Assembly: GCA_946811185.2 (NCBI GenBank)
Contig: OX328103.1
Span: forward strand, 30,374,266 to 30,438,265
DNA from: Hippopus hippopus
Taxonomy: Eukaryota > Mollusca > Bivalvia > Cardiida > Cardiidae
Length of the DNA: 64,000 nt
Reading direction: 5' to 3'
Positions 1 to 64,000 of this stretch are shown piece by piece. The translations under genes were made by a program, and so were the position numbers. The notes under the pieces are model-generated. The model saw only the letters and a program-made list of their open reading frames with translations. It was not told where the DNA came from and made no database searches. Position 1 is the stretch's first letter, and each line of letters begins with the position of its first letter.

Positions 1-1240
1 TTTATCTATGTTTACACAGCTGAGTAGGTCTACACACTTTCAAGTTTTAACAGAGTTTCTTCTCTCTAGCTGTAAGGATGTAGCTTTAAGTCCTAGCTTA
101 TTTAGTCAATGATTTTACTTGGTAAAGGGCAATACCATGTATGGCCATTCTTTTGATTTCTTAAAAATCCATCATGAGAAGCAAACCTTTTGTCAGTAAA
201 GTTGCACCAGCAAGACAAGGCTCAAATATATAAACCTTAATCCCTCAAAATTTTAAGCTTTTTCATAAAATAATGATACAGTATCAATAATGACCATAAC
301 TGCAATATAAGTACATTTCTGGATATATCTAAAATCTGCATTCTGCTATGAATTTCTAATTTAACTTTCAATGACAGCAAAATTCAAAAGTTTATTGTGC
401 TTACATAAAAAGATTGTTACAGTCTACCATCCCATATACCTAACATTCAACGGAACTGAAACATGTTCAAAATCATTTCTTGGAACTGGACAAATTCAAG
501 TGCTCTCAATGCAAGACTTTCCAGGGCTTATCAGTTTTTGGATCAAGTTTCACACAATGACCCAGAGAACAGAGTTTCTGGTCAGACTGATTCAGACTAA
601 TTATATGCAATAAATTATACTGTCCTATCAGAATGCTTGACAAGGTAACTGTTCCACCAGAATCTGGGATTTTCAGAGAAAGTGGGCTTGTACGTAGGAC
701 TGTAAATGCGGACCTGATTCACTGAAGCATGATTTTACATTAGAAATACTGGAAAGGCTTCAATATTCAACAAAAACGTAGTAACGTTACATAAGGTTTA
801 ATACAAATGGGTACTAAATTACGTTGATGCGACAGATGTAATTCTAACTATTGGACACATGTTAAATTTCATATTCGATTTCATTTCCGGGGACAGGCTG
901 GGCGGTAGTACCAACATCAAAAAGATTTTGAAGGAATTTTTTATATAAAAAAAGTTCTGAATTTCTCTGGTTACTCTGCCGAGTCTTTCTACCCAAACAA
1001 AACATATCAATTTATTTATTTATACATGTCTCTATAATTATATAGTGTATAGCAGTGAACATGTACCTTTCCGTTAAATAGAGAACTTTCGTTGAGGTAA
1101 TCACTTTAACTTCCAAGTGAGGCACCAACTTTTACGGGTGCATCTTTTGAACTTGTTCTTTGTCGTTTCAGTAATTTCCTCTTTCTATCATCGTATATGA
1201 CCTATATAAAATTGAACTTATAATTTCAACCAATTAACCC
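1..1240. other. Host non-coding DNA, no gene seen
   Basis: AT-rich sequence with only short open frames (longest 80 codons) that show no recognisable domain, no splice-bounded exon and no repeat family I can name. I see nothing functional here. Confidence 0.5.
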
Positions 1241-1395
1241 TTTCGGCGCCATAGGCGAAATCGGAGACTTTTGCGGACGGCATAGATCAAGATGAGACCT
1301 CACGGAACGTGGAGTCTGATCCTGGATCTATGCCATCTATTTGTGTAGTCAAGCCTTTAAGAGAACATAGGATTGTATCTTCAGCCGTCAAAATG
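1240..1395. repeat. Degenerate palindromic MITE, family B
   Basis: A diverged copy of the family recognised elsewhere in the window by a palindromic core (AGACTGCACGTTCTGTGCAGTCT) flanked by GATCAAGATC and GTGTAGATC. Here the core is broken but the flanking 'aaccctttcggcgcc' and 'atagatcaagat' segments remain. Confidence 0.4.
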
Positions 1396-1710
1396 GGTCG
1401 AGTTTATTTATTTGGCGCTGAAAAAGTTAAATCGCATACATGACACTAATGTGATTCAAACGGTAAATTTCTATGGAAGAATTAAAGCTATAGAAAACGT
1501 CCTTCCCTTCCCCGATAAACTTCTTTGAGGCTATCACAAATCGAATGAACCTTCCGGCGACAATTTTAAACTTATACAAATGGAAGTTTAAAATAAAACA
1601 CTGGTGTAGAAAACATTGCGTGAAAGTGTGAAATTGTTCACTATGGGTAATTTCACCTATTCCCACAATGTTTTCCAAAGACGTCTCCTTCTTATGTGCT
1701 AAAACGATAT

Positions 1711-1971
1711 GAGCAATGCTCTATGAAAAGCGGGCTTAATGCGTTTGAGAAAAGTATCGACCCAGGTCAGCCTGCACAGTCCGCGCAGGCTGGCCTGGGC
1801 CGAAACTTTTGACATTCTGTGAATTTTCTGCATGTCAAAGGACCACTGTTCTACATGATTCAGTAGGTTGTTGCAAAAAACAGATTTTAGGGATGTAGAA
1901 TGCTGTGATAACTTGTTTGGTATCATGCATCACAGAGATGCATTAAGCCCCCTTTTGCCAGAGCATGGCCC
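1711..1971. mobile_element. MITE family A copy 1
   Basis: A non-autonomous palindromic element. It starts GAGCAATGCTCTATGAAAAG and ends with the complementary CTTTTGCCAGAGCATGGCCC. The centre is an inverted repeat, CAGCCTGCACAGTCC / CGCGCAGGCTGGCCTGGG. At least nine copies of this family lie in the window. It encodes nothing. Confidence 0.85.
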
Positions 1972-2591
1972 AATTATATATAGGAAAAGGTGAACTCATT
2001 ACAACCTATAGCAATTGTGTACCAGATGGCACTGAAATCATTTTTGTGAAAATATGTAAAATCTCTAAATAAATGGTTTACTAAGTAAATAACGTAAAAT
2101 TAATGTAGCGAAATGAGAAATTCGTCATTTCGCGACAATATTTTTAAAAGTAGTCTGCTGAAGACTCATTTATGCAACTGCAGGTGGAAATGAGTTAATA
2201 TGGCAAATTTTAGACTTCCCGCCTTTTTATTCCTTCTACCACCTTTTAAGTCCTTTTTTCATGTAGTATTGTTAAGACAAATACATCAAATTATGCGAAA
2301 GGAAAAGAGTAAGTGGGATAATCAACTGCATTCAAGTGATATTCAAATTACATCCCATGAATTGGATGTTATCAGGTCATAAAATCCCGTTTTTCTGTGA
2401 ATCCGTATGCATTTCTTCATATGAATACTTACTGATTCACAGATGATAAAATCACTAGTGATGATGTGATCCCGTCACTAGTAATAATAATAACTGTAAA
2501 GTTAAAAGGAAAAAAATATATATACATATATACATAATGCACGGAGAAATCCCAGTAGTTCACTATTATAATAATTAGATGATAATCAAAC

Positions 2592-2850
2592 GAGCCATGC
2601 TCTGGCAAAAAGGGGCTTAATGCATCTCAGTGATGCATTATACCAAGCAAGTCATCTCATAATTATGGATCCATAAAACCCATTTCGTATAACAACAGAC
2701 TGAATCATTTGGTGAAATGGTCCTTTGATATGTAGAAAATTAACCATTGCAAAAAGAGTCGATTCATGTCAGCCTGCACGGACTGCACAGGCTGGCATAG
2801 GTCGATACCTTCTGCAGATGCATTTAGCCTTTTTTTCACGGAGCATGGCT
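2592..2850. mobile_element. MITE family A copy 2
   Basis: Same ends (GAGCCATGCTCTGGC / CACGGAGCATGGCT) and the same central palindrome (CAGCCTGCACGGACTGCACA) as the copy at 1711. The interior has drifted. Confidence 0.85.
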
Positions 2851-2969
2851 GAAATGCATTTGAGTGAAATTAAAAATATGTCACGAGAACTGGTTATATA
2901 ATCAGGTCTAAAAAAATTCTAAAAGACGAAAAAAATACACTGAAAGAAAACAAATGTTTCTCAGATCGG

Positions 2970-3270
2970 TAAAGGCTATGGATAATAAAATAATATGGGG
3001 TGTATATATCACCCCATATTTTTCTGTCATTAATAAAAAGACATACATATTAATTATATCGAATTCTGGAGGCGTTCATATATTAAGAAATTCTGAGGGA
3101 CATACAGTGCAAATCTGAGATGTTTTTCTACAGATGTAAATTTCTAACGTTATACCACGAAGAATCAAATAATGTGGAGTGTATAAATCGCCCCACATTT
3201 TCTGATCATCAGGTATACGACACACATGCCAACTCTACCGAATTTCAGGGCGTTTTTCTTTAGCTAAATT
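2970..3270. repeat. Duplicated unit with ATGGGGTG hairpins
   Basis: Two diverged copies of a ~190-bp unit, each centred on a short hairpin: AATATGGGGTGTATATATCA with CACCCCATATTTTT near 2990, and ATGTGGAGTGTATAAATCG with CCCCACATTTT near 3175. A third hairpin of the same type lies near 4250. Nothing coding. Confidence 0.55.
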
Positions 3271-4244
3271 ATTTGGCATATAGAAAGCATATCTTGTAAA
3301 TATTAGTTTATGTATAAAAATGCATTAAGTCTGGCTTCAAGTGATGTGGACTGGACTGATTGGCCCATATCTATTCATCGTTACGAAGAAAAATAACCGG
3401 AGTAATAACGCACATTTGAATATTTCATTATCTATTTATACATAAACTGTACTGGGAACAGTTATGCACTTAATGGAAAGAAAAATTGAGCATTCAATAA
3501 CTAAATGGTAGATACTAGTATAAGCGTTCCTTTAAGCCTGCTGGAAATGAAATTCATTGAAGGTTGCATATTTGATAATGAGCAAAGAAAATGTAGGCTT
3601 TTATTTCTTGAACAAATTGACATGAAATATATGAACTCTGTTATTATATAGCAGACGTTTGAATTACTCACGGTCCAGACTAAGCTTCGTCTATTGTCGT
3701 CTGAATGCGGAACTATGTGAACGATTTTCAACTCTTTATATGGCTAATTTATTCATCGTGTCTGAAAAGAATACTTAAAATACCTGAAGTATACATGATT
3801 CTGTTGGTTTTGATCGGTAGTTCTTGGCGAATGATATTGGTCCAAGATGCATTTTCTGTGCAGTCTGATCTTGATCAATGTCATCCGCAAAACCTGCTTA
3901 TTTTGACTTTGGCACTGAAAGAGTAAAACCAGACATCTACCGTTAACAGAATTTCCGTACGTCCGATTATACGCGATGATTTAAAAATTCACTATCAAAT
4001 TGTTCCTTGCCAAGAGGTCGATTTCAAGTCAATTTGTTCGAGCAATACCTACAGGTAAACATGCACCAAGAATTACGGGGCTTTATATATGCTCACAGAC
4101 CGCTTTATCAGTACAAACGGACTCGATTTGACAATTGTATAAAGGGAAGTAACTGCAGTTTCTTATATATATGATATCTACCTAAAACCTAGTTGACATA
4201 ATATTTCACCAGATAATACTTTAGGCCCTGTCAACCTTCAAGAG

Positions 4245-4345
4245 AGCAATGAGAAAATGTGGGGTGATTTATACACCCCATATTTTCTGACGCCCCACAG
4301 TAAAGGTCTTATACAGGAAGTCACCCCATATATAGGGACATCTCT
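4245..4345. repeat. Third ATGGGGTG hairpin copy
   Basis: GAAAATGTGGGGTG / CACCCCATATTTTC form a stem with a 7-base loop, followed by a partial second copy (TCACCCCATATATAGGG). Same motif as at 2990 and 3175. It is followed at 4349-4373 by a short (GT)n run. Confidence 0.5.
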
Positions 4346-4511
4346 TAGGGTGTGTGTGTGTGTGTGTGTGTATTCTTTTCTATTAATGGTGTGACTTATC
4401 ATTCTTAAACGGGAAAGCATTGTTTTAATCCTTTAAAAATTACTTGTTAGATTAAAAACAAATTTTTGGATATGACCATTTATGTAATATTCTATATTTA
4501 GGCTACAATAT

Positions 4512-4798
4512 GAGCCATGCTCTATGAAAAGTGGATGGAAGCCTGTGCAGTACGCGGGATTGTGTGGTTAAAAGTTACCTTTTGTGTGTGTGTCCGCGCA
4601 GGCTGACACAGATCTACACTTTTTGCTATTAAAGCATTTTTCGCTTGTCAAAGCACCAGTGTACCTGATAATTTAGAAAATTGTTATTCAAAAATCAGTG
4701 GGTTGTTATAGGTTTTATGGATCCATAATTATGCATTTAGATGCCTGGTACAATATATCACGAAGATGTATTAAACCCCATTTTAGCAGAGCATGGTT
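4512..4798. mobile_element. MITE family A copy 3 (rearranged)
   Basis: GAGCCATGCTCTATGAAAAG at the left and AGCAGAGCATGG at the right. The centre is interrupted by a GTGTGTGTG-rich insertion and the hairpin is lost. Confidence 0.75.
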
Positions 4799-5120
4799 TA
4801 TATAGATATACATGTACCACAAACATTGAACATACAGTTACGTGTAAACAGGTAGAATATGTATTTGTTAAAATACCTGTGCGTTACATATTTGTTAGAC
4901 TACCTATGCTGGAATCGAACTTAATTCTACGAAATGAAATGTGTTGGTCCGTCATGTCACGCCACCTCGTGTGTGAGAAATAAACAATTCGCTTTTGCCT
5001 TAGATTTAAAAAAAAATCAAATTTTGTGACCCATCATAACTATGCCTAACACCCCTTCACTGTGGCCTAGTCAATTTGTTTAAAGTACATTTGTGTCATT
5101 GGTCAGGGGTAGAGGGAGGG

Positions 5121-5330
5121 GTCCTGCATGGCTCAGTGGTAAAGTCTAGGACTCGATAACTAGAGGCCCCTGGTTCGAGCCTTACTGGGAGCACAGGAGC
5201 ACTCGTGGGAGCGTCCTTGGGCAAACAACTCACTGACTTAGCCTAGTACTGGTGAAATCTAGGACATACATGCATAAATGAGCAATGCCTGATATGACTG
5301 AAATGATGTTATAATCTGCGCAATCAATCA
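5121..5330 (+). mobile_element. tRNA-derived SINE
   Basis: The head resembles a tRNA gene: A-box-like TGGCTCAGTGG and B-box-like GGTTCGAGCC with about 30 bases between. A tRNA-unrelated body (CTTGGGCAAACAACTCACTGAC) follows, then a simple-repeat tail. The lack of a foldable acceptor stem and the long body argue against a functional tRNA gene. Confidence 0.75.
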
Positions 5331-5402
5331 GTCGGTCGGTCGGTCAGTCACGCAGTCACTCACTCAGTCACTCAGTCAGTCACTCAGTCACTCAGTCAGT
5401 CT
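5316..5402. repeat. (CAGT)n-type simple repeat, SINE tail
   Basis: Degenerate tetranucleotide repeat of CAGT, CGGT and CACT directly after the SINE body, as expected for a SINE tail. Confidence 0.75.
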
Positions 5403-5559
5403 TCCCTGCTTTGGGATTCTTTAAATACGAGTCGTTGTTAAGAGGAAATTAGCCAGAGACAATCCGCTAGCTCTCAAAGCTGGAATTAAACCATTGAACT
5501 AGGGCGACAAAGAGGCCTTTCGCCGTTTAAAAATTTTCCTATATATTTACGACCTTGTG

Positions 5560-5640
5560 GAAGAAGGCTTCTGGCCGGGATTCGAACTTACAGCCCCTAT
5601 AACAACGGAAGAACAAACCGAGGCTAGTCAGTCACGTGTA
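5560..5640 (-). mobile_element. SINE head fragment
   Basis: Read on the minus strand, a B-box-like GTTCGAATCCCGG lies about 35 bases after an A-box-like stretch. It looks like the 5' part of another tRNA-derived SINE, heavily decayed. Confidence 0.4.
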
Positions 5641-6800
5641 GGACTTTAACTCTCACTACCATGTAAATAAATTACACATGGCTATAAATATAGTCCACTG
5701 TAATTGAAGAAACAGTTTGGTCATTATCTAAAATAAAACAGTGTACAATGTAGACCAACGATCAGAATGCACGTTTTGTGCGGTCTGATCTTTATCTACA
5801 CTGTACACAAAAGCTTCTGGTATCGTCTATGGTAAGAAGAGTTACACCAATGGGTTGCTGCCTGCTGGTTTGATTCTAGACTGGGTCCAGGCGGTAATGT
5901 TTTCTAGTAACTCCTTATTGTGGTCTCCTTTCACGGCCTAAACAGATCTGTAGCAAATAGAGAATACGTGTATATGGTTGGTACCGAGATATAACTCCTA
6001 GATTTTCGTTCGAGTCGGACGTTATTTGATTGCTGTTTCTATTCTAATGTCGCCAGAACTCGAGGCGTTTGGGCGTTCACTTGTGAGACAATACTATGTA
6101 ACGTTGCGTTAACACTTAACAGTCAGCATACGTAGCAAAACTCGACATACTTACAATAAAAACATTGATATCATGCTAGAATTTGTGAACAAGAAATAAC
6201 TTTTTAAAAAAGAGAGACGGCGTAAGAGGGACTGGAATGTGACTTTTGCAAGTCTTTTGTGGTTTGATATAAATAAAGATAATGAAAAATAATTCTCAGA
6301 CTCGCCATCAATGGCCTCGTTTTCCTCATTGTTTGTGTATTGTTGACAAGTGAAATTTTCAATTAAGAAAAAATCATAAATGAAAATGTTCAGCTTTGAT
6401 TTTAATCAAAATCAGTGTTGAAAACACAGCAGTTGCTGCTAAAAATTACCTGGGGAGACGATTGTGTCCTCGACTACGCCGGCAGGGTTCCGCCGAATAA
6501 ACATGTCCACATTTTTTCCCAGTCGCAAAGTACTATTCATTCTTTCGGATATAGCACTGTTAAGTAGGTCAAAAGCTAGCGTAGTCAGCAACGCCGAAAA
6601 AATGACTCATTTTTGATGATAGATGTATATGGGTATTCTAGTTTGATATAATAAGAAATATTGCCGTCTTCGGATTACTAGAATAAGTGCGTACTTAGAT
6701 TGTGAAAATCTCTTGAACACAGGTGGCATTGTAAACAAATCCAATTTATGAATAAATTAAACAAATGAGATATATAATCAGAAATATGAGGAGCAGAAAT
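5640..6800. other. Host non-coding DNA with a family B MITE remnant
   Basis: No gene seen. A family B palindrome remnant lies at about 5745-5815 (TGCACGTTTTGTGCGGTCTG core). At 5970-5990 the string TATATGGTTGGTACCGAGAT closely resembles the ends of the palindrome that the Polinton interrupts, so this may be a solo piece of that family. Confidence 0.5.
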
Positions 6801-6808
6801 GTGATGTA

Positions 6809-6914
6809 TATATGGTTGGTGCCAATATGGATAAGTTTATCCGGCTCGGTCCGAAAACTGTAGAGAGCTCGCTCTCTCAGTTTTCTAGGCCTAACTTGAT
6901 AAACTTTATCCATC
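6809..6914. repeat. Host palindrome, left portion, split by the Polinton
   Basis: Imperfect foldback of about 120 bp. The outer arm TATATGGTTGGTG (6809-6821) pairs with CACCAACCATATA at 25127-25139, on the far side of the Polinton. Inside it, GGATAAGTTTATC pairs with GATAAACTTTATCC, and GAAAACTG..AGAGAGC pairs with GCTCTCTCAGTTTTC around a 2-base centre near 6868. Removing the Polinton and one TSD copy restores a continuous palindrome, probably an older MITE-like element. Confidence 0.7.
6909..6914. repeat. Target site duplication, left (TCCATC)
   Basis: TCCATC directly abuts the first base (AGTAGATAG) of the left TIR. The same six bases follow the right TIR at 25117-25122. Six-base duplications are standard for Maverick/Polinton integration. 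Confidence 0.9.
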
Positions 6915-7141
6915 AGTAGATAGTAAAATTCCCACCCTGGCGCAAAATCGTCCAAAAATCACAAAATGAGCCAGAATTCCCACCACAACTAACCACACAC
7001 ATAAATTTCTTAATCGACTAACCCTTCAACCGACTAACCCTAACCACAACTAACCACCCGCATAAATTTCTAATCGACTAACTAGTTAACCAGACAAACC
7101 GACTAACTAGTTAACCACGAATATAAGACTAACTTAAATTT
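6915..7141 (+). repeat. Polinton left terminal inverted repeat
   Basis: 227 bp from AGTAGATAGTAAAATTCCC to CTAACTTAAATTT. It matches 24890-25116 inverted with about 8 substitutions and no indels. The inner half is a tandem array: CACAACTAACCAC occurs twice and CGACTAAC four times. Confidence 0.95.
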
Positions 7142-7186
7142 CAAAAATTTTTGATAAACAATTATATTCAGAATTAAAACAACATA

Positions 7187-8900
7187 ATGGAAAACTATTT
7201 AGGAAGTACAATTAATAATGATTTAAATGAATTATTTAGTAATCATGGACTGGATTTATTACGTTAATATTATTTATTGAATGGGGAAACTCCTCAACAA
7301 GCATTTGCGAGGGCCAGCGTAGCTTATAGTAAAGGTGATGTAGAATTTGCGCAGAGGATATATAATTATGCATCTTCTCGTAAATTTATGTTTTCTTCTC
7401 CTATATTGAGTAATGCCCCATTACCAAATACAAAAGGGCAAAAAAGTCAACCAATTTCCTGTTTTTTGAGTTACGTTCCTGACAAGATAGAGGGTATCAT
7501 TGATCATCTAAGTGACACATGTTGGTTTACAGTAGTAGGAGGAGGAATAGGAGCCGATTGGAGTTCATTTAGATCATCTGACGGTAAATCACCTGGACCA
7601 ATTACATTTTTAACACCTATCAATGCGGCAATAAACTCATATAAACAAGGGAAAACAAGAAAAGGAAGTTATGCCGCATATTATTGTTACACACCCAGAA
7701 ATAACCGAATTCATCTCAATGAGGATACCAACAGGTGGAGATATTAATAGAAAAAATTTAAATCTATTTAATGCTATTAATATCACTGATGGCTTCATGA
7801 GAGCGGTTAAAAATGGTACAAATTATGACCTTATAGATCCAAAAACAAAGGTCAGAACTCCAACAAATGCTAGGAGAATATGGGAAACCATTCTTGAATC
7901 CAGAAGTAGAATAGGAACACCATATTTAAATTTTATTGATACTATAAATGCAGATCTACCTCGAGTAATGAAAGACCAGGGATTAAAAATCCATGGAAGT
8001 AATTTATGTAATGAGATTCATTTACCTACTGACGCAACTACAGATGCTGTATGTTGTGTATCATCCGTAAACGTTGAGTATTATAGAGAATGGGATGAAC
8101 AATTTATAAGAGATATTGTAAGATTTCTAGATAATGTATTAGATGTATTTATCTCAAATGCTCCAGACAATATTAAGAAAGCAAAGAAAGGAGCAATAAG
8201 AGATAGACCATTGGGTTTAGGAATCATGGGATTAGGATCTTTTTTTCAAAAAGAAGGTATTCCATTTGAATCAGATGAGGCAAAGAAACTTAACATTGAA
8301 ATATTTAAGAAAATGAAAGAATATGCATTAAAAGAAACCGAACAACTGGCAAAAGAAAGAGGTGAATGTCCTTCTATGGAAGGCACAGGAAGACGAAACA
8401 CTCATTTATTAGCTGTTGCCCCAACATCTAACAGTTCATTAATTATTAATTGCTCGGCTTCTATTGAGCCAAATATAGCGAATGCATATACATTAAAAAC
8501 AAGAGCTGGAACATTTCTGTGGAAAAATAGATATTTAGAAGATGAACTAGAAAAGATCAACCTCAATAACAAAGAAACTTGGGATTCCATAATAAAAAAC
8601 AAAGGTTCAGTAAGTCATTTACCTTTGTCTGATGAGACAAAAAAAGTTTATAAAACAGCTAAGGAAATAGATCAGTTAAAAATTATAGAATACGCCACAG
8701 ACAGACAGAAATATATATGCCAGGGGCAATCATTAAATGTATTCATAAGCGCAGCCGCCACAAAAAGGGAAGTCCATGAGATCCATTACAAAGCTTGGAA
8801 AATGGGATGCAAAGGATTGTATTATTACAGAGGAGAAGCTGTAGATAAAGCTGAAGATATCTCTACTACTCCAAAGGAATGTCCCAGATTTGTAGCGTGA
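7187..8900 (+). pseudogene. nrdA: Class I ribonucleotide reductase large subunit (NrdA), marine-phage type, disrupted
   Basis: The alpha subunit of class I ribonucleotide reductase reduces NDPs to dNDPs. About 570 codons start at ATG 7187, with no N-terminal ATP-cone. Visible active-site residues: the first redox Cys (QPISCFLSYV), the N-x-C-x-E radical loop (SNLCNEIHL), its partner Cys (AVCCVSSVN) and a Tyr pair near the end (GLYYYRGEA). GRRNTHLLAVAPTSNSS, CQGQSLNVF and KTRAGTFLWKN match what I know of NrdA from marine tailed phages rather than animal RRM1. The C-terminus lacks the usual Cys pair. Two lesions: an in-frame TAA at 7265 after codon 26, and a one-base frameshift near 7672-7685. 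No small subunit is encoded nearby. The gene is the first one inside the left TIR and reads inward; it shares the AT-rich composition of the rest of the element, so it was part of the virus-like genome. Confidence 0.9.
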
Positions 8901-8931
8901 TTATTAAATTGTTAAAATAACAATTTAGTAA
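8901..8931. terminator. Perfect AT hairpin between convergent reductase and polymerase genes
   Basis: TTATTAAATTGTTA and TAACAATTTAGTAA form a 14-bp stem (one mismatch) with an AAA loop, immediately after the reductase stop. The two flanking genes converge here. Its placement suggests a 3'-end or processing signal; function is inferred. Confidence 0.5.
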
Positions 8932-9000
8932 TTTATATAGTAGTGTGGTAGAAAATGCGGGATTTGGAGATTTGTATAAGGATAACTTTATTTTTTAAAA

Positions 9001-12000
9001 TTATATTTTATAATGCCCCCAGGCTAGTGTATCTATTTTATTTTCCAAGACAAACCTTTTATCATAACTTGATCCTAGCGCTTTTTTGTTTAACTCTTCA
9101 GTATACATATCATGGCCCCTACTTCTTAAAACAGTCATCTTTCTATACTGATCCTTTTCTGTAAGCAAACACTCGTTGTAATTATCAAAATTTATCTCTT
9201 TCTTGATAACCGCTTTTTTAACACCTTTACATCTTTTATCTTCCTTACCATCTAAAGTTTCATAAGCATACATTTTCGCTCCTAGACCAACGAACTCAGT
9301 CATAATCTTACCACCTAACTCATCTTTAAACGTTCCAACTACTCGTGCATTACAATCATTTTTTAAGAAATGATCTTTAGGATAATTGTTTGTATCAAAC
9401 ATTTCAGGTACATCTTTTTCTATATCCTTATACAAATTTTTAGTTTCTATTTCAAGAATAAAACTATCTGTATCAGTATAACACATTCTAACCTTTTCAC
9501 CATACTTAGCTTTAAAGTAATTATAATAGGTTTTTTGCATATGTGTTTTACTGATGTCTAAAATACTTAATCCTGAGTAAATAGGTTTAATATATTTTAA
9601 ATCAGTCTTTTTCATGTGTACCGCTGTTAGGTTTTCATCGAATATTGTTGTGTGGCTATAGTTTGGTTTTGCTACTAATTTCCTATAACGCTCCTCATTA
9701 GAAACCAGGTGTATCGTTACTCTATTTCTCAGGTTTTCCATAGTCTTACCAAAGACTGAATTATTCATCAACTTAAAAAAATCTTTTTCAAAATTATTTT
9801 TAGCTGTTTTTCTTAGTTCAATGTTTGTATTAATGTATGACTTAAGCCGTGCACTTTCCTCAAACTTAATTCCTCTATGTATTTTAGTAATCTTTAAGCC
9901 TAAATCAACACATGTTTTTAAGGCTTCATGGTGAATAACATAATTCTTTTTATTATTTAAGTTTGGAATAAGTTTTTTCTACTTTTTCTATCTTTAAACG
10001 TTCAGGTGCTAAAGGAAAGTCATTGTGTAAATCATGTAATTCTTTAGGATATTCTAAATCTACTTCTAATATACATGGGATTTTTTGCCAAATTTCTAAT
10101 TCTTTATTTTTCATCCATTTAAAACCATGTGTAGGAAGAGGACGACTCATTGCCCAAGGGTAAAGGCTGTTTGTATCTATATATAATAAATATTTTGATG
10201 GTTTACTAGGATCATATAATTTACCCATATCCTCATTATTTGCTTTTACATATCTTTTACTACACATACTAACACCCCCTTTAATACCTAATTCTACCAT
10301 CAAAAGCATATCAGGATCAGATAAAAGTTCAAGGTTTACTTTTGTTATTTTCAATGCTGCATCCCAAGCTAAACAAGGAGCAGTGTAATACCAACTAGAA
10401 TCTAAGTCATAGTTTTCACAGCAAACATCTCTAAAGTTCTCAAAAACATCTGCTAAAAGCAATACATCTATTTTATTATAAAGTTCTAAGTAATCCTTAA
10501 ACGTTTTCATATTAAAAGCGTTCCAAACCTTTTGCGCATGAGCATAATCTTCATCTGTAATTCCTTCCTTGTTTAAACTAGAGTAAAATGCTCCTTTAGG
10601 TGGTAATTTCTCTTCTTTAAGTTTATCAAAAGAATCTAGGTACTCATAAGGAAAAACTCCTTTTCTCCTAACTAACGGTAGTTGTTCTTTAGTGAAATAT
10701 TTTGATAAAATTTTTAACTGACTTTCCTCTAAGTTGCTTGAAAGTTTATCCAAACTAGAACTCATAAACTTAAAGCTATCAAGGAATCAATTTTATGGTT
10801 TATATTTTCTCCAACCCAAATGTCTTTACTAAAACTAATATATTTCTCTTCATTATTTGGAATACAGTCAATCTTTCCAGCAGATTTACCAAGACGTTTA
10901 ATAAAAAGATGAGAATCATATCCACTAAGATTATGAAGGTACACAGGTGTGAAGTTAGGATTTTTAGCTTTTAGGTTGCATTTATTATGCGCAGCGCCTC
11001 TATATTTACCTGTAAAATGACAATGATCTCTTACTCTACAATTAGCACGATTAAATTTTCCGCCACAAATCCAGCAGTGTGTTTGTTGTTTATATTTTAT
11101 TTCTTCCTCTATTGTCATTTCAATAGGCTTTGGGTTTTGGTGGTACCGTTGATGAATTTCTTGTATATCATCTTTTAACCGGTTTATAAAAACTTCCTCA
11201 GCATTTTCTCCAACATAACTTCTTTCTATAGGAGCACACACAGTATTATCAAAACATTTTACAATATAGGAAAAACTGCAAGGTATATGCTTTTGACGTT
11301 GTATAGTATAACTTTTTTCTGGGTTTGGTTGGCATGTGTATATTGGTTCTAAAACACTTTCAAAATCAGCGTATACAGCAAAGGGAACCCGAAGTTTTCT
11401 AGCATGGTTTTCAAAAGCTAACATGGCATTTCTAAAGTAATAGGTTCATGTTCATTACAGTATTGTTGATGTTTTTCTAAAAGTTCTTTACTACCAAAAT
11501 GATTTAAACATCGCCTGCAATACGATACACTACCATGATCAATCGCTTGTTTTCTCATTAAACTACTAAATTTTTTTATGAGGGAATAGTGCATGTTTTC
11601 CTCATCTTTAATAAAAAGAAGATCAATATGTTTACTTTTTTCGTTATCTGTAATTCTTAAAGGATAAAATTTACAATCATTGGTATACCCATAAACATTT
11701 ACACTAATTTCAGGATTTTGTTTTTCGAACTTAATGATACCTTTAAACGAAACAGGATACTCTATTCCCTCCATGTTTACACTACTTTCCTTTGCTTGTA
11801 AAGCCTTGTCAACTCTCTCTGCATCACGCTCTTTAGGGTTTAACGCTCTTAAAACACACCATAAAAAGCATTTGTTATCTTTATTTTTCATATTGATAAC
11901 TGCTTTTTTGTTAGCAATCCATTTTGGTAAAGGTAAGTGGCCATTAGCTCTTAAAGGAACATAAGCAGCTGTATGTAGTTCTAACCGCACTATACTTCCA

Positions 12001-12556
12001 AAAGTCCAACCACTACCTTCTCTTTGAAAATTAGCTAAATTTTCTAAAACTTCATCTATCATTGTATTCAACAAATCCTCTACTTCTCCTCCGTTTAAAT
12101 TTAAATGTTGATTACTATGGAAAGCACGTTCAACAGGACCTTGGCCAAGATTTGTCATTAACCATAATTTGCACCTAAGTACAAGTTTTACCTTTGTAAA
12201 TTATTTTGAAAAGTATTTATAAGAGTCTCCCACGTTTCTGCGAAAAATCTTTGTGGGCTATAATTTTCTCTACCCTCTATAACATGTTGAGTAGCATACC
12301 CTCTGAATGCGGATTGAGCAGCTCTAATCTCAAACGGTCGCCTTGGAGGGTAATTTTCTCTAACATGTTCAACAATTTCATCTAACACTTGTGGTATTTG
12401 TGTTGTCTCCACATTACCAGTTAACCAATTACCAAAATCATTTATTCCTCTTTGTATAAATTCTGGTACGACAGCTGAGGCTAGTCGTCTTGCTCCTGAG
12501 TAAACATCAGACGCAACGCGTCTACCCATGTTTGTAAATCCATTAAATAAACTCAT
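9001..12556 (-). pseudogene. polB: Protein-primed family B DNA polymerase (Polinton PolB), four frameshifts
   Basis: Replicative polymerase of the element, about 1,180 codons. The start is ATG 12556 on a TATATAAAAATG motif; the first ~120 residues (Met-Ser-Leu-Phe-Asn...) are the usual Polinton PolB N-terminus. In order on the minus strand: CRRCLNHF finger (~11520), exonuclease motif I YADFES (~11370), a Cys/His cluster CWICGGKF..HCHFTGKYRG (~11080-10980), Exo II HNLSGYDSHLF (~10930), Exo III YNKIDVLLLAD (~10480), polymerase A DTNSLYPWAM (~10170), B NNSVFGKTMEN (~9760) and C YTDTDS (~9475). Motifs A, B and C are all present. The frame is broken near 12185, 11420, 10790 and 9970; the last is at a six-base A run. 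No single product can be made from this copy. Confidence 0.93.
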
Positions 12557-12566
12557 TTTTATATAG
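12554..12566 (-). promoter_or_regulatory. TATATAAAAATG start motif, polymerase
   Basis: TATA-like sequence fused to the A run and start codon. The same arrangement precedes at least six other genes of the element. It supports Met at 12556 rather than the upstream in-frame Met at 12625. Confidence 0.55.
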
Positions 12567-12646
12567 CAGATATAATTTCTTAAGCAATTACAATTTTTCC
12601 TATTTGTTTCAAAAAATTTTATCATAACAACAATGTCATAATAAAA

Positions 12647-12996
12647 TTACTGAATGCAAATCTTATATTTATTTTTCCAAACCCTTCCATTCCAGTTTAA
12701 AATCGTTTGAGGACAATGATCTATAAATTTACCCGCCATGTAAATTGATGGAAAGGTTTTTATTTCACCAGTTTCAACATCCTCTAAACTAACTTTTTTA
12801 GGATTATGCATAATAGTTTTTAATCTATCAAACCTAGAGTCCTTACTTTTTTTCTTTTTCAGGCAACTTGGGAGACTCCTCTGGTAACAAACCATGTTCT
12901 TTCACCAACTTAACTAACCGCTCTTTATCCCAGTATGAGCAGAAATTTATATTATTTTCTTTAAGATTTTTTTTTTAAATCTGTAGTCTTTATCAT
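12647..12996 (-). pseudogene. Small conserved protein with NUMOD-like C-terminus, frameshifted
   Basis: The start is ATG 12996 on a TATATAAAAAATG motif. An N-terminal ~45-residue helical segment (SYWDKERLVKLVKEHG) resembles a SAP-type DNA-binding hairpin. The C-terminal ~45 residues (VETGEIKTFPSIYMAGKFI, then NGRVWKNKYKI) resemble the NUMOD/intron-endonuclease DNA-binding repeat. There are frameshifts in a ten-base A run near 12970 and again near 12855. It lies between the capsid and polymerase genes on the same strand. A DNA-binding role is inferred from these two weak resemblances only. Confidence 0.5.
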
Positions 12997-13006
12997 TTTT
13001 TATATA
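12994..13006 (-). promoter_or_regulatory. TATATAAAAAATG start motif, NUMOD-like gene
   Basis: Same fused TATA/start arrangement as at 12554. It marks the start of a gene whose reading frame is broken only ten codons later. Confidence 0.5.
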
Positions 13007-13019
13007 GGAAAGAAAAATC

Positions 13020-14297
13020 TTAATACACTACACTCATTTTATTTCCATCAGACTGGAAGTTAATTAGCTTATCACTAATAACAACAGCATATACCTCTGT
13101 GTTTGCGGGTACATATTCAGTAAAAGTTGCCTTGATATGGATATCGCTGACTGAGAATTTTAATCTCTCACTCTGTTTAGAAACGTCAAACACAAACAGA
13201 GGATAAAGGGTTTTATAATCTGGGGGAGTAATGTTAGGGTTTGACACCAATTCATCCATGTTATAAAACTTAGATCTAAATAGAGCAGCATCACCGTACA
13301 CTCTACTAAATTGATGCGCAGTGAATGAAAGATTATAGTCAACCGCAGGATATCTAGTGGAATTTAACATAACATAGATATTGTTAACGTTTGTATGATC
13401 AAATATTGCTGGATTTTGCTCTTGATCACCACTTTTACCAGTCTGAAAGCCAACAATGACAAAACGTGGCACCTCAGGTGATAATTTGGTAGAAAGTCTC
13501 CAGTTAAATGATGTTGACTTAGGAACCGTGATAGAGTCGCACTGCCTCATTCTATATCCAACCGGTAATTTTTCTTTTTTCTGGATAATTTTATAAAGTA
13601 CCATCTTCTCTCCATCTTAGGTAGCACGTGTGGCATAAACCAAGATATTTTAATTAAATTAATTCTGCCACCAGCAGGAGCAGCACCATCTCGAAAGATT
13701 GCATCATTATCATCATTTCTTGTCAAGGTGAGAGTTTGCTTCATTCCATACAATATTTTGCTATAATCATCACAAAAACCAAATATATGTTTTAATGGAA
13801 CTCTAAAGCTAAAGGTACCTCTTGGAAGGGCATCCCTAATAATATACCTTCTTCTTACTTCAAAACCAGTGTTTCCAGCAGCTGCAGTATTTGTTGTATT
13901 CTTATACCACAATTGGTTTAACCCTTGTGATTTTGAGAAGTCATCTGGGTATTTTAACAACCCAAGCATTGTAGTAGCCTGGCCAGGATGCAATATGGAT
14001 TCAATCTCCATACCTGAAAGTTGATACTTAATATTTTTAAAAAGATACATGAGACCATTGTTTGTTAAAGAAATATTGGTGTTAGCATCGTAAACTGCTC
14101 CAGTATCACTTCTTACTAATTCGCCTATAATAAGTAAATAACTCTCACTAGGATGTGTAAAAATATCTTGAGTTTCAATGTTAATCCTAATATCTCCTCC
14201 TGAGTTGTTGAGTTGTGATTGGTTCATACTCATGGTGCTCATGCTCAACAATACTAGCATCTTTTAAAATTGGGTCAGTGATTCTTAAAATGTCCAT
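13020..14297 (-). pseudogene. mcp: Major capsid protein, double jelly-roll, two frameshifts
   Basis: Hexon-like capsid building block, about 425 codons from ATG 14297. The N-terminus (MDILRITDP) and the segments GGDIRINIETQDIFTHPSES (residues ~35-55) and RQCDSITVPKSTSFNWRLST (middle) are typical of Polinton double-jelly-roll capsid proteins. The frame is broken near 14215 and near 13605; the three segments overlap and together cover the expected length. It sits directly upstream of the NUMOD-like gene and polymerase on the same strand. Confidence 0.9.
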
Positions 14298-14307
14298 TTT
14301 ATTATTG

Positions 14308-14339
14308 CAATTATAATTTTTAAATAAAAATTATAATTG
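14308..14339. terminator. Perfect 14-bp AT hairpin between capsid start and upstream gene end
   Basis: CAATTATAATTTTT and its exact complement flank a 4-base loop. It sits between the stop of the 14346-14699 gene and the capsid start. It could end the upstream transcript or shape the capsid promoter. Function is inferred. Confidence 0.5.
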
Positions 14340-14345
14340 TATACT

Positions 14346-14699
14346 TTACTCTAGCCAAAGCTGGGTGAAAGACTTATTTTCATCATTAACAAACACACCT
14401 TTAAGTTTAATGCTTTTTGCAGTATCTATTTTAGTTTTAGGATAAACTCTATTACCGTATACAAGTGTTATTTTGGGTATATTCCACTCTTGTAAACGTT
14501 CATTCACCTTTTCCTCAATCTCTTTCATTGCAATTACTTCTTCAGGAGATAACTTCACAATGGCTTTTTTATAACCATATTTTGTGTTATTAATTTCAAG
14601 GATTTCACAATCTTCTAATTTTAACAATGCACCTACTATAGTAATAGAACTAGTATTGTATTTTTTATAATCTACACGATTAAACTTTAATTCTGACAT
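14346..14699 (-). CDS. Conserved Polinton small protein, unknown (117 aa)
   Basis: An intact frame of 117 codons starting MSELKFNRVDYKKYNTSSI. It has alternating beta-rich segments (ITIVGALLKLEDCEI, KITLVYGNRVYP, SIKLKGVFVN), charged surfaces, no membrane segment and no cysteine-rich motif. A similar protein appears in other Polinton-type genomes as far as I recall. The beta pattern would fit a small OB-like or single-strand DNA-binding fold, but I see no decisive motif. It lies between the capsid and the Gly/Ala/Lys-rich gene in the minus-strand late block. No TATA-ATG motif precedes it. Confidence 0.65.
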   Translation of the reverse strand: MSELKFNRVDYKKYNTSSITIVGALLKLEDCEILEINNTKYGYKKAIVKLSPEEVIAMKEIEEKVNERLQEWNIPKITLVYGNRVYPKTKIDTAKSIKLKGVFVNDENKSFTQLWLE

Positions 14700-14748
14700 T
14701 TTCTTTTTTAAGCAATATTTTTTTCCTTAACTTATTTTTATTTTTTCT

Positions 14749-15147
14749 TCATACTACTTTAATGCCTGCTCCACTGTTTAATTTTTTAACTAAATCTTGA
14801 ATAGCAATGGCACTTCCTTCTATTAGGGTACTAATGTCTTGCGTTTTAGGTGTATCAGTGGGTTTCGGTGTTGCGCTATATTTTTGTAAAATTTTCTTTG
14901 ATTTTGGTGTCAAAGCTTTTGTAACCAATTTTTTCCCTGCATCTACAGCTGCACTTTTTCCAACCTCTAAAGCTTTCTTTGCTCCTTCCTTTGCTACACT
15001 CTTTCCCACATCAAGGGCAGAAGATGCAATTTGTTTAGCTGCGCTACTTGTAAAAAGCCTCGCTAAAAAGTTAGCAATGCTGTCAAAGATTCCAGCACCA
15101 CCGTATGAATATCTTTTTTTAAATCCGTGTTTTTTATTGACAATCAT
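14749..15147 (-). CDS. Basic Ala/Lys/Ser-rich virion protein, adenovirus pX/pVI-like
   Basis: 132 codons from ATG 15147, on a TATAAAAAATG motif. It starts basic (NKKHGFKKRYSYGGAG), followed by a short hydrophobic segment (GIFDSIANFLARLF) and then three Ala/Lys repeats (VGKSVAKEGAKKALEVGKSA) likely to form an amphipathic helix. Adintoviruses and adenoviruses carry small proteins of this style next to the capsid gene, with YGGAG-type sites cut by the viral protease; a role in core packing or membrane disruption is inferred. The frame is intact. Confidence 0.6.
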   Translation of the reverse strand: MIVNKKHGFKKRYSYGGAGIFDSIANFLARLFTSSAAKQIASSALDVGKSVAKEGAKKALEVGKSAAVDAGKKLVTKALTPKSKKILQKYSATPKPTDTPKTQDISTLIEGSAIAIQDLVKKLNSGAGIKVV

Positions 15148-15158
15148 TTTTTATAGTA
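15145..15158 (-). promoter_or_regulatory. TATAAAAAATG start motif, pX-like gene
   Basis: TATA-like run fused to the start codon at 15147, as for the polymerase and PLA2 genes. It overlaps the last codons of the upstream gene that ends at 15151. Confidence 0.5.
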
Positions 15159-16104
15159 TAGACATTAAATTTTTATAAGCGTTTGAATCTAAAACACCTT
15201 GTCTTTTTAATTCATCACAAATGCTCACTAACTCGTTTCTTACACCTGTGTTGCCTGCTTCTTTACTTGCCAACAACAGGTCTAGTCTTTTTATTAATGC
15301 GTTAGGGTCACACGGGATAACAATTCCTTTTCCAAAGATTTTTTTATCAGCCCAAACGTGGGAAAGAATGTTTCTCCATTTACCTGCTCTGCTGCTTTTT
15401 GGATTATCACTTTTTGGGTCATTATGACGATAGAGGGTATTGCTGTAGTCCATTATTTCCTTATAAGTTTCAAGATCCTTATCATTATAAATATCTTTGT
15501 CTGGTTTTCTAGATATGATTAATTCCCATAAACCAGGTGTACCTTCATAAAATCTATCACCAACTAAAAGATTATCTCCCGCAATGCCAACTGGTGTGTT
15601 ACCAATATAAAATGTGCCATCTTTGTCATATAACCCATACGTTGTATCAGCTCCATACTTAGTAGCAAACTTTCTTAGGTACTTCTCCGAGATTGGCCCA
15701 ACAAAAACTGGATAGTTCTTTTCTTCTTCTTCTTCCGCTTCTTCCATATACCGCCTAATCTCATCAATTTCTTCATCTGTCAGTCCTTCTGGTTTTTTGT
15801 AAGCTTCGATAGATGGAAATGCTGGAAACTTAATAGCTTCTGGTAATTTTTCTACACCTTCTTTAATAGGTATAAGCCCCTCAGTAATCTGCTTTGTTGC
15901 AGCTTTTTGTGCTTCTGTAATCTCCTTTGTTGTAGCTTTTTGTGTTTCCGTAACAGGTTTAAAAAACTTTGAAAGATCGGTTTGAAGTTGTCGTTCGCCT
16001 GTTCTCTCTGCTAGCAGATTATCCCGAATCCTCTTTTTTGTTTCAAGATACTCCTTTACAATTAAGTCCCTTTTTGCAGGATCAGTGATTTTTAAAAAAG
16101 ACAT
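15151..16104 (-). CDS. Conserved Polinton virion-associated protein candidate (317 aa)
   Basis: Intact frame of 317 codons starting MSFLKITDPAKRDLIVKEYL. Residues 1-95 are predicted coiled coil with near-repeats (TETQKATTKEITEAQKAATKQ). An acidic stretch (EEAEEEEEK) follows at about 125-135, then a globular C-terminal half (YGLYDKDGTFYIGNTP; RAGKWRNILSHVWADKK). I recognise this as a common protein of invertebrate Polinton-type elements but know no proven function. It sits in the capsid block, ending 4 bp from the next gene's start. A structural or capsid-scaffold role is only an inference. Confidence 0.65.
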   Translation of the reverse strand: MSFLKITDPAKRDLIVKEYLETKKRIRDNLLAERTGERQLQTDLSKFFKPVTETQKATTKEITEAQKAATKQITEGLIPIKEGVEKLPEAIKFPAFPSIEAYKKPEGLTDEEIDEIRRYMEEAEEEEEKNYPVFVGPISEKYLRKFATKYGADTTYGLYDKDGTFYIGNTPVGIAGDNLLVGDRFYEGTPGLWELIISRKPDKDIYNDKDLETYKEIMDYSNTLYRHNDPKSDNPKSSRAGKWRNILSHVWADKKIFGKGIVIPCDPNALIKRLDLLLASKEAGNTGVRNELVSICDELKRQGVLDSNAYKNLMSIL

Positions 16105-16224
16105 TTTTTAATTACTAAAATATTTTTTATCTCAGTTCTTAGCATAGTTTTTAACATAATTTCTTAACACGTTTCATAACTAAAGCTACATGAAAACTTT
16201 ATTTTTCTTGGTTTGTTACTACTT

Positions 16225-16880
16225 CTACGAGTGAGCGGTACGATTCTTTTCAACCAACTTCCGAAAGGACTCACGCGCTTCTTGCCTCCCTCTCTCAATT
16301 AAACTTTCTTCATTTTCAGCAAATATCTTTTTCTTAGTTTTTGTTCTTATTTCATCCTTCATCTTCTTATACTTCTCTTGTTCTTCCATGATAAGTTTAA
16401 ACTCTTCATCTGATATATGATTGTCAACTAAAGCTTTAGATATATGTGAAGCAATTGTGTCAAGCTTAGCATCAGCTATCATTCGAATCTTTTGATGTTT
16501 TTCTCCTTTTGTTTTTGAATTTCTTACTACATATTTACCTACCATTGAGAGTAATCCGGTTGCTGCACTTGTAATTTCTAAACCTAATGCTATTGGTACC
16601 GCTACAACTGTACCCAATAATATGGCTCCCCCAACACCAGAAACCGTTGTTAGCCCGATCAATGCTGTATCAATAACATCAACAATTCAAAATATTTCTT
16701 GGCAAGGGCTTCTCTTTTTTAAATTTCATTCTCAAGAAACTTCTGTACTTCGGATATCTTTTGTAAACGGTAGGAATGTCCTATTGTGTGCATCTCAATA
16801 GGTGGAGCGCTTGCAGTATTTCTTTCTTGAGGTAGTGAAGGATAAATTTTATTAGGATGTTCTTGATATATATCTGTCAT
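16225..16880 (-). pseudogene. Conserved Polinton protein with hydrophobic centre, frameshifted
   Basis: About 218 codons from ATG 16880. The N-terminal 50 residues (MTDIYQEHPNKIYPSLPQER) end in a stop near 16720. The downstream frame carries a glycine/alanine-rich hydrophobic stretch of ~45 residues (VGGAILLGTVVAVPIALGLE), likely one or two membrane-inserting helices, then a charged helical tail (HISDEEFKLIMEEQEKYKKM). Two frame breaks fall between 16670 and 16725. The architecture recurs in other Polinton-type elements; a membrane-active virion role is inferred. Confidence 0.6.
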
Positions 16881-16907
16881 TTTTTATTAAAATGATAATT
16901 TTTTATA

Positions 16908-17288
16908 TCAAGATTGTAGATATTTTAGATAGCAAAATAACTCAACCTCAGGTATTTCAATTGTTTTTTGTGAGAAATTATAAATGTAGACTAAGATATC
17001 ATTAGTCTCATTATCAAGATGTATTCCATTAAGAATGGTTAAACTATCTTTCCATTTATTACTAACAGATATCACTACAACTCCTCGTGTAGTTATATAA
17101 CCAAATCCTAGCGAAAGTCTCATACCATCACGAGGAGGAATCTTAATAGGTACTTGTGAGTATATTTTCCATTTTAGAGGATTTTGCTTTAAGGGAGGAT
17201 ATTTTACCCTATGTAAATGAGGTTTCCAAAATATAGTTTTATGTTGAATAGTAATATTAGGTTTTATACCAAATTTGTGTATATCCAT
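16908..17288 (-). CDS. dUTPase-like fold ORF (126 aa), catalytic motifs not conserved
   Basis: Intact 126-codon frame. Residues ~48-120 follow the trimeric dUTPase beta pattern: IPPRDGMRLSLGFGY, a GVVVISVSNKWKDSLTI strand pair, NGIHLDNETNDI at the place of dUTPase motif 3 (usually G-x-I-D-x-x-Y-x-G), then LVYIYNFSQKTIEIPEVEL. The motif 3 tyrosine and the motif 1 aspartates are missing, so enzyme activity is doubtful. It could be a structural protein using the same fold. It lies in the minus-strand virion block. Together with the reductase it may hint at a nucleotide-supply theme; that is inference. Confidence 0.4.
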   Translation of the reverse strand: MDIHKFGIKPNITIQHKTIFWKPHLHRVKYPPLKQNPLKWKIYSQVPIKIPPRDGMRLSLGFGYITTRGVVVISVSNKWKDSLTILNGIHLDNETNDILVYIYNFSQKTIEIPEVELFCYLKYLQS

Positions 17289-17308
17289 TTTTATTTTTAC
17301 TTGTTACG

Positions 17309-17328
17309 AATAATATTTAAATATTATT
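17309..17328. terminator. 20-bp perfect AT palindrome between two minus-strand genes
   Basis: AATAATATTTAAATATTATT is a perfect palindrome lying between the stop of the 17336-17918 gene and the start of the dUTPase-like gene. Its placement matches the other intergenic hairpins of the element. Confidence 0.4.
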
Positions 17329-17335
17329 TATAACA

Positions 17336-17918
17336 TTACAATATAGCCCCTAAGATAGGTATATTAGCAAATGGACTATTAGGTCCAACTAAAAGTCCTT
17401 TTCCATCATAATTTTTTCCTCCTTGCTTTAAATACAAACCATCACCAGCAGACTCTAATCCTTTACCTTTGTATGGCTTTAAGTATAATCCAGATCCATC
17501 AGTTTCCACCTGACAAACGCATCCTCCTTTTTAAGATAAAGACCTGACCCCATTGCTTTTTGTACTCCTGATGAGGCTAATCCGGATAGAGCACCAACAC
17601 CTAAGCTGGCAAAACAGTTTTTGCTAACATTGGTAAAGCACTGGCAGCCAACCCAGCTAACATTCCAAGAAAACCTCCCTCTATTTTCATATTATGTTTA
17701 AGTTGTTTCGCAGACATTCTAATAGTTATACCCTTACCACTCTCATAGGCTTTAGCTATTTTCTTTGCTTGTGAATTGGTTAATGCTAAAACATCATTAC
17801 CTTGTAAATCTTCATAACCTAAACGGATACTTACTGGGCAACCAGCTTTAACAGCATATTGAAGCTTTTGCTTTTGTCCTTCCGATATATTAACTTTAAC
17901 AGTAGTGTAACTTGTCAT
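17336..17918 (-). pseudogene. Conserved Polinton minor virion protein, Gly-rich tail, two frameshifts
   Basis: About 194 codons from ATG 17918 on a TATATATAAAAATG motif. The N-terminus (VKVNISEGQKQKLQYAVKAG) is followed by LQGNDVLALTNSQAKKI, then a hydrophobic amphipathic segment (GGFLGMLAGLAASALPMLAK) at ~85-104. A Gly/Tyr/Lys repeat tail follows, with three GSGLYLK-like units, ending FANIPILGAIL. Frame breaks fall near 17600 and 17525. The hydrophobic segment plus GG-containing repeat tail resembles the membrane-lytic pVI-type proteins proposed in adintoviruses. The role is inferred. Confidence 0.6.
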
Positions 17919-17930
17919 TTTTATATATAA
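17916..17930 (-). promoter_or_regulatory. TATATATAAAAATG start motif
   Basis: Fused TATA/start arrangement for the minor virion protein gene, the longest TA run of the set. Confidence 0.5.
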
Positions 17931-17943
17931 TTCTTTTTTTATT

Positions 17944-18715
17944 TTATCTCGCTTCTCTAATATGGAATCTAATTGTTAAATTTTCGCCTCTAAGATTTAG
18001 TAATGTTCCATTTTGATCTGTAATATTTACCTCTAAGCTATGTATTTCATGTAATGTTATTGGTAAGTATACTAAATTAAGTGGTGACTCAATTATCTTA
18101 TATCCAGGTGCAACATCTGGGAAAAAAGAGTAAATAGTGTTTTTTGTTGAACCATTAACATAACTTCCTGAAATAATATCTATGTTAACAAGCAAACTAT
18201 TTATACTAAGAATGTTCACTACATTCTCTGACTCATAAAATCCTTGTGTATATTTAGCGTGAGTAAATCCTAATACTTTGGCAATAGAGTTAGGTTGATT
18301 AAAATCTACTTGATAACCATCTTGTAGAGTAAGAACAGACTTTAGGGTATTGGTGTTTGCAGAAATGTTAATATAATACTCTTCATTAACTTCATCGTAA
18401 TGACCCGTTTTTCTCATTTCCTGGTGAATGGTATCATTAATGTCAACAAGGTCATAACTTCCTTCAGGTATTTTTATTTTAATCCATGAAGTACCATTGT
18501 CTGGAGAATAAACGAATATGTTGTTTGTTGCATCAATGTTTGGAAAAGAGTAGTAAGTTTCAAGGTTTACTAAAGCTATTTCATATTTTTTATCCTTTTC
18601 CAGCTGAATAGGAGGATTAAACCTTGTTCTAAAACGTGTTGTTGTCGCTTACTATAATTTGAAATGATGTTTTGTGTTCTGTATTTTTTACAATTTGTTC
18701 TAAAAGTTCTTCCAT
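17944..18715 (-). pseudogene. Penton / minor capsid protein, one frameshift
   Basis: About 257 codons from ATG 18715 (MEELLEQIVKN), the length and position expected for the Polinton single-jelly-roll penton protein. Recognisable segments are PPIQLEKDKKYEIALVNLET near residue 35 onward, DNGTSWIKIKIPEGSYDL (~85) and LTLQDGYQVDFNQPNSIAKV (~140-160). The frame breaks once near 18640; everything from about residue 34 to the end is then continuous. It lies between the packaging ATPase and the minor virion protein. Penton proteins cap the 5-fold vertices and would seat the fibre encoded at 21393. Confidence 0.75.
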
Positions 18716-18740
18716 TTTTTTAAAAAAGTGAAAATATTTT

Positions 18741-19523
18741 TTATACTGACTTAGGTATGTAAAAGTTGTCAGAACCGTTTCTATACTTCCCATCATGTTT
18801 TTTACTGGTTAGATCAATGATAGCGAAGCCGTGCGGTCTTTCCCATGCTCTTTTACAAAATTCCCTAAATTCATCCTTTGGCATATCATCACCTACATGA
18901 TCACTATAAATATGGTTAATGTTTTTTAGGTCTTGTCGGAGAAGACAAATAAAATTAGCGTTTTCTCTAATAGTTTGCCTTGGTAGTCTAAAATAATTCT
19001 GTGAAAGGTAAAAGCAGTCAACGTTACTATGTCTTCCACGAATGTAGTAACACTCACATTTGCTTTGCTTTTCTAAAAGTAAATCATCAAAAATCATTAA
19101 GTTTTTATTTTCTGGGTTTAACTCTCTCGGATCAGGTACGTCACTCGCATTTTCAAAAAAGTTACAATATATATCCGATTTGTTTTTAAACGACTTAACC
19201 CATTCCTCAACTAAAGCTGTAGGGGATACATTTAATTCTTGTATTTCATCACGCATGTTAAACAACCTTAAAATACATTCTTTTGGTAGTTTTTCTTCAA
19301 AAGCCTTTTTTAGTATTCGGTATTCTGGTTGAAAAAGGCTTTTTCCAAAAACACTTAAATCATTGTAGTCGAGCCAACCTGGTCTAAGTAAAAGATTTAG
19401 CAATAAAGTAGTTTTGCCACATCCTGATTTCCCTACAATTATTCCTCTGATACTTTTTGGTAAAAGGCAGTGATTAAATCTCTTTGATACTACTTCATTC
19501 CATGATAAGTTTACAATATCCAT
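18741..19523 (-). CDS. FtsK/HerA-type genome packaging ATPase
   Basis: Intact 260-codon frame. The Walker A motif GKSGCGKT is at residues 31-38, Walker B NLMIFDDLLL at 141-150, and a sensor-like segment FICLLRQDL follows near 195. Length and motifs match the A32-like packaging ATPases of Polintons, adintoviruses and NCLDV-type viruses, which pump DNA into the capsid. It starts at 19523 on a TATATAAAATGG motif and is divergent from the PLA2 gene with only 34 bp between, so both probably share a promoter region. No lesion seen. Confidence 0.92.
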   Translation of the reverse strand: MDIVNLSWNEVVSKRFNHCLLPKSIRGIIVGKSGCGKTTLLLNLLLRPGWLDYNDLSVFGKSLFQPEYRILKKAFEEKLPKECILRLFNMRDEIQELNVSPTALVEEWVKSFKNKSDIYCNFFENASDVPDPRELNPENKNLMIFDDLLLEKQSKCECYYIRGRHSNVDCFYLSQNYFRLPRQTIRENANFICLLRQDLKNINHIYSDHVGDDMPKDEFREFCKRAWERPHGFAIIDLTSKKHDGKYRNGSDNFYIPKSV

Positions 19524-19560
19524 TTTATATAACTTTTTAAATTTTTATATATAAAAAATG
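19521..19560. promoter_or_regulatory. Divergent promoter between ATPase and PLA2 genes
   Basis: The 34 bp between two divergent starts are almost pure A/T, with a TATATAAAATG motif reading left and TATATATAAAAAATG reading right. Each TATA-like box runs directly into its own start codon, leaving no room for a conventional 25-30 bp TATA-to-start spacing. Confidence 0.6.
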
Positions 19561-20055
19561 TATTGTGTTAAATGTAAAAAACATACTGATACAAGCGATA
19601 TAGAATATGCTGTTGCTAAAAATGGAAGAAATATGAAACAGGGAAAATGTGTAGTTTGTGGAATAACTAAAAACCAGTTTGTTAGGGAGACAAAGGGTGG
19701 ATCATTGCTAAATAAAGCTATAAATAATTTACCTTTTGAAATGCATCTCCCTGGTCAAAATTTCACAGGCCCCGGCACTAAATTAAAGAAAAGACTCAAT
19801 CCAGATTTAACACCAAAGAAATGGAGCAAATTAATAAATCGTGTTGATAAAGCTGCTTACCATCATGATGTTTGCTATCTTCAGCATAATAATACTGCCA
19901 CAAGAAACGCAGTGTGTGATAAAAATATGTTAACAGAGTTAGAAGGTATTTACAATCCTACTATTAGAGAAAAAATGGAAAGGGGGTTGGTAAGTAAACT
20001 CATTGGAACAAAGAGGAAATTTGGAATGGGAGTTAAAAAAAAAATTTCAGTATGA
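19558..20055 (+). CDS. Zn-ribbon plus parvovirus-type phospholipase A2 domain protein
   Basis: 165 codons from ATG 19558. The N-terminus has two CxxC pairs (C3/C6 and C31/C34) forming a probable zinc ribbon. Residues ~60-110 hold the parvovirus VP1-type secreted PLA2 signature: a calcium loop LPGQNFTGPGTKL and the catalytic His-Asp dyad in YHHDVCY (H103, D104). In parvoviruses and adintoviruses such a domain helps virions leave the endosome; the same role is inferred here. The C-terminus is basic (KRKFGMGVKKK). The stop codon overlaps the integrase start (ATGA), suggesting coupled expression. Frame intact, key residues intact. Confidence 0.85.
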   Translation: MYCVKCKKHTDTSDIEYAVAKNGRNMKQGKCVVCGITKNQFVRETKGGSLLNKAINNLPFEMHLPGQNFTGPGTKLKKRLNPDLTPKKWSKLINRVDKAAYHHDVCYLQHNNTATRNAVCDKNMLTELEGIYNPTIREKMERGLVSKLIGTKRKFGMGVKKKISV

Positions 20056-20957
20056 TAAATTTAGCGGAAGAATTACATAAACCTGTAAAAAGAAAATTTA
20101 AGAAAAGGAGAGTTAGAGTAAATGGTATAGATAGGATATGGGCTGCGGATTTAGTAGACATGCAAGCATTTTCTAAGTTTAATCGCGGTGTAAAATACCT
20201 TCTCGCTGTCATTGACATCTTTTCTAAATATGGATGGTTGATACCATTAAAAGATAAAACAGGAAAATCTGTTGCTATAGCATTGAAGAGTATTTTTAAG
20301 GAAAGAAAACCTGAAAAAATGTGGGTGGATAAGGGTAAAGAGTTTTATAACAAAGATGTAAAAGACTTGGTTGAATTGTATTCTACTGAAAATGAGGAAA
20401 AATCTAGTGTTGTTGAGAGATGGATTAGAACAATGAAAGAAAAAATGTGGGAGTATTTTTCTGCTAACTCTACAAACGTTTACATCAATGTGTTACCAGA
20501 TCTCGTTAAAGAATATAATAACACAAGACATTCATCTATTAAGATGACTCCAGTAAATGCTAGTAAAAAAGAAAATGAAACCAAAGTTTGGAGAAATCTT
20601 TACCCTGATCATCTCGAAATAAAGGATATAAAACCTAAGTTTTCTGTTGGAGACAAAGTAAGGATAACTAAAAAGAAAAAGACTTTTGAGAAAGGTTATA
20701 CAACAAGATGGACTGAGGAGATTTTTACAGTTTCTGAAGTAAAACATACATCACCTGTAACATATAAAATTAAAGATCTTAATGGCGAAGAAATACAAGG
20801 TACCTTTTATGAACCTGAACTGCAGAAAACCAGTCAGGAGCTGTATAGGATAGAAAAGGTTATTAAGAAAGGAAAAAAGAAATCTCCTGTGAAGTGGAAA
20901 GGTTATCCCGGCGAATTGAATTCATGGGTTGATAATAAAGACATTAGAAATATTTAA
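20052..20957 (+). CDS. int: Retroviral-type integrase with C-terminal chromodomain, short D-E spacing
   Basis: 301 codons. The rve core starts with WAADLVDM (D33) and FSKYGWLIPLKDKTGKSV; the second Asp is in WVDKGKEFYN (D93) and the Glu in SSVVERW (E122). Only 28 residues separate D93 and E122, against 35 in Polinton and retroviral integrases, so about 7 residues are missing just before ELYSTEN. A duplicated GTTGAATTGTAT-like sequence recombining out could explain it. The C-terminal ~35 residues (LYRIEKVIKKGKKKSPVKWK) are a chromodomain, likely for chromatin targeting. No zinc domain is seen at the N-terminus, as is usual for this group. The frame is open, but the deletion probably kills catalysis. 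Confidence 0.92.
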   Translation: MINLAEELHKPVKRKFKKRRVRVNGIDRIWAADLVDMQAFSKFNRGVKYLLAVIDIFSKYGWLIPLKDKTGKSVAIALKSIFKERKPEKMWVDKGKEFYNKDVKDLVELYSTENEEKSSVVERWIRTMKEKMWEYFSANSTNVYINVLPDLVKEYNNTRHSSIKMTPVNASKKENETKVWRNLYPDHLEIKDIKPKFSVGDKVRITKKKKTFEKGYTTRWTEEIFTVSEVKHTSPVTYKIKDLNGEEIQGTFYEPELQKTSQELYRIEKVIKKGKKKSPVKWKGYPGELNSWVDNKDIRNI

Positions 20958-20969
20958 CTATAAAAAATG
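20958..20969 (+). promoter_or_regulatory. TATAAAAAATG start motif, protease
   Basis: Starts one base after the integrase stop and ends in the ATG at 20967, which is in frame with the protease. It argues that the protease originally began here, upstream of the TAA at 21012. Confidence 0.5.
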
Positions 20970-21383
20970 TTAAATATTTCAATTGAAAACGTAATTTTAC
21001 TAAATAAACCGTAAAGCAATTTCGAGTTGGAAGATATAGCAAAAGGATTAAAGATACCTTCTTTTAGAGGAGTTTTTTTACTAGATACGTTACCGAGAAA
21101 ACCAAATAAAAAAGAATGTGGTATAGTAAACTTTGATAAAAGTGGTGGACCTGGTACACATTGGGTTGCTTGGTATAAAAACGGTAGAACTAAAATATAT
21201 TTTGATAGTTATGGTATACAACCACCTATTGAAATTCGAGAGTACCTAAAAAGTCCAATACAGTACAATACTGATCAATTACAACAAGCTGGACAAGTAT
21301 TTTGCGGTCATTTATGTTTATACATTCTAAAAGAGTTAAGCTCGGGTAAAAAGTTTCAGACAGTGATAAATAAACTTTTTTAA
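20967..21383 (+). pseudogene. Adenovirus-type cysteine protease (adenain), in-frame stop near N-terminus
   Basis: Maturation protease that cleaves capsid and core proteins. The His is in GTHWVAWYKNG, the Asp in KIYFDSYG and the catalytic Cys in VFCGHLCLYIL, in the order expected for the C5 family. The ATG at 20967 is followed in frame by a TAA at 21012 after 15 codons; the rest, from 21015 to 21383, is open and carries the whole catalytic core. Translation might still start at TTG 21027, giving 119 codons, close to a full domain. It lies between the integrase and fibre genes on the plus strand. Confidence 0.85.
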
Positions 21384-21392
21384 TAATAAAAA

Positions 21393-22715
21393 ATGCCTGT
21401 TGATAAATTTGGACGAATGAAAGAAGATAAAATAAGCGGTGATGGTGTGTCACTCGCTTACATAAATAATAATTTTTTACGTAAAGATGGAACAACTGTT
21501 GTTTCTGGTTCTATAGACATGAATGGTAATACATTAACAAGGGTTAGTAATCCGGTAAATCCTCAAGACATTGCTACAAAACATTACGTTGATGAAAATT
21601 CTGGGGGGTTATTAAAAGAAAATGGTGGATACCAAGCCCTTGGATTTATAAATATGGGTTTCAATGAAATAAGAAATGTTAAAGAACCTGCAGAACCAGA
21701 TGAAGCTGTTACTAAAAATTATGTGGATAGAAGCGGTAAAGCAATAGTAGAGAACCAAGACGGCACTTTTTCCGCTATTGCAAATATAGATATGCGAGGG
21801 TATACTTTAACTAATCTTCTGGATCCCGCAGATGCCCAAGATGCAGCAACTAAAAAATATGTAGATAGTGCAAATAAAGCCTTCGCTTATGGAGCTGGTA
21901 GGTATATGGCAGTTGATGACGTTTCTATGGGGGGACGAAGAATTAACAATGTTGGAAGTCCTTTAGAAAATGATCAAGCTGTAAATAAGTTTTACGTAGA
22001 TACCGTTGTTGAGGTAGCTACTGCGGGTGAAAAAGCTTTGACGAAAAAACAAGATGGATCTTTTTCAATGGCTGGAGGAATAGATATGAATGATAACCCG
22101 ATTACTGGATTACCTAATCCTACATCACGTGATGCTGCTGCCAATAAAAATTATGTTGATAATGGTGGAGCTATTGTAAAAAATCCAAATGGAAGCTTCA
22201 CAGCGGTGGCTAACGTAAATCTCCAAGGTTTTTCTCTAAAAAACGCTGCAACCCCGGTAGAAGAGAGAGATTTAGCAACAAAATCCTATGTGGATAAAAA
22301 AGTATCCCTTCCTTCTCTCATAGGTCCTAAACCTATTATAACTGTGTGGGCTGAAGAACAGGGACCAATTGGAGACGGTAATTATGAGTTCTCTTTTGGT
22401 AATGGTAATTCAGGTAAAAGGCATGGTTTAGGGGGTTACTGCATGAGTGCGCCAGGTAGAATTATAAGAGGAAGTTTAACGATTGTTAAAAAGGATCTTA
22501 ATGTACCAGAAGAGGTAAAAGTTAATATTGCGGTAAACGGATTGGAGCAGGTTGATTACTCTATTATTAAAAAGGCAGACGAAATTTGTAGCTGTACGGT
22601 TTTTCCGAGGGCGTTGGAGGTAAAGCAATGCGACATCATAAACTTTATTTCAAGATCAACTAACCGTGATGTAACACATGCTTACATATCTATTTTGATA
22701 GAATTAGACTTGTAA
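21393..22715 (+). CDS. T4-like fibre protein with six YVD repeats
   Basis: 440 codons from ATG 21393, on an AATAAAAAATG motif nine bases after the protease. Residues ~40-301 contain six repeats of 45-53 residues. Each ends in the pattern NP-x(4)-D-x-A-T-K-x-Y-V-D, with YVD at 65, 110, 156, 201, 254 and 299. This pattern is known from T4-type short and long tail fibres, where it builds a trimeric shaft. The last ~140 residues (from PSLIGPKPIITVW) are a unique globular region and could be the receptor-binding head. The N-terminal 30 residues (MPVDKFGRMKEDKISG) could anchor it to the penton. Frame intact. A receptor-binding role is inferred. Confidence 0.8.
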   Translation: MPVDKFGRMKEDKISGDGVSLAYINNNFLRKDGTTVVSGSIDMNGNTLTRVSNPVNPQDIATKHYVDENSGGLLKENGGYQALGFINMGFNEIRNVKEPAEPDEAVTKNYVDRSGKAIVENQDGTFSAIANIDMRGYTLTNLLDPADAQDAATKKYVDSANKAFAYGAGRYMAVDDVSMGGRRINNVGSPLENDQAVNKFYVDTVVEVATAGEKALTKKQDGSFSMAGGIDMNDNPITGLPNPTSRDAAANKNYVDNGGAIVKNPNGSFTAVANVNLQGFSLKNAATPVEERDLATKSYVDKKVSLPSLIGPKPIITVWAEEQGPIGDGNYEFSFGNGNSGKRHGLGGYCMSAPGRIIRGSLTIVKKDLNVPEEVKVNIAVNGLEQVDYSIIKKADEICSCTVFPRALEVKQCDIINFISRSTNRDVTHAYISILIELDL

Positions 22716-22748
22716 AAATATAACTTTGTTTATAAAAGTTATATTTTT
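22714..22748. terminator. Perfect 13-bp hairpin between convergent fibre and RING genes
   Basis: AAAAATATAACTT and AAGTTATATTTTT pair exactly around a 9-base loop in the 54-bp gap where the plus-strand fibre gene and the minus-strand RING gene converge. As a bidirectional 3'-end signal it would serve both. Confidence 0.6.
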
Positions 22749-22769
22749 GTGGTTGAATAAATAGATACA

Positions 22770-23552
22770 TTATAAATCAATTGGTATCTTTCTTTTTATG
22801 GTTGTATAATTCTTACACATTGGGCAATCATTAGATTCATATAGGTCTATGCAGTCGTTACAGATTGGGATATGTCCACAGTTACAGAATAGAATATTTG
22901 GTTTGTTTGTGTTACAGATTACACAGGAATCCATTGGAAAACATTTCCATTCGTTGATAGGTTGGATATCCTCCATGATACTTTCTGTGATTTGCTCTAC
23001 TACATATCTATTATGTTCTTCTCTGGTAATTCTATGCTTTGGGGCATCTCCTATTATAATAGCCTCTCCAAATAGGTTGAAATAGGCTTCTCTACAAGTA
23101 CTACAGTTGTAACAGCTACATTTTCTGTGTTGTCCTAGTGTTGCTACGGTTATACATATGGAAAAACAATTTGATTCTGTTCTACATTCGGAAATAGCAT
23201 CTTGCTTGTAGTTTAAATCTCTATCTAGAGAAAGAAACATTTTGTAGTTTCTAATATAGTGTTCCATATATTGGGTAGTTAATATATCTACACCATCGCT
23301 AGATTCAAACCATATAAATCCTACAACTCTTTTTTGCTCTCTAACCATCTTGGATAGGTAGTAGTATAGTACTGGTATTAGATCTTCTAGTATGGTAAAA
23401 TAGGTATGGTCTCTAGGTAGGAAATCGAAATCATAGATGATTCTTCCATCCCATAGAGTTGCTTCTGTTTCTTGTTTTGGGGTGTATCGGAGTTTCTTCT
23501 GTAAGTGTGGTTCTAATATAGACCCTAATGTTTGGATGTACTTGGTAGCCAT
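22770..23552 (-). CDS. RING-finger protein (probable E3 ubiquitin ligase)
   Basis: Intact 260-codon frame. The C-terminal ~55 residues form a C3HC4 RING: CVIC, then CNCGHIPICNDC, then CPMC. A second Cys cluster (CSCYNCSTC) lies around residue 150. The first 140 residues show no known domain; there is no BIR motif, so it is not a classical IAP. RING proteins encoded by large DNA viruses often redirect host ubiquitination, and that is the likely role. It is the most interior gene of the inward-reading block at the right end. Its upstream region has the A-rich early-type motif (TTTCTTATTTTTTT near 23605) rather than the TATA-ATG motif of the virion genes. Confidence 0.8.
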   Translation of the reverse strand: MATKYIQTLGSILEPHLQKKLRYTPKQETEATLWDGRIIYDFDFLPRDHTYFTILEDLIPVLYYYLSKMVREQKRVVGFIWFESSDGVDILTTQYMEHYIRNYKMFLSLDRDLNYKQDAISECRTESNCFSICITVATLGQHRKCSCYNCSTCREAYFNLFGEAIIIGDAPKHRITREEHNRYVVEQITESIMEDIQPINEWKCFPMDSCVICNTNKPNILFCNCGHIPICNDCIDLYESNDCPMCKNYTTIKRKIPIDL

Positions 23553-23576
23553 TCTGTCCTCTATATCTGTCTACCT

Positions 23577-23645
23577 ATAAAAATGCGATGATTTCAATTT
23601 TTAAAAAAATAAGAAATTTTTGATCTAGAAAAAGTTTTGTAGAGG
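23577..23645 (-). promoter_or_regulatory. Putative early-type promoter of the RING gene
   Basis: Read on the minus strand: CAAAAATTTCTTATTTTTTT, 40-70 bases before the start. Similar strings precede the P/Q-rich gene (~24200-24245) and the right-end gene (~24860-24895), and TTTCAAAAATTTTTGATAAA precedes the reductase. These four genes lack the fused TATA-ATG motif. Proposed as a second promoter class; inference. Confidence 0.35.
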
Positions 23646-23703
23646 ATATATTGTCTGTTCTATATATGGTAGGATTTATAATATTACATCGAATATTATA
23701 GAT

Positions 23704-24144
23704 CTAGTAGTACTGCATTGGTTGTGGTTGTGGGATGTAGTATTGTATTGGTTGTGGCATGTATTGTATTGGTTGGGGTTGGTAGTGTGGTGGCTGTGGG
23801 ATGTATTGTATTGGTTGTGGCTGTGGGGTGTATTGTATTAGCGGTGGTTGGTAGTGCTGTAGTTGCTGGATGAGTTGCTCTTGTAGTAGTATGATTTCGT
23901 CTTGTATCTGCCCTATTAGCTCCTCTTTGTTGGGGTATGCACCATTTAGTATATGGCGCCACCTTTGTGTTAGTAGTAGGATCCTATGGTATATGGCTCT
24001 TTCTTGTAGTAGGTGTATGCTTTGGTAATTTGTGGGATGGGTTGGTTGGAAACCTGTGGAAAAATTTGAAAGTTCGTCAAAACAGTTGTCCAGTCTCTGG
24101 TCTATTTCATCTAATGCATCGTACATTCTTTGTATAGATTCCAT
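23704..24144 (-). CDS. Pro/Gln/Tyr-rich low-complexity protein (146 aa)
   Basis: Start taken as ATG 24144 (MESIQRMYDALDEIDQRLDN); the frame stays open further upstream but without promoter-like sequence. Residues 1-95 are helical and Leu/Gln-rich with coiled-coil character. Residues ~95-146 are nine or more degenerate repeats of PQPIQY or PQPHYQ type. I do not recognise the family. Its neighbours, the RING gene and the right-end ORF, point the same way and form the right-end accessory block. Low-complexity P/Q/Y tails often mediate multivalent binding; a role here is unknown. The coding DNA repeats TTGGTTGTGG on the plus strand, so repeat slippage may have changed its length. Confidence 0.6.
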   Translation of the reverse strand: MESIQRMYDALDEIDQRLDNCFDELSNFSTGFQPTHPTNYQSIHLLQERAIYHRILLLTQRWRHILNGAYPNKEELIGQIQDEIILLQEQLIQQLQHYQPPLIQYTPQPQPIQYIPQPPHYQPQPIQYMPQPIQYYIPQPQPMQYY

Positions 24145-24272
24145 GGTTCTGATTGTGGTATATAGATTCTTGCTATATACTACCAAAATTGTCCTGTAAA
24201 AGTAGGAAAAATTCAAAAAAATTTTGGGTTCGATTAAAAATAAACAATTTTTGAGCTGAAAAAAGTTTTAAA

Positions 24273-24313
24273 AATGAAATATATAACTTATATGGTTAAG
24301 TTATATATTCATT
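24273..24313. terminator. 17-bp hairpin over the end of the right-end gene
   Basis: AATGAAATATATAACTTA and TAAGTTATATATTCATT pair with one bulged A around a 6-base loop. The right arm contains the last four codons and stop of the gene ending at 24301. Confidence 0.5.
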
Positions 24314-24834
24314 AAAACTTTTCCATAAACTTTATTAGGTGTATGTGCAGGTGCTGCTTTAACTCCACTCCTTACATTTCTTCTTGAATTATTCGCTGTA
24401 AACTGGGTAGGAGTTCCATCTTCTGATAATATAAAATTCTTCATTATATACCATATTATCTTATTTCTTGTTAAATTTTTTATCACCTTTTTATCTTTAA
24501 CTCCTAAAAATACTCTTAAACGAGCTTTTAAGTCTTTTTTAGAATCATACACATAATCATATAAATTTGACCAAAATATTTTTTTAAGGATTAAATCTTG
24601 TCTTACTCTTTCATCACAACCATCTAAAATTAAATTAGTATAATTTGATAGAAGCATGGCAAATCTAGCTGAATATAGCCTTTGGAATTCTTTTGGAAAA
24701 TCAAAAATTAAATTTTTGAATTTATCCTTAGCCATATCAACATTTACTAAATTCTCTCTTATGTTTTCTATTGACCTTAGTAAGCCTTCATCACTTAAAT
24801 TTATCTCTTCGAGAAATTCTTTTAATGGTTCCAT
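24301..24834 (-). CDS. Right-end accessory protein, unknown (177 aa)
   Basis: 177 codons from ATG 24834 (MEPLKEFLEEINLSDEG); a TTG start five codons earlier is possible. It is mostly alpha-helical, Lys/Leu/Asn-rich, with a basic C-terminal tail (NNSRRNVRSGVKAAP). No zinc motif, no membrane segment and no known domain that I can see. It is the first gene inside the right TIR, reading inward, the mirror position of the reductase at the left. Genes next to the TIR in such viruses are often early and host-interacting; that is inference only. Frame intact. Confidence 0.6.
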   Translation of the reverse strand: MEPLKEFLEEINLSDEGLLRSIENIRENLVNVDMAKDKFKNLIFDFPKEFQRLYSARFAMLLSNYTNLILDGCDERVRQDLILKKIFWSNLYDYVYDSKKDLKARLRVFLGVKDKKVIKNLTRNKIIWYIMKNFILSEDGTPTQFTANNSRRNVRSGVKAAPAHTPNKVYGKVLMNI

Positions 24835-24889
24835 GTTGTACTTTGACAAATTTGATCATGAAAAAATAAGAAAATTTCAAAAAAATTTT

Positions 24890-25116
24890 AAATTTAAGTT
24901 AGTCTTAGATTCGTGATTAACTAGTTAGTCGGTTTGTCTGGTTAACTAGTTAGTCGATTAGAAATCTATGTGGGTGGTTAGTTGTGGTTAGGGTTAGTCG
25001 GTTGAAGGGTTAGTCGATTAAGAAATTTATGTGTGTGGTTAGTTGTGGTGGGCATTCTGGGGCATTTTGTGATTTTTGGACGATTTTGCGCCAGGGTGGG
25101 AATATTACTATCTACT
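24890..25116 (-). repeat. Polinton right terminal inverted repeat
   Basis: 227 bp, inverted copy of 6915-7141 with about 8 mismatches (about 96% identity). It ends at the outer boundary in ATAGTAATATTCCC / AGTAGATAG, read inward. It holds the same two-fold and four-fold short tandem units as the left TIR. Confidence 0.95.
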
Positions 25117-25122
25117 TCCATC
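25117..25122. repeat. Target site duplication, right (TCCATC)
   Basis: Identical to 6909-6914 on the other side of the element. Confidence 0.9.
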
Positions 25123-25142
25123 TCGTCACCAACCATATAATC
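25123..25142. repeat. Host palindrome, right portion
   Basis: CACCAACCATATA at 25127-25139 is the exact complement of the outer left arm at 6809-6821. It completes the foldback that the Polinton interrupts. Confidence 0.65.
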
Positions 25143-25274
25143 TCAGTTTACCGGTACCGGAATGTGTGTAGTAAGGTCCGAATATATAAAAGGAAACAGA
25201 AATGATCAGACTATAACCGAGGTTAGGTCGATTCCTACGCACGGCCAAATACGTATGGAGAAACGATGATAGTT

Positions 25275-25475
25275 GCTGCAGCAAGATTCATTCCTCTTCG
25301 ATAAATATTGTTTCGACAATGTTCATGTGGAAAAGTTGCCAATGGCTTGGAAAGAATGTTGTGCGAAGTATTAGTGATAGAAAACCCAGAAACGTATGGA
25401 TAGAAGCGCTTGCCGCTTCGATATGACTAAAACAAAGTTGGAAACGGCCATAAACACCAAAGAAACACACTAAAA
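25275..25475 (+). mobile_element. SINE body fragment
   Basis: Resembles the body of the SINEs at 35370 and 54536: ACAATGTTCATGTGGAAAAG, ATGGCTTGGAAAGAATGTTG, then CCAAAAACAAAG-type 3' end. It is 5'-truncated and diverged. Confidence 0.6.
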
Positions 25476-26269
25476 GTTTGAACAACGGGGGACCCGGGGA
25501 CGTCCGATAACGTTCTAATTAGAATTCTAAGTTTCAAAGTACATGTAAAGCTTTTTCTGGTCGGCTAAACCACATGGTTTAGTCGATGAGGACCACTGTT
25601 CAGACATTTCCCTTGATTCCTCTTCAGTACTACATTGCTTCTGATAAGAGGATTTCTTTGTTTTCTGGCACTACACAGATTTTTTGATAACATATCTCAA
25701 CTACATTCTAGTTAGATGGTTTCAAAAATCGATGTATATGCTCTTTACTGATGATTGAGAACAGAATTTGTTTTAAATTTTCAAACTATTTTTTATCGCA
25801 ACAACCCCAAGGGAATCAACGATAAAAACTAAGGAATATGGGTAAAAGGTCCAATCTGTTATTTGGTTACCTTCAGTCTTTTTCTGGAGAGAGAGATAAT
25901 TTGACTTACAGGAATGCCCCCCATTAAAAAGAGTATTATAGTCTGTGAAATTCCAGCTCTGTTCATATATAGTGTCATCTGTTATCCTTTCTAGGCATAC
26001 GTATTGCATCAGATGTAAAACAGGAAGTACTGATACTGACGGACGGTCTATCGAACTGCGGCGGGAACGCAACATTGGCGGCCAGAAAGCTCTAACTGAA
26101 AGCAGACGTGTATGCCTTAATGATTGGAAACTTCGCCTCGACGGGAGAAGCTGAGTTGCAGTCCTACATGTCGGTACCATACACAAACATCTTTTCGCCA
26201 TTGATGGCTATCAAGTCTTGAAAAAGTTACTAGATGTGATGGAATTTGAGATTGGACACTCTTATAACC

Positions 26270-26556
26270 TCCCTTGTGCTCCGTTTGATATTACAAAATA
26301 GGGTTAATGTATTTCTGTGATGCATTATTCCATGCAAGTCATCATATAATCATATAGTCATCATAATATTATGGAACGATAAAATTCATTTTATATAACA
26401 AACGACTGAATCATGAGGTAGACTTGTCCTTTAACATGCAGAGAGTGGACCAACAGCAAAAGGTTTCGACCCAGGTCAGATTGCGCAGAATATGCAGGTT
26501 GATATTGGTCGAAACTTTTTGCGGATGCATTAAACTTTCTTTTCACATGGGATCAT
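26270..26556. mobile_element. MITE family A copy 4 (diverged)
   Basis: The internal half GGGTTAATGTATTTCTGTGATG through TTTCGACCCAGGTCAG and the complementary GATATTGGTCGAAACTTTTTG are recognisable. The outer ends have decayed. Confidence 0.65.
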
Positions 26557-26794
26557 TCATAGATCTTATTAACTCTGTTTTTAACTCTTTACCTGACGAA
26601 CAATTTTAGACTCCTCTGGTTTTATAGCATTTGAAGACAACAAAATTAATAAAACATGTTTAGAATAAAGGGATATGTCGTTACATGTATTAGGATAGAA
26701 AAGATTGTGGGGAAAGGAGAAATTAGCTAGTTACCAGCACGTCCTACTTTTACTGTAATGTTTTCAAAAACCCATTTCCGAAGTTTCCTTAAGT

Positions 26795-26990
26795 CGGAAT
26801 TGTTTGGTTAAGAAACTGATGGTAAAACCCCAAACTTTGCTATTTCAAAGATATTTTTTGAAGGGAAAAAATTCTCTATCGGACAGTGTCGATCCTAGAT
26901 CAGACTGCACGTTCTGTGCAGTCTGATCTTGATCTACACCGTCCGCTTAAAGGTCATTGAATCGCGCTTAGCAGCCTAAGGGTTAAAATC
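26795..26990. mobile_element. MITE family B copy
   Basis: The perfect core AGATCAGACTGCACGTTCTG / TGCAGTCTGATCTTGATC sits at 26890-26935, with the family tail TTAGCAGCCTAAGGGTTA. Other copies: 33018-33110, 38025-38250, 47640-47845, 48640-48852, 53268-53485, 58310-58410, 63455-63675 and 63690-63870. Confidence 0.8.
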
Positions 26991-27059
26991 GCCATATGCA
27001 GTGACAAATAAATAAACGATCGCTTTTAGTTAATCATTAAACATTCCAAATCAGAGAAG

Positions 27060-27500
27060 ATGTGTCATTTCTTTTAAACCCATTGTTAAACGACAACGTG
27101 TGTTTATGACCTTACAGAGAACGGCTTTGAAAAACACTTTGGCAAAAGGAGAAAATGCTGATATGCAGCATTTTTTCCCATTTTCTCCATCATTATATTT
27201 TATTATAGTGAATCATATTAAATGTGTCGTCTGTAAACGCTTTCAAATTGAACCAGTCTAGAATTTTTGTCATATGGTAGCGAGTTAATTATTTTCCTCA
27301 CAATCCCGAGTTTCAACGACCCCTAGGTGAATGGCTTTTGAAAACATTGTGGGAAAAGCAGCATTTTCTGCTTTTCCCACTATGTTTTTACCATTTCAAA
27401 GACAAACTCCGTCCTAAAAGCCACATTAAATTTGTCGTCTGTAAATGTTTTCTGTTTGGACGAGTCTAAAATTTTGTCGTCCAGTAACGAGTTAATAGAG
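27060..27500. mobile_element. Two MITE family C copies
   Basis: Family C is defined by AAACATTGTGGGAAAAGGAG and AAAATGCTGGTTACCAGCAT with its complement, flanked by (T)TACCAAACGACAAAATTT and GTAACGAGTTAA ends. Copies here are centred at about 27165 and 27365. Confidence 0.75.
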
Positions 27501-27524
27501 CGTTTGCCTTGCATAAAACGACCT

Positions 27525-30500
27525 ATTTTTAGCTCACCTGAGCACAACGTGCTCAAGGGGAGCTTTGAGGATCACCCTGTATCCGTCGTCCGTCGTGGGT
27601 CGTCAAAAATTCTTTAAACATCATCTCCTCCTAAACCGCTGGGCCAATTTGGACCAAACTTGGCTAGAATGTTCCTTGGGAGGTCCTCTTTGAAAACTGT
27701 TAACAGAATTTGATTCCATCAAAAACTCTGGTTGCCATGGCAACCAAATGGAATTTTCTAACAAATTCTTTAAAAATCTTCTCCTCTGAAACCGCTGGTC
27801 AGATTTTGAAATATAATTTTACAGAAATGTTCCTTGGGTGACCCTTTTCAAAAAGTGTTCGTGAAATTTTGATCCGTCGAAAAGCATGGCCGTGGTGGTG
27901 GTGGTGGGGGGGGGGGGCTCTTTCCCTCGTGCGTTGTCAACAATTCTTTAAACATCCTCTCCTCCTAAACTGCTGGGCCAATTTGGACCAAACTTGGCTG
28001 GAATGTTCCTTGGGAGGTCCTCTTTAAAAATTGTTCACAGAATTTGATTCTATCGAAAACTCTTTAAAAATCTTGTCTGAAACCGCTGGTCAGATTTTGA
28101 AATAATTTTACAGAAACGTTCTTTGGGTGACCCTTTTCAAAAATTGTTCGTGAAATTTTGATCAGTCGAAAGACATGGCCGTGGTGGTGGTGGGGGGGGG
28201 GGCTCTTTGCGTCGTGCGGTGTCAACAATTCTTTAAACATCCTCTTCTCCTAAACTGTTGAGCCAATTTGGACCAAACTTGGCTGGAATGTTCCTTGGGA
28301 GGTCCTCTTTAGAAAGTGTTCACAGAATTTGATTCAATCAAAAACTCTTGTTGCTTTGGCAACCAAATCGATTTTTCTAAGAAATTCTTTAAAAAATTTT
28401 CTCCTCTGATGCTGCTGGTCCGATTTTGAAATAATTTCACAGAATTGTTCCTTGGGTTACCCTTTTCAAAAGCTATTTGCGAAATTTTGATCCGTCGAAA
28501 AACATGGCCGTGGTGGTGGGGGGGATCACTTTGCCTTGTGTGGTGTCAACAATTTATTAAATATCTTCTCCTCCTAAACCGCTGGGCCAATTTGGACGAA
28601 ACTTGGCTAGAATTTTCCTTGGGAGGTCCTCTTTAAAAATTGTTAACAGAATTTGATTCCATCAAAAACTCTGGTTGCAATGGCAACCAAATGGATTTTT
28701 TCTAAGAAATTCTTTAAAAATCTTCTCCTCTGAAACCGCTGGTCAGATTTTGAAATAATTTCACAGAATTGTTCCTTGGGCGACCATTTTCAAAAATTGT
28801 TCAAAAGCTATTTGCGAAATTTGGATCCGTCGAAAAACATGGCCGTGGTGGTGGGGGGGGGGGATCACTTTGCCTTGTGCGGTGTCAACAATTTATTAAA
28901 TATCTTCTCCTCCTAAACCGCTGGGCCAATTTGGACCAAACTTGGGTAGAATTTTCCTTGGGAGGTCCTCTTTAAAAATTGTTCACAGAATTTGATTCTA
29001 TCAAAAACTCTGGTTGCCATGGCAACCAACTGGATTTTTCTAAGAAATTCTTGAAAAAAAAATCTCCTCCTCTGTGTCCGCTGGTTAGATTTTGAAATAA
29101 TCTCACAGAATTGTTCCTTGGGTGACCCTTTTCAAAAAGTTGTCGTGAAATTTTGATCCGTCGAAAAACATGGCCGTGGTGGTGGGCGGGTGGGGCTCTT
29201 TGCCTCGTGCAGTTTCATCAATTCTTTAAACATTTTCGCCTTCTAAACCGCTGGGCCAATTTGGACCAAACTTGGCGGGAATGTTCCTTGAGAGAATTTG
29301 ATTCCATCAAAAACTCTGGTTGCAATTGCAACCAAATGGATTTTTCTAAGAAATTCTTTAAAAATCTTCTCCTCTGAAACCGCTGGTCAGATTTTGAATA
29401 ATTTCACAGAATTGTTCCTAGGGCGACCATTTTCAAAAATTGTTCGTGAAATTTTGATCCGTCGAAAAACATGGCCGTGGTGTGGGGGGGGGGTTCTTTC
29501 CCTCGTGCAGTGTCAACAATTCTTTAAACATCCTCTTCTCCTAAACTGCTGGGCCAATTTGGACCAAACTAGGCTGGAATGTTCCTTGGGAGGTCCTCTT
29601 TAAAAATTGTTCACAGAATTTGATTCTATCAAAAACTCTTGTTGCCTTGGCAACCAAATGCATTTTTCTAAGAAATTCTTGAAAAATCTTCTCCTCTGAA
29701 ACCGCTGGTCAGATTTTGAAATAATTTTACAGAAATGTTCCTTGGGTGACCCTTTTCAAAAACTGTTCGTGAAATTTTGATCCGTCGAAAAACATGGCCA
29801 TGGTGGTGGGGGGGGCTCTTTGCGTCGTGCGGTGTCAACAATTCTTTAAACATCCTCTCCTCCTAAACTGCTGGGCCAATTTGGACCAAACTTGGCTGGA
29901 ATGTTCCTTGGGAGGTCCTCTTTAAAAAAAGTTTACAGAATTTGATTCTATCAAAAACTCTTGTTGCCTTGGCAACCAAATGGATTTTTCTAAGAAATTC
30001 TTTAAAAATCTTCTCCTCTGAAACCGCTGGTCAGATTTTGAAATAATTTCACAGAAATGTTCCTTGGGTTACCCTTTTCAAAAGCTATTTGCGAAATTTT
30101 GATCCGTCAAAAAGCATGGCCATGGTGGTGGTGGGGGGATCTCTTTGCCTCGTGCCGTGTCAAGTATTTATTAAATATCTTCTCCTCCTAAACTGCTGGG
30201 CCAATTTGGACCAAACTTGGCTAGAATTTTCCTTGGGAGGTCCTCTTTAAAAACTGTTCACAGAATTTGATTCCATCAAAAACTCTGGTTGCCATGGCAA
30301 CCAAATGAAATTTTCTAAGAAATTCTTGAAAAAAAATCTCCTCCTCTGTGTCTGCTGGTCAGATTTTGAAATAATATCACAGAATTGTTCCTTGAGTGAC
30401 CCTTTTCAAAACTTGTTCGTGAAATTCTGATCCGTCGAAAAACATGGCCGTGGTGGTGAGGGGGGGGGGCGCTCTTTCCCTCGTGCGTTGTCAACAATTC

Positions 30501-32365
30501 TTTAAACATCTTCTCCTTCTAAAACGCTGGGCCAATTTGGACCAAACTTGGCTAGAAAGTTCCCTTGGAGGTCCTCTTTAAAACTTGTTCACAGAATTTG
30601 ATTCCATCAAAAACTCGGGTTGCCATGGCAACCAAATCGAATTTTCTAAGAAATTCTTTAAAAATTTCCTCTTCTGAAACTGCTGGTCAGATTTTGAAAT
30701 AATATCACAGAATTGTTCCTTGAGTGACCCTTTTCAAAACTTGTTCGTGAAATTCTGATCCGTCGAAAAACATGGCCGTGGTGGTGGGGGGGGGGATCTC
30801 TTTGCCTCGTGGCGTGTCAACAATTTATTAAATATCTTCTCCTCTAAACCGCTGGGCCAATCTGGACCAAACTTGGCTGGAATTTTCCTTGGGAGGTCCT
30901 CTTTAAAAATTGTGCACAGAATTTGATTCCATCAAAAACTCGGGTTTCCATGGCAACCAAATGGATTTTTCTAAGAAATTCTTTAAAAATCTTCTCTGAA
31001 ACCGCTGGTCAGATTTTGAAATAATCTCACGGAATTGTTCCTTAGGCGACCATTTTCAAAAATTGTTCGTGAAATTCTGATCCGTCGAAAAACACGGCCG
31101 TGGTGGTGGGGGGGGGGGGAATCTTTGCCTCGTGTGGTGTCAACAATTCTTTAAACATTTTCTCCTCTTAAACTGCTGGGCCAATTTGGACCAAACTTGG
31201 CTGGAATGTTCCTTTGGAGGTCTTCTTTAGAAGGTGTTCACAGAATTTGATTCCATCAAAAACTCTGGTTGCAATGGCAACCAAATGGATTTTTCTTAGA
31301 AATTCTTTAAAAATCTTCTCCTCTGAAACCACTGGTCAGATGTTGAAATAATTTCACAGAATTATTCCTTGGGAGACCCTTTTTTTTCGTGAAATTTTGA
31401 TCCGTCGAAAGACATGGCCGTGGTGGTGAAGGGAGAGGGGCTCTTTGCGTCGTGCGGTATCGAGAATTCTTTAAACATCTTCTCCTCCTAAACTGCTGGG
31501 CCAATTTAGACAAAACTTGGCTAGAATGTTCCTTGGGAGGTCCTGTTTAAATTATTCATAGAATGTGATTCTAGCAAAAACATCTGGTTGCCATGGCAAC
31601 CAAATGGAATTTTCTAAGAAATTCTTTAAAAATCTTCTCCTCTGAAACCGCTGGTCAGGTTTTGAAATAATTTCACAGAAATGTTCTTTGGGTGTCCTAT
31701 TTGAAAATTTGTTCGCGAAATTTTGATCCGTCAAGAAACATGGCTGTGGTTGGGGGGCGCTATTTGCACTATACGGACATGAAGAAATCCTTAAAAATTC
31801 TTCTTCTTTGAAACCACTGGTCAGATATTGAAATAATTTCACAGAAATGATCCTTTGGTGACCTTTTAATTTTCATCAAAAGATTGTATAGGTATTTTGA
31901 TGAAAAGGGCTATTGCAGACGTCAACCTATACCAGGTGATTGCACTGGTGAGAAATGCTGATATGCACACTTTCTACTTGACGTAATTGATAGCTATGTA
32001 TTGTAAGAGGTAATATAAAACTTATCTTTGAAATACATGCATAATATTTCACCATTTATCAAAAGGGCCTCTATCTGGGTGTTAAGCGCCTTGTTGATCA
32101 CCATTTCTTTACTTTATGATGGATCATTTTCTGAATTCTATACCAACTTTATATGCAGAATTCTGATTCGTCAAAAATATGGCTGTGGTGATGATTGTAG
32201 GGCTGGTGACAGATTTTGAAATGATTTTTACAGATGACCTTTTCAAAATTGCTTGGAAAAATAATGATTTTGTTTCCAAAATTTCAATACTTAAAAAAAA
32301 AAAATGGCTATGGTCCTCTCAAAAATTCAGGTGAGCGATCCAGGGTCATCTTCGCCCTCTTGTTT
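27525..32365 (+). mobile_element. Non-autonomous element with an internal tandem array
   Basis: It starts AGCTCACCTGAGCACAACGT (27531) and ends TCAGGTGAGCGATCCAGGGT..GCCCTCTTGTTT (32327-32365); the terminal AGCTCACCTGA / TCAGGTGAGC are inverted. I recall elements with these ends as common in bivalve genomes. No transposase is encoded; nearly all of it is the ~325-bp array. Long open frames inside (for example 29298-29603) are shadows of the repeat. Confidence 0.7.
27600..31890 (+). repeat. ~325-bp tandem repeat array, about 13 units
   Basis: The marker CCAATTTGGACCAAACTTGG recurs at about 27640, 27972, 28260, 28585, 28925, 29253, 29550, 29875, 30198, 30530, 30857, 31177 and 31498, at intervals of 288-340. 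Each unit also carries a GTTGCCATGGCAAC-type palindrome, a poly-G tract after CATGGCCGTGGTGGTGG, and two TTCTTTAAAAAT-type segments. Confidence 0.95.
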
Positions 32366-32444
32366 ATCTATCATGCAGAAGACAAGTTTTGAAACTGTTG
32401 TGCTGTTGTGAAAATATGAGCAAGAGATTGCCAAGGCTCTACTC

Positions 32445-32795
32445 TAGAAAACATTTGTTTGCAAAAACCACCAAACACCATGTTTGCTGATGTTTACAAA
32501 CAAAAGTTTGCTAGTGTAGACCTGTCAGAAAACACAAGCAAACATAACCGAACAGTGATGTTTCGATATGTAAATTTTTGTTTGCTCTATTTGGTGGTGT
32601 CTAAGTATACTGACCAGTCAGAGGCTGTCATTTATCTTATGATGGGTGAATCACGTGATATTAAAACATCATCAAACATTGTTTGCCAGTGTTCGTTGTA
32701 ATGTAGACAACCTACGGACAAACATGAACTAACAACACCAAACAAAAGTTTGTTGACGTTTGCAAACAAATGTTTGCTAGTGTAGACAGGCCTTT
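32445..32795. mobile_element. Foldback MITE with AAACATTTGTTTG ends
   Basis: ACATTTGTTTGCAAA at the left and TTTGCAAACAAATGTTTGC at the right are inverted. GCTAGTGTAGAC occurs near both ends, so the repeat is internally duplicated. The ends resemble hAT-type non-autonomous elements; that assignment is tentative. Confidence 0.6.
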
Positions 32796-33017
32796 ACAAG
32801 CAACTGATCCAGCAGCACCAACAATGTTTATGTCATGAGAACTCCTGAGAGAGATTTTCCTTTCTGTTCAATATTTCTCCTTCGTTTCACAATTTCAAGT
32901 CAACTCTTTACCAAACAACAAAAATTTAGACTTGTCCAAATTGAAAGCGTTTGCATACGATAATTTAAATATGACTCAAATGACGCGATTAGTCTTTTGA
33001 GTCCTAGGGTGCTCAGC

Positions 33018-33110
33018 GCGACTCGAAAACCTTTAGCGGACAATGTAGATCAAGATCAGACTGCACAGAACGTGCAGTCCGATCTTGGATCTACACTGTC
33101 CGAAAAAGAG
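33018..33110. mobile_element. MITE family B copy (short)
   Basis: CGGACAATGTAGATC and GATCTACACTGTCCG enclose the GCACAGAACGTGC core. Confidence 0.7.
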
Positions 33111-33419
33111 AAATCTAGTCTCCAAAAATAAATTTGATATATCATCAGTAGGGTTTTTACTATCGACTTGAAAGTTTCATTTAATTTAATTAGCAGGATA
33201 TAGGTTAACGGGTATAAAACATAGTGTAAAAGGTGGGAAATGCTGGTAACTTGGTAGGGTGAAAAACAATGTGGGAAAAGGGGAAAATGCTCCGTCACAA
33301 ACATTTGCTCTTTTTCCTACAAATTATTTAAAGGCTTTTATTCCTTAGGGTCGCTAAAACTGCGGTTTGTGTGGGATAAGGTTGTAATTGTAGTTCTAGA
33401 TCTAGGCGGGTTATATAGA

Positions 33420-33670
33420 CGTCGCCATTTCTAACCGGATGGGGTCCCGAGTTCGTCAGTGCTCAAGGTGCAGGGTTCGTAACCCAGAGATCCCGTGTTT
33501 AACCCTGGGTAGGCCTATTTCGTGTGAGTATCCTTGGGTATGACACGTCAGAACCCAATAACATAGTACATACACGTGAAACCAAGGACACTGATACGTA
33601 AATCGTTGCCATGATATGTCTGAAATAGTGTTGATACCGGTGTAAAATACCAGTCATTCAATCAAAACTT
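33420..33670 (+). mobile_element. tRNA-derived SINE, second type
   Basis: GAGTTCGTCAGTGCTCAAGG then B-box-like GTGTTTAACCCTGGG, followed by the body TGAGTATCCTTGGGTATGAC, which matches the SINE at 5121 and the fragment at 47110. Not a functional tRNA. Confidence 0.6.
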
Positions 33671-33741
33671 GATAACCAATCAGGCGATAAGTCTTAAAAT
33701 TTAGAATGAGAATACTGAACACTTAGTAATATTTATAAAAT

Positions 33742-33998
33742 GAGCTAGGCTCTGTGAAAAGGGGGTTTAATGCATTTGCAAAGTGTATCTACTCATGTCA
33801 GCCTACGCAGTCCGCATGACGTGGATCAAAACTCCTTATTTTTTTTTAATTTTCTGCTTCTCCAATGACCTTTCTACCTTATAGTACAGTTGGTTGTTAA
33901 ACCAAAAGGATTATATTGATCCATAATTATGTGATGAGTTGTTTGGTATAGTGCATCACCAAGATGCATTTAGCCCCCTTTTGCGAGATCATGGCTCA
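33742..33998. mobile_element. MITE family A copy 5
   Basis: GAGCTAGGCTCTGTGAAAAG and TTGCGAGATCATGGCTC ends, with central CAGCCTACGCAGTCCGCATG. Confidence 0.8.
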
Positions 33999-34080
33999 TA
34001 TTGGGGTTTTCGTCGAGTTTATTTTACCTTAGTTTAAGCATAGGCCTCTGAAACTTCATTGGTCCATTAAGGAATAACTG

Positions 34081-34950
34081 AATTTTCATTATCGGACACT
34101 GTTACTATAAATAGCACACTGGGGATTCCCTCTGTATCCTATATAGTAAGACAAGGTGTGCATCGAAATCGAAGAAAATTTGACTCCCGTCCCCTTTCAG
34201 AGATAATATTTAAACGAAAACGGATTAATGACCCTAGTTACCGTTGCAGATGGGTGCATTAATGATTTTTCTTCTGTACCCTGACCTTCAAAAATTCCAA
34301 GCGGCTCTTACCATCAAGCAATAGCTCTCATCTCAGAAAAATTAAAAAGCATCCATATTTTCCGGATCGCCATGCGCTGACGTCACACGATTTGTAATCC
34401 TGCAGCGAATAAGAATTTTTTTTTTTTTTTCAAACATAGATCTAAAAATTTTTTGTTGGTGTATTGATGAAATTATTAAATTAACACTTCGTTTGATATA
34501 ACTTATCTTTTCATCTAATCCAGTTTCACGATTTTCATCTCCCATTTCGCATATTTTCAAATGCGTTTTTACCGTTCATTAGTCAAAAGCTTTGGCGCGT
34601 CTTTTGATAGCAAATTCACGTGAGTTATAATTCGCTGCGTCATAACGAATTGTGTGACGTCAGCGCATGGCGATCCGGAAAATGTGGAAGCTTTTTAATT
34701 TCTTTGAGATGAGAGCTATTGCCTGATGGCAAAAGCCGTTTGGAACTTTCGAGGGTCAGGGTACAGAAGAAAAATCATTTGTGAACCCATCTGCACCGGT
34801 AACAAAGTTTATTCTTCCATTTTCTGTTAAATATTATCTCTGAAAGGGGATGGGGTAAATTTTTTTTCGATTTCGTTGCCTTGTCTTACTATATACGATA
34901 TAGAGGGAGTTGCCAATGTGCTATTTATAGAAACGGTGTTAATGAAAATT
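34081..34950. mobile_element. 870-bp element with very long inverted arms
   Basis: AATTTTCATTATCGGACACT at the left and its complement ending AATGAAAATT at 34950 define arms of more than 300 bp each. Internal landmarks pair, for example CCGGATCGCCATGCGCTGAC (34362) with GTCAGCGCATGGCGATCCGG (34659), around a non-palindromic centre near 34500. No protein is encoded. A foldback-type non-autonomous transposon is the simplest reading. Confidence 0.75.
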
Positions 34951-35059
34951 TGAGTATATATTCCGTGATATACAGGCGATACACCAATGTGCTATAAATG
35001 TTCGATGATCGACCAAGGACAATTTTAGTGTTCCGTGATAGACCAATAGAGCTTCAAAG

Positions 35060-35300
35060 GCCTGTGGTTTAAGCCTGTACCAAACGACAAAATTTCGGAC
35101 AAGGCGAAATTGAGAGCATTTGCAGACGGCAAAATAAATGTAGCTCAAATGACGGTTTTTTTTCTTTGATAGGGTAGAAAACATTGTGGGAAAAGGAGAA
35201 AATGCTGGTTACCAGCATTTTCTCTTTTTCCCACAATGTTTTCAAAAGCCTTCTACCTCAGGGACGTTACAACTCGGGATTGTGTGGTGAAGAGTTAAAC
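35060..35300. mobile_element. MITE family C copy
   Basis: Perfect hairpin GGAGAAAATGCTGGTTACCA / TTTTCTCTTTTTCCCACAAT centred near 35212, with the ACCAAACGACAAAATTTCGG left end. Confidence 0.85.
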
Positions 35301-35364
35301 ATATTTTTGTTAAACATCAATTGTGATACAATTTCAAGATTACTACTTATATTTATCACTCTCG

Positions 35365-35402
<38 letters not shown>

Positions 35403-35705
35403 ATATGGTGCTTATCGCCGTTTTCAACATTATTTCAGTTATATCGCGGCGGCCAGTGCACCTATCCATGCTTTCCTGGATTTTCTTTTAACATTACTCC
35501 GTACAATATTCTTTCTAAGCATCTAGCTGCTTTCCCACACAACCATCGTTCGAAACAATGGTCAGCGGTGAGAGAGGAATGAATCCTGTCGCAATGAATA
35601 TCATTAATCCTCGGAAAGAAATTGGCCGAGCCGGGGATCGAACCAGCGACCTCCTTTTCTCAAGTCCTGTACTCCACCAACTGAGTTACTGGGGCTCGGC
35701 CAATC
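35365..35705 (-). mobile_element. tRNA-derived SINE (full length)
   Basis: On the minus strand it begins GCCGAGCCCCAGTAACTCAG and carries the B box GGTTCGATCCCCGG. The body matches the copy at 54536 and ends in (ATTG)n at 35370-35400. Confidence 0.8.
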
Positions 35706-35854
35706 TCGATAAATTCTTATTAACTAGTTTTCGCGCCGTTATGTGGGTGGCTCCAAAGGTTGACCAAGCTCATCACGGAATACGAGCCCAGAACTTTTCA
35801 CGTGAGAGGCTAAAGCCCTATCCCTACACCACTGTCTCCTATTTTAACCCTTTC

Positions 35855-36050
35855 CCATACAATCCATATGTTTAGCGACCCCGTGGAAAAAAACTTATGG
35901 AAACATTGTGGGAAAACGAGAAAATGCTGGTAACCAGCATTTTCTCCTTTTCCCACAAAGTTTTCTATCCTTTTAAAATACAAATTTGATCATCTAAGTC
36001 ACCTTCAAATTGTTGTCTGCAAAGGCTTTCAATTTGGACTGGTCTAAAAA
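35855..36050. mobile_element. MITE family C copy
   Basis: Hairpin GAAAATGCTGGTAACCAGCA with flanking AAACATTGTGGGAAAACG; centre near 35930. Confidence 0.8.
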
Positions 36051-36059
36051 CTGTTTAGC

Positions 36060-36330
36060 CCCGCCGGGTAGCTCAGTGGCTAGTGTATCTGCCTCATGAT
36101 TTGGCGCTTGTGGGTTCGATATCCGGTTGCGGCAAACTTTCTTTCCGGCTACTTTTCGCCTCTCACCTGTGATTCATGTGAGAAAAGTAGTCAGTGGCTT
36201 TGAAAAAAAGTTGTATAGATACTGGTGTGAGAATGCCAGGAAACACATGCGTAGGTATACTGACCGCCGTGATATAGCCTAGGTTATTGAAAAGGCGTTA
36301 AACTCCAATAAAAACAAACGAACAAACTAA
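36060..36330 (+). mobile_element. tRNA-derived SINE
   Basis: GCCGGGTAGCTCAGTGGCTA (A box) and GGGTTCGATATCCGG (B box), then a tRNA-unrelated body ending AAGGCGTTAAACTCCAATAA. Confidence 0.8.
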
Positions 36331-36551
36331 AATCTTTTGTCTTATATAGGAATAAAAACCAATACAGTTTCATTTATCAATTGATATGGCCAGCATATCA
36401 TCTGCACACTAGTGGCCAAAAGAAAGCAATGCAGAAGTCGAAATTTATACAAAATTGCATTGTAATACTACAACAAAAGTTGCCGACTTATGTTCAAGTT
36501 TTACAATTACATTCTTCTATCAGTGACTGGACCTTTGACAGGTTGCAATGT

Positions 36552-36763
36552 AGCCTGCAACACGCGAAAAGGGGCATTCGGGCATTTGCTTAAAGTGTCG
36601 TCTCGGATCACCCTGCGCAGTCCGCGCAGGCTAATCCGAGACGGCACTTTACGACTATGTTAAAAGTATCGTTTCGGATTAGTCTGCGCGGAGTGCGCAG
36701 GCTGATCCGAGACGACACTTTACGCAAATGTTCAAATGCTTCTTTTCGTGTGTTGCAGGCCAA
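36552..36763. mobile_element. MITE family D copy 1
   Basis: The ends GCAACACGCGAAAAGGGGCA and CTTTTCGTGTGTTGCAGGCC are inverted. Two internal hairpins follow the pattern TCGGATCAxxCTGCGCAGTCC. Other copies: 45231-45494 and 54123-54383. Confidence 0.85.
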
Positions 36764-36906
36764 TGTAACACATTAACAATAATAATATGTATACTATAAA
36801 ATGGTACGAATGAAATTTATCTGCAATTTAACCCCCAAGTTGTTCACATTAGGCGGCTAGTGGGCCTTTAACAAAATTTATTTTAAATACATGTGAAAAA
36901 GCTAAT

Positions 36907-37109
36907 TTATTTTCTCAATCCGTTCTCCGTTTCATACATTTTCTTGGCAAAGGCTAAAACACCAGCGAAAAACTCTTCGCAAGCCGGCTTGATCTGTGAC
37001 AACGGGAGCTCGAACCCATATCTTCCGGTGTCACGCAGCTCGAGTGTATAGGAGTATTTTATACCGGCATCTCCTTTTGCGAAGTCGTCAGAACCACCGG
37101 CGGCTGCAT
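36907..37109 (-). CDS. Carboxypeptidase exon 11 (catalytic Glu, stop)
   Basis: 203 bp including [12 protein letters not shown] gives the Asp that sets Arg/Lys preference; [13 protein letters not shown] holds the catalytic Glu. Ends YETENGLRK. Confidence 0.95.
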
Positions 37110-40100
37110 CTGAAAATATTGAAGGAAAGCACTGATCTATTTACTCTTTACCAAACTACAAAATTATTTTACTAGACTGGTCCATATCCGAAAAAGGTGT
37201 CTCGAATGAAATTTGTCTTTGAAAGGATGGAAAACATTGTGGGAAAAGGAGAAAATGCTGGTAAAGCTTTCCTCCTTAAGATCGTCAAAAGGCGGAATCG
37301 CTCTAAGCGAGTTAAGGGTTTCTCGAAAATGATTTTAACTCATTCTTGAAATGATGTTTGAAAATATTGTCAGGTTAAAACGCGAAATCTCTCACCGCTG
37401 ACCATGGTCTCGACAATGCTTATGTGGGAATGCAGCCAGTGGCTTGTAAAGAATATTCTGCGGAGTACTGGTACAAGAAACTCCAGGAAAGCATGGATAG
37501 GCGCACTGGCCGCCTAGATATAACTGAAATAATGTTGAAACGGCGTTAAACACCATACAATCAATCAATCAATAAAACGGGGGATAGTTCTTAAAGGGTT
37601 TAGGATTTCTCAAAAATAATTTTAACTCGTTCTTAAAAAAATTTGTTTGAAAATATTGTCAGGTGCGTAGTTACGAATAAAGTAAAGATAAACCCCATTT
37701 TATTCTAAATTGTCTTCTTTTTTCTATTACCTTCTTTCATTCGTCGCTTTTCCTCCAGCAAAATAGATGTTAGCACATGAAAGATTCGAGCATAACTTAG
37801 TCATTTTTTAAGGAAATGTAAATAAAGTTCAGATTGCATTTTGATGACGTAGATCAAGATCAGACCGCACAGGATGTACATTGTCCGCTACTAGTATTTT
37901 GTTTTTATTTTCTGACTAAAGCATTTCTGAATTTTAGAGTAACTGATCTCTTTTCCTGATAAGGAAAGTGCATTTTGTTTATTTGATGCTTCGATGATCA
38001 ATGGTGAGGTCTTGCTATAGGCCTTATTATAATATCAACCCTTATCGTACTAAATAAGTGAAATGAAACTTTTAAGCCGATAGTAAAAACCAAAATTTTG
38101 CTATTTCAAAGGTACTTTTTGGGAAAAAATATGCCCTTATCGGACAGTGTAGATCAAAGATCAGACTGCACGTTTTGTGCAGTCTGATCTTGATCTACAC
38201 TATCCGCAAAAGGTCGGCGAGTCGCGCTTAACAGCCTAAGAGTTAATAATATTGTTATTTAATGATAACATGACTGTAGTAAATTCATCAGATATGACTA
38301 TACACTTCGGGTATTTATAATCCGTTACCCTAGTGTGTTCTTGTAAATTTCGACCGAAGGGAGGTAACTCCTCTAATTCTATCTTTGTAATGAAAATAGA
38401 CTTGTTCGATCATAGACAATGGTCAAAAAGCAAAACGTGTGGCTCGGTTAAGTTAATGTTATTGTTTCAAATTCTACTAAAATCAAATTGTCCCCATTAC
38501 CCATAACTTACCTTAATTCTTTACCACACGTTAAATTCTTCGACTTGTCAAAATTCAAAGCATTTATAGACGACAAATCAGAATGTGACTCAATTGATGT
38601 GATTTGTCATTGAAAGGATTTAAAACATTGTGGGAATACCAAACAATGCGGAATATCAATCCAACCCAAAAAGGACGACTGTTGAAAACACTGTGGAAAA
38701 AGAAGGAAATGCTGCTAACCAGCATTTTCTCCTTTTCCCAAAGTGTTTTCTTTCCTGCTAAAAACAAATTTCAATACTTGAGTCACTTTAATTATGTCCT
38801 CTGTAATTGCTTTCAATATGGATGACTGTAAAATTTTGTCGTTTGGTAACGAATGAATACTTTGTTCTAGATGTCATCTCGTGCAGCGTGCTCAAACCAT
38901 GCTGCGAGTTTTGCCATACGTTCAACTACTGTTTATCTCATGCGATGATCTAACACAAGACGATAGAAGCAGCTAGAATGGATCGCAAGCAGGATGTCAA
39001 GAAAGGTGATATTAATTAAGCATTTTGCTGAATCGCGTTTTATCTCAAACAAGACTACAGGAATTTTGCATTGTAATCCATTAGAGATTATATCTATCGG
39101 TAAACCTACACAAAGTTACACAAATTGTGCACAAAATAAATAGAGGATATTTGTTTATTTCGGTAAACGAAATTTATTTCATCGAGTGAACATCATCGGT
39201 AATATTTTCACGAGTGGCACAGCCATCATCATCACGATGATGTTCACGAGATGAAATAAATGTCGATCTTTCACAGAAAAAAACAAATGTTCTATTTATT
39301 TCATGCTTCTACCCTTTTTTGCTGGGATTTTCATCAAAATCCAGTACAGTTAATTTGGGCAATTCCCCGTGGCATACCCTCTCCACATAGCAACGCATTA
39401 CAATATTACGTAAAGCACGAAAAACGTAGGATAAATTAATGGTGGAATATTTCTGCCGCGAGATACGAGATAGCTATTGCAATGATTTAAGAAAAGTATC
39501 GTGAGAAAACAAAGATTTTCACGATAAAAATATCGCGATAATTCCAACTGTTATCATGATTATTTTTGCTTTCGTGCCCACAACTGACATTCATGGTACC
39601 TATAATTAGATACAGTTTTGGAACATCTTCGTCTTCAACCTAATGAATTCTCCTTTTCCCTGAATGGTTTTAAAGTTGTTCTTAGGAGGAATTTCGAGTC
39701 GTCTTTGTGATTTTACAGACCTCTGTTCATTTTGAGTCTTGTCAAAATGTACCAATTAAGCTACAATTGTTCATGATTCGAAATTTTACTTACTGCAATC
39801 TTATGAAGTCAAAAACTACCGAGTTAATCCAAATGATGAATTTTCTATTTATAGATATCGAGAAAAGGATAGAACTATCAAGATAATTCTATCTCGAATG
39901 TCAGCTTCGAGCACGATTAAGAAATTTTGAGATAAAATATTAAGTGATACTTTTTTCAGGAAACTTTTCTTTATCTCGATAAGATTTCCAGGAAACTTTA
40001 ATTTATCGCGATAGTTTTCTAAAATTATCATGATAGCTATCTCGTATCTCGTGGCAGAAATACTCCACCATATAAATTAAGTCATATTTCCACGCGCTGT

Positions 40101-43100
40101 TTACCTAGGTATCAAGTGCGCGGGAACTACTGTTCCCGCCTTCAATTGAAGAGTTAGAAATTATAAGCCGTATTTTTCACTAGTCGTAACCATGAAATAT
40201 CAAACATTATTCCACCGTTATTTCTCGATAAACTTCTGAAAAGCATGAAATAAACCATGGTCTTTACTAAGAGAGTTTCTGGCTAGTTTTGTATGCAAGC
40301 AACTGACATTAATTTTGTTCTTCAGTCAATTCTGGTTTTTCTCAAGCAGTGCACTCATTTAAAAAGTGTATAAGTTTTGCTCTACACACAAGGCTTCATA
40401 ATTTTTGTAGAGCAACAAAAAAAGTCTAAATGAACGCAGTGTGCTCTTACAAAACTACGTAGGTTTTGCACTATCGATCATTGCTTACATCAAGGGGTGT
40501 TCACATACAAACCTGAAAAGGTTTTTCATTACAGTTAATCATGGTTTACATGAAGGAGCGTACTACTTAGGTTTTGTGCTAGAGTCAAACATGGTTTATA
40601 TATAAAGAAGTGTGCTCAAACAAAACTAAATAGGTTTTGCCCTATGGTCAATCATGGTTTATATCAAGCAGTGAACTCATACAAAACTACGAATGTTTTG
40701 CACAGGAGATATACAGGAATGAAAACATGAAATTCTACGTAGATTTTGCACTACAATAAATCGCGATTTATATAAAGGGGTGAACTCATACAAAACTACG
40801 TTGGTCTTACACTACAATCAATCACAGTTTTAAATCAAGCAGTGTTCACATAATTTTTGCACAACAATAAAACACTGTCCACATTTCATGCTGAGTACTC
40901 ACACAATGTGCGGGTGATGGAACCCACGATAAAATCTGAGCCATAAAGGTTTTTAACGTCGTGTAAGGAATCTCTTGCTACTCTGTCCTATCAAATATAA
41001 AATTTTGAGCCATCCTTTGTGAAAAGGGGGTTTAATGCATCTCCATGATACATTATACCTATGAAGCCATCACACGATTATGTATCCATAAAATCCAATC
41101 TATCTAACATTCAACGGAATCCTGAGGTAGAATTGTCCTTTGACTTATAAAATATTGGCCAATAACAAAAAGTTTCGACACGTGTCAGCCTGCGCGGAGT
41201 GCGCAGGCTGACATGAGTCGATACTTTTTGCAGATGCATCAAGCCCCCTTTTCACAGAGCATAGCCCAATTTAATGCAAAGCTTGTCAAGTTAAAAATGG
41301 CTTACACTCAAATTCTGACAAAGAAAGTGCAGTCTGATCTTGGGTCAATATCGTCCGCCTGTTGTGACTACTCTTTAGAGTCTATAGAATATTGGTGTAA
41401 ACTTTTAATGATGCCTTCGCATAGATATCATAAACAATGCTGTATTATGCTTAAAGTAACAGTAGATGCTAATAGTAAACAAAGCGGGTATCAAAATGCA
41501 TTTTAATTTAAGTCGTACCATTTAAAGGTATGGAAATCATTGTGAAGATGAAAGTCTGTTATTGCACGGTCGGTCCCAGTGTTAGTCGCTGGCAGAGAAA
41601 TTAATTTCAAAACTAGGTTAGAACGCTTGCATTGACTTTTTGGCCCTACTGAGCCTTTGAAAGTCAAGAAGATGACATGGGAAGAAGAAATTGGGTTACA
41701 TGGGTTAAGAACTTATTACTAGTATATCGTTATGGATTCGGTTTAGTGTGATTAAGCCTAGGATTTTGGAAATAGGGACCTTTTCACAATGCAGTTTGAT
41801 TGCTCTAAGCACAAATGGTCTAATTATGTTCAAGGGTCATCTCGATGTGATACCTACAAACACTTTAAAACCATATTAGAACCAGAAAAGTACTTCTCAT
41901 CTGATATACCAAACGGTGATTTAAAATCGCTTGCTAGATTTCGATGTTCGGACCATGAATTTGCTATAGAAACTGGTAGACATAACTGTATTAAGAAAGC
42001 TGATTTATTGTGTACTTTTTGCTTGAATGATTCATATACTAGATGTCTTTATGACGAATATCATATTCAAAGACGAAACTTTCTCTGTTTGAGGTAACCT
42101 GTTTATCTTTTACCAATTCTGTAATTCTACTGATTTGAAACAATGAACAGAATATAATAGTTTTTGAGGATCCAATAATTTATTAAAATAATTTAAGTAA
42201 AGCTTGTACAATCAATTTGATATCGCGGAGAACAGACCAGGATAGGGCTGCACTAACGTTGATTTAAGTAAAGCTTGAACAATTAATTTAATACCGCGTT
42301 ACTGCACTAACGTTCTCGCTGATCTTGGTCTACTTTTACCGTAAAGGGCCACGACACGCAGAGTGTATATTAAAAGAAGCTGCTGAAACACAAAATAAAC
42401 AAAATAACTTGATATTCATCGTCACCATTCTTAACATTTTGTACTTACTGAGGAACCAATCACCTTTACATGGTTTAAGGTGTAAACACTTGAATACAGA
42501 GGCTATCAGCTGAGGAACCCTCCATCTTTACATGGTCTTATATATGTTATCATCTGTATATAAAGGACATTGGCGGAGGAACTATCCAACTTTTACATGG
42601 TTTTCATATCTGCAAGTTTTACCCTTGTACACAAAGGATATTAGCCGAGGAAGCATTCAACTTTAAATGGGCGTATATGTGTAATCACGTGTATACAATG
42701 CATCTTTGCCTAGCAATCTTTCGCCTTTAAAGAGTTTTATATCTGCACGCACTTACAGAGGATATATCTGTAAGTTTTACACTTGTACAAAGAGGATGTA
42801 AGTTGAGGAACCTTTCACCTTTAAATGGATTTAAATGCGTAAACACTTATACACGAAAGATATTACCTAAGGAAACACTATACAGTGAACATTTATTGAA
42901 GAACCTTCCACGTTAATCGCTTAGACAGATTTATATAACTTGAAACATAGATTTACAAGGGACACTAACTGAGGAACGTTCCCACCTTTACATTGGTTTA
43001 TATGAGTAAAGAATTGTACACTCAGGATATTACCAGGGGAACCTCTACAGAGGATACTAGTATTAGCTAAGGAACAGTACACCTTTAAATAGGTTTACAT

Positions 43101-46100
43101 GTGTAAATACTTGTATTACAAAGGATATTACTTGGGAACCACTACACAGAAGATATTAGCTGAAGAACCTTCCACCTTTAAAGGGATTCTTATGTGTAAA
43201 CACTTGTATACAAAGGATATTACCCGATGAACCCCTACAGAGGATATTAGCTGAGGAACATTCTACGCTTAAATAGATATTTAGAGGGTAATCAACTGTT
43301 TGTGTGTGATATTAAAAATCTTTCACTAGAATGGGGTGTGATGCGGTTGAAAAAACGAGTCCAAAGGACGAGTTTTTTTAACCGCATCAAACCCCATTCG
43401 AGTGACAGATTTTTGATATCACACATAACCAGTTGATTATCCTATTTATTATATTCCTAATTCATCCTTTTTATTCTAATAATTATCAAGAATTGTACAA
43501 TATGAGCATTATAGGAAAAAGCACTTCCGGCAAACATTCTAAAACTATATCGTCACTAGTGATGATACATGTACCATACAAGGGTCGTTTATTTAAAATA
43601 TGTCACTAATAAGCCTCCATACCACATGACCATAATATTATGTATCACACGGAAATAACGGTATTTTCACGAGCAAATCGTTTAAAATACTGGCACGAAA
43701 TTTTGTTCTAATAGGTCCATTCTTTCAAAAGTTATTGAAAGTTAAAGTTAGTGCAGTCATATACACTGGCTATATTACTGAATGTACAATGAACCCAAAA
43801 GGAAAGCTTGAAATTAGGGCCTATACTAAAAGTCGCGTTAGGATAATTATTTCAGCTACACATATATTTAGTGAATTATGTCAGATACATAGGGCTCCTG
43901 CGGTACCAAAATGGTCGGTTTTCAGATGGTATAAAAATTTAAAAATGGTAGAACTTACTTAAAAAATGCCCCCCGTCCTGGTTAACCCAAAACTGTAGCT
44001 TCCAAAGAAAATGTTGTTGCTGTGGCAGATTTAATTAAGCAGGGTGCCAGGCTTACAGTGACAGAAATAGCTAAGAGAGTTGGCATATCATCGGGGTCAG
44101 TTCATAAGATTTTAACCAAGGAGTTAAAACTTCGTAAGATTTGCGCTCGATGGGTCCCCGACCTCTTGACAGATGAACAAAAGGCTACTCGTGTAAAAAT
44201 GGCCAAAATTCTTCTTAAAAAGTACAAAAATTGTCACAACGCAGAATATCAGAGCTGTTCACTGATGATGAAACCTGGATTTATTGAGCCCAAGAGACGC
44301 GTAAATAATAAACAGTGGTTGAGCAAAGGCCAAGCTTGGCCGATCATAGCAAAAAGAATAAAAAGCGCGGGAAAAGTTTCATACGCCATTTTTTTTCTTT
44401 TTTTTTTTTTAATTAAGACGGCCCAATTGCTCAAATTCCTGTACCGAACGACCGAACGCTTACAGGCAAGTTTTACAAGAACAATAGTCTTTCAAAAGTG
44501 AAGAAACACTATGAAAAACGGAGACCTAGAACCGGATTGAGGAGCCTGTGCTAATTCATGACAATGCAGCTGTAATTGTTCAGAATTTCCTGGAAATGGA
44601 AAAGGTGGTACAGCTTTCCCATCCACCCAATTCTCCCGACCTCAGCCCATGTGACTTTTTTCTCGTTTTCTTTTTTTGAAGAAAATTCTCTCTAGACTTC
44701 GATATGGCTCTAAAAGTGCCTTGGGAAGTGTCATTTTTCAGTGTCTGCTGGATATTCCCAGAAAAGCCTATTTTACAGCCTTCACAGACTGGATTTCCGG
44801 ACTTGAAAAATGTATTTCTGTCAAGGGAGAATATTTTGAGCGGGTGAAATGAACGAAATATATGCATTTAATATAGTGCGTCTCATAGACACCCAGTGAC
44901 AATTAAATAAACGACCCTCGTATTTATCATCACTAGTGGTGTTATTCACTGTGAAATTCCAGTAATTCGCTGATAGGAATATAATAAATATCTTTAAACA
45001 CAGGTATACAAAAAAGTAACTGAAAAACCTTCCATCCTTAATCTTTTTTTTTTTAGAGAGCTACAGAGGATATTACCTAATGAACCATCCACCCATAAAT
45101 TACCAATATGCATTTAAAACTTACATAGGACATTAGTTGAAGAACCAACATCAAATTTATTCCCATGCATGGACCGAATCGCAGCAATGCCATTTACTGC
45201 CGCACCATCCTAATAAAGTTAAACGTTATATAGCCCGCAACTGGCAAAAAGGGGCATTCGGACATTTGCGTAAAGTGTCGTCTCGGATCAGTCTGCGCAG
45301 TCCGCGCAGACTAATCCGAAACGACACTTTGCGTTTTTATGTAATTTTCTGTTTTGTGCAAGTCTAGTGTAGGGCAAAAATCTAATATAGTCGTAAAGTG
45401 CCGTCTCGGATTAGCTTGCGCAGTCTGCGCAGGCGGATCCGAGACGACATTTTACGCAAATGTCCAAATGCCTCTTTTCGCGTGATGCAAGCCAACTATA
45501 AAAAAACAGGCAGCCTAATAAAGACTAACTGTGATTCTAAATGAAGAAAATTTCCTAAAAATGAAACAGTAATTATCGTGGGAATGCTTTACCCAAAGAT
45601 GTCGGAATCAGCACGCCATCTTTCACGTGTGCTTAGATCGTAGGATCGAGGACAGTAGCAAATGACTTGGCGCTTTTTTTTTTGCGTTCATTTCCTCAAG
45701 ACTTAAACCTTGTACTATCGTATTTAACTCTTTGACAAAAATAGATTTTGTATCATTTATTTGTACTGATTGGATCCAGATGACCTAAACTCCTGAGGGA
45801 TCAGCGGACACAGTAGAGCAAGATCAGCCTGCTCATACGTGCAGGCTGAACTTGCTTTACATTCTCAGCAAAATACATCTCTGCTCGCAAACGGCAGCAT
45901 AGTTGTTACAGGACCTGTGATTCGACTCAAACGAATTTTCTTACCAGGTCATGCCAGTCCGAGGGTAGGGCTGAGGTATATCCCCAGGGGTAGAGCCACA
46001 TTTGTCCAAAGGAATGCACCGTCAAATACGCATCTGTCTCGGGGCCCACAGATTTCAGGAACTTTACCATATTTTGGGTTTCGGGTTCAGACTGGGGTTC

Positions 46101-49100
46101 ATTTCCACTGTATAAATCACTGCAGGGATCTGAACTTCCACCTACAGCTGAGGCATTACAAAAAACAAACAAATTACAAAGGCACTCCGATCTACGGCAT
46201 CACAGCCAAGGGAACAAGCGGTTTTTCTTGTACCCACGACAATACATCATTTGATCTTGAGTGATTATTCCTCTTTTCCACGAATAATATCTCGTTCATA
46301 GGAGATAATCATCCCATTCTGAGGAACGAAATTGAAAAAAAAAAATCGCATGTTCCCTCTATGCTGATAAATTCATTTCATGCACCTTGCAATAAATAAG
46401 TAAATCTCGTCTTTTTCGATGCAAAAAACAAATCTAATACTTGCTGAAAATCAGGATAATTCGAATCAAATGATTGACTGTGTAGATGAAACATCAGATG
46501 TTGGTATGGTTTTTAACGCCATTTTCAACGTTATTTCAGTTATATCGCAGCGGCTTGTGCACCTATCCATGCTTTCCTTGGGTTTCTTTTACCAGTACTT
46601 CGCACAATATTCTCAAACTACCGGCTGCTATCAAACATAACCATGCACATAACCTTTCAAACAATGACAATTGAAAAAAAAATTGACCGAGCTGGTGATT
46701 CCAGACAGTCACCCGCTGTTTTTTGCAAACATAAGATCATAATGATCCCTGCTGCCTGATCTTAATCTACATCAGCAAAAGCTATACTGACTGTGGTCAT
46801 AATGATGCTTTCCATTTTTTTTATTCAAATATTTTGCCAAATCCACTATAATTGGGTTTCGAAAACGTTGTGGTGAAAAGAGACTTTATATGCTACAATC
46901 TTTTTCTTCGTCGGATGACACTTTAGACCAGCTGCAATTGAAGATATTTCCAGATGACAAAGTACGTGTGCCTAAAATGATAGGATCTATCTTTGAAAGA
47001 AAGTAAAATCATTGCTAAATAGGAGAAGGAGAAATTGCGAGGAATCAGCATTTTCTCATTTTCCTACAATGTTTTCATCTTCATGTATCTCAGGAGTCGT
47101 AAAATCAAGGTACTGTTTGCTACAGGCAGTTATCTTGGCTTGGGTTCAATCCTCAATCCTCAAACCATCGAAACTTTTCGTGGTAATGTCTTTGAGGAAG
47201 ACGCTTCAGAGCCTCAGCCTAGTACTGGTTTCAGACAAGACATACATTAATGTGAACTGTTGCTGTGATACAACTGAAACACCAACCCGCATTAAATAAG
47301 CTGTGGTATGCAAATGGACTCATCAAATCTATAATACAGCTGAATATGTTGTTTACTACCTGGATCCCAGTGAAAAGGGAAGTTCCTGTTTAAATCCACA
47401 CCGTAACACCCATGACCATTATTTCGTCTATTCTTTCTCCAGAGTCTATTCTGTAGTATGAAAACAAAATTCTTGAATTAACTCATTTTCTCTTTTGATA
47501 ATTTACGGTAGACGAATTTGAAAACATCGTTGCAGTGTGGAGATGAATTCAAACACGCAAGCGCATGTGGTCTAATGTTGGTCTGTACCGCCCCACCGCT
47601 TCTCTACAAGTAGTTTCTGTACTAATGAAATGCTAGTAACTTAATCCTTAGCCTGCTTAATAAGTGAAACGAAACTTTCAAAACCGAAAGTAAAAACCCA
47701 AATTTTGCTATTTGAAACGTATTTTTGTGGGAAATAATATCTTCTTCTCGGACAGTGTAGATCCAAGATCAGACTGCACGTTCTGTGCAGTCTGATCTTA
47801 ATCTACACTGTCCGCAAAAGGTCGCGCTTAGCAGCTTATTGATTAATGAAAGCTTTTCTTGCAAAAGTCAACAATATGAATACGACATGGTACAGATTCT
47901 GAATAATCTTGTAAAATAGTCCAGCAAATTACGTCTTGCCCAAGGGCAATCTATCCAGTGTAGGCACTATGAACTATTTATTTATAGTAAATGTATTAGG
48001 TTTTTTTCCGACGTTTACCCTAGACGTGCGTACTGAATAAATGAACATTTCAAACGACAAAATTTTAGACTTGTCTGAATTCAAAGCAATTACAGGGTAG
48101 AAAACATTGTGGGAGAAGGAGACTGGTTACCACCTTTTTCTCCTTTTCCCACATTTTTCCACAGACTTTTCCTCGTCTTGGCCCGTTAAAACATGAGAGT
48201 GTTCGTCAAGTGCTTAAAAAAAAATTTGCGATATCAACCTTTTTTGCGCCATAAAATGTAACCATACTCGTGTACGACAAACTAGATCTACATTCAGACA
48301 GCACGTTCTATGCAGTTTGATCTTGATTTATAACCTCCACAAAGGCGCATTGGATCGCGCATCTATAGCAGTCTAATGGTTTGGTAATTTAATAAATAAG
48401 AACTACAGTATACTTAGTCTATACGTAACAATGTTACAAGAGCGAACTAGATCTCACAGGCAATTAAACAAATCTGATTTGTCGATACTATTTCTAGCAA
48501 TTCCCCATTATTTCAAAATTCGATAGCTTTACTGACCAATCAGATTCGTTCAATATATTAAGCAAGGTATTAAAATTTCCTCTTCATGGTGGGAAAAGAA
48601 AAATCTGTCCGCCTCCAAAGTTTCATCTTAAGTACTCTCTTAACCTTTATTCTGCTAAATAAGTGAAACGAAACTTTCAAGCCAATGATTATTCTCCAAA
48701 TTTTGCGATTTCAAAGTTATGTTTTGTGGAATAATATCTCCTTATCGGACAGTGTAGATCTAAGACCAGATTGCACATTCTGCGCAGTCTGATCTTTATT
48801 TACATTGTCCGCAAAAGGTTCTTGAGTCGCGCTTAGCAGCTTATGGGTTAATATTATCCATATCATTGCCACCGGTGGCCCGTATGGGCGACGCCCCCTG
48901 GAGATTTTTAGTTTTGTTACGGGGGATATTGCAGGATACAGGACGGAACCCATCCTAAGTTACGTCTGATTCTTCAACGTGCTCGGTGTATAGCACTGTC
49001 ACACGGGGACTCAGTTTGACGTCTCATCCTAAAAACTATTAGCAAGTTAAGGTGGCCAGCCGTGGGCATCAAACCTACACCGTCAAGTGGCCAAAACCTA

Positions 49101-52100
49101 CGACATATAAGACTTACCAAATCTGTAAATTCGTAACCGTCGGGGTTGATCACCGGAAGTAGATATATGTCGTAATGGCTTAACAGCCAGTTAACATCAT
49201 TGTAGAATGGACCAGACCGATCGTTATGTGCCAGCTGAAATAATAATTTCGTTCAACCCTTTACCACACGATCCTTTGTTTCTCACGATCCTGAAGAAGA
49301 AGGCTTTGGAAAACATTGTGGGAAAAGGAGAAAATGCTGGTTACCAGCATTTTCTTCTTTTCCAACAATGTTTCCTATTTCAATTTCCTCTGTTAAAGCC
49401 AAAGTCAATTGTCGATTGCACAAAACTTTCAATATTAGTAGAAAGGCAAGTGACAAAATCGGTCGCTTTGAAAGTAAAAGGAAAATGAATTTTACTTTAA
49501 CCTTTCAAAGTTTTATTTTCACTTATGCAGTAAATCTAACTAATTTCAGGAGACAACCTTGGAAACTTCGTTGAAAAATATGGTTAATTGTCATGATTTC
49601 AGTAATATTTTTATTTCCATAAATCAGAGCTCAACTGAAAACTTTGTAGCAAACGGAGAAACTGCTTGTGACGAGGAATCGCTTGTTACAATCCATTTGC
49701 ATTCTCCGTAAGTACATTTCCTGTTCGTCACGTTCCATACGCAGAGTAGGTAATTGCTTTTTACAAGAGATTACACGGAGAAATAACTTTCCGATTCTTC
49801 AAGATATGATCAGTCGGGAATGAAACAAAGATGGAAAGTGATTGGCCAAAATGATCAGCTATTTAAAAAAAAATATACAGATTGAAATTATAAGCACCAA
49901 AAGAATTTTATAATCTTTAACCCTTTACTAGTCGACAAATTTTTAGACCTATCCAAATTGAAAGGCATTTGCAGACGACAATTTCATACTGGCGCAAATG
50001 ATACAATTTTTCTTTGATAGGGTAGAAAACTTTGTGAGAAAAGGAGAAAATGCTGGTCACCAGCATTTTCTCCTTTTCCCACAATGTTTTCAAAAGGCTT
50101 CTTCCTCAGGGTCGTTAAAGGCGTCACTGTGTGGTAAAGGGTTAAAGGTCTGGAACTGGATTAAGTCGCTTTTGCACAGAACATACAGTCTGATTCTAGA
50201 TCTCCACTTTCCACTACTTTGAATCAGCACACACACAAAAAAAAAACTTGAAAAAACAATATTTCTACTCTTTTTTTTTTCACATAAAAAAGGTCCATTG
50301 TTTCAGATCTCTATGGAAAAAGCACCCGTCATGTTCTATAGTATATACAATCTATTCTTACTTGGTCTATTGCGTAGATAACAGCGGCTGGAGCGATCCA
50401 TTCTCTAGCATGAATACCGCCGTCTATAACTATGGACCTCTTTTTAATACTGGACGGGATGCTGATCTGGAGAGAGAGAGAGAGAGAGAGAATTAAAAGA
50501 TAAATAAATAGATAAATAAATAGATAAATAAATAGATCAATCAATCAATCAACAATTTCGTTGAAATGGTATCCCCCGCCAAAAAAGACCTTTTTTTTTC
50601 ATACAAACAGATAAGAGGTATTGTGTTTGTATGTGGCCTTTCTGTTATTAGTCCATAATAAAATTATACATTAAGCCCCCTTTTTCCATGACACAGCATT
50701 TCATTAAATGAAAACAAAATAGTGATTGTCTGTGACTTATGATAAACAATATAGATATGAAGTTTCATAAAATTTTGTCAAAGAGATATTGGTCCATAAT
50801 TAGAAATGTACATCAAGCCCTCTTTTTCCATGACACGGCGTCAAATAAAAAAAAAGGATTTCGGCGGGCTATCAAAGGGAATAAATGCACAAAGTTTTAT
50901 CAATATTCTTCGAGGATTTTAGAAGATACCTGTCCGGACGGACGGACGGACGGGCAGAAGGACCGATGGACGGAAAGACGGACAGACGGACGAACGGACA
51001 ACGCAAACATTATATCCCTTCGCCTTCGGCGGGGGATAATAAATAAACTTGTAACTGTTAAACATCCATATTTGATATAGGAGTAGGATGTCAGTCTAGG
51101 CAATCATCTGCTATACAAGCATCATTTTACTTTCAGTTTTTGATAAATAAGAAAAAGAGCCTCTGGCCTTAACTCTTCAATACATTGCAACATTTAGAAT
51201 CGGCCATATTGAAGACATTTACAGACGACAATTCAAAAGTTTTTTTTTTCAAATAATGGTATATGTCTTTAAATAGGCAGAATAAAAATGTAAGAAAAGG
51301 AGAAAATGCTGGTTACCAGCATTTTCTCCTTTTCTCACAATGTTTGCAAAGGGCTTCTTTCCCAGGGTCGTTAAAAAGAGTTTGAATCTCAAATGTGAAT
51401 CAATGACAAATGTTAATTGTCCAATGTTTTTTAAATTATGGTATTTGTTCCTTAAATAGGTAGAAAACATTGTGGGAAAAGGAGAAAATGCTGGTAAGCT
51501 CTTGATTCTTTACCGCAAAATCACCACTTTTACGAACGTTGCGGGAAAGAAGAAAATGCTGGTTACCAGCATTTTCTCCTTAATCCACAACGTTTTCGTC
51601 CCTATGATAGACAAAATTCAAATTTTGAGTTACATTTAATTTGTCATCTGCAAATGTTTTCAGTTTTGACTAGTCTAAAATCTTGTCATCTAGTAAAGAG
51701 TTAACACTATCGAGACCGATTGATCATCGCCACCGGTTGCCCATATGGGCGATCCCCTGCCCCCCCCCCCCCCCCCCCAGGCTGTTAGTTATGTTTCGGG
51801 GGATGTGCAAGACACAGAACAAAACCCAGAACGCCTGGTACTTTAACGTTCTCGGTGTATAACACCGTCACACGTGACCTCGGTCTCATCTGAAAGACTA
51901 CTAGAAATTTTTAGATGGCCAGTCTAGGGGCTCGAACCCACACCCTCAAGTGACCCAAGACTTGATATTTACAAGTTCTACGCTCTACCACTTGAGCTAT
52001 GCGGGCTATCGACTATCGAGATAGGTGAAATGTAATAAAAATACCTTTTAAAAAAAACTATATTTGATCATTTTGGCCTCTTAGGAATATTTGATGATAA

Positions 52101-55100
52101 TTCTAACGATTGTTTGTGTGTTTTCAATAGTTTTCAGCGAAATATCAGTAACATCCTTCATCACGTACCTCCTTCATTTCTCACTCACTCATTCACTCAC
52201 TCACTCGCTCACTCACTCACACACTCACACACCCACTCACGCAACCACTTATTCACTCAACCGCTCAACCACTCAACCATTCTCTCACTTAACCACTCAA
52301 CTATCCAACCACTCAACTACTAAATCACTCAATCACCCAATCACTGGCTCAACCACTTAACCTCTCAGTCAATCACTTTAAACCACTCAACCACGTACCC
52401 ACTCACCCTTTCCCTCACTTATTCGTTCACTTACCTTCACGCCCTCTGTGGGCCTGTTTTCAACACTGTATCCTATATTGAACGTAGACACACTTACACC
52501 CTGCCTGCTAGAAGTACTCACATACTGTAAGAAGGACTGGATCTGTAGCAAAAATAACAGTAAGAATATGCATGTGTCATACTCTGTGAAAAGGGGGTTT
52601 AATGCATCTGCAAAACGTATCGACCCATGTCAGCCTGCGCAATCCGCGCAGGGTGACATGGGTCGAAACGTTTTACTGTTTGTAGTTTGTAAATTTTCTG
52701 CAAGTGTCCGAGGACCATTTTACCTAATGATTTTGTCGGTTATTAGGTAAAATGGATTTTATGGATCAACAGATATATTTGATGAATTCTTTAGTGTAAT
52801 GGATCAATCAGATGCATTAAACCTCTTTTTTCAAGAACGCAGCTCACACGTTAAACTATATATAGTGATTCACATCAACTTAATATAATTATATCTTCGG
52901 ACGATTTTTTGTCTGGCACAGAGCAGACCACTTTTAATAACATTGTGACGACAGAAGAAATTAAGTAAAGCAAGCCTTTTCTGCCACTGACACCGTTTTG
53001 TTAAGTACGTTCGTGTATTTAACCTTAAAAATTTGTTGCATAAATTTGTTTCAAGAGATAATGACTTATTGATGCGTACAGGCTACCATCAGTCGTCGAA
53101 TAACGTGCAGTCTAACCCTCAGTCTAAACTGTCTGATATCACTTGTGGACGATACTATTGATAGAGAATCGGAGAGTGTATACCAAGATCAGACTTGCGC
53201 ATACGTGCAGACTGATCTTGGTCTACCCTCTCCGTAAATTCCACGGTCGCATATGGCAGGTCGATATTAACCCTTATCCTGCTAAATAACTAAAATGAAA
53301 TTTTCGATTCGTTTTGTAAAAACCACAGATATTATTATTTCAAAGTTATGTTTTGGGGAATAATATCTCCTTATCGGAAAGTGTAGATCAAGGATCAGAC
53401 TGCACGTTCTGTGCAGTCTGATCTTGATCTATACTGTCCGCAAAAGGTCAGTGAGTCGCGCTTAGCAGCTAAGCTAAGGGTTAAATAAATGGAGAAAGAC
53501 ACGTACCGATGCATAGGTATGATAATTATAAAGGTCAAAGGTACTTCTGCGATGCGAGATTTGGACCTTCTTCGGTGTCTGGTCTAGTATTCTGATGAAA
53601 AAGAAAAAAGAAACAGTTTGTTTGAATTCGAGTTCTTACCAACTATTTTTCAAATAATGTACAAATATGAATTTTTATGCCTATGCATTTAAAAGCTTTT
53701 GAAATCATCCAAGGATAAGGTGTGTTTGTTATTAGAAATTTCACTTTTTTGCTGTATTCCTTTTTTTTTTCTTAACAAATGTAAAATAGATCTTGTTTCT
53801 TTTCCATTCATATATTTCTACTTTATGTTACCTGTTTTTTATTGGTCTACACAGTAATATGTTGATAAATGAATAAATAAATATATATATAAATAAATAA
53901 ATAAATAAATAAATTAGGAAAGAGGTAGATTGGGCGCAAGCAGTATGGACACATAACCACAAATCCGAAAGTCTAAACTTCGGTTCCTAGCCTGGGGGTA
54001 GACTTTTCAAAGTCTCTTTTTTCCCATCCAAAAAAGGTGAACTAGGAAGAAACCTAATGACACAAAGAAAACAGTGGACAGAAGAATGGACACAACTTGA
54101 CAGGGCTTCACACTTATATATGGGTTGCAACACGCGAAAAGGGACGTTCGGACATTTGCGTAAAGTGCCGTCTCGGATCAGCCTGCGCAGTCCGCGCAGG
54201 CTAATCCGGGACGGCACTTTACGACTTCATTAGATTTTGTGCTACAGTAGACTTGCGCAATACTAAAAATTACATAAAAACGGATAGTGTCGTTTCGGAT
54301 AAGCCTGCGCGGACTGCGCAGGCTGATCCGAGACGACACTTTATGCAAATGTCCGAATGTCCCTTTTCGCGTGTTGCAGGCCATATTATACTCTTTGGGC
54401 AGGTGTCCCAAAGTCCATATTTAGCAAAAATTGGAACACCTAACTCTTTAAAATGCAAAATCCTAGATGTCCCTTCTAAAATCTTTGTGTCAACTCCTGC
54501 TTGAGTGTTTATAATATCCTAAATATTCTTAGTCAGATAACCGAGCCCCGATAGCACAGTCGACAGCGTACAGGACTCAAGAACAGGGGAGTCGCTGGTT
54601 CGATCCCAGGCTCGGCCAATTTCTTTCCGAGGACTGATAATAGTCATTGCGAAAGGTTTTATTCCTCTCTCACCGCTGATCATTGTTCCGGGGATGGTTA
54701 TGTGGGAAAGGAGCCAGTGGCTTGGGGAGAATATTGTGCGGAGTACCGGTAACATAAACTCCAGGAAAGCATGGATAGGTGCACTGGCCGCCCCAATATA
54801 AATGAAACAATGTTGAAAACGGCGTTAAATACCATACAATCAATCAAACAAACAATCAAGAGTTTTTTGGGTTTTTTTTTCAATTTGAAAGTAACACAAT
54901 TTCTGATTGGCTGAACTACTTGGTTTAACCACAAATAAATTAAATCTTTACCAAACGACAAAACTTAGACTCCACCAAATGGGAGAAAAAAAAGTGAAAT
55001 CCAAATTATCTCCCTTGTTAGATAAAAACCAAGGTAACCAAATTGCAACTAGGTCCTTTCGTTTGGTTTCCTTTGTTTTTATCCCTGCTTTACCAAGAGA

Positions 55101-58100
55101 TGTTGCGATTATTATAATTTGACTTATGATGTATATGTAAGGTCTTCATAATATTTGCAAGTCGATTTCCTCACACTAATACCATTGAAACGTATCAAAT
55201 AGATCGAATTTGTGGTTTGATAAATTTTGAAGGAGATATTTAAACCTCAACATTCCTAATAGTGCAAAGGATATCAAGGATAAAAACCAAGTAACACCTT
55301 ATTCAGGACCTAGTAAGTAGTGGAGAGCTATCAAGGGAAGTAACTGTCTTTTTTCTCCCATTGAGATCATTTGCAGACTAAAAATTAACTGAAGCTCGAA
55401 AGATGATTTCAATTTTTGAAAATAGTAGAAAACGTTGTTGGAAAAAGGAGAAAATGCTGGTAGCCAGCATTTTCTCCTTTCTCTACAATGTTTTCAAAGG
55501 CTTCCTTCGAGCTTGTTTGGTAGGGGGTCAAATCCTTATATCTAAGATGCCTGAATGAAAATAGAGTTTTAGGTCATACATGTTGTTTGTGATGAAAGTG
55601 TAGATTACAGTCTAGGTCAAAGGTTAGACAGCTATCTACGTTCTTTGTTCTGCAATCCACTTTTGAAAAACTCCCATTTGCAAAACATTGTACAAACATT
55701 ACTTGTGGGGATCACTTTTTCCTTTTTCCATACTTTATCACACGAATCGACAGATCAGTACTTAGTCCAGCTGATTTTGCTTATTTTATAAACATGTTTG
55801 TATTCAAAAGAGTCTACTATAAACATGTATCGGGAGACAGTAGGATAATGTGAAACGGTCGAGGAAATCAAAGGGCTGAAAGTCCTGAAAAGCGGAATTG
55901 TGGCGCAGTAATCTGAAACGATTTGAAGTAATGAAAAATTAACTATTTACCGTATGTAACGAGTGTTTCTGAGGAATTTGCTGAGAACAAAATTTATGCA
56001 AAATTGGTACAAATGAGCCTAAGGTATCGGATAGGGTAAAAAACATTGTGGGAAAAGGAGAAAATGCTGTCTACCAGCATTTTCTCCATTTCCAACAATG
56101 TTTTCAAAAGCTTTCTTTTCCAGGGTCGTCAACACTCAGGATGGTGTGGTACAGGGTTTAACCAAAAGAAATCTGAATGAACTCTATACAAACAGACCTT
56201 TGTATTAATGGCCCTGGGTAAAACGCTTTTTTAAACACTGTGGGAAAAATTACGAATAATTTGAAGAGTTTTGAATAAGCTTGGGCAAGGAAAGTCAAAG
56301 ATGGTCAGCATAACAGATTAATTGTGATTTTGGTAATTTATATAGTCAAGAGTTAATCATCTACCAAACGACAAAATTCAAGGTTCCTCTAAATTGAAGG
56401 AATTCGGAGACGACAAATTAGATGTAGGTCAGATGGTGGAATTTGTCGCTTGAATGGTAAAAAACATTGTTGGAAAAGGCATCAATTAAACGCGGTTTTC
56501 TGACAATGCTGTAGGACTATGCACCGTATGTGACCTACATGATAGCGACTATATCGAGGTTTACGTGTACTAGCATAAACTGGAAATGGAAAGCACACTG
56601 CGCATGCGTGAATATAGCATTTGGTTCCAGTCAGAACGGTTACACTAAACAAATTCGCTATGCAAATCCGCTAAAAAAATATTTATCAAAAGTAGCTCAG
56701 AAAAGATAAAGACATATTAATTTACGTTTGTATGTTGTCCGCAATTGTCGAAACTTGAGCATTTATGTCCTGTAATTCTCTCATAAACTCCGGCAGGTAG
56801 GCAGGTGGAACTCGAACATAAGTCGAATCATTAACATGTCTGGGTAACTTCCAAAAGTCCAGCTGAAAATACGCAGAGCTTGGGTTTTAAGCGGTTAGCG
56901 ATATAAATATTGGTTATTGACTGGTGTTTGAACTATCTCTCGTTCTGTCGTTCACGACCTATAGGATCTATTTTACGGAGAGCGTAAAGCAATATCAGCC
57001 TTGCACTACACTATTTGCTGCTTTATCAGTGGTCTGGTCATATAAACCTCATTCAATGTCATTAAACATAACGACATCTAAGTCTTTTTTGTAATCGTCA
57101 ACAATTTGAATTTAACTGGTTCGGCAGAATAAAGTGAGTAAACTTATTACATGCTGTTCTTCGATACTAGTTTAGTTTTTCATGACGACTTAAAAATGAA
57201 ACGAAAACATATGCAGGTATAATGACACAAATATCGGAGTATTTTTACATAGGTCTGTTCAATTTTAGTATGATGCAGGTACCATATTAAGTGCTTCGCC
57301 GAAAGTGTAAATGTGTAAGTGGACACAACCAGCGCACTGCACAGAGAAAGTGAAATCTGATCTTGCATCTGTACAGTCGGACTGATATTCCATTTACCCT
57401 GGTAAACTACAAGAACATGCAGTCTGATCCTGAATTTACGTGGTCGGTATTATATCATGAGTTTCTGGCAAAACTACAAAACTGCAATATCAGGATTATT
57501 TGAAAAAAAAAAATGATTCCATTTCATTTTTCAGGAGATTCAAAGCAAAAAAAAAAAAAATGAATTTAGATAATGCTTGATTTGACCACAAAAAGAAGTC
57601 GAAAGAATGAATAAAAAGTAAGAATAATAAAAGTGATAATTGTGGCAGATGAGAACATGGGCAAGTTATACTCATACAAACCAAGTTTGTTAATTTTAAT
57701 GAGGTGTTACGCCTCTCATAAAGGTAGTTAAGTTAGATTACAGAGAAAGCCCATGTACTCGTTCGATTCCTGAGTGTCACCAGTACAAGGCTATGGTTTT
57801 GCAGTACCTTTCCCAGGGTAACCAGCCAGAATCGAATCTATAACCTACCGATTACAAATTCAACACTAGGGAGCCCATGAAATTAGAATTATAAGAAAGT
57901 GAGAAAGAAGGAAAATCATTGTAAGTAATAAATGTGCTTGATTCTTACAAAAGTAGGTTAGGAGTATTATTGCATTAAGTAAACATAACTGTATGTCCCG
58001 GATGTTTTACTTGCAGGCACAAAATGCATCATTTTACTTTCAAGCTAATTACATAATTCATCAAAAAGCGCGGTTGACTTCTCACCTCATATTTAATTTC

Positions 58101-59214
58101 CATGTCCAATAATTTAAGGAGATCACTCTCAGCATAATGTAGAACTTTCAATAATTTATGTCTGTAAAGAGGAAAGGAGAAAAAAAGTTGGTTAATCTGT
58201 TTAACCCTTTTTTCATCCAGACTATATTTTACTCTTTCACTACTGAATAAATTAGTCACACTTTTTCAAAGGCCACTGATACACCTTCGCTGCAGGATGG
58301 GGAACCACTTTGGTCATAATCTAGAATAGAGTAGTGGACAGTGTAGATCAGAGATCAGACTGCACGTTCTGTGCAATCTGATCTTGATCTACACAGTCCA
58401 CAAAAGTTTTTCGTTTGTGTCGTGTACAGTAAGGAAAGAGTTAGACATTGAGAAATACTCATTTAGGTAATAACTGATAAGAAAAGTGAAACTTGAATCT
58501 CTAAATCTATATGCAGTACTAAGATACCTAAAGTCTCGGTACTGAGCATCGTGATACAGGATGACTAGCAATGACACAAAAGAGAAACGATTTAAGAGAT
58601 AGAAGTTGCTCTTTCCTTTATCTTTTCAATGGCAATATGGAAAAAAGTTAAATGGCGGGAACATGCAATTGTTCGTTTGCCAGTGTTTCAAAAATTCTCT
58701 ATTTTGGCGGAATATAAATAAAGTCGTATTTGTAAAGCAACAGTAATTTTCTCATTTTCCACAGTGTTTTCAAAGACCTTCCTCAGGTTCGTGAAAACAC
58801 GTGATAGTTTCATAAGGTTTACAGTTTAAAGAAATAAAAAAGAAAATCAAAGGACTGACAGTACTGAAAGCTTATGATTTATTTTTAATAAAATCATTGC
58901 TCTCTGAAACAAAACTTCGACAAAATTCTTGTACACAATGAAACATTATATGATTTGGCGTCTAGTACATTGATACTCGTGAAAATAATTTTACACAGTA
59001 TTGCTCGATACGACCGAATTCTCCTTTTTACACATTGTTTTGAAGACTTGTTAACAAAAAAAAAAGACGTCTCGATGTGGTAATTTGTTCATGATAGATT
59101 CTGTATTTGGATTCGTTACTGTACTCACTCGTCAAATCTTACAGGTGTCTGATCTGTAGGCATACACCATGTAAGTGCTGCGTTCAGTAGTATACCCAGT
59201 AACACTATCCTCAT
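36907..59214 (-). CDS. Carboxypeptidase B-like metalloprotease (M14A), 11-exon gene
   Basis: Secreted zinc carboxypeptidase that removes C-terminal residues. Eleven exons join in frame into 429 codons, using GT-AG splice sites throughout. A signal peptide ([14 protein letters not shown]) and ~115-residue pro-region precede a dibasic HRRS cleavage site (R114-R115). Zinc ligands are H183 and E186 ([11 protein letters not shown]) and H311 (TVHSFGQ); substrate Arg lies in DLNRNF; the catalytic Glu is E386 ([13 protein letters not shown]). The pocket residue (bovine 255) is Asp370 in AAAGGSDDF, which marks carboxypeptidase B specificity for Arg/Lys. A Cys pair flanks the DLNRNF region (C138/C161 type). 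Exon 10 is 85 bp, the same size I recall in vertebrate homologues. No lesion found. The gene ends 11.8 kb from the Polinton. Confidence 0.92.
37140..37320. mobile_element. MITE family C fragment
   Basis: Half copy: ACCAAACTACAAAATTATTT left end and GGGAAAAGGAGAAAATGCTG, then the right arm is missing and the tail follows. It lies just outside exon 11. Confidence 0.6.
37391..37572 (+). mobile_element. SINE body fragment
   Basis: TCTCTCACCGCTGACCATGG to ACCATACAATCAATCAATCA matches the body of the SINE at 54536. The tRNA head is missing. Confidence 0.75.
38025..38250. mobile_element. MITE family B copy (full)
   Basis: Left end CAACCCTTATCGTACTAAAT, core GACTGCACGTTTTGTGCAGT, right end AGCCTAAGAGTTAA. 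Confidence 0.85.
38510..38860. mobile_element. MITE family C copies, one nested
   Basis: An outer copy (TTTACCACACGTTAAATTCT..GTAACGAATGA) whose arm is interrupted; the inner hairpin GAAATGCTGCTAACCAGCAT is at 38706-38725. Confidence 0.6.
39137..39310. repeat. Foldback repeat with ATTTATTTCAT arms
   Basis: ATTTATTTCATCGAGTGAAC / GTTCACGAGATGAAATAAAT pair around CATCATCATCACGATG; outer AATAAATAGAGGATATTTGT pairs with ACAAATGTTCTATTTATT. Confidence 0.7.
39440..40070. mobile_element. 630-bp MITE with TGGTGGAATATTTCTGCC ends
   Basis: The arm GGTGGAATATTTCTGCCGCG and GAGATACGAGATAGCTAT are inverted at 40033-40070. Sub-terminal TCTCGATA/TATCGCGATA motifs repeat on both sides. No protein. Confidence 0.75.
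40310..40870. repeat. Minisatellite, ~65-bp unit
   Basis: About eight degenerate units of the form CAAGCAGTGaACTCATACAA, AACTACGTAGGTTTTGCACT, ACAATCAATCATGGTTTATA. Confidence 0.75.
40903..40987 (-). CDS. Carboxypeptidase exon 10
   Basis: 85 bp, 28 codons plus one base: [17 protein letters not shown], then IVGSITRTL. The split codon with exon 11 makes the conserved active-site Tyr. A family A MITE ends 19 bp from its acceptor. Confidence 0.9.
41007..41267. mobile_element. MITE family A copy 6, next to exon 10
   Basis: GAGCCATCCTTTGTGAAAAG to TTTTCACAGAGCATAGCCC, perfect central CAGCCTGCGCGGAGTGCGCA. The end lies 19 bp upstream of the exon 10 acceptor (gene orientation), inside the intron. 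Confidence 0.85.
41789..42097 (+). pseudogene. Non-LTR retrotransposon C-terminal fragment
   Basis: A 102-codon frame. [20 protein letters not shown] and [12 protein letters not shown] with CTFCLNDS and YDEYHIQ match the Cys/His-rich C-terminal end of LINE reverse-transcriptase proteins common in bivalves (usual pattern FRCSNHxLxIETGRH..C..C..DEYHFL). No reverse transcriptase is present; a dead 3' fragment. Confidence 0.6.
42440..43270. repeat. Minisatellite, ~100-bp unit
   Basis: Repeating GAGGAACCTTCCACCTTTAC, ATGGTTTTATATGTGTAAAC, ACTTGTATACAAAGGATATT. It resumes at 44995-45150, so the 43280-44995 block was inserted into it. Confidence 0.75.
43280..44995. mobile_element. Composite insert: hairpin element plus nested mariner
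   Basis: A near-perfect hairpin (GGTAATCAACTGTTTGTGTG / CACACATAACCAGTTGATTA) spans 43285-43442, with GGTTGAAAAAACGAG and its complement inside. TATTTATTATATTCC at 43449 is inverted at 44977-44991. The mariner at 43579 lies between the two. Confidence 0.55.
43579..44920 (+). mobile_element. Mariner-type DNA transposon, inactive
   Basis: 1,342 bp flanked by TA, with inverted ends CAAGGGTCGTTTATTTAA / TTAAATAAACGACCCTCG. The transposase remnant has the paired helix-turn-helix ([20 protein letters not shown]) and [14 protein letters not shown]. The last catalytic region, [14 protein letters not shown], is at ~44620. The reading frame is broken several times, including a stop inside the first catalytic motif near 44275 and a T-rich indel near 44395. 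Confidence 0.85.
45231..45494. mobile_element. MITE family D copy 2
   Basis: AGCCCGCAACTGGCAAAAAG to CTTTTCGCGTGATGCAAGCC with two internal hairpins (CTGCGCAGTCCGCGCAG). Confidence 0.85.
45800..45870. repeat. MITE family B relative
   Basis: GGACACAGTAGAGCAAGATC with the palindrome CAGCCTGCTCATACGTGCAG. It lies 75 bp downstream of the exon 9 donor. Confidence 0.5.
45945..46141 (-). CDS. Carboxypeptidase exon 9 (third zinc ligand)
   Basis: 197 bp, [12 protein letters not shown] through [17 protein letters not shown]. The Tyr that follows His-Ser in pancreatic enzymes is Phe here. Confidence 0.95.
46480..46670 (-). mobile_element. SINE body fragment
   Basis: On the minus strand it matches the SINE body: GGTGCACAAGCCGCTGCGAT, TGAAATAACGTTGAAAATGG, GCGTTAAAAACC. 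Confidence 0.7.
47010..47310 (+). mobile_element. Family C hairpin and SINE fragment
   Basis: Diverged family C arms (AGAAATTGCGAGGAATCAGC / ATTTTCTCATTTTCCTACAA) followed at 47115 by a SINE-like GGGTTCAATCC box and the body CTCAGCCTAGTACTGG shared with the SINE at 5121. The fragment ends 50 bp from exon 8. Confidence 0.5.
47360..47450 (-). CDS. Carboxypeptidase exon 8 (substrate Arg)
   Basis: 91 bp, [17 protein letters not shown] then [14 protein letters not shown]. Holds the carboxylate-anchoring Arg and the first Cys of the disulphide. Confidence 0.95.
47640..47845. mobile_element. MITE family B copy (full)
   Basis: Perfect core AGATCAGACTGCACGTTCTG with ends CCTGCTTAATAAGTGAAACG and GCGCTTAGCAGC. 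Confidence 0.85.
48040..48220. mobile_element. MITE family C copy
   Basis: AACATTGTGGGAGAAGGAGA and TTTTTCTCCTTTTCCCACAT; the loop region is shortened. Confidence 0.7.
48640..48852. mobile_element. MITE family B copy
   Basis: CGGACAGTGTAGATC core with TTCTGCGCAGTCTGATC, and the TTAGCAGCTTATGGGTTA end. Confidence 0.8.
48862..49100 (-). mobile_element. SINE copy, second tRNA family
   Basis: CATTGCCACCGGTGGCCCGT to the degraded tRNA-like head near 49080 matches the better copy at 51720-52010. It lies next to exon 7. Confidence 0.65.
49118..49234 (-). CDS. Carboxypeptidase exon 7
   Basis: 117 bp (39 codons), including the conserved [13 protein letters not shown]. Confidence 0.95.
49250..49385. 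mobile_element. MITE family C copy
   Basis: Perfect hairpin GGAGAAAATGCTGGTTACCA centred at 49337; only the core remains. Confidence 0.85.
49915..50150. mobile_element. MITE family C copy (full)
   Basis: Ends AACCCTTTACTAGTCGACAA and GTGGTAAAGGGTTAA are inverted; hairpin at 50040-50085. Confidence 0.9.
50362..50466 (-). CDS. Carboxypeptidase exon 6 (first zinc ligands)
   Basis: 105 bp. Carries [14 protein letters not shown] with zinc-binding His and Glu. Its acceptor polypyrimidine tract is a (CT)n microsatellite. Confidence 0.95.
50469..50545. repeat. (GA)n and (ATAA/TAGA)n simple repeats
   Basis: (GA)n at 50469-50491 reads (CT)n on the gene strand directly upstream of exon 6. It is followed by ATAAATAAATAG repeats and a short (CAAT)n. 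Confidence 0.8.
50565..51040. mobile_element. Element with ATCCCCCGCC ends and (GGAC)n array
   Basis: ATCCCCCGCC at 50570 and GGCGGGGGAT at 51028 are inverted. The interior has two copies of ATTAAGCCCxCTTTTTCCATGACAC-like sequence and a GGACGGACGGAC-rich stretch at 50935-51000. Encodes nothing. Confidence 0.65.
51170..51710. mobile_element. Cluster of MITE family C copies
   Basis: Hairpin cores at about 51320 and 51570 and a half copy at 51465-51495, each with GAAAATGCTGGT; ends CTTTACCG and GTAAAGAGTTAA. Confidence 0.8.
51718..52010 (-). mobile_element. tRNA-derived SINE, second tRNA family
   Basis: On the minus strand: GCCCGCATAGCTCAAGTGGT (A box) and GGGTTCGAGCCCC (B box), then body ending at a 17-base poly-C run (51763-51779 on the plus strand). 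Confidence 0.8.
52175..52434. repeat. Degenerate (CACT)n / (CAAC)n simple repeat
   Basis: About 250 bp of CACTCACT, CAACCACT and CAATCACT units, running up to the exon 5 donor. Confidence 0.85.
52435..52542 (-). CDS. Carboxypeptidase exon 5
   Basis: 108 bp (36 codons), [12 protein letters not shown] to NRPTEGVK. Its donor abuts a degenerate CACT simple repeat, and a family A MITE starts about 30 bp from its acceptor. Confidence 0.9.
52573..52848. mobile_element. MITE family A copy 7, next to exon 5
   Basis: ACTCTGTGAAAAGGGGGTTT to TTTTCAAGAACGCAGCTC; central CAGCCTGCGCAATCCGCGCA. Confidence 0.8.
53170..53485. mobile_element. MITE family B copy and a relative
   Basis: A short relative at 53170-53235 (CAGACTTGCGCATACGTGCA) followed by a full copy at 53268-53485. 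The full copy ends 20 bp from exon 4. Confidence 0.8.
53507..53591 (-). CDS. Carboxypeptidase exon 4 (activation site)
   Basis: 85 bp, ending [11 protein letters not shown] at a GTACGTG donor. Contains the HRRS dibasic site where the pro-region would be cut. Confidence 0.9.
53868..53918. repeat. (AAAT)n microsatellite
   Basis: AATAAATAAATATATATATA then (AAAT)7-type repeat. Confidence 0.85.
54123..54383. mobile_element. MITE family D copy 3
   Basis: GGTTGCAACACGCGAAAAGG to TTTCGCGTGTTGCAGGCC; the two internal hairpins are intact. Confidence 0.9.
54536..54855 (+). mobile_element. tRNA-derived SINE (full length)
   Basis: CCGAGCCCCGATAGCACAGT head, B box GGTTCGATCCCAGG, body CTCTCACCGCTGATCATTGT, and a CAATCAATCAAACAAACAAT tail. 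Confidence 0.85.
54940..56490. other. Intron 3 DNA with several family C MITE remnants
   Basis: No exon. Hairpin cores at about 55460 (AAAATGCTGGTAGCCAGCAT) and 56070 (AAAATGCTGTCTACCAGCAT). End fragments ACCAAACGACAAAA lie at 54952 and 56362. Confidence 0.6.
56726..56862 (-). CDS. Carboxypeptidase exon 3 (pro-region)
   Basis: 137 bp. Starts [12 protein letters not shown], the signature of the M14A propeptide, and continues [15 protein letters not shown]. Phase fits exons 2 and 4. Confidence 0.92.
57690..57880 (-). other. Intron 2 DNA, possible SINE remnant
   Basis: GAATCGAATCTATAACC in the 57825 region could be a minus-strand B box and GTTCGATTCCTGAG near 57760 a plus-strand one; too decayed to classify. 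Confidence 0.25.
58086..58161 (-). CDS. Carboxypeptidase exon 2 (pro-region)
   Basis: 76 bp between TTTACAG and GTGAG. Encodes [18 protein letters not shown], the usual start of the activation domain. Confidence 0.9.
58310..58410. mobile_element. MITE family B core
   Basis: GGACAGTGTAGATCAGAGAT, CTGCACGTTCTGTGCAATCT, GATCTACACAGTCC. Confidence 0.75.
59129..59214 (-). CDS. Carboxypeptidase exon 1 (signal peptide)
   Basis: 28 codons plus two bases, from ATG to a GTGAGTAC donor. Hydrophobic [16 protein letters not shown] signal peptide. A 5' UTR piece extends to an acceptor at about 59234, so at least one non-coding exon lies further upstream. Confidence 0.88.
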
Positions 59215-59239
59215 AATGTCTTCCAGTTTGGTTTCTGAA

Positions 59240-61590
59240 AACAGGTAGATAGATAGTTATTTAGACATTTATATCAGTGTATAAGAAGTTAAATTCGTTA
59301 AATCCAGATGCAGCTGAAATGACACATAAAAATGATAGAATTAAATTTACGAATATCTGAAATTATACATATATGTGTGCTTAAAATTCAATGTTGAAAT
59401 TAAAATTTGACATAACATAAACTTTATTTTCATATAAGGTCGGGCATATTTCATTGCCACATGAAATAAACATATTATATATGTTGCATGCAATGAAAAC
59501 ATATCTAAAATGTCTATGAATGAGTCTAGTTTAAGACATGGAAGTAAGATGAAAAAGGTATCACATCAGTTAATGAGAACTTAGGCCCGAGTTTTTTTCA
59601 TAATTTGTTTGCCGTCAATAATCATAAAGATAAAACTTAGATTTCACCATAATCACTCTTATTTGAAAGCGTTAAAGCGTTTTCTGTAGATAATAAAGGT
59701 CACAAACAACGACCAGCATGTTTGATTCCAAATATACAATTGTACAAAGGAAAGCTTTTTTTAACGAGTATTGTGTAAGTTTTAAAAAAATCTGATCAAG
59801 ATCTGATTTGAATTTTTCTCGCGTAACACTGACATTAAAGAAAACCCCTTCAAATCTTTTTTTTTTTTTTTTCAAATGCAAGAAGCACAAACTCTTTACA
59901 AGATACGTGTGTTGTTTTACGATCACTGAAAATACAGATGGAAAAAACATCGTTGAAAAAGGAGAAAATATTGGTGAGCAGAATTTCATCCTTCTCTCAG
60001 ACTATTTCTACTTTTTGAAATACAAATCACGTCATTTGAACCATATGTGATTGTATTGCCTGCAATAAAGAGAAAGTCTAAAATTCTCTCGTCTGATAAA
60101 GAGTTAAGCCCTTTTCACACATTTCCTGCGTAGGATAACTTTTGTCAACATTGTGAGATATAAATAAAATGCTGGGTACCAGCATTTTCTCCTTTTCCCC
60201 AAATGTTTTCGACTTTATCAAAGACACATTCTATTATATGAGTCAACCCTTTTTTTTTCGTCTGAAAACCCTTTCAATTTGGATGAGTCTGACACAGATG
60301 AGTCAGCCGTATTTTATATCTTCACCTATTGTGCCGAGTTCAAAATAAGCAGTTTTTGCTGTATGATACGACTTTTAAACAAAATTGTAGTTTTTGCTGA
60401 ATGTTGCTGAATGATACAACTTTTACACCCTACAGCGGACAGCATTTGAAAACACTGTGGTAAAAGGACAACTGCTTGAAATAAAGCATGTCTCTTTTTT
60501 CCAACACTGTTTTCAGTACTATTGGAAAAAGTATAATTTCACTTCACAAAGAAAACGGAATCCCTACTTTTCCTCAAAACAAATACCATACGACAATCAC
60601 ATACTTTCAAGACCACTCAAGTTAACAAGAGCTGTTCGAGTCACATCCACAAACTAGCAGATAAGGTTCAAATGAAACCATCGTAATCTTTGTCTTTCCT
60701 TCACTTTCTGTGAAGTGGGACCCAGATGGCATATGTGGGCTGCACCAATTATCTTGTATCGTTATGAATTTCAGTGTCTTCAAGAACTGAAATACAACAC
60801 CGTCTCTGGGATTTGTAGTACCTTGTCTTGCAAGACTGTCTTTATTTCGCTGTTAATTTTGTGTCAAATGAATCAGAAGCTCTTTAATTCTTCTCAGTTC
60901 CATAAGCGAACAAATTAGCTTTTGAGGACGAAATAGATCAAAATCAGACAACACAGATCAAGATCGTTCCCCACTTTATTCCAGCATGTGAGTTAAAAGT
61001 CTTCTGCTTCGCCGTCAGTTATATTTTCCGCCGTCGGAAAATAGCCCAATTTATCCATATTGAAAAAAATTTGACCCATACTTGTTTTCATCATTTCGAT
61101 CTCCCCGTCCTCTCTGTCTGTGTGTGTGTGTGTGTGTCTCTCTCTCTCTGTCTCTGTCTGTCTATGTCTGTCTCTGTCTCTCTCTGCCTCTCTCTGTCTC
61201 TCTCCCTGCACTTTTCCTCACAATTGTTAGGTCACTGCTTTACCATAGCTGATTTGTGTTTTAGATAAGATCTAGGGCCGAAAATTAGCGTGGAAGATAT
61301 TTTTTCTGACTATCTAAAGAATTTGAAATTCAATGTCATTCGCTACTATATTTCCCCCCAGAGTCCACAACTGAAAATGCTATTTTTCTTGAAACTAGCT
61401 CTAGATAATACATGTAAATACAACTCATTCTAGAGAAGAACATTTGAATGAAAACACTGGCGAAAAATGAGCAACTGCTTGAATCAAGCAACGTCTCCTT
61501 GTGTTTTGAGGGTGTGAAAAGCTCAATATACATGGCAATACACGTAGTTTAGATATAAATACAGTTTCGAAGAACTCTTTACAATGATCG
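59240..61590. other. DNA upstream of the first coding exon, repeats only
   Basis: No coding exon seen. Family C cores lie at ~59955, ~60180 and ~60460. A (TG)n-(TC)n microsatellite lies at 61115-61205. Upstream non-coding exons and the promoter of the carboxypeptidase gene may be here, but I cannot point to them. Confidence 0.5.
61115..61206. repeat. (TG)n(TC)n microsatellite
   Basis: TGTGTGTGTGTGTGTG followed by TCTCTCTCTG and GTCTCTGTCTG units. Confidence 0.85.
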
Positions 61591-61598
61591 GAAAAAAT

Positions 61599-61868
61599 GA
61601 GACATGCACTGTGAAAAGAAGGCACAATGCATCTTCAAAAAGTATCGACCAGGTCAGCCTGCGCGGACTCCGCAGGCTGACCTGAATCGAAACTGTTTGC
61701 TATCGATCAATTTTCTGCATGTCAAAGGACTCATGATTCAATTGGTTGCTTTAAAAAAAAAAAGTTGTATTTTATTAAAACTATGTGATGACTTGCTTGA
61801 CATCATGCATCTCGGAGATGCATTAAACCCCCTTCCCCCCCCCCCCCCATTTGCCACAGCACGGCTCA
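61599..61868. mobile_element. MITE family A copy 8
   Basis: GAGACATGCACTGTGAAAAG to TTTGCCACAGCACGGCTC, with CAGCCTGCGCGGACTCCGCA. A poly-C run at 61834-61848 lies inside the right arm. Confidence 0.8.
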
Positions 61869-62699
61869 AAAATATTGTCTTTTTTACTCATGTGATCAGT
61901 ATCAACACTTAGGTTCCCGCAGACGATATTTTTTCCTTCTTGCAGCATTCTACTTTTGAAAACTACAGAGCAATTTCGTAAAAATCTCGTAAACAGTTGC
62001 TTTGGCTTTTTTTTCAATTGTATTTTTGTATTGAAAATAAGATAACATTTATTACTCCTCTTCACAAGGATCTTTTCAAATTCTAGAGAAAAAGAATATT
62101 TCAGGGGGAAAATAGGATAAAGCACACAATAAAAAATGCCAAGACGTCACTGGTGTTCAAAGTCATTGTTTTATTACTTCTGGTTTCCTGCCCTCTAAAG
62201 TTTCCAAAAATAATAATGGTTCCCGTCTAAAGTTTTATCCGGCTGCGATAAGATAAATAAGGGAACCAACCATTATTTAGCGGCTCAATTAATGATGTAA
62301 TGAACGTGGGCACAGTGAATCTTAAACAATTATCTAGATATTGGATCTTTTTGTACATGTTATGCAGACAGCGGTAACTCCTAAATACGAGCACATTCGT
62401 ATCCTAACGACAAAATCTTATATTCTTTCATATACATGTTTTTTTTTTTTCCAGGCTTCGACTACAGGGTCGTATTAATCACGTCTAGTGAAGGGTTAGC
62501 TGTTTCGTTGCCAGTTTAATGGATTTGATTTCTTTAGGTTTAAGTAGATATTTAATCCCCCCCCCAAAAAAAAATGATGGTATCCTCTCGTTATAACTTT
62601 TGTAGCGAACGGTTTAGATCCAATATCAGAGTGTTCGTTATGTGCAATCTTATCTAATAGACGCCATCTCCTAAGCTACAAACAATCCTTAGAAGAAAC

Positions 62700-62890
62700 A
62701 TCACCCTACATCAACCGATAATAAAGTCAAAGCAGAATGGCTTGAGAAAATCTTTGGAAAAGGAGAAAATGCTGGTCACCAGTAGCTGTCTCATAACCAA
62801 TAATGGTTTCTACCTCTTTAACGGCAGTTTCTGCAAATGCTTTCAATATTGGCGAGCCTGCAATTTTGTCGTATGCTAAGGCGTTAAACC
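62700..62890. mobile_element. MITE family C copy (diverged)
   Basis: GGAAAAGGAGAAAATGCTGG then TCACCAG; the second arm has drifted (CATAACCAATAATGG). Confidence 0.55.
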
Positions 62891-62900
62891 TTAAATATTT

Positions 62901-63163
62901 GAGCCATGCTCTATGAAAAGGGGGCTTAATGTATCTGCGAAAAGTATCGACCCATGTCAGCCTGCGCAGTCCGCGCAGGCTGACATGGGCCGAAACTTTT
63001 CGCTTTCTTCCAACTTTTTGCATGTCCAAGGACCATTCTACCTTATGATTCAGTCGGTTGTTTGACTAAATGGATTTTATGGATCCATATTTATTAAATG
63101 CATTGCTTGGTGCAATGCATCACGGAGATGCATTAAGCCCCCTTTTGCCAGAGCATGGCTCAT
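62901..63163. mobile_element. MITE family A copy 9 (best preserved)
   Basis: GAGCCATGCTCTATGAAAAG to CTTTTGCCAGAGCATGGCTC, with a perfect internal GACCCATGTCAGCCTGCGCA / complement palindrome. Useful as the family type copy. Confidence 0.9.
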
Positions 63164-63454
63164 TTATATCTTACCTCTCGCGATGTCCGCTCCGAAACAC
63201 CTAGTGCATTTATCTATATAGCCATGTAAGAAGAAAAAAAAATTCTTTTTCTTATCATTTTGTCCCAAATATTTGGGCTATAGAGGATTGAATCTCAACC
63301 TTTATCCTGCCATACGTGACTATGGATGGCTTTCTTTTTCGGGGAGTGAACACAAAGATCAGCTTTTACGTACGTGCAATCTGATCTTTTTCTACAATGT
63401 CCGCTTCCCTTTAATTGTCCAAGCTATACACTAGATACCAGTGACAGAAACCAA

Positions 63455-63870
63455 GTCTATTAATTCTTATCCTACTAAATAAGTGAAATAAAACTTTCAA
63501 GCCGATAGTAAAAGCCAAGATTGCTATTTCGAAGTTATTGTGGGGGGGGGGGGGAATATCTCCTTATTGGACACTGTAGGTTTAAGATCAGACTGCACGT
63601 TCTGTGCAGTCTGATCTTGATCTACAGTGTTCGCTAAAGATCCTTGAGTCGTGCTTAGCAGCCTGAGGGTTAACTCTCTTCGCTACCAAGTAAATTATTT
63701 ACACTTTTTCATTGGCTATAAATATAGTTCCACTGCAAGATGAGAAGACAGTTTGGCCTTAATCTAAAGTAAAGTAGTGAACAGTGTAGATCAGAGGTCA
63801 GACTGCACGTTCTGTGTAGTCTGATCTTGTTCTGCACTCTCCACAAAATCTTCTGGTGTCGTCTACAATA
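63455..63870. mobile_element. Two tandem MITE family B copies
   Basis: Cores at about 63600 and 63810, both with GACTGCACGTTCTGTGCAGT or one mismatch. A G run of 13 bases occurs at 63541-63553 in the first. Confidence 0.85.
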
Positions 63871-64000
63871 AGGAAAAAGTTCATGTGATTGTCAGCTATT
63901 CAAGAAAAAACGACAATATATGATTTGATATGTTTTTGATATGCTGAGTACAACTTTGAGTGATTCTGCAACGAAGACGCAGAACAAGATCGGACTTTAT

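Follow-up and report, generated by a model that had tools for sequence, protein, structure and literature searches.

Polintons are generally described as carrying genes for replication, integration and the virion. What, then, is the large subunit of a ribonucleotide reductase (R1, NrdA) doing at one end of such an element in the bivalve Hippopus hippopus, where did it come from, and with which small subunit (R2) might it work? Here we analyze a stretch of 64,000 nucleotides (hereafter the window; assembly GCA_946811185.2, contig OX328103.1, positions 30,374,266 to 30,438,265 of the forward strand), together with further copies of the gene in the same genome. We consider it probable that R1 is a resident, selected gene of phage/bacterial type in a multi-copy Polinton lineage, likely pairing as the catalytic subunit with the host R2 in a hybrid class I reductase and thereby providing the DNA polymerase of the element (PolB) with more dNTPs.

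A reductase gene between TIR and polymerase

The window contains a complete-looking Polinton at 6915-25116, bounded by terminal inverted repeats (TIRs) and flanked by a 6-bp target-site duplication (TSD). Its features are as follows.

6909-6914: left TSD, TCCATC, the same letters as 25117-25122
6915-7154, forward strand: left TIR, 240 nt, beginning AGTAGATAGTAA, 95% complementary to 24877-25116
7187-8900, forward strand: broken R1/NrdA, class I ribonucleotide reductase large subunit (Pfam, PHROGs and NCBIfam matches; open pieces 7277-7747 and 7671-8900)
8905-8927: hairpin at which R1 and PolB converge, TAAATTGTTA-AAA-TAACAATTTA, read from the sequence
9001-11424, reverse strand: viral-type PolB in pieces (PF03175 DNA_pol_B_2 on one, PF02945 on another)
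13020-14260, reverse strand: double jelly-roll major capsid protein, two overlapping pieces (PF21738 on both)
18741-19523, reverse strand: A32-type packaging ATPase (PF04665 Pox_A32)
19558-20055, forward strand: phospholipase A2-like protein (PF08398, PF18930)
20052-20957, forward strand: retroviral-type integrase with a chromodomain-like end (PF00665 rve; PF00385 below its cut-off)
22770-23552, reverse strand: RING-finger protein (PF13920)
23704-24216, reverse strand: repeat-rich protein
24301-24849, reverse strand: 182-aa protein
24877-25116, reverse strand: right TIR, 240 nt, pairing with the left TIR
25117-25122: right TSD, TCCATC, a perfect duplication of 6909-6914

The TIRs, the 6-bp TSD, the viral-type PolB, the rve integrase, the A32 ATPase and the double jelly-roll capsid protein are hallmarks that this element has in common with Polinton/Maverick (adintovirus-like) elements, from which it differs by carrying a ribonucleotide reductase large subunit. 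The integrase match to PF00665 is barely above threshold (32.7 bits, cut-off 32.6). An open reading frame at 21027-21383, examined for an adenovirus-type protease, had no Pfam match. The phospholipase A2-like gene has a DUF5679 domain at its N terminus. Polinton PolB is protein-primed.

R1 starts 32 bp past the end of the left TIR and lies tail-to-tail with PolB over the hairpin. This arrangement agrees with a first-pass annotation of the locus, which had put the gene between left TIR and PolB and let it end at a hairpin common with PolB. The four R1 motifs named there, including SNLCNEIHL, AVCCVSSVN and CQGQSLNVF, are all present in the window. The composition of R1 fits the element: in three copies elsewhere in the genome, GC is 0.33-0.38 and GC3 0.21-0.29, ranges that overlap those of five other element genes in the window (GC 0.31-0.37, GC3 0.24-0.31), so that the AT-rich composition ascribed to both is indeed shared.

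The R1 frame in the window is interrupted by a TAA soon after 7260 and then by a frameshift near 7641-7747. The piece at 7277-7747 matches Ribonuc_red_lgN and Ribonuc_red_lgC in Pfam, the piece at 7671-8900 matches Ribonuc_red_lgC (E=2.7e-89), and the two score 119.7 and 524.5 bits against the bacterial NrdA family PRK09102 of NCBIfam, for which the cut-off is 620. Against a 571-residue copy of the same group (group A, below), tblastn gave two pieces of 94.5% and 93.6% identity, which overlap and correspond to residues 1-165 and 149-570. The second cysteine of the C-terminal pair is lost, and the capsid gene and PolB are also in pieces in this copy.

According to the first-pass annotation, no Polinton or adintovirus had been described with an R1. 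We found no such report among the matches listed from the literature on Polintons, adintoviruses, Polinton-like viruses and virophages, as far as the accessible text goes and with subscription journals mostly outside the scope. Reductase terms were not found in PMC10120064 and PMC11071308; in the text available, the single passage with such a term in PMC11252502 is on viral gene expression, and PMC10294476 names Mavericks without gene content. The nearest precedent in the accessible text is an R2 gene, found in the virophage EMALE07 (PMC8547959) and in Yellowstone virophages (PMC4602308).

Three R1 lineages and two positions

The H. hippopus genome (1.07 Gb, 34 contigs) gave at least 103 R1 matches, some of them fragments; the number is a lower bound because scoring covered 102 of 163 candidates. 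Sorted by their identity to the window R1, 42 matches belong to group A (89-100%, window included), 44 to group B (76-80%) and 17 to group C (74-75%). We read 23 group A copies (the best-scoring after the window) and all 17 of group C with about 6 kb of context each, as well as four group B copies of about 3 kb each, picked among those with long open frames; 58 of the 103 matches fall outside the copies read.

All 40 copies read from groups A and C (23 and 17) have R1 and PolB tail-to-tail, although the partner, the PolB piece at 9001-9771 of the window, has no Pfam match of its own. The window TIR is matched upstream of R1 in 22 of 23 group A copies and in none of the 17 of group C. The group A terminus AGTAGATAGTA is at the edge of 19 of the 23 other A copies with a different flank each time, and group C has its own terminus, AGTAGGTTGTA, in 14 of 17 copies, again with all flanks different. 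No pair among the 40 copies has an upstream flank of 700 bp or more in common, while 69 pairs share some shorter stretch. Since the outside sequence differs from copy to copy and no long flank is common, the A and C copies are separate insertions. Two group C copies of R1 lie about 53 kb apart on one contig (G000:C6:11443573-11503140).

The first-pass annotation had proposed looking for intact R1 genes next to a TIR and had named late insertion as an alternative history. Within this genome, frames longer than 500 aa are kept in 36 of the 44 other copies read (16 of 23 in A, 3 of 4 in B and 17 of 17 in C), and in group A the window TIR lies upstream as described. Late insertion was set aside in view of the constant PolB neighbor in the A and C copies and of three divergent R1 lineages.

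Pairwise Nei-Gojobori comparisons among copies with long open frames gave median dN/dS values for R1 of 0.133 in group A (120 pairs, range 0.075-0.491), 0.194 in group B (3 pairs, range 0.172-0.195) and 0.072 in group C (136 pairs, range 0.029-0.171), where the choice of open frames lowers dN/dS and the A and B copies read are mostly the better-scoring ones, both of which favor an intact appearance. As a yardstick, the last 650 residues of PolB, likewise from copies with long open frames, gave 0.197 (6 A copies) and 0.221 (17 C copies). These values point to purifying selection on R1. Selection has most likely acted during replication of the element, because chromosomal copies should drift.

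The columns of the active-site C/N/C/E, the redox cysteines and the tyrosine pair are invariant in all 36 open copies, and of the two C-terminal cysteines one is kept in 35 and the other in 34 of them, so that the residue set of a class I large subunit is found in full. Placed by motif, we take the invariant columns to be C225, N437, C439, E441, C462, Y730 and Y731 of Escherichia coli; the residue roles of this set are likewise assumed from E. coli NrdA.

Group B elements have a different arrangement. No PolB match was found in the approximately 1 kb after R1 in the four copies. R1 is followed by a homologue of the repeat-rich protein of the window (three of four copies; tblastn to L055, L056 and L058) and next by the element TIR in reverse orientation (88-90% over 92-100 nt, four of four), and the single copy tested for it (L057) has a remote RING-protein homologue in front of R1 (32% over 71 aa, E=3e-6). 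Because of these flanks, that is, the repeat-rich homologue and reversed TIR on one side and the RING homologue on the other, we place R1 of group B near the opposite end of the element. The repeat-rich protein itself (window 23704-24216; downstream of R1 in L055, L057 and L058) is of low complexity and rich in P, Q and Y, and its repeats vary visibly among Polinton copies. Just beyond the right end of a group B element, L268:1674-2528 resembles a mariner-type transposase by eye.

In all three A-C pairs tested, R1 shows a DNA identity of 73-74%, which rises in a step to about 88% in PolB. The synonymous difference (pS) between these groups is 0.70 for R1 and 0.318 for PolB; since the former far exceeds the latter, the two genes are without one common history. 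Small terminal genes also change place: a gene of 165-169 aa sits between R1 and PolB in the three group C copies inspected (L043:3184-3693 and L046:3190-3687 among them), and its 182-aa homologue in the window (41-47% by tblastn to L043 and L046) is near the right TIR. Based on the identity step, the moved small gene and the pS of R1 versus PolB, the R1-bearing end has most likely been exchanged relative to the backbone.

Type and ancestry of the Polinton R1

Three intact copies, one per lineage, passed the PRK09102 cut-off with 666.5, 670.1 and 661.5 bits. Pfam found Ribonuc_red_lgN and Ribonuc_red_lgC only in the two intact proteins scanned (one of group C, one of group B), and the ATP cone (PF03477) was absent from both. 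For an intact copy, the top sequence matches in the PDB are class Id alpha subunits at 339 and 306 bits, compared with 221-224 bits for human RRM1. A fold search with the structure model (mean pLDDT 71.7, weak in parts of the barrel) returned 6dqw first, with human RRM1 chains a close second. According to PMC8463856, an ATP cone is missing from class Id alpha. The two intact Polinton proteins scanned have this in common with class Id alpha (6dqw, 6dqx), which is the best PDB match of the Polinton R1 by both sequence and fold, at 33-35% identity. Class Id enzymes also have a dimanganese beta subunit; no beta subunit was found here.

The best database proteins are 55-61% identical to the Polinton R1. 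Among named phages the best is Methylophilales phage Melnitz (55-56%), and Pelagibacter phages reach 51-53%. With the NrdA of these marine tailed phages (approximately 51-56% identity to the best named ones) and with PRK09102-type bacterial NrdA, the Polinton R1 shares the family, the active-site motifs and the C-terminal CxxC; it differs in having no R2 alongside, in forming its own long-stemmed clade and in a shorter C-terminal tail. Identity as animal RRM1 was set aside, given the higher class Id and PRK09102 scores, the missing ATP cone and the nesting described next. The earlier description of the protein as like marine-phage NrdA and unlike animal RRM1 is upheld on the same grounds.

For phylogeny, we reduced 374 proteins from databases and viral contigs to a set of 34 representatives (78% identity). 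E. coli NrdA, used as outgroup in a first, quick tree, had a branch length of 10 and for this reason was omitted from later trees. The final tree has 45 rows, nine of them Polinton, and is without animal RRM1 and NCLDV R1; 13 of 58 earlier rows were dropped (two Melainabacteria/cyanobacteria, V_L195, five redundant Polinton, four viral-contig and one Francisella). The Polinton R1 proteins form one clade (100/100) on a long stem, which joins five metagenomic rows (P0025, P0032, P0046, P0121 and P0137) at 100/99, and the two together are nested in a set of rows from marine phages, viral contigs and bacteria (Melnitz, Francisella, Bermanella). With groups defined after inspection of the tree, forcing the Polinton R1 outside all rows but the outgroup was rejected (p-AU 0.006), as was forcing it outside the inner group (p-AU 0.001). 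The motif LYYYR is common to the Polinton R1 and its five sister rows, and the other aligned rows have YYLR.

Viral contigs and phages queried with P0025 and P0032 gave relatives of at most 67% identity and did not reveal the source of these proteins; five bacterial loci came from a contig scan with P0002. Related R1 genes (56% to P0032) are also carried by a pair of phages, PQ867851.1 and PQ867842.1, recorded from the oyster Crassostrea hongkongensis, an example of phage R1 in the setting of a marine animal.

Because the Polinton R1 is nested in a phage/bacterial tree, we infer that it was captured from a phage or a bacterium. The donor could be either, since the sister metagenomic proteins group with phages and some bacteria. 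The search and phylogeny that the first-pass annotation had proposed against phage, bacterial, NCLDV and animal proteins thus place R1 among the phage, bacterial and metagenomic rows, the comparison within the tree being with these. Of its suggestion that a gene moved between phage and eukaryotic virus lineages, the nesting in a phage/bacterial clade supports the movement; a phage and a bacterium fit alike as donor.

The missing small subunit and the role of R1

A whole-genome search with the R2 profile PF00268 gave four exon-like matches, all within 4.1 kb on one contig (C4) and to successive parts of the profile, a search that gave matches in 7 of 14 control genomes and that a very divergent R2 could escape. 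We take the four matches to be one split gene, the putative host R2. None of the listed R1 matches on this contig is within 10 Mb of it. A tblastn search with five R2 proteins found none in the window, as the first-pass annotation had noted, and none in 52 loci of the same genome, most of which hold one element end only, apart from one chance match (E=0.44). A cognate R2 encoded nearby, as expected of a class I holoenzyme, is thus not seen here, and the Polinton R1 appears, as far as these searches show, to be an orphan. The EMALE07 and Yellowstone Lake virophages are likewise small eukaryotic viruses with a reductase subunit gene, but they carry the small subunit, whereas the Polinton lineage carries the large one; in the accessible text, EMALE07 has an R2 gene (PMC8547959) and the Yellowstone virophages share theirs with giant viruses (PMC4602308).

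The R2 partner could also come from a virus and not from the host, either from a helper or from a separate, free member of the same lineage that has retained R2. Related R1 genes in viral contigs do travel with R2 (71 of 81 loci, within the stretch examined), and the R2 genes of some virophages make a reductase split among small viruses plausible. However, the PF00268 profile found no integrated trace of a helper R2 in 1.07 Gb, although R1 gives at least 103 matches, and we regard this source of R2 as unlikely.

Some herpesvirus R1 homologues are without a matching active R2. R1 might similarly be kept for a non-enzymatic job, for example trapping host defense proteins, which needs no R2 and would accord with the lack of R2 in these elements. 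PMC5469499 and PMC12282084 describe R1 homologues of herpesviruses that inhibit signalling by RIP1 or sequester APOBEC3B. The cytomegalovirus homologue, however, is inactive by the title of PMC5469499, whereas the Polinton R1 is of phage/bacterial type and keeps its catalytic cysteines, tyrosine pair and C-terminal CxxC in all three lineages, with differences between them of up to about 30%; moreover, the two intact copies scanned have no domain added to lgN and lgC. A non-enzymatic role seems rather improbable.

It is very improbable that R1 is a passenger without function, a chance acquisition from a phage or bacterium that is merely copied with the element. The broken window copy and the 7 of 23 group A copies without a frame above 500 aa are what one would see in such a case, but the median dN/dS of 0.07-0.19, the 17 intact frames of 17 in group C and the invariant active site already contradict it, as do three R1 lineages in two positions of the element. 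An assembly error or contamination joining phage to host DNA, which phage-like sequence inside a eukaryote-sized assembly might bring to mind, can be dismissed for practical purposes, given the TSD around the element, the many copies on different contigs with different flanks, and the absence of Polinton genes from all 81 viral contigs with a related R1 (at E 1e-3).

We return to the preferred reading, a hybrid class I reductase with the host R2. After capture from a phage or bacterium, R1 would be enzymatically active, as its conserved catalytic residues suggest, and would pair with the host R2 as the radical-making small subunit. Because the ATP cone is missing, the hybrid enzyme may escape dATP feedback, and the raised dNTP supply would feed the element's own PolB. 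R1 would be used during extrachromosomal, virus-like replication, since selection must act on replicating copies and not on chromosomal ones. The subunit that usually limits the reductase in resting animal cells is R2 and not R1, which makes a virus with R1 only an odd case, and docking of a phage-type R1 to an animal R2 may fail. A fuller scenario, which we offer tentatively, is that a eukaryotic Polinton captured a feedback-insensitive, phage-derived R1, that the phage R2 was dropped in favor of a cross-domain hybrid with the animal R2, and that the gene has been shuffled as a cassette between element ends and backbones.

In conclusion, R1 is a gene common to tailed-phage/bacterial and eukaryotic Polinton lineages. 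As a natural orphan, it makes the choice of an R2 partner directly testable in vitro. That selection retains an enzyme of dNTP synthesis is indirect evidence for Polintons replicating as viruses in cells with limiting nucleotides.
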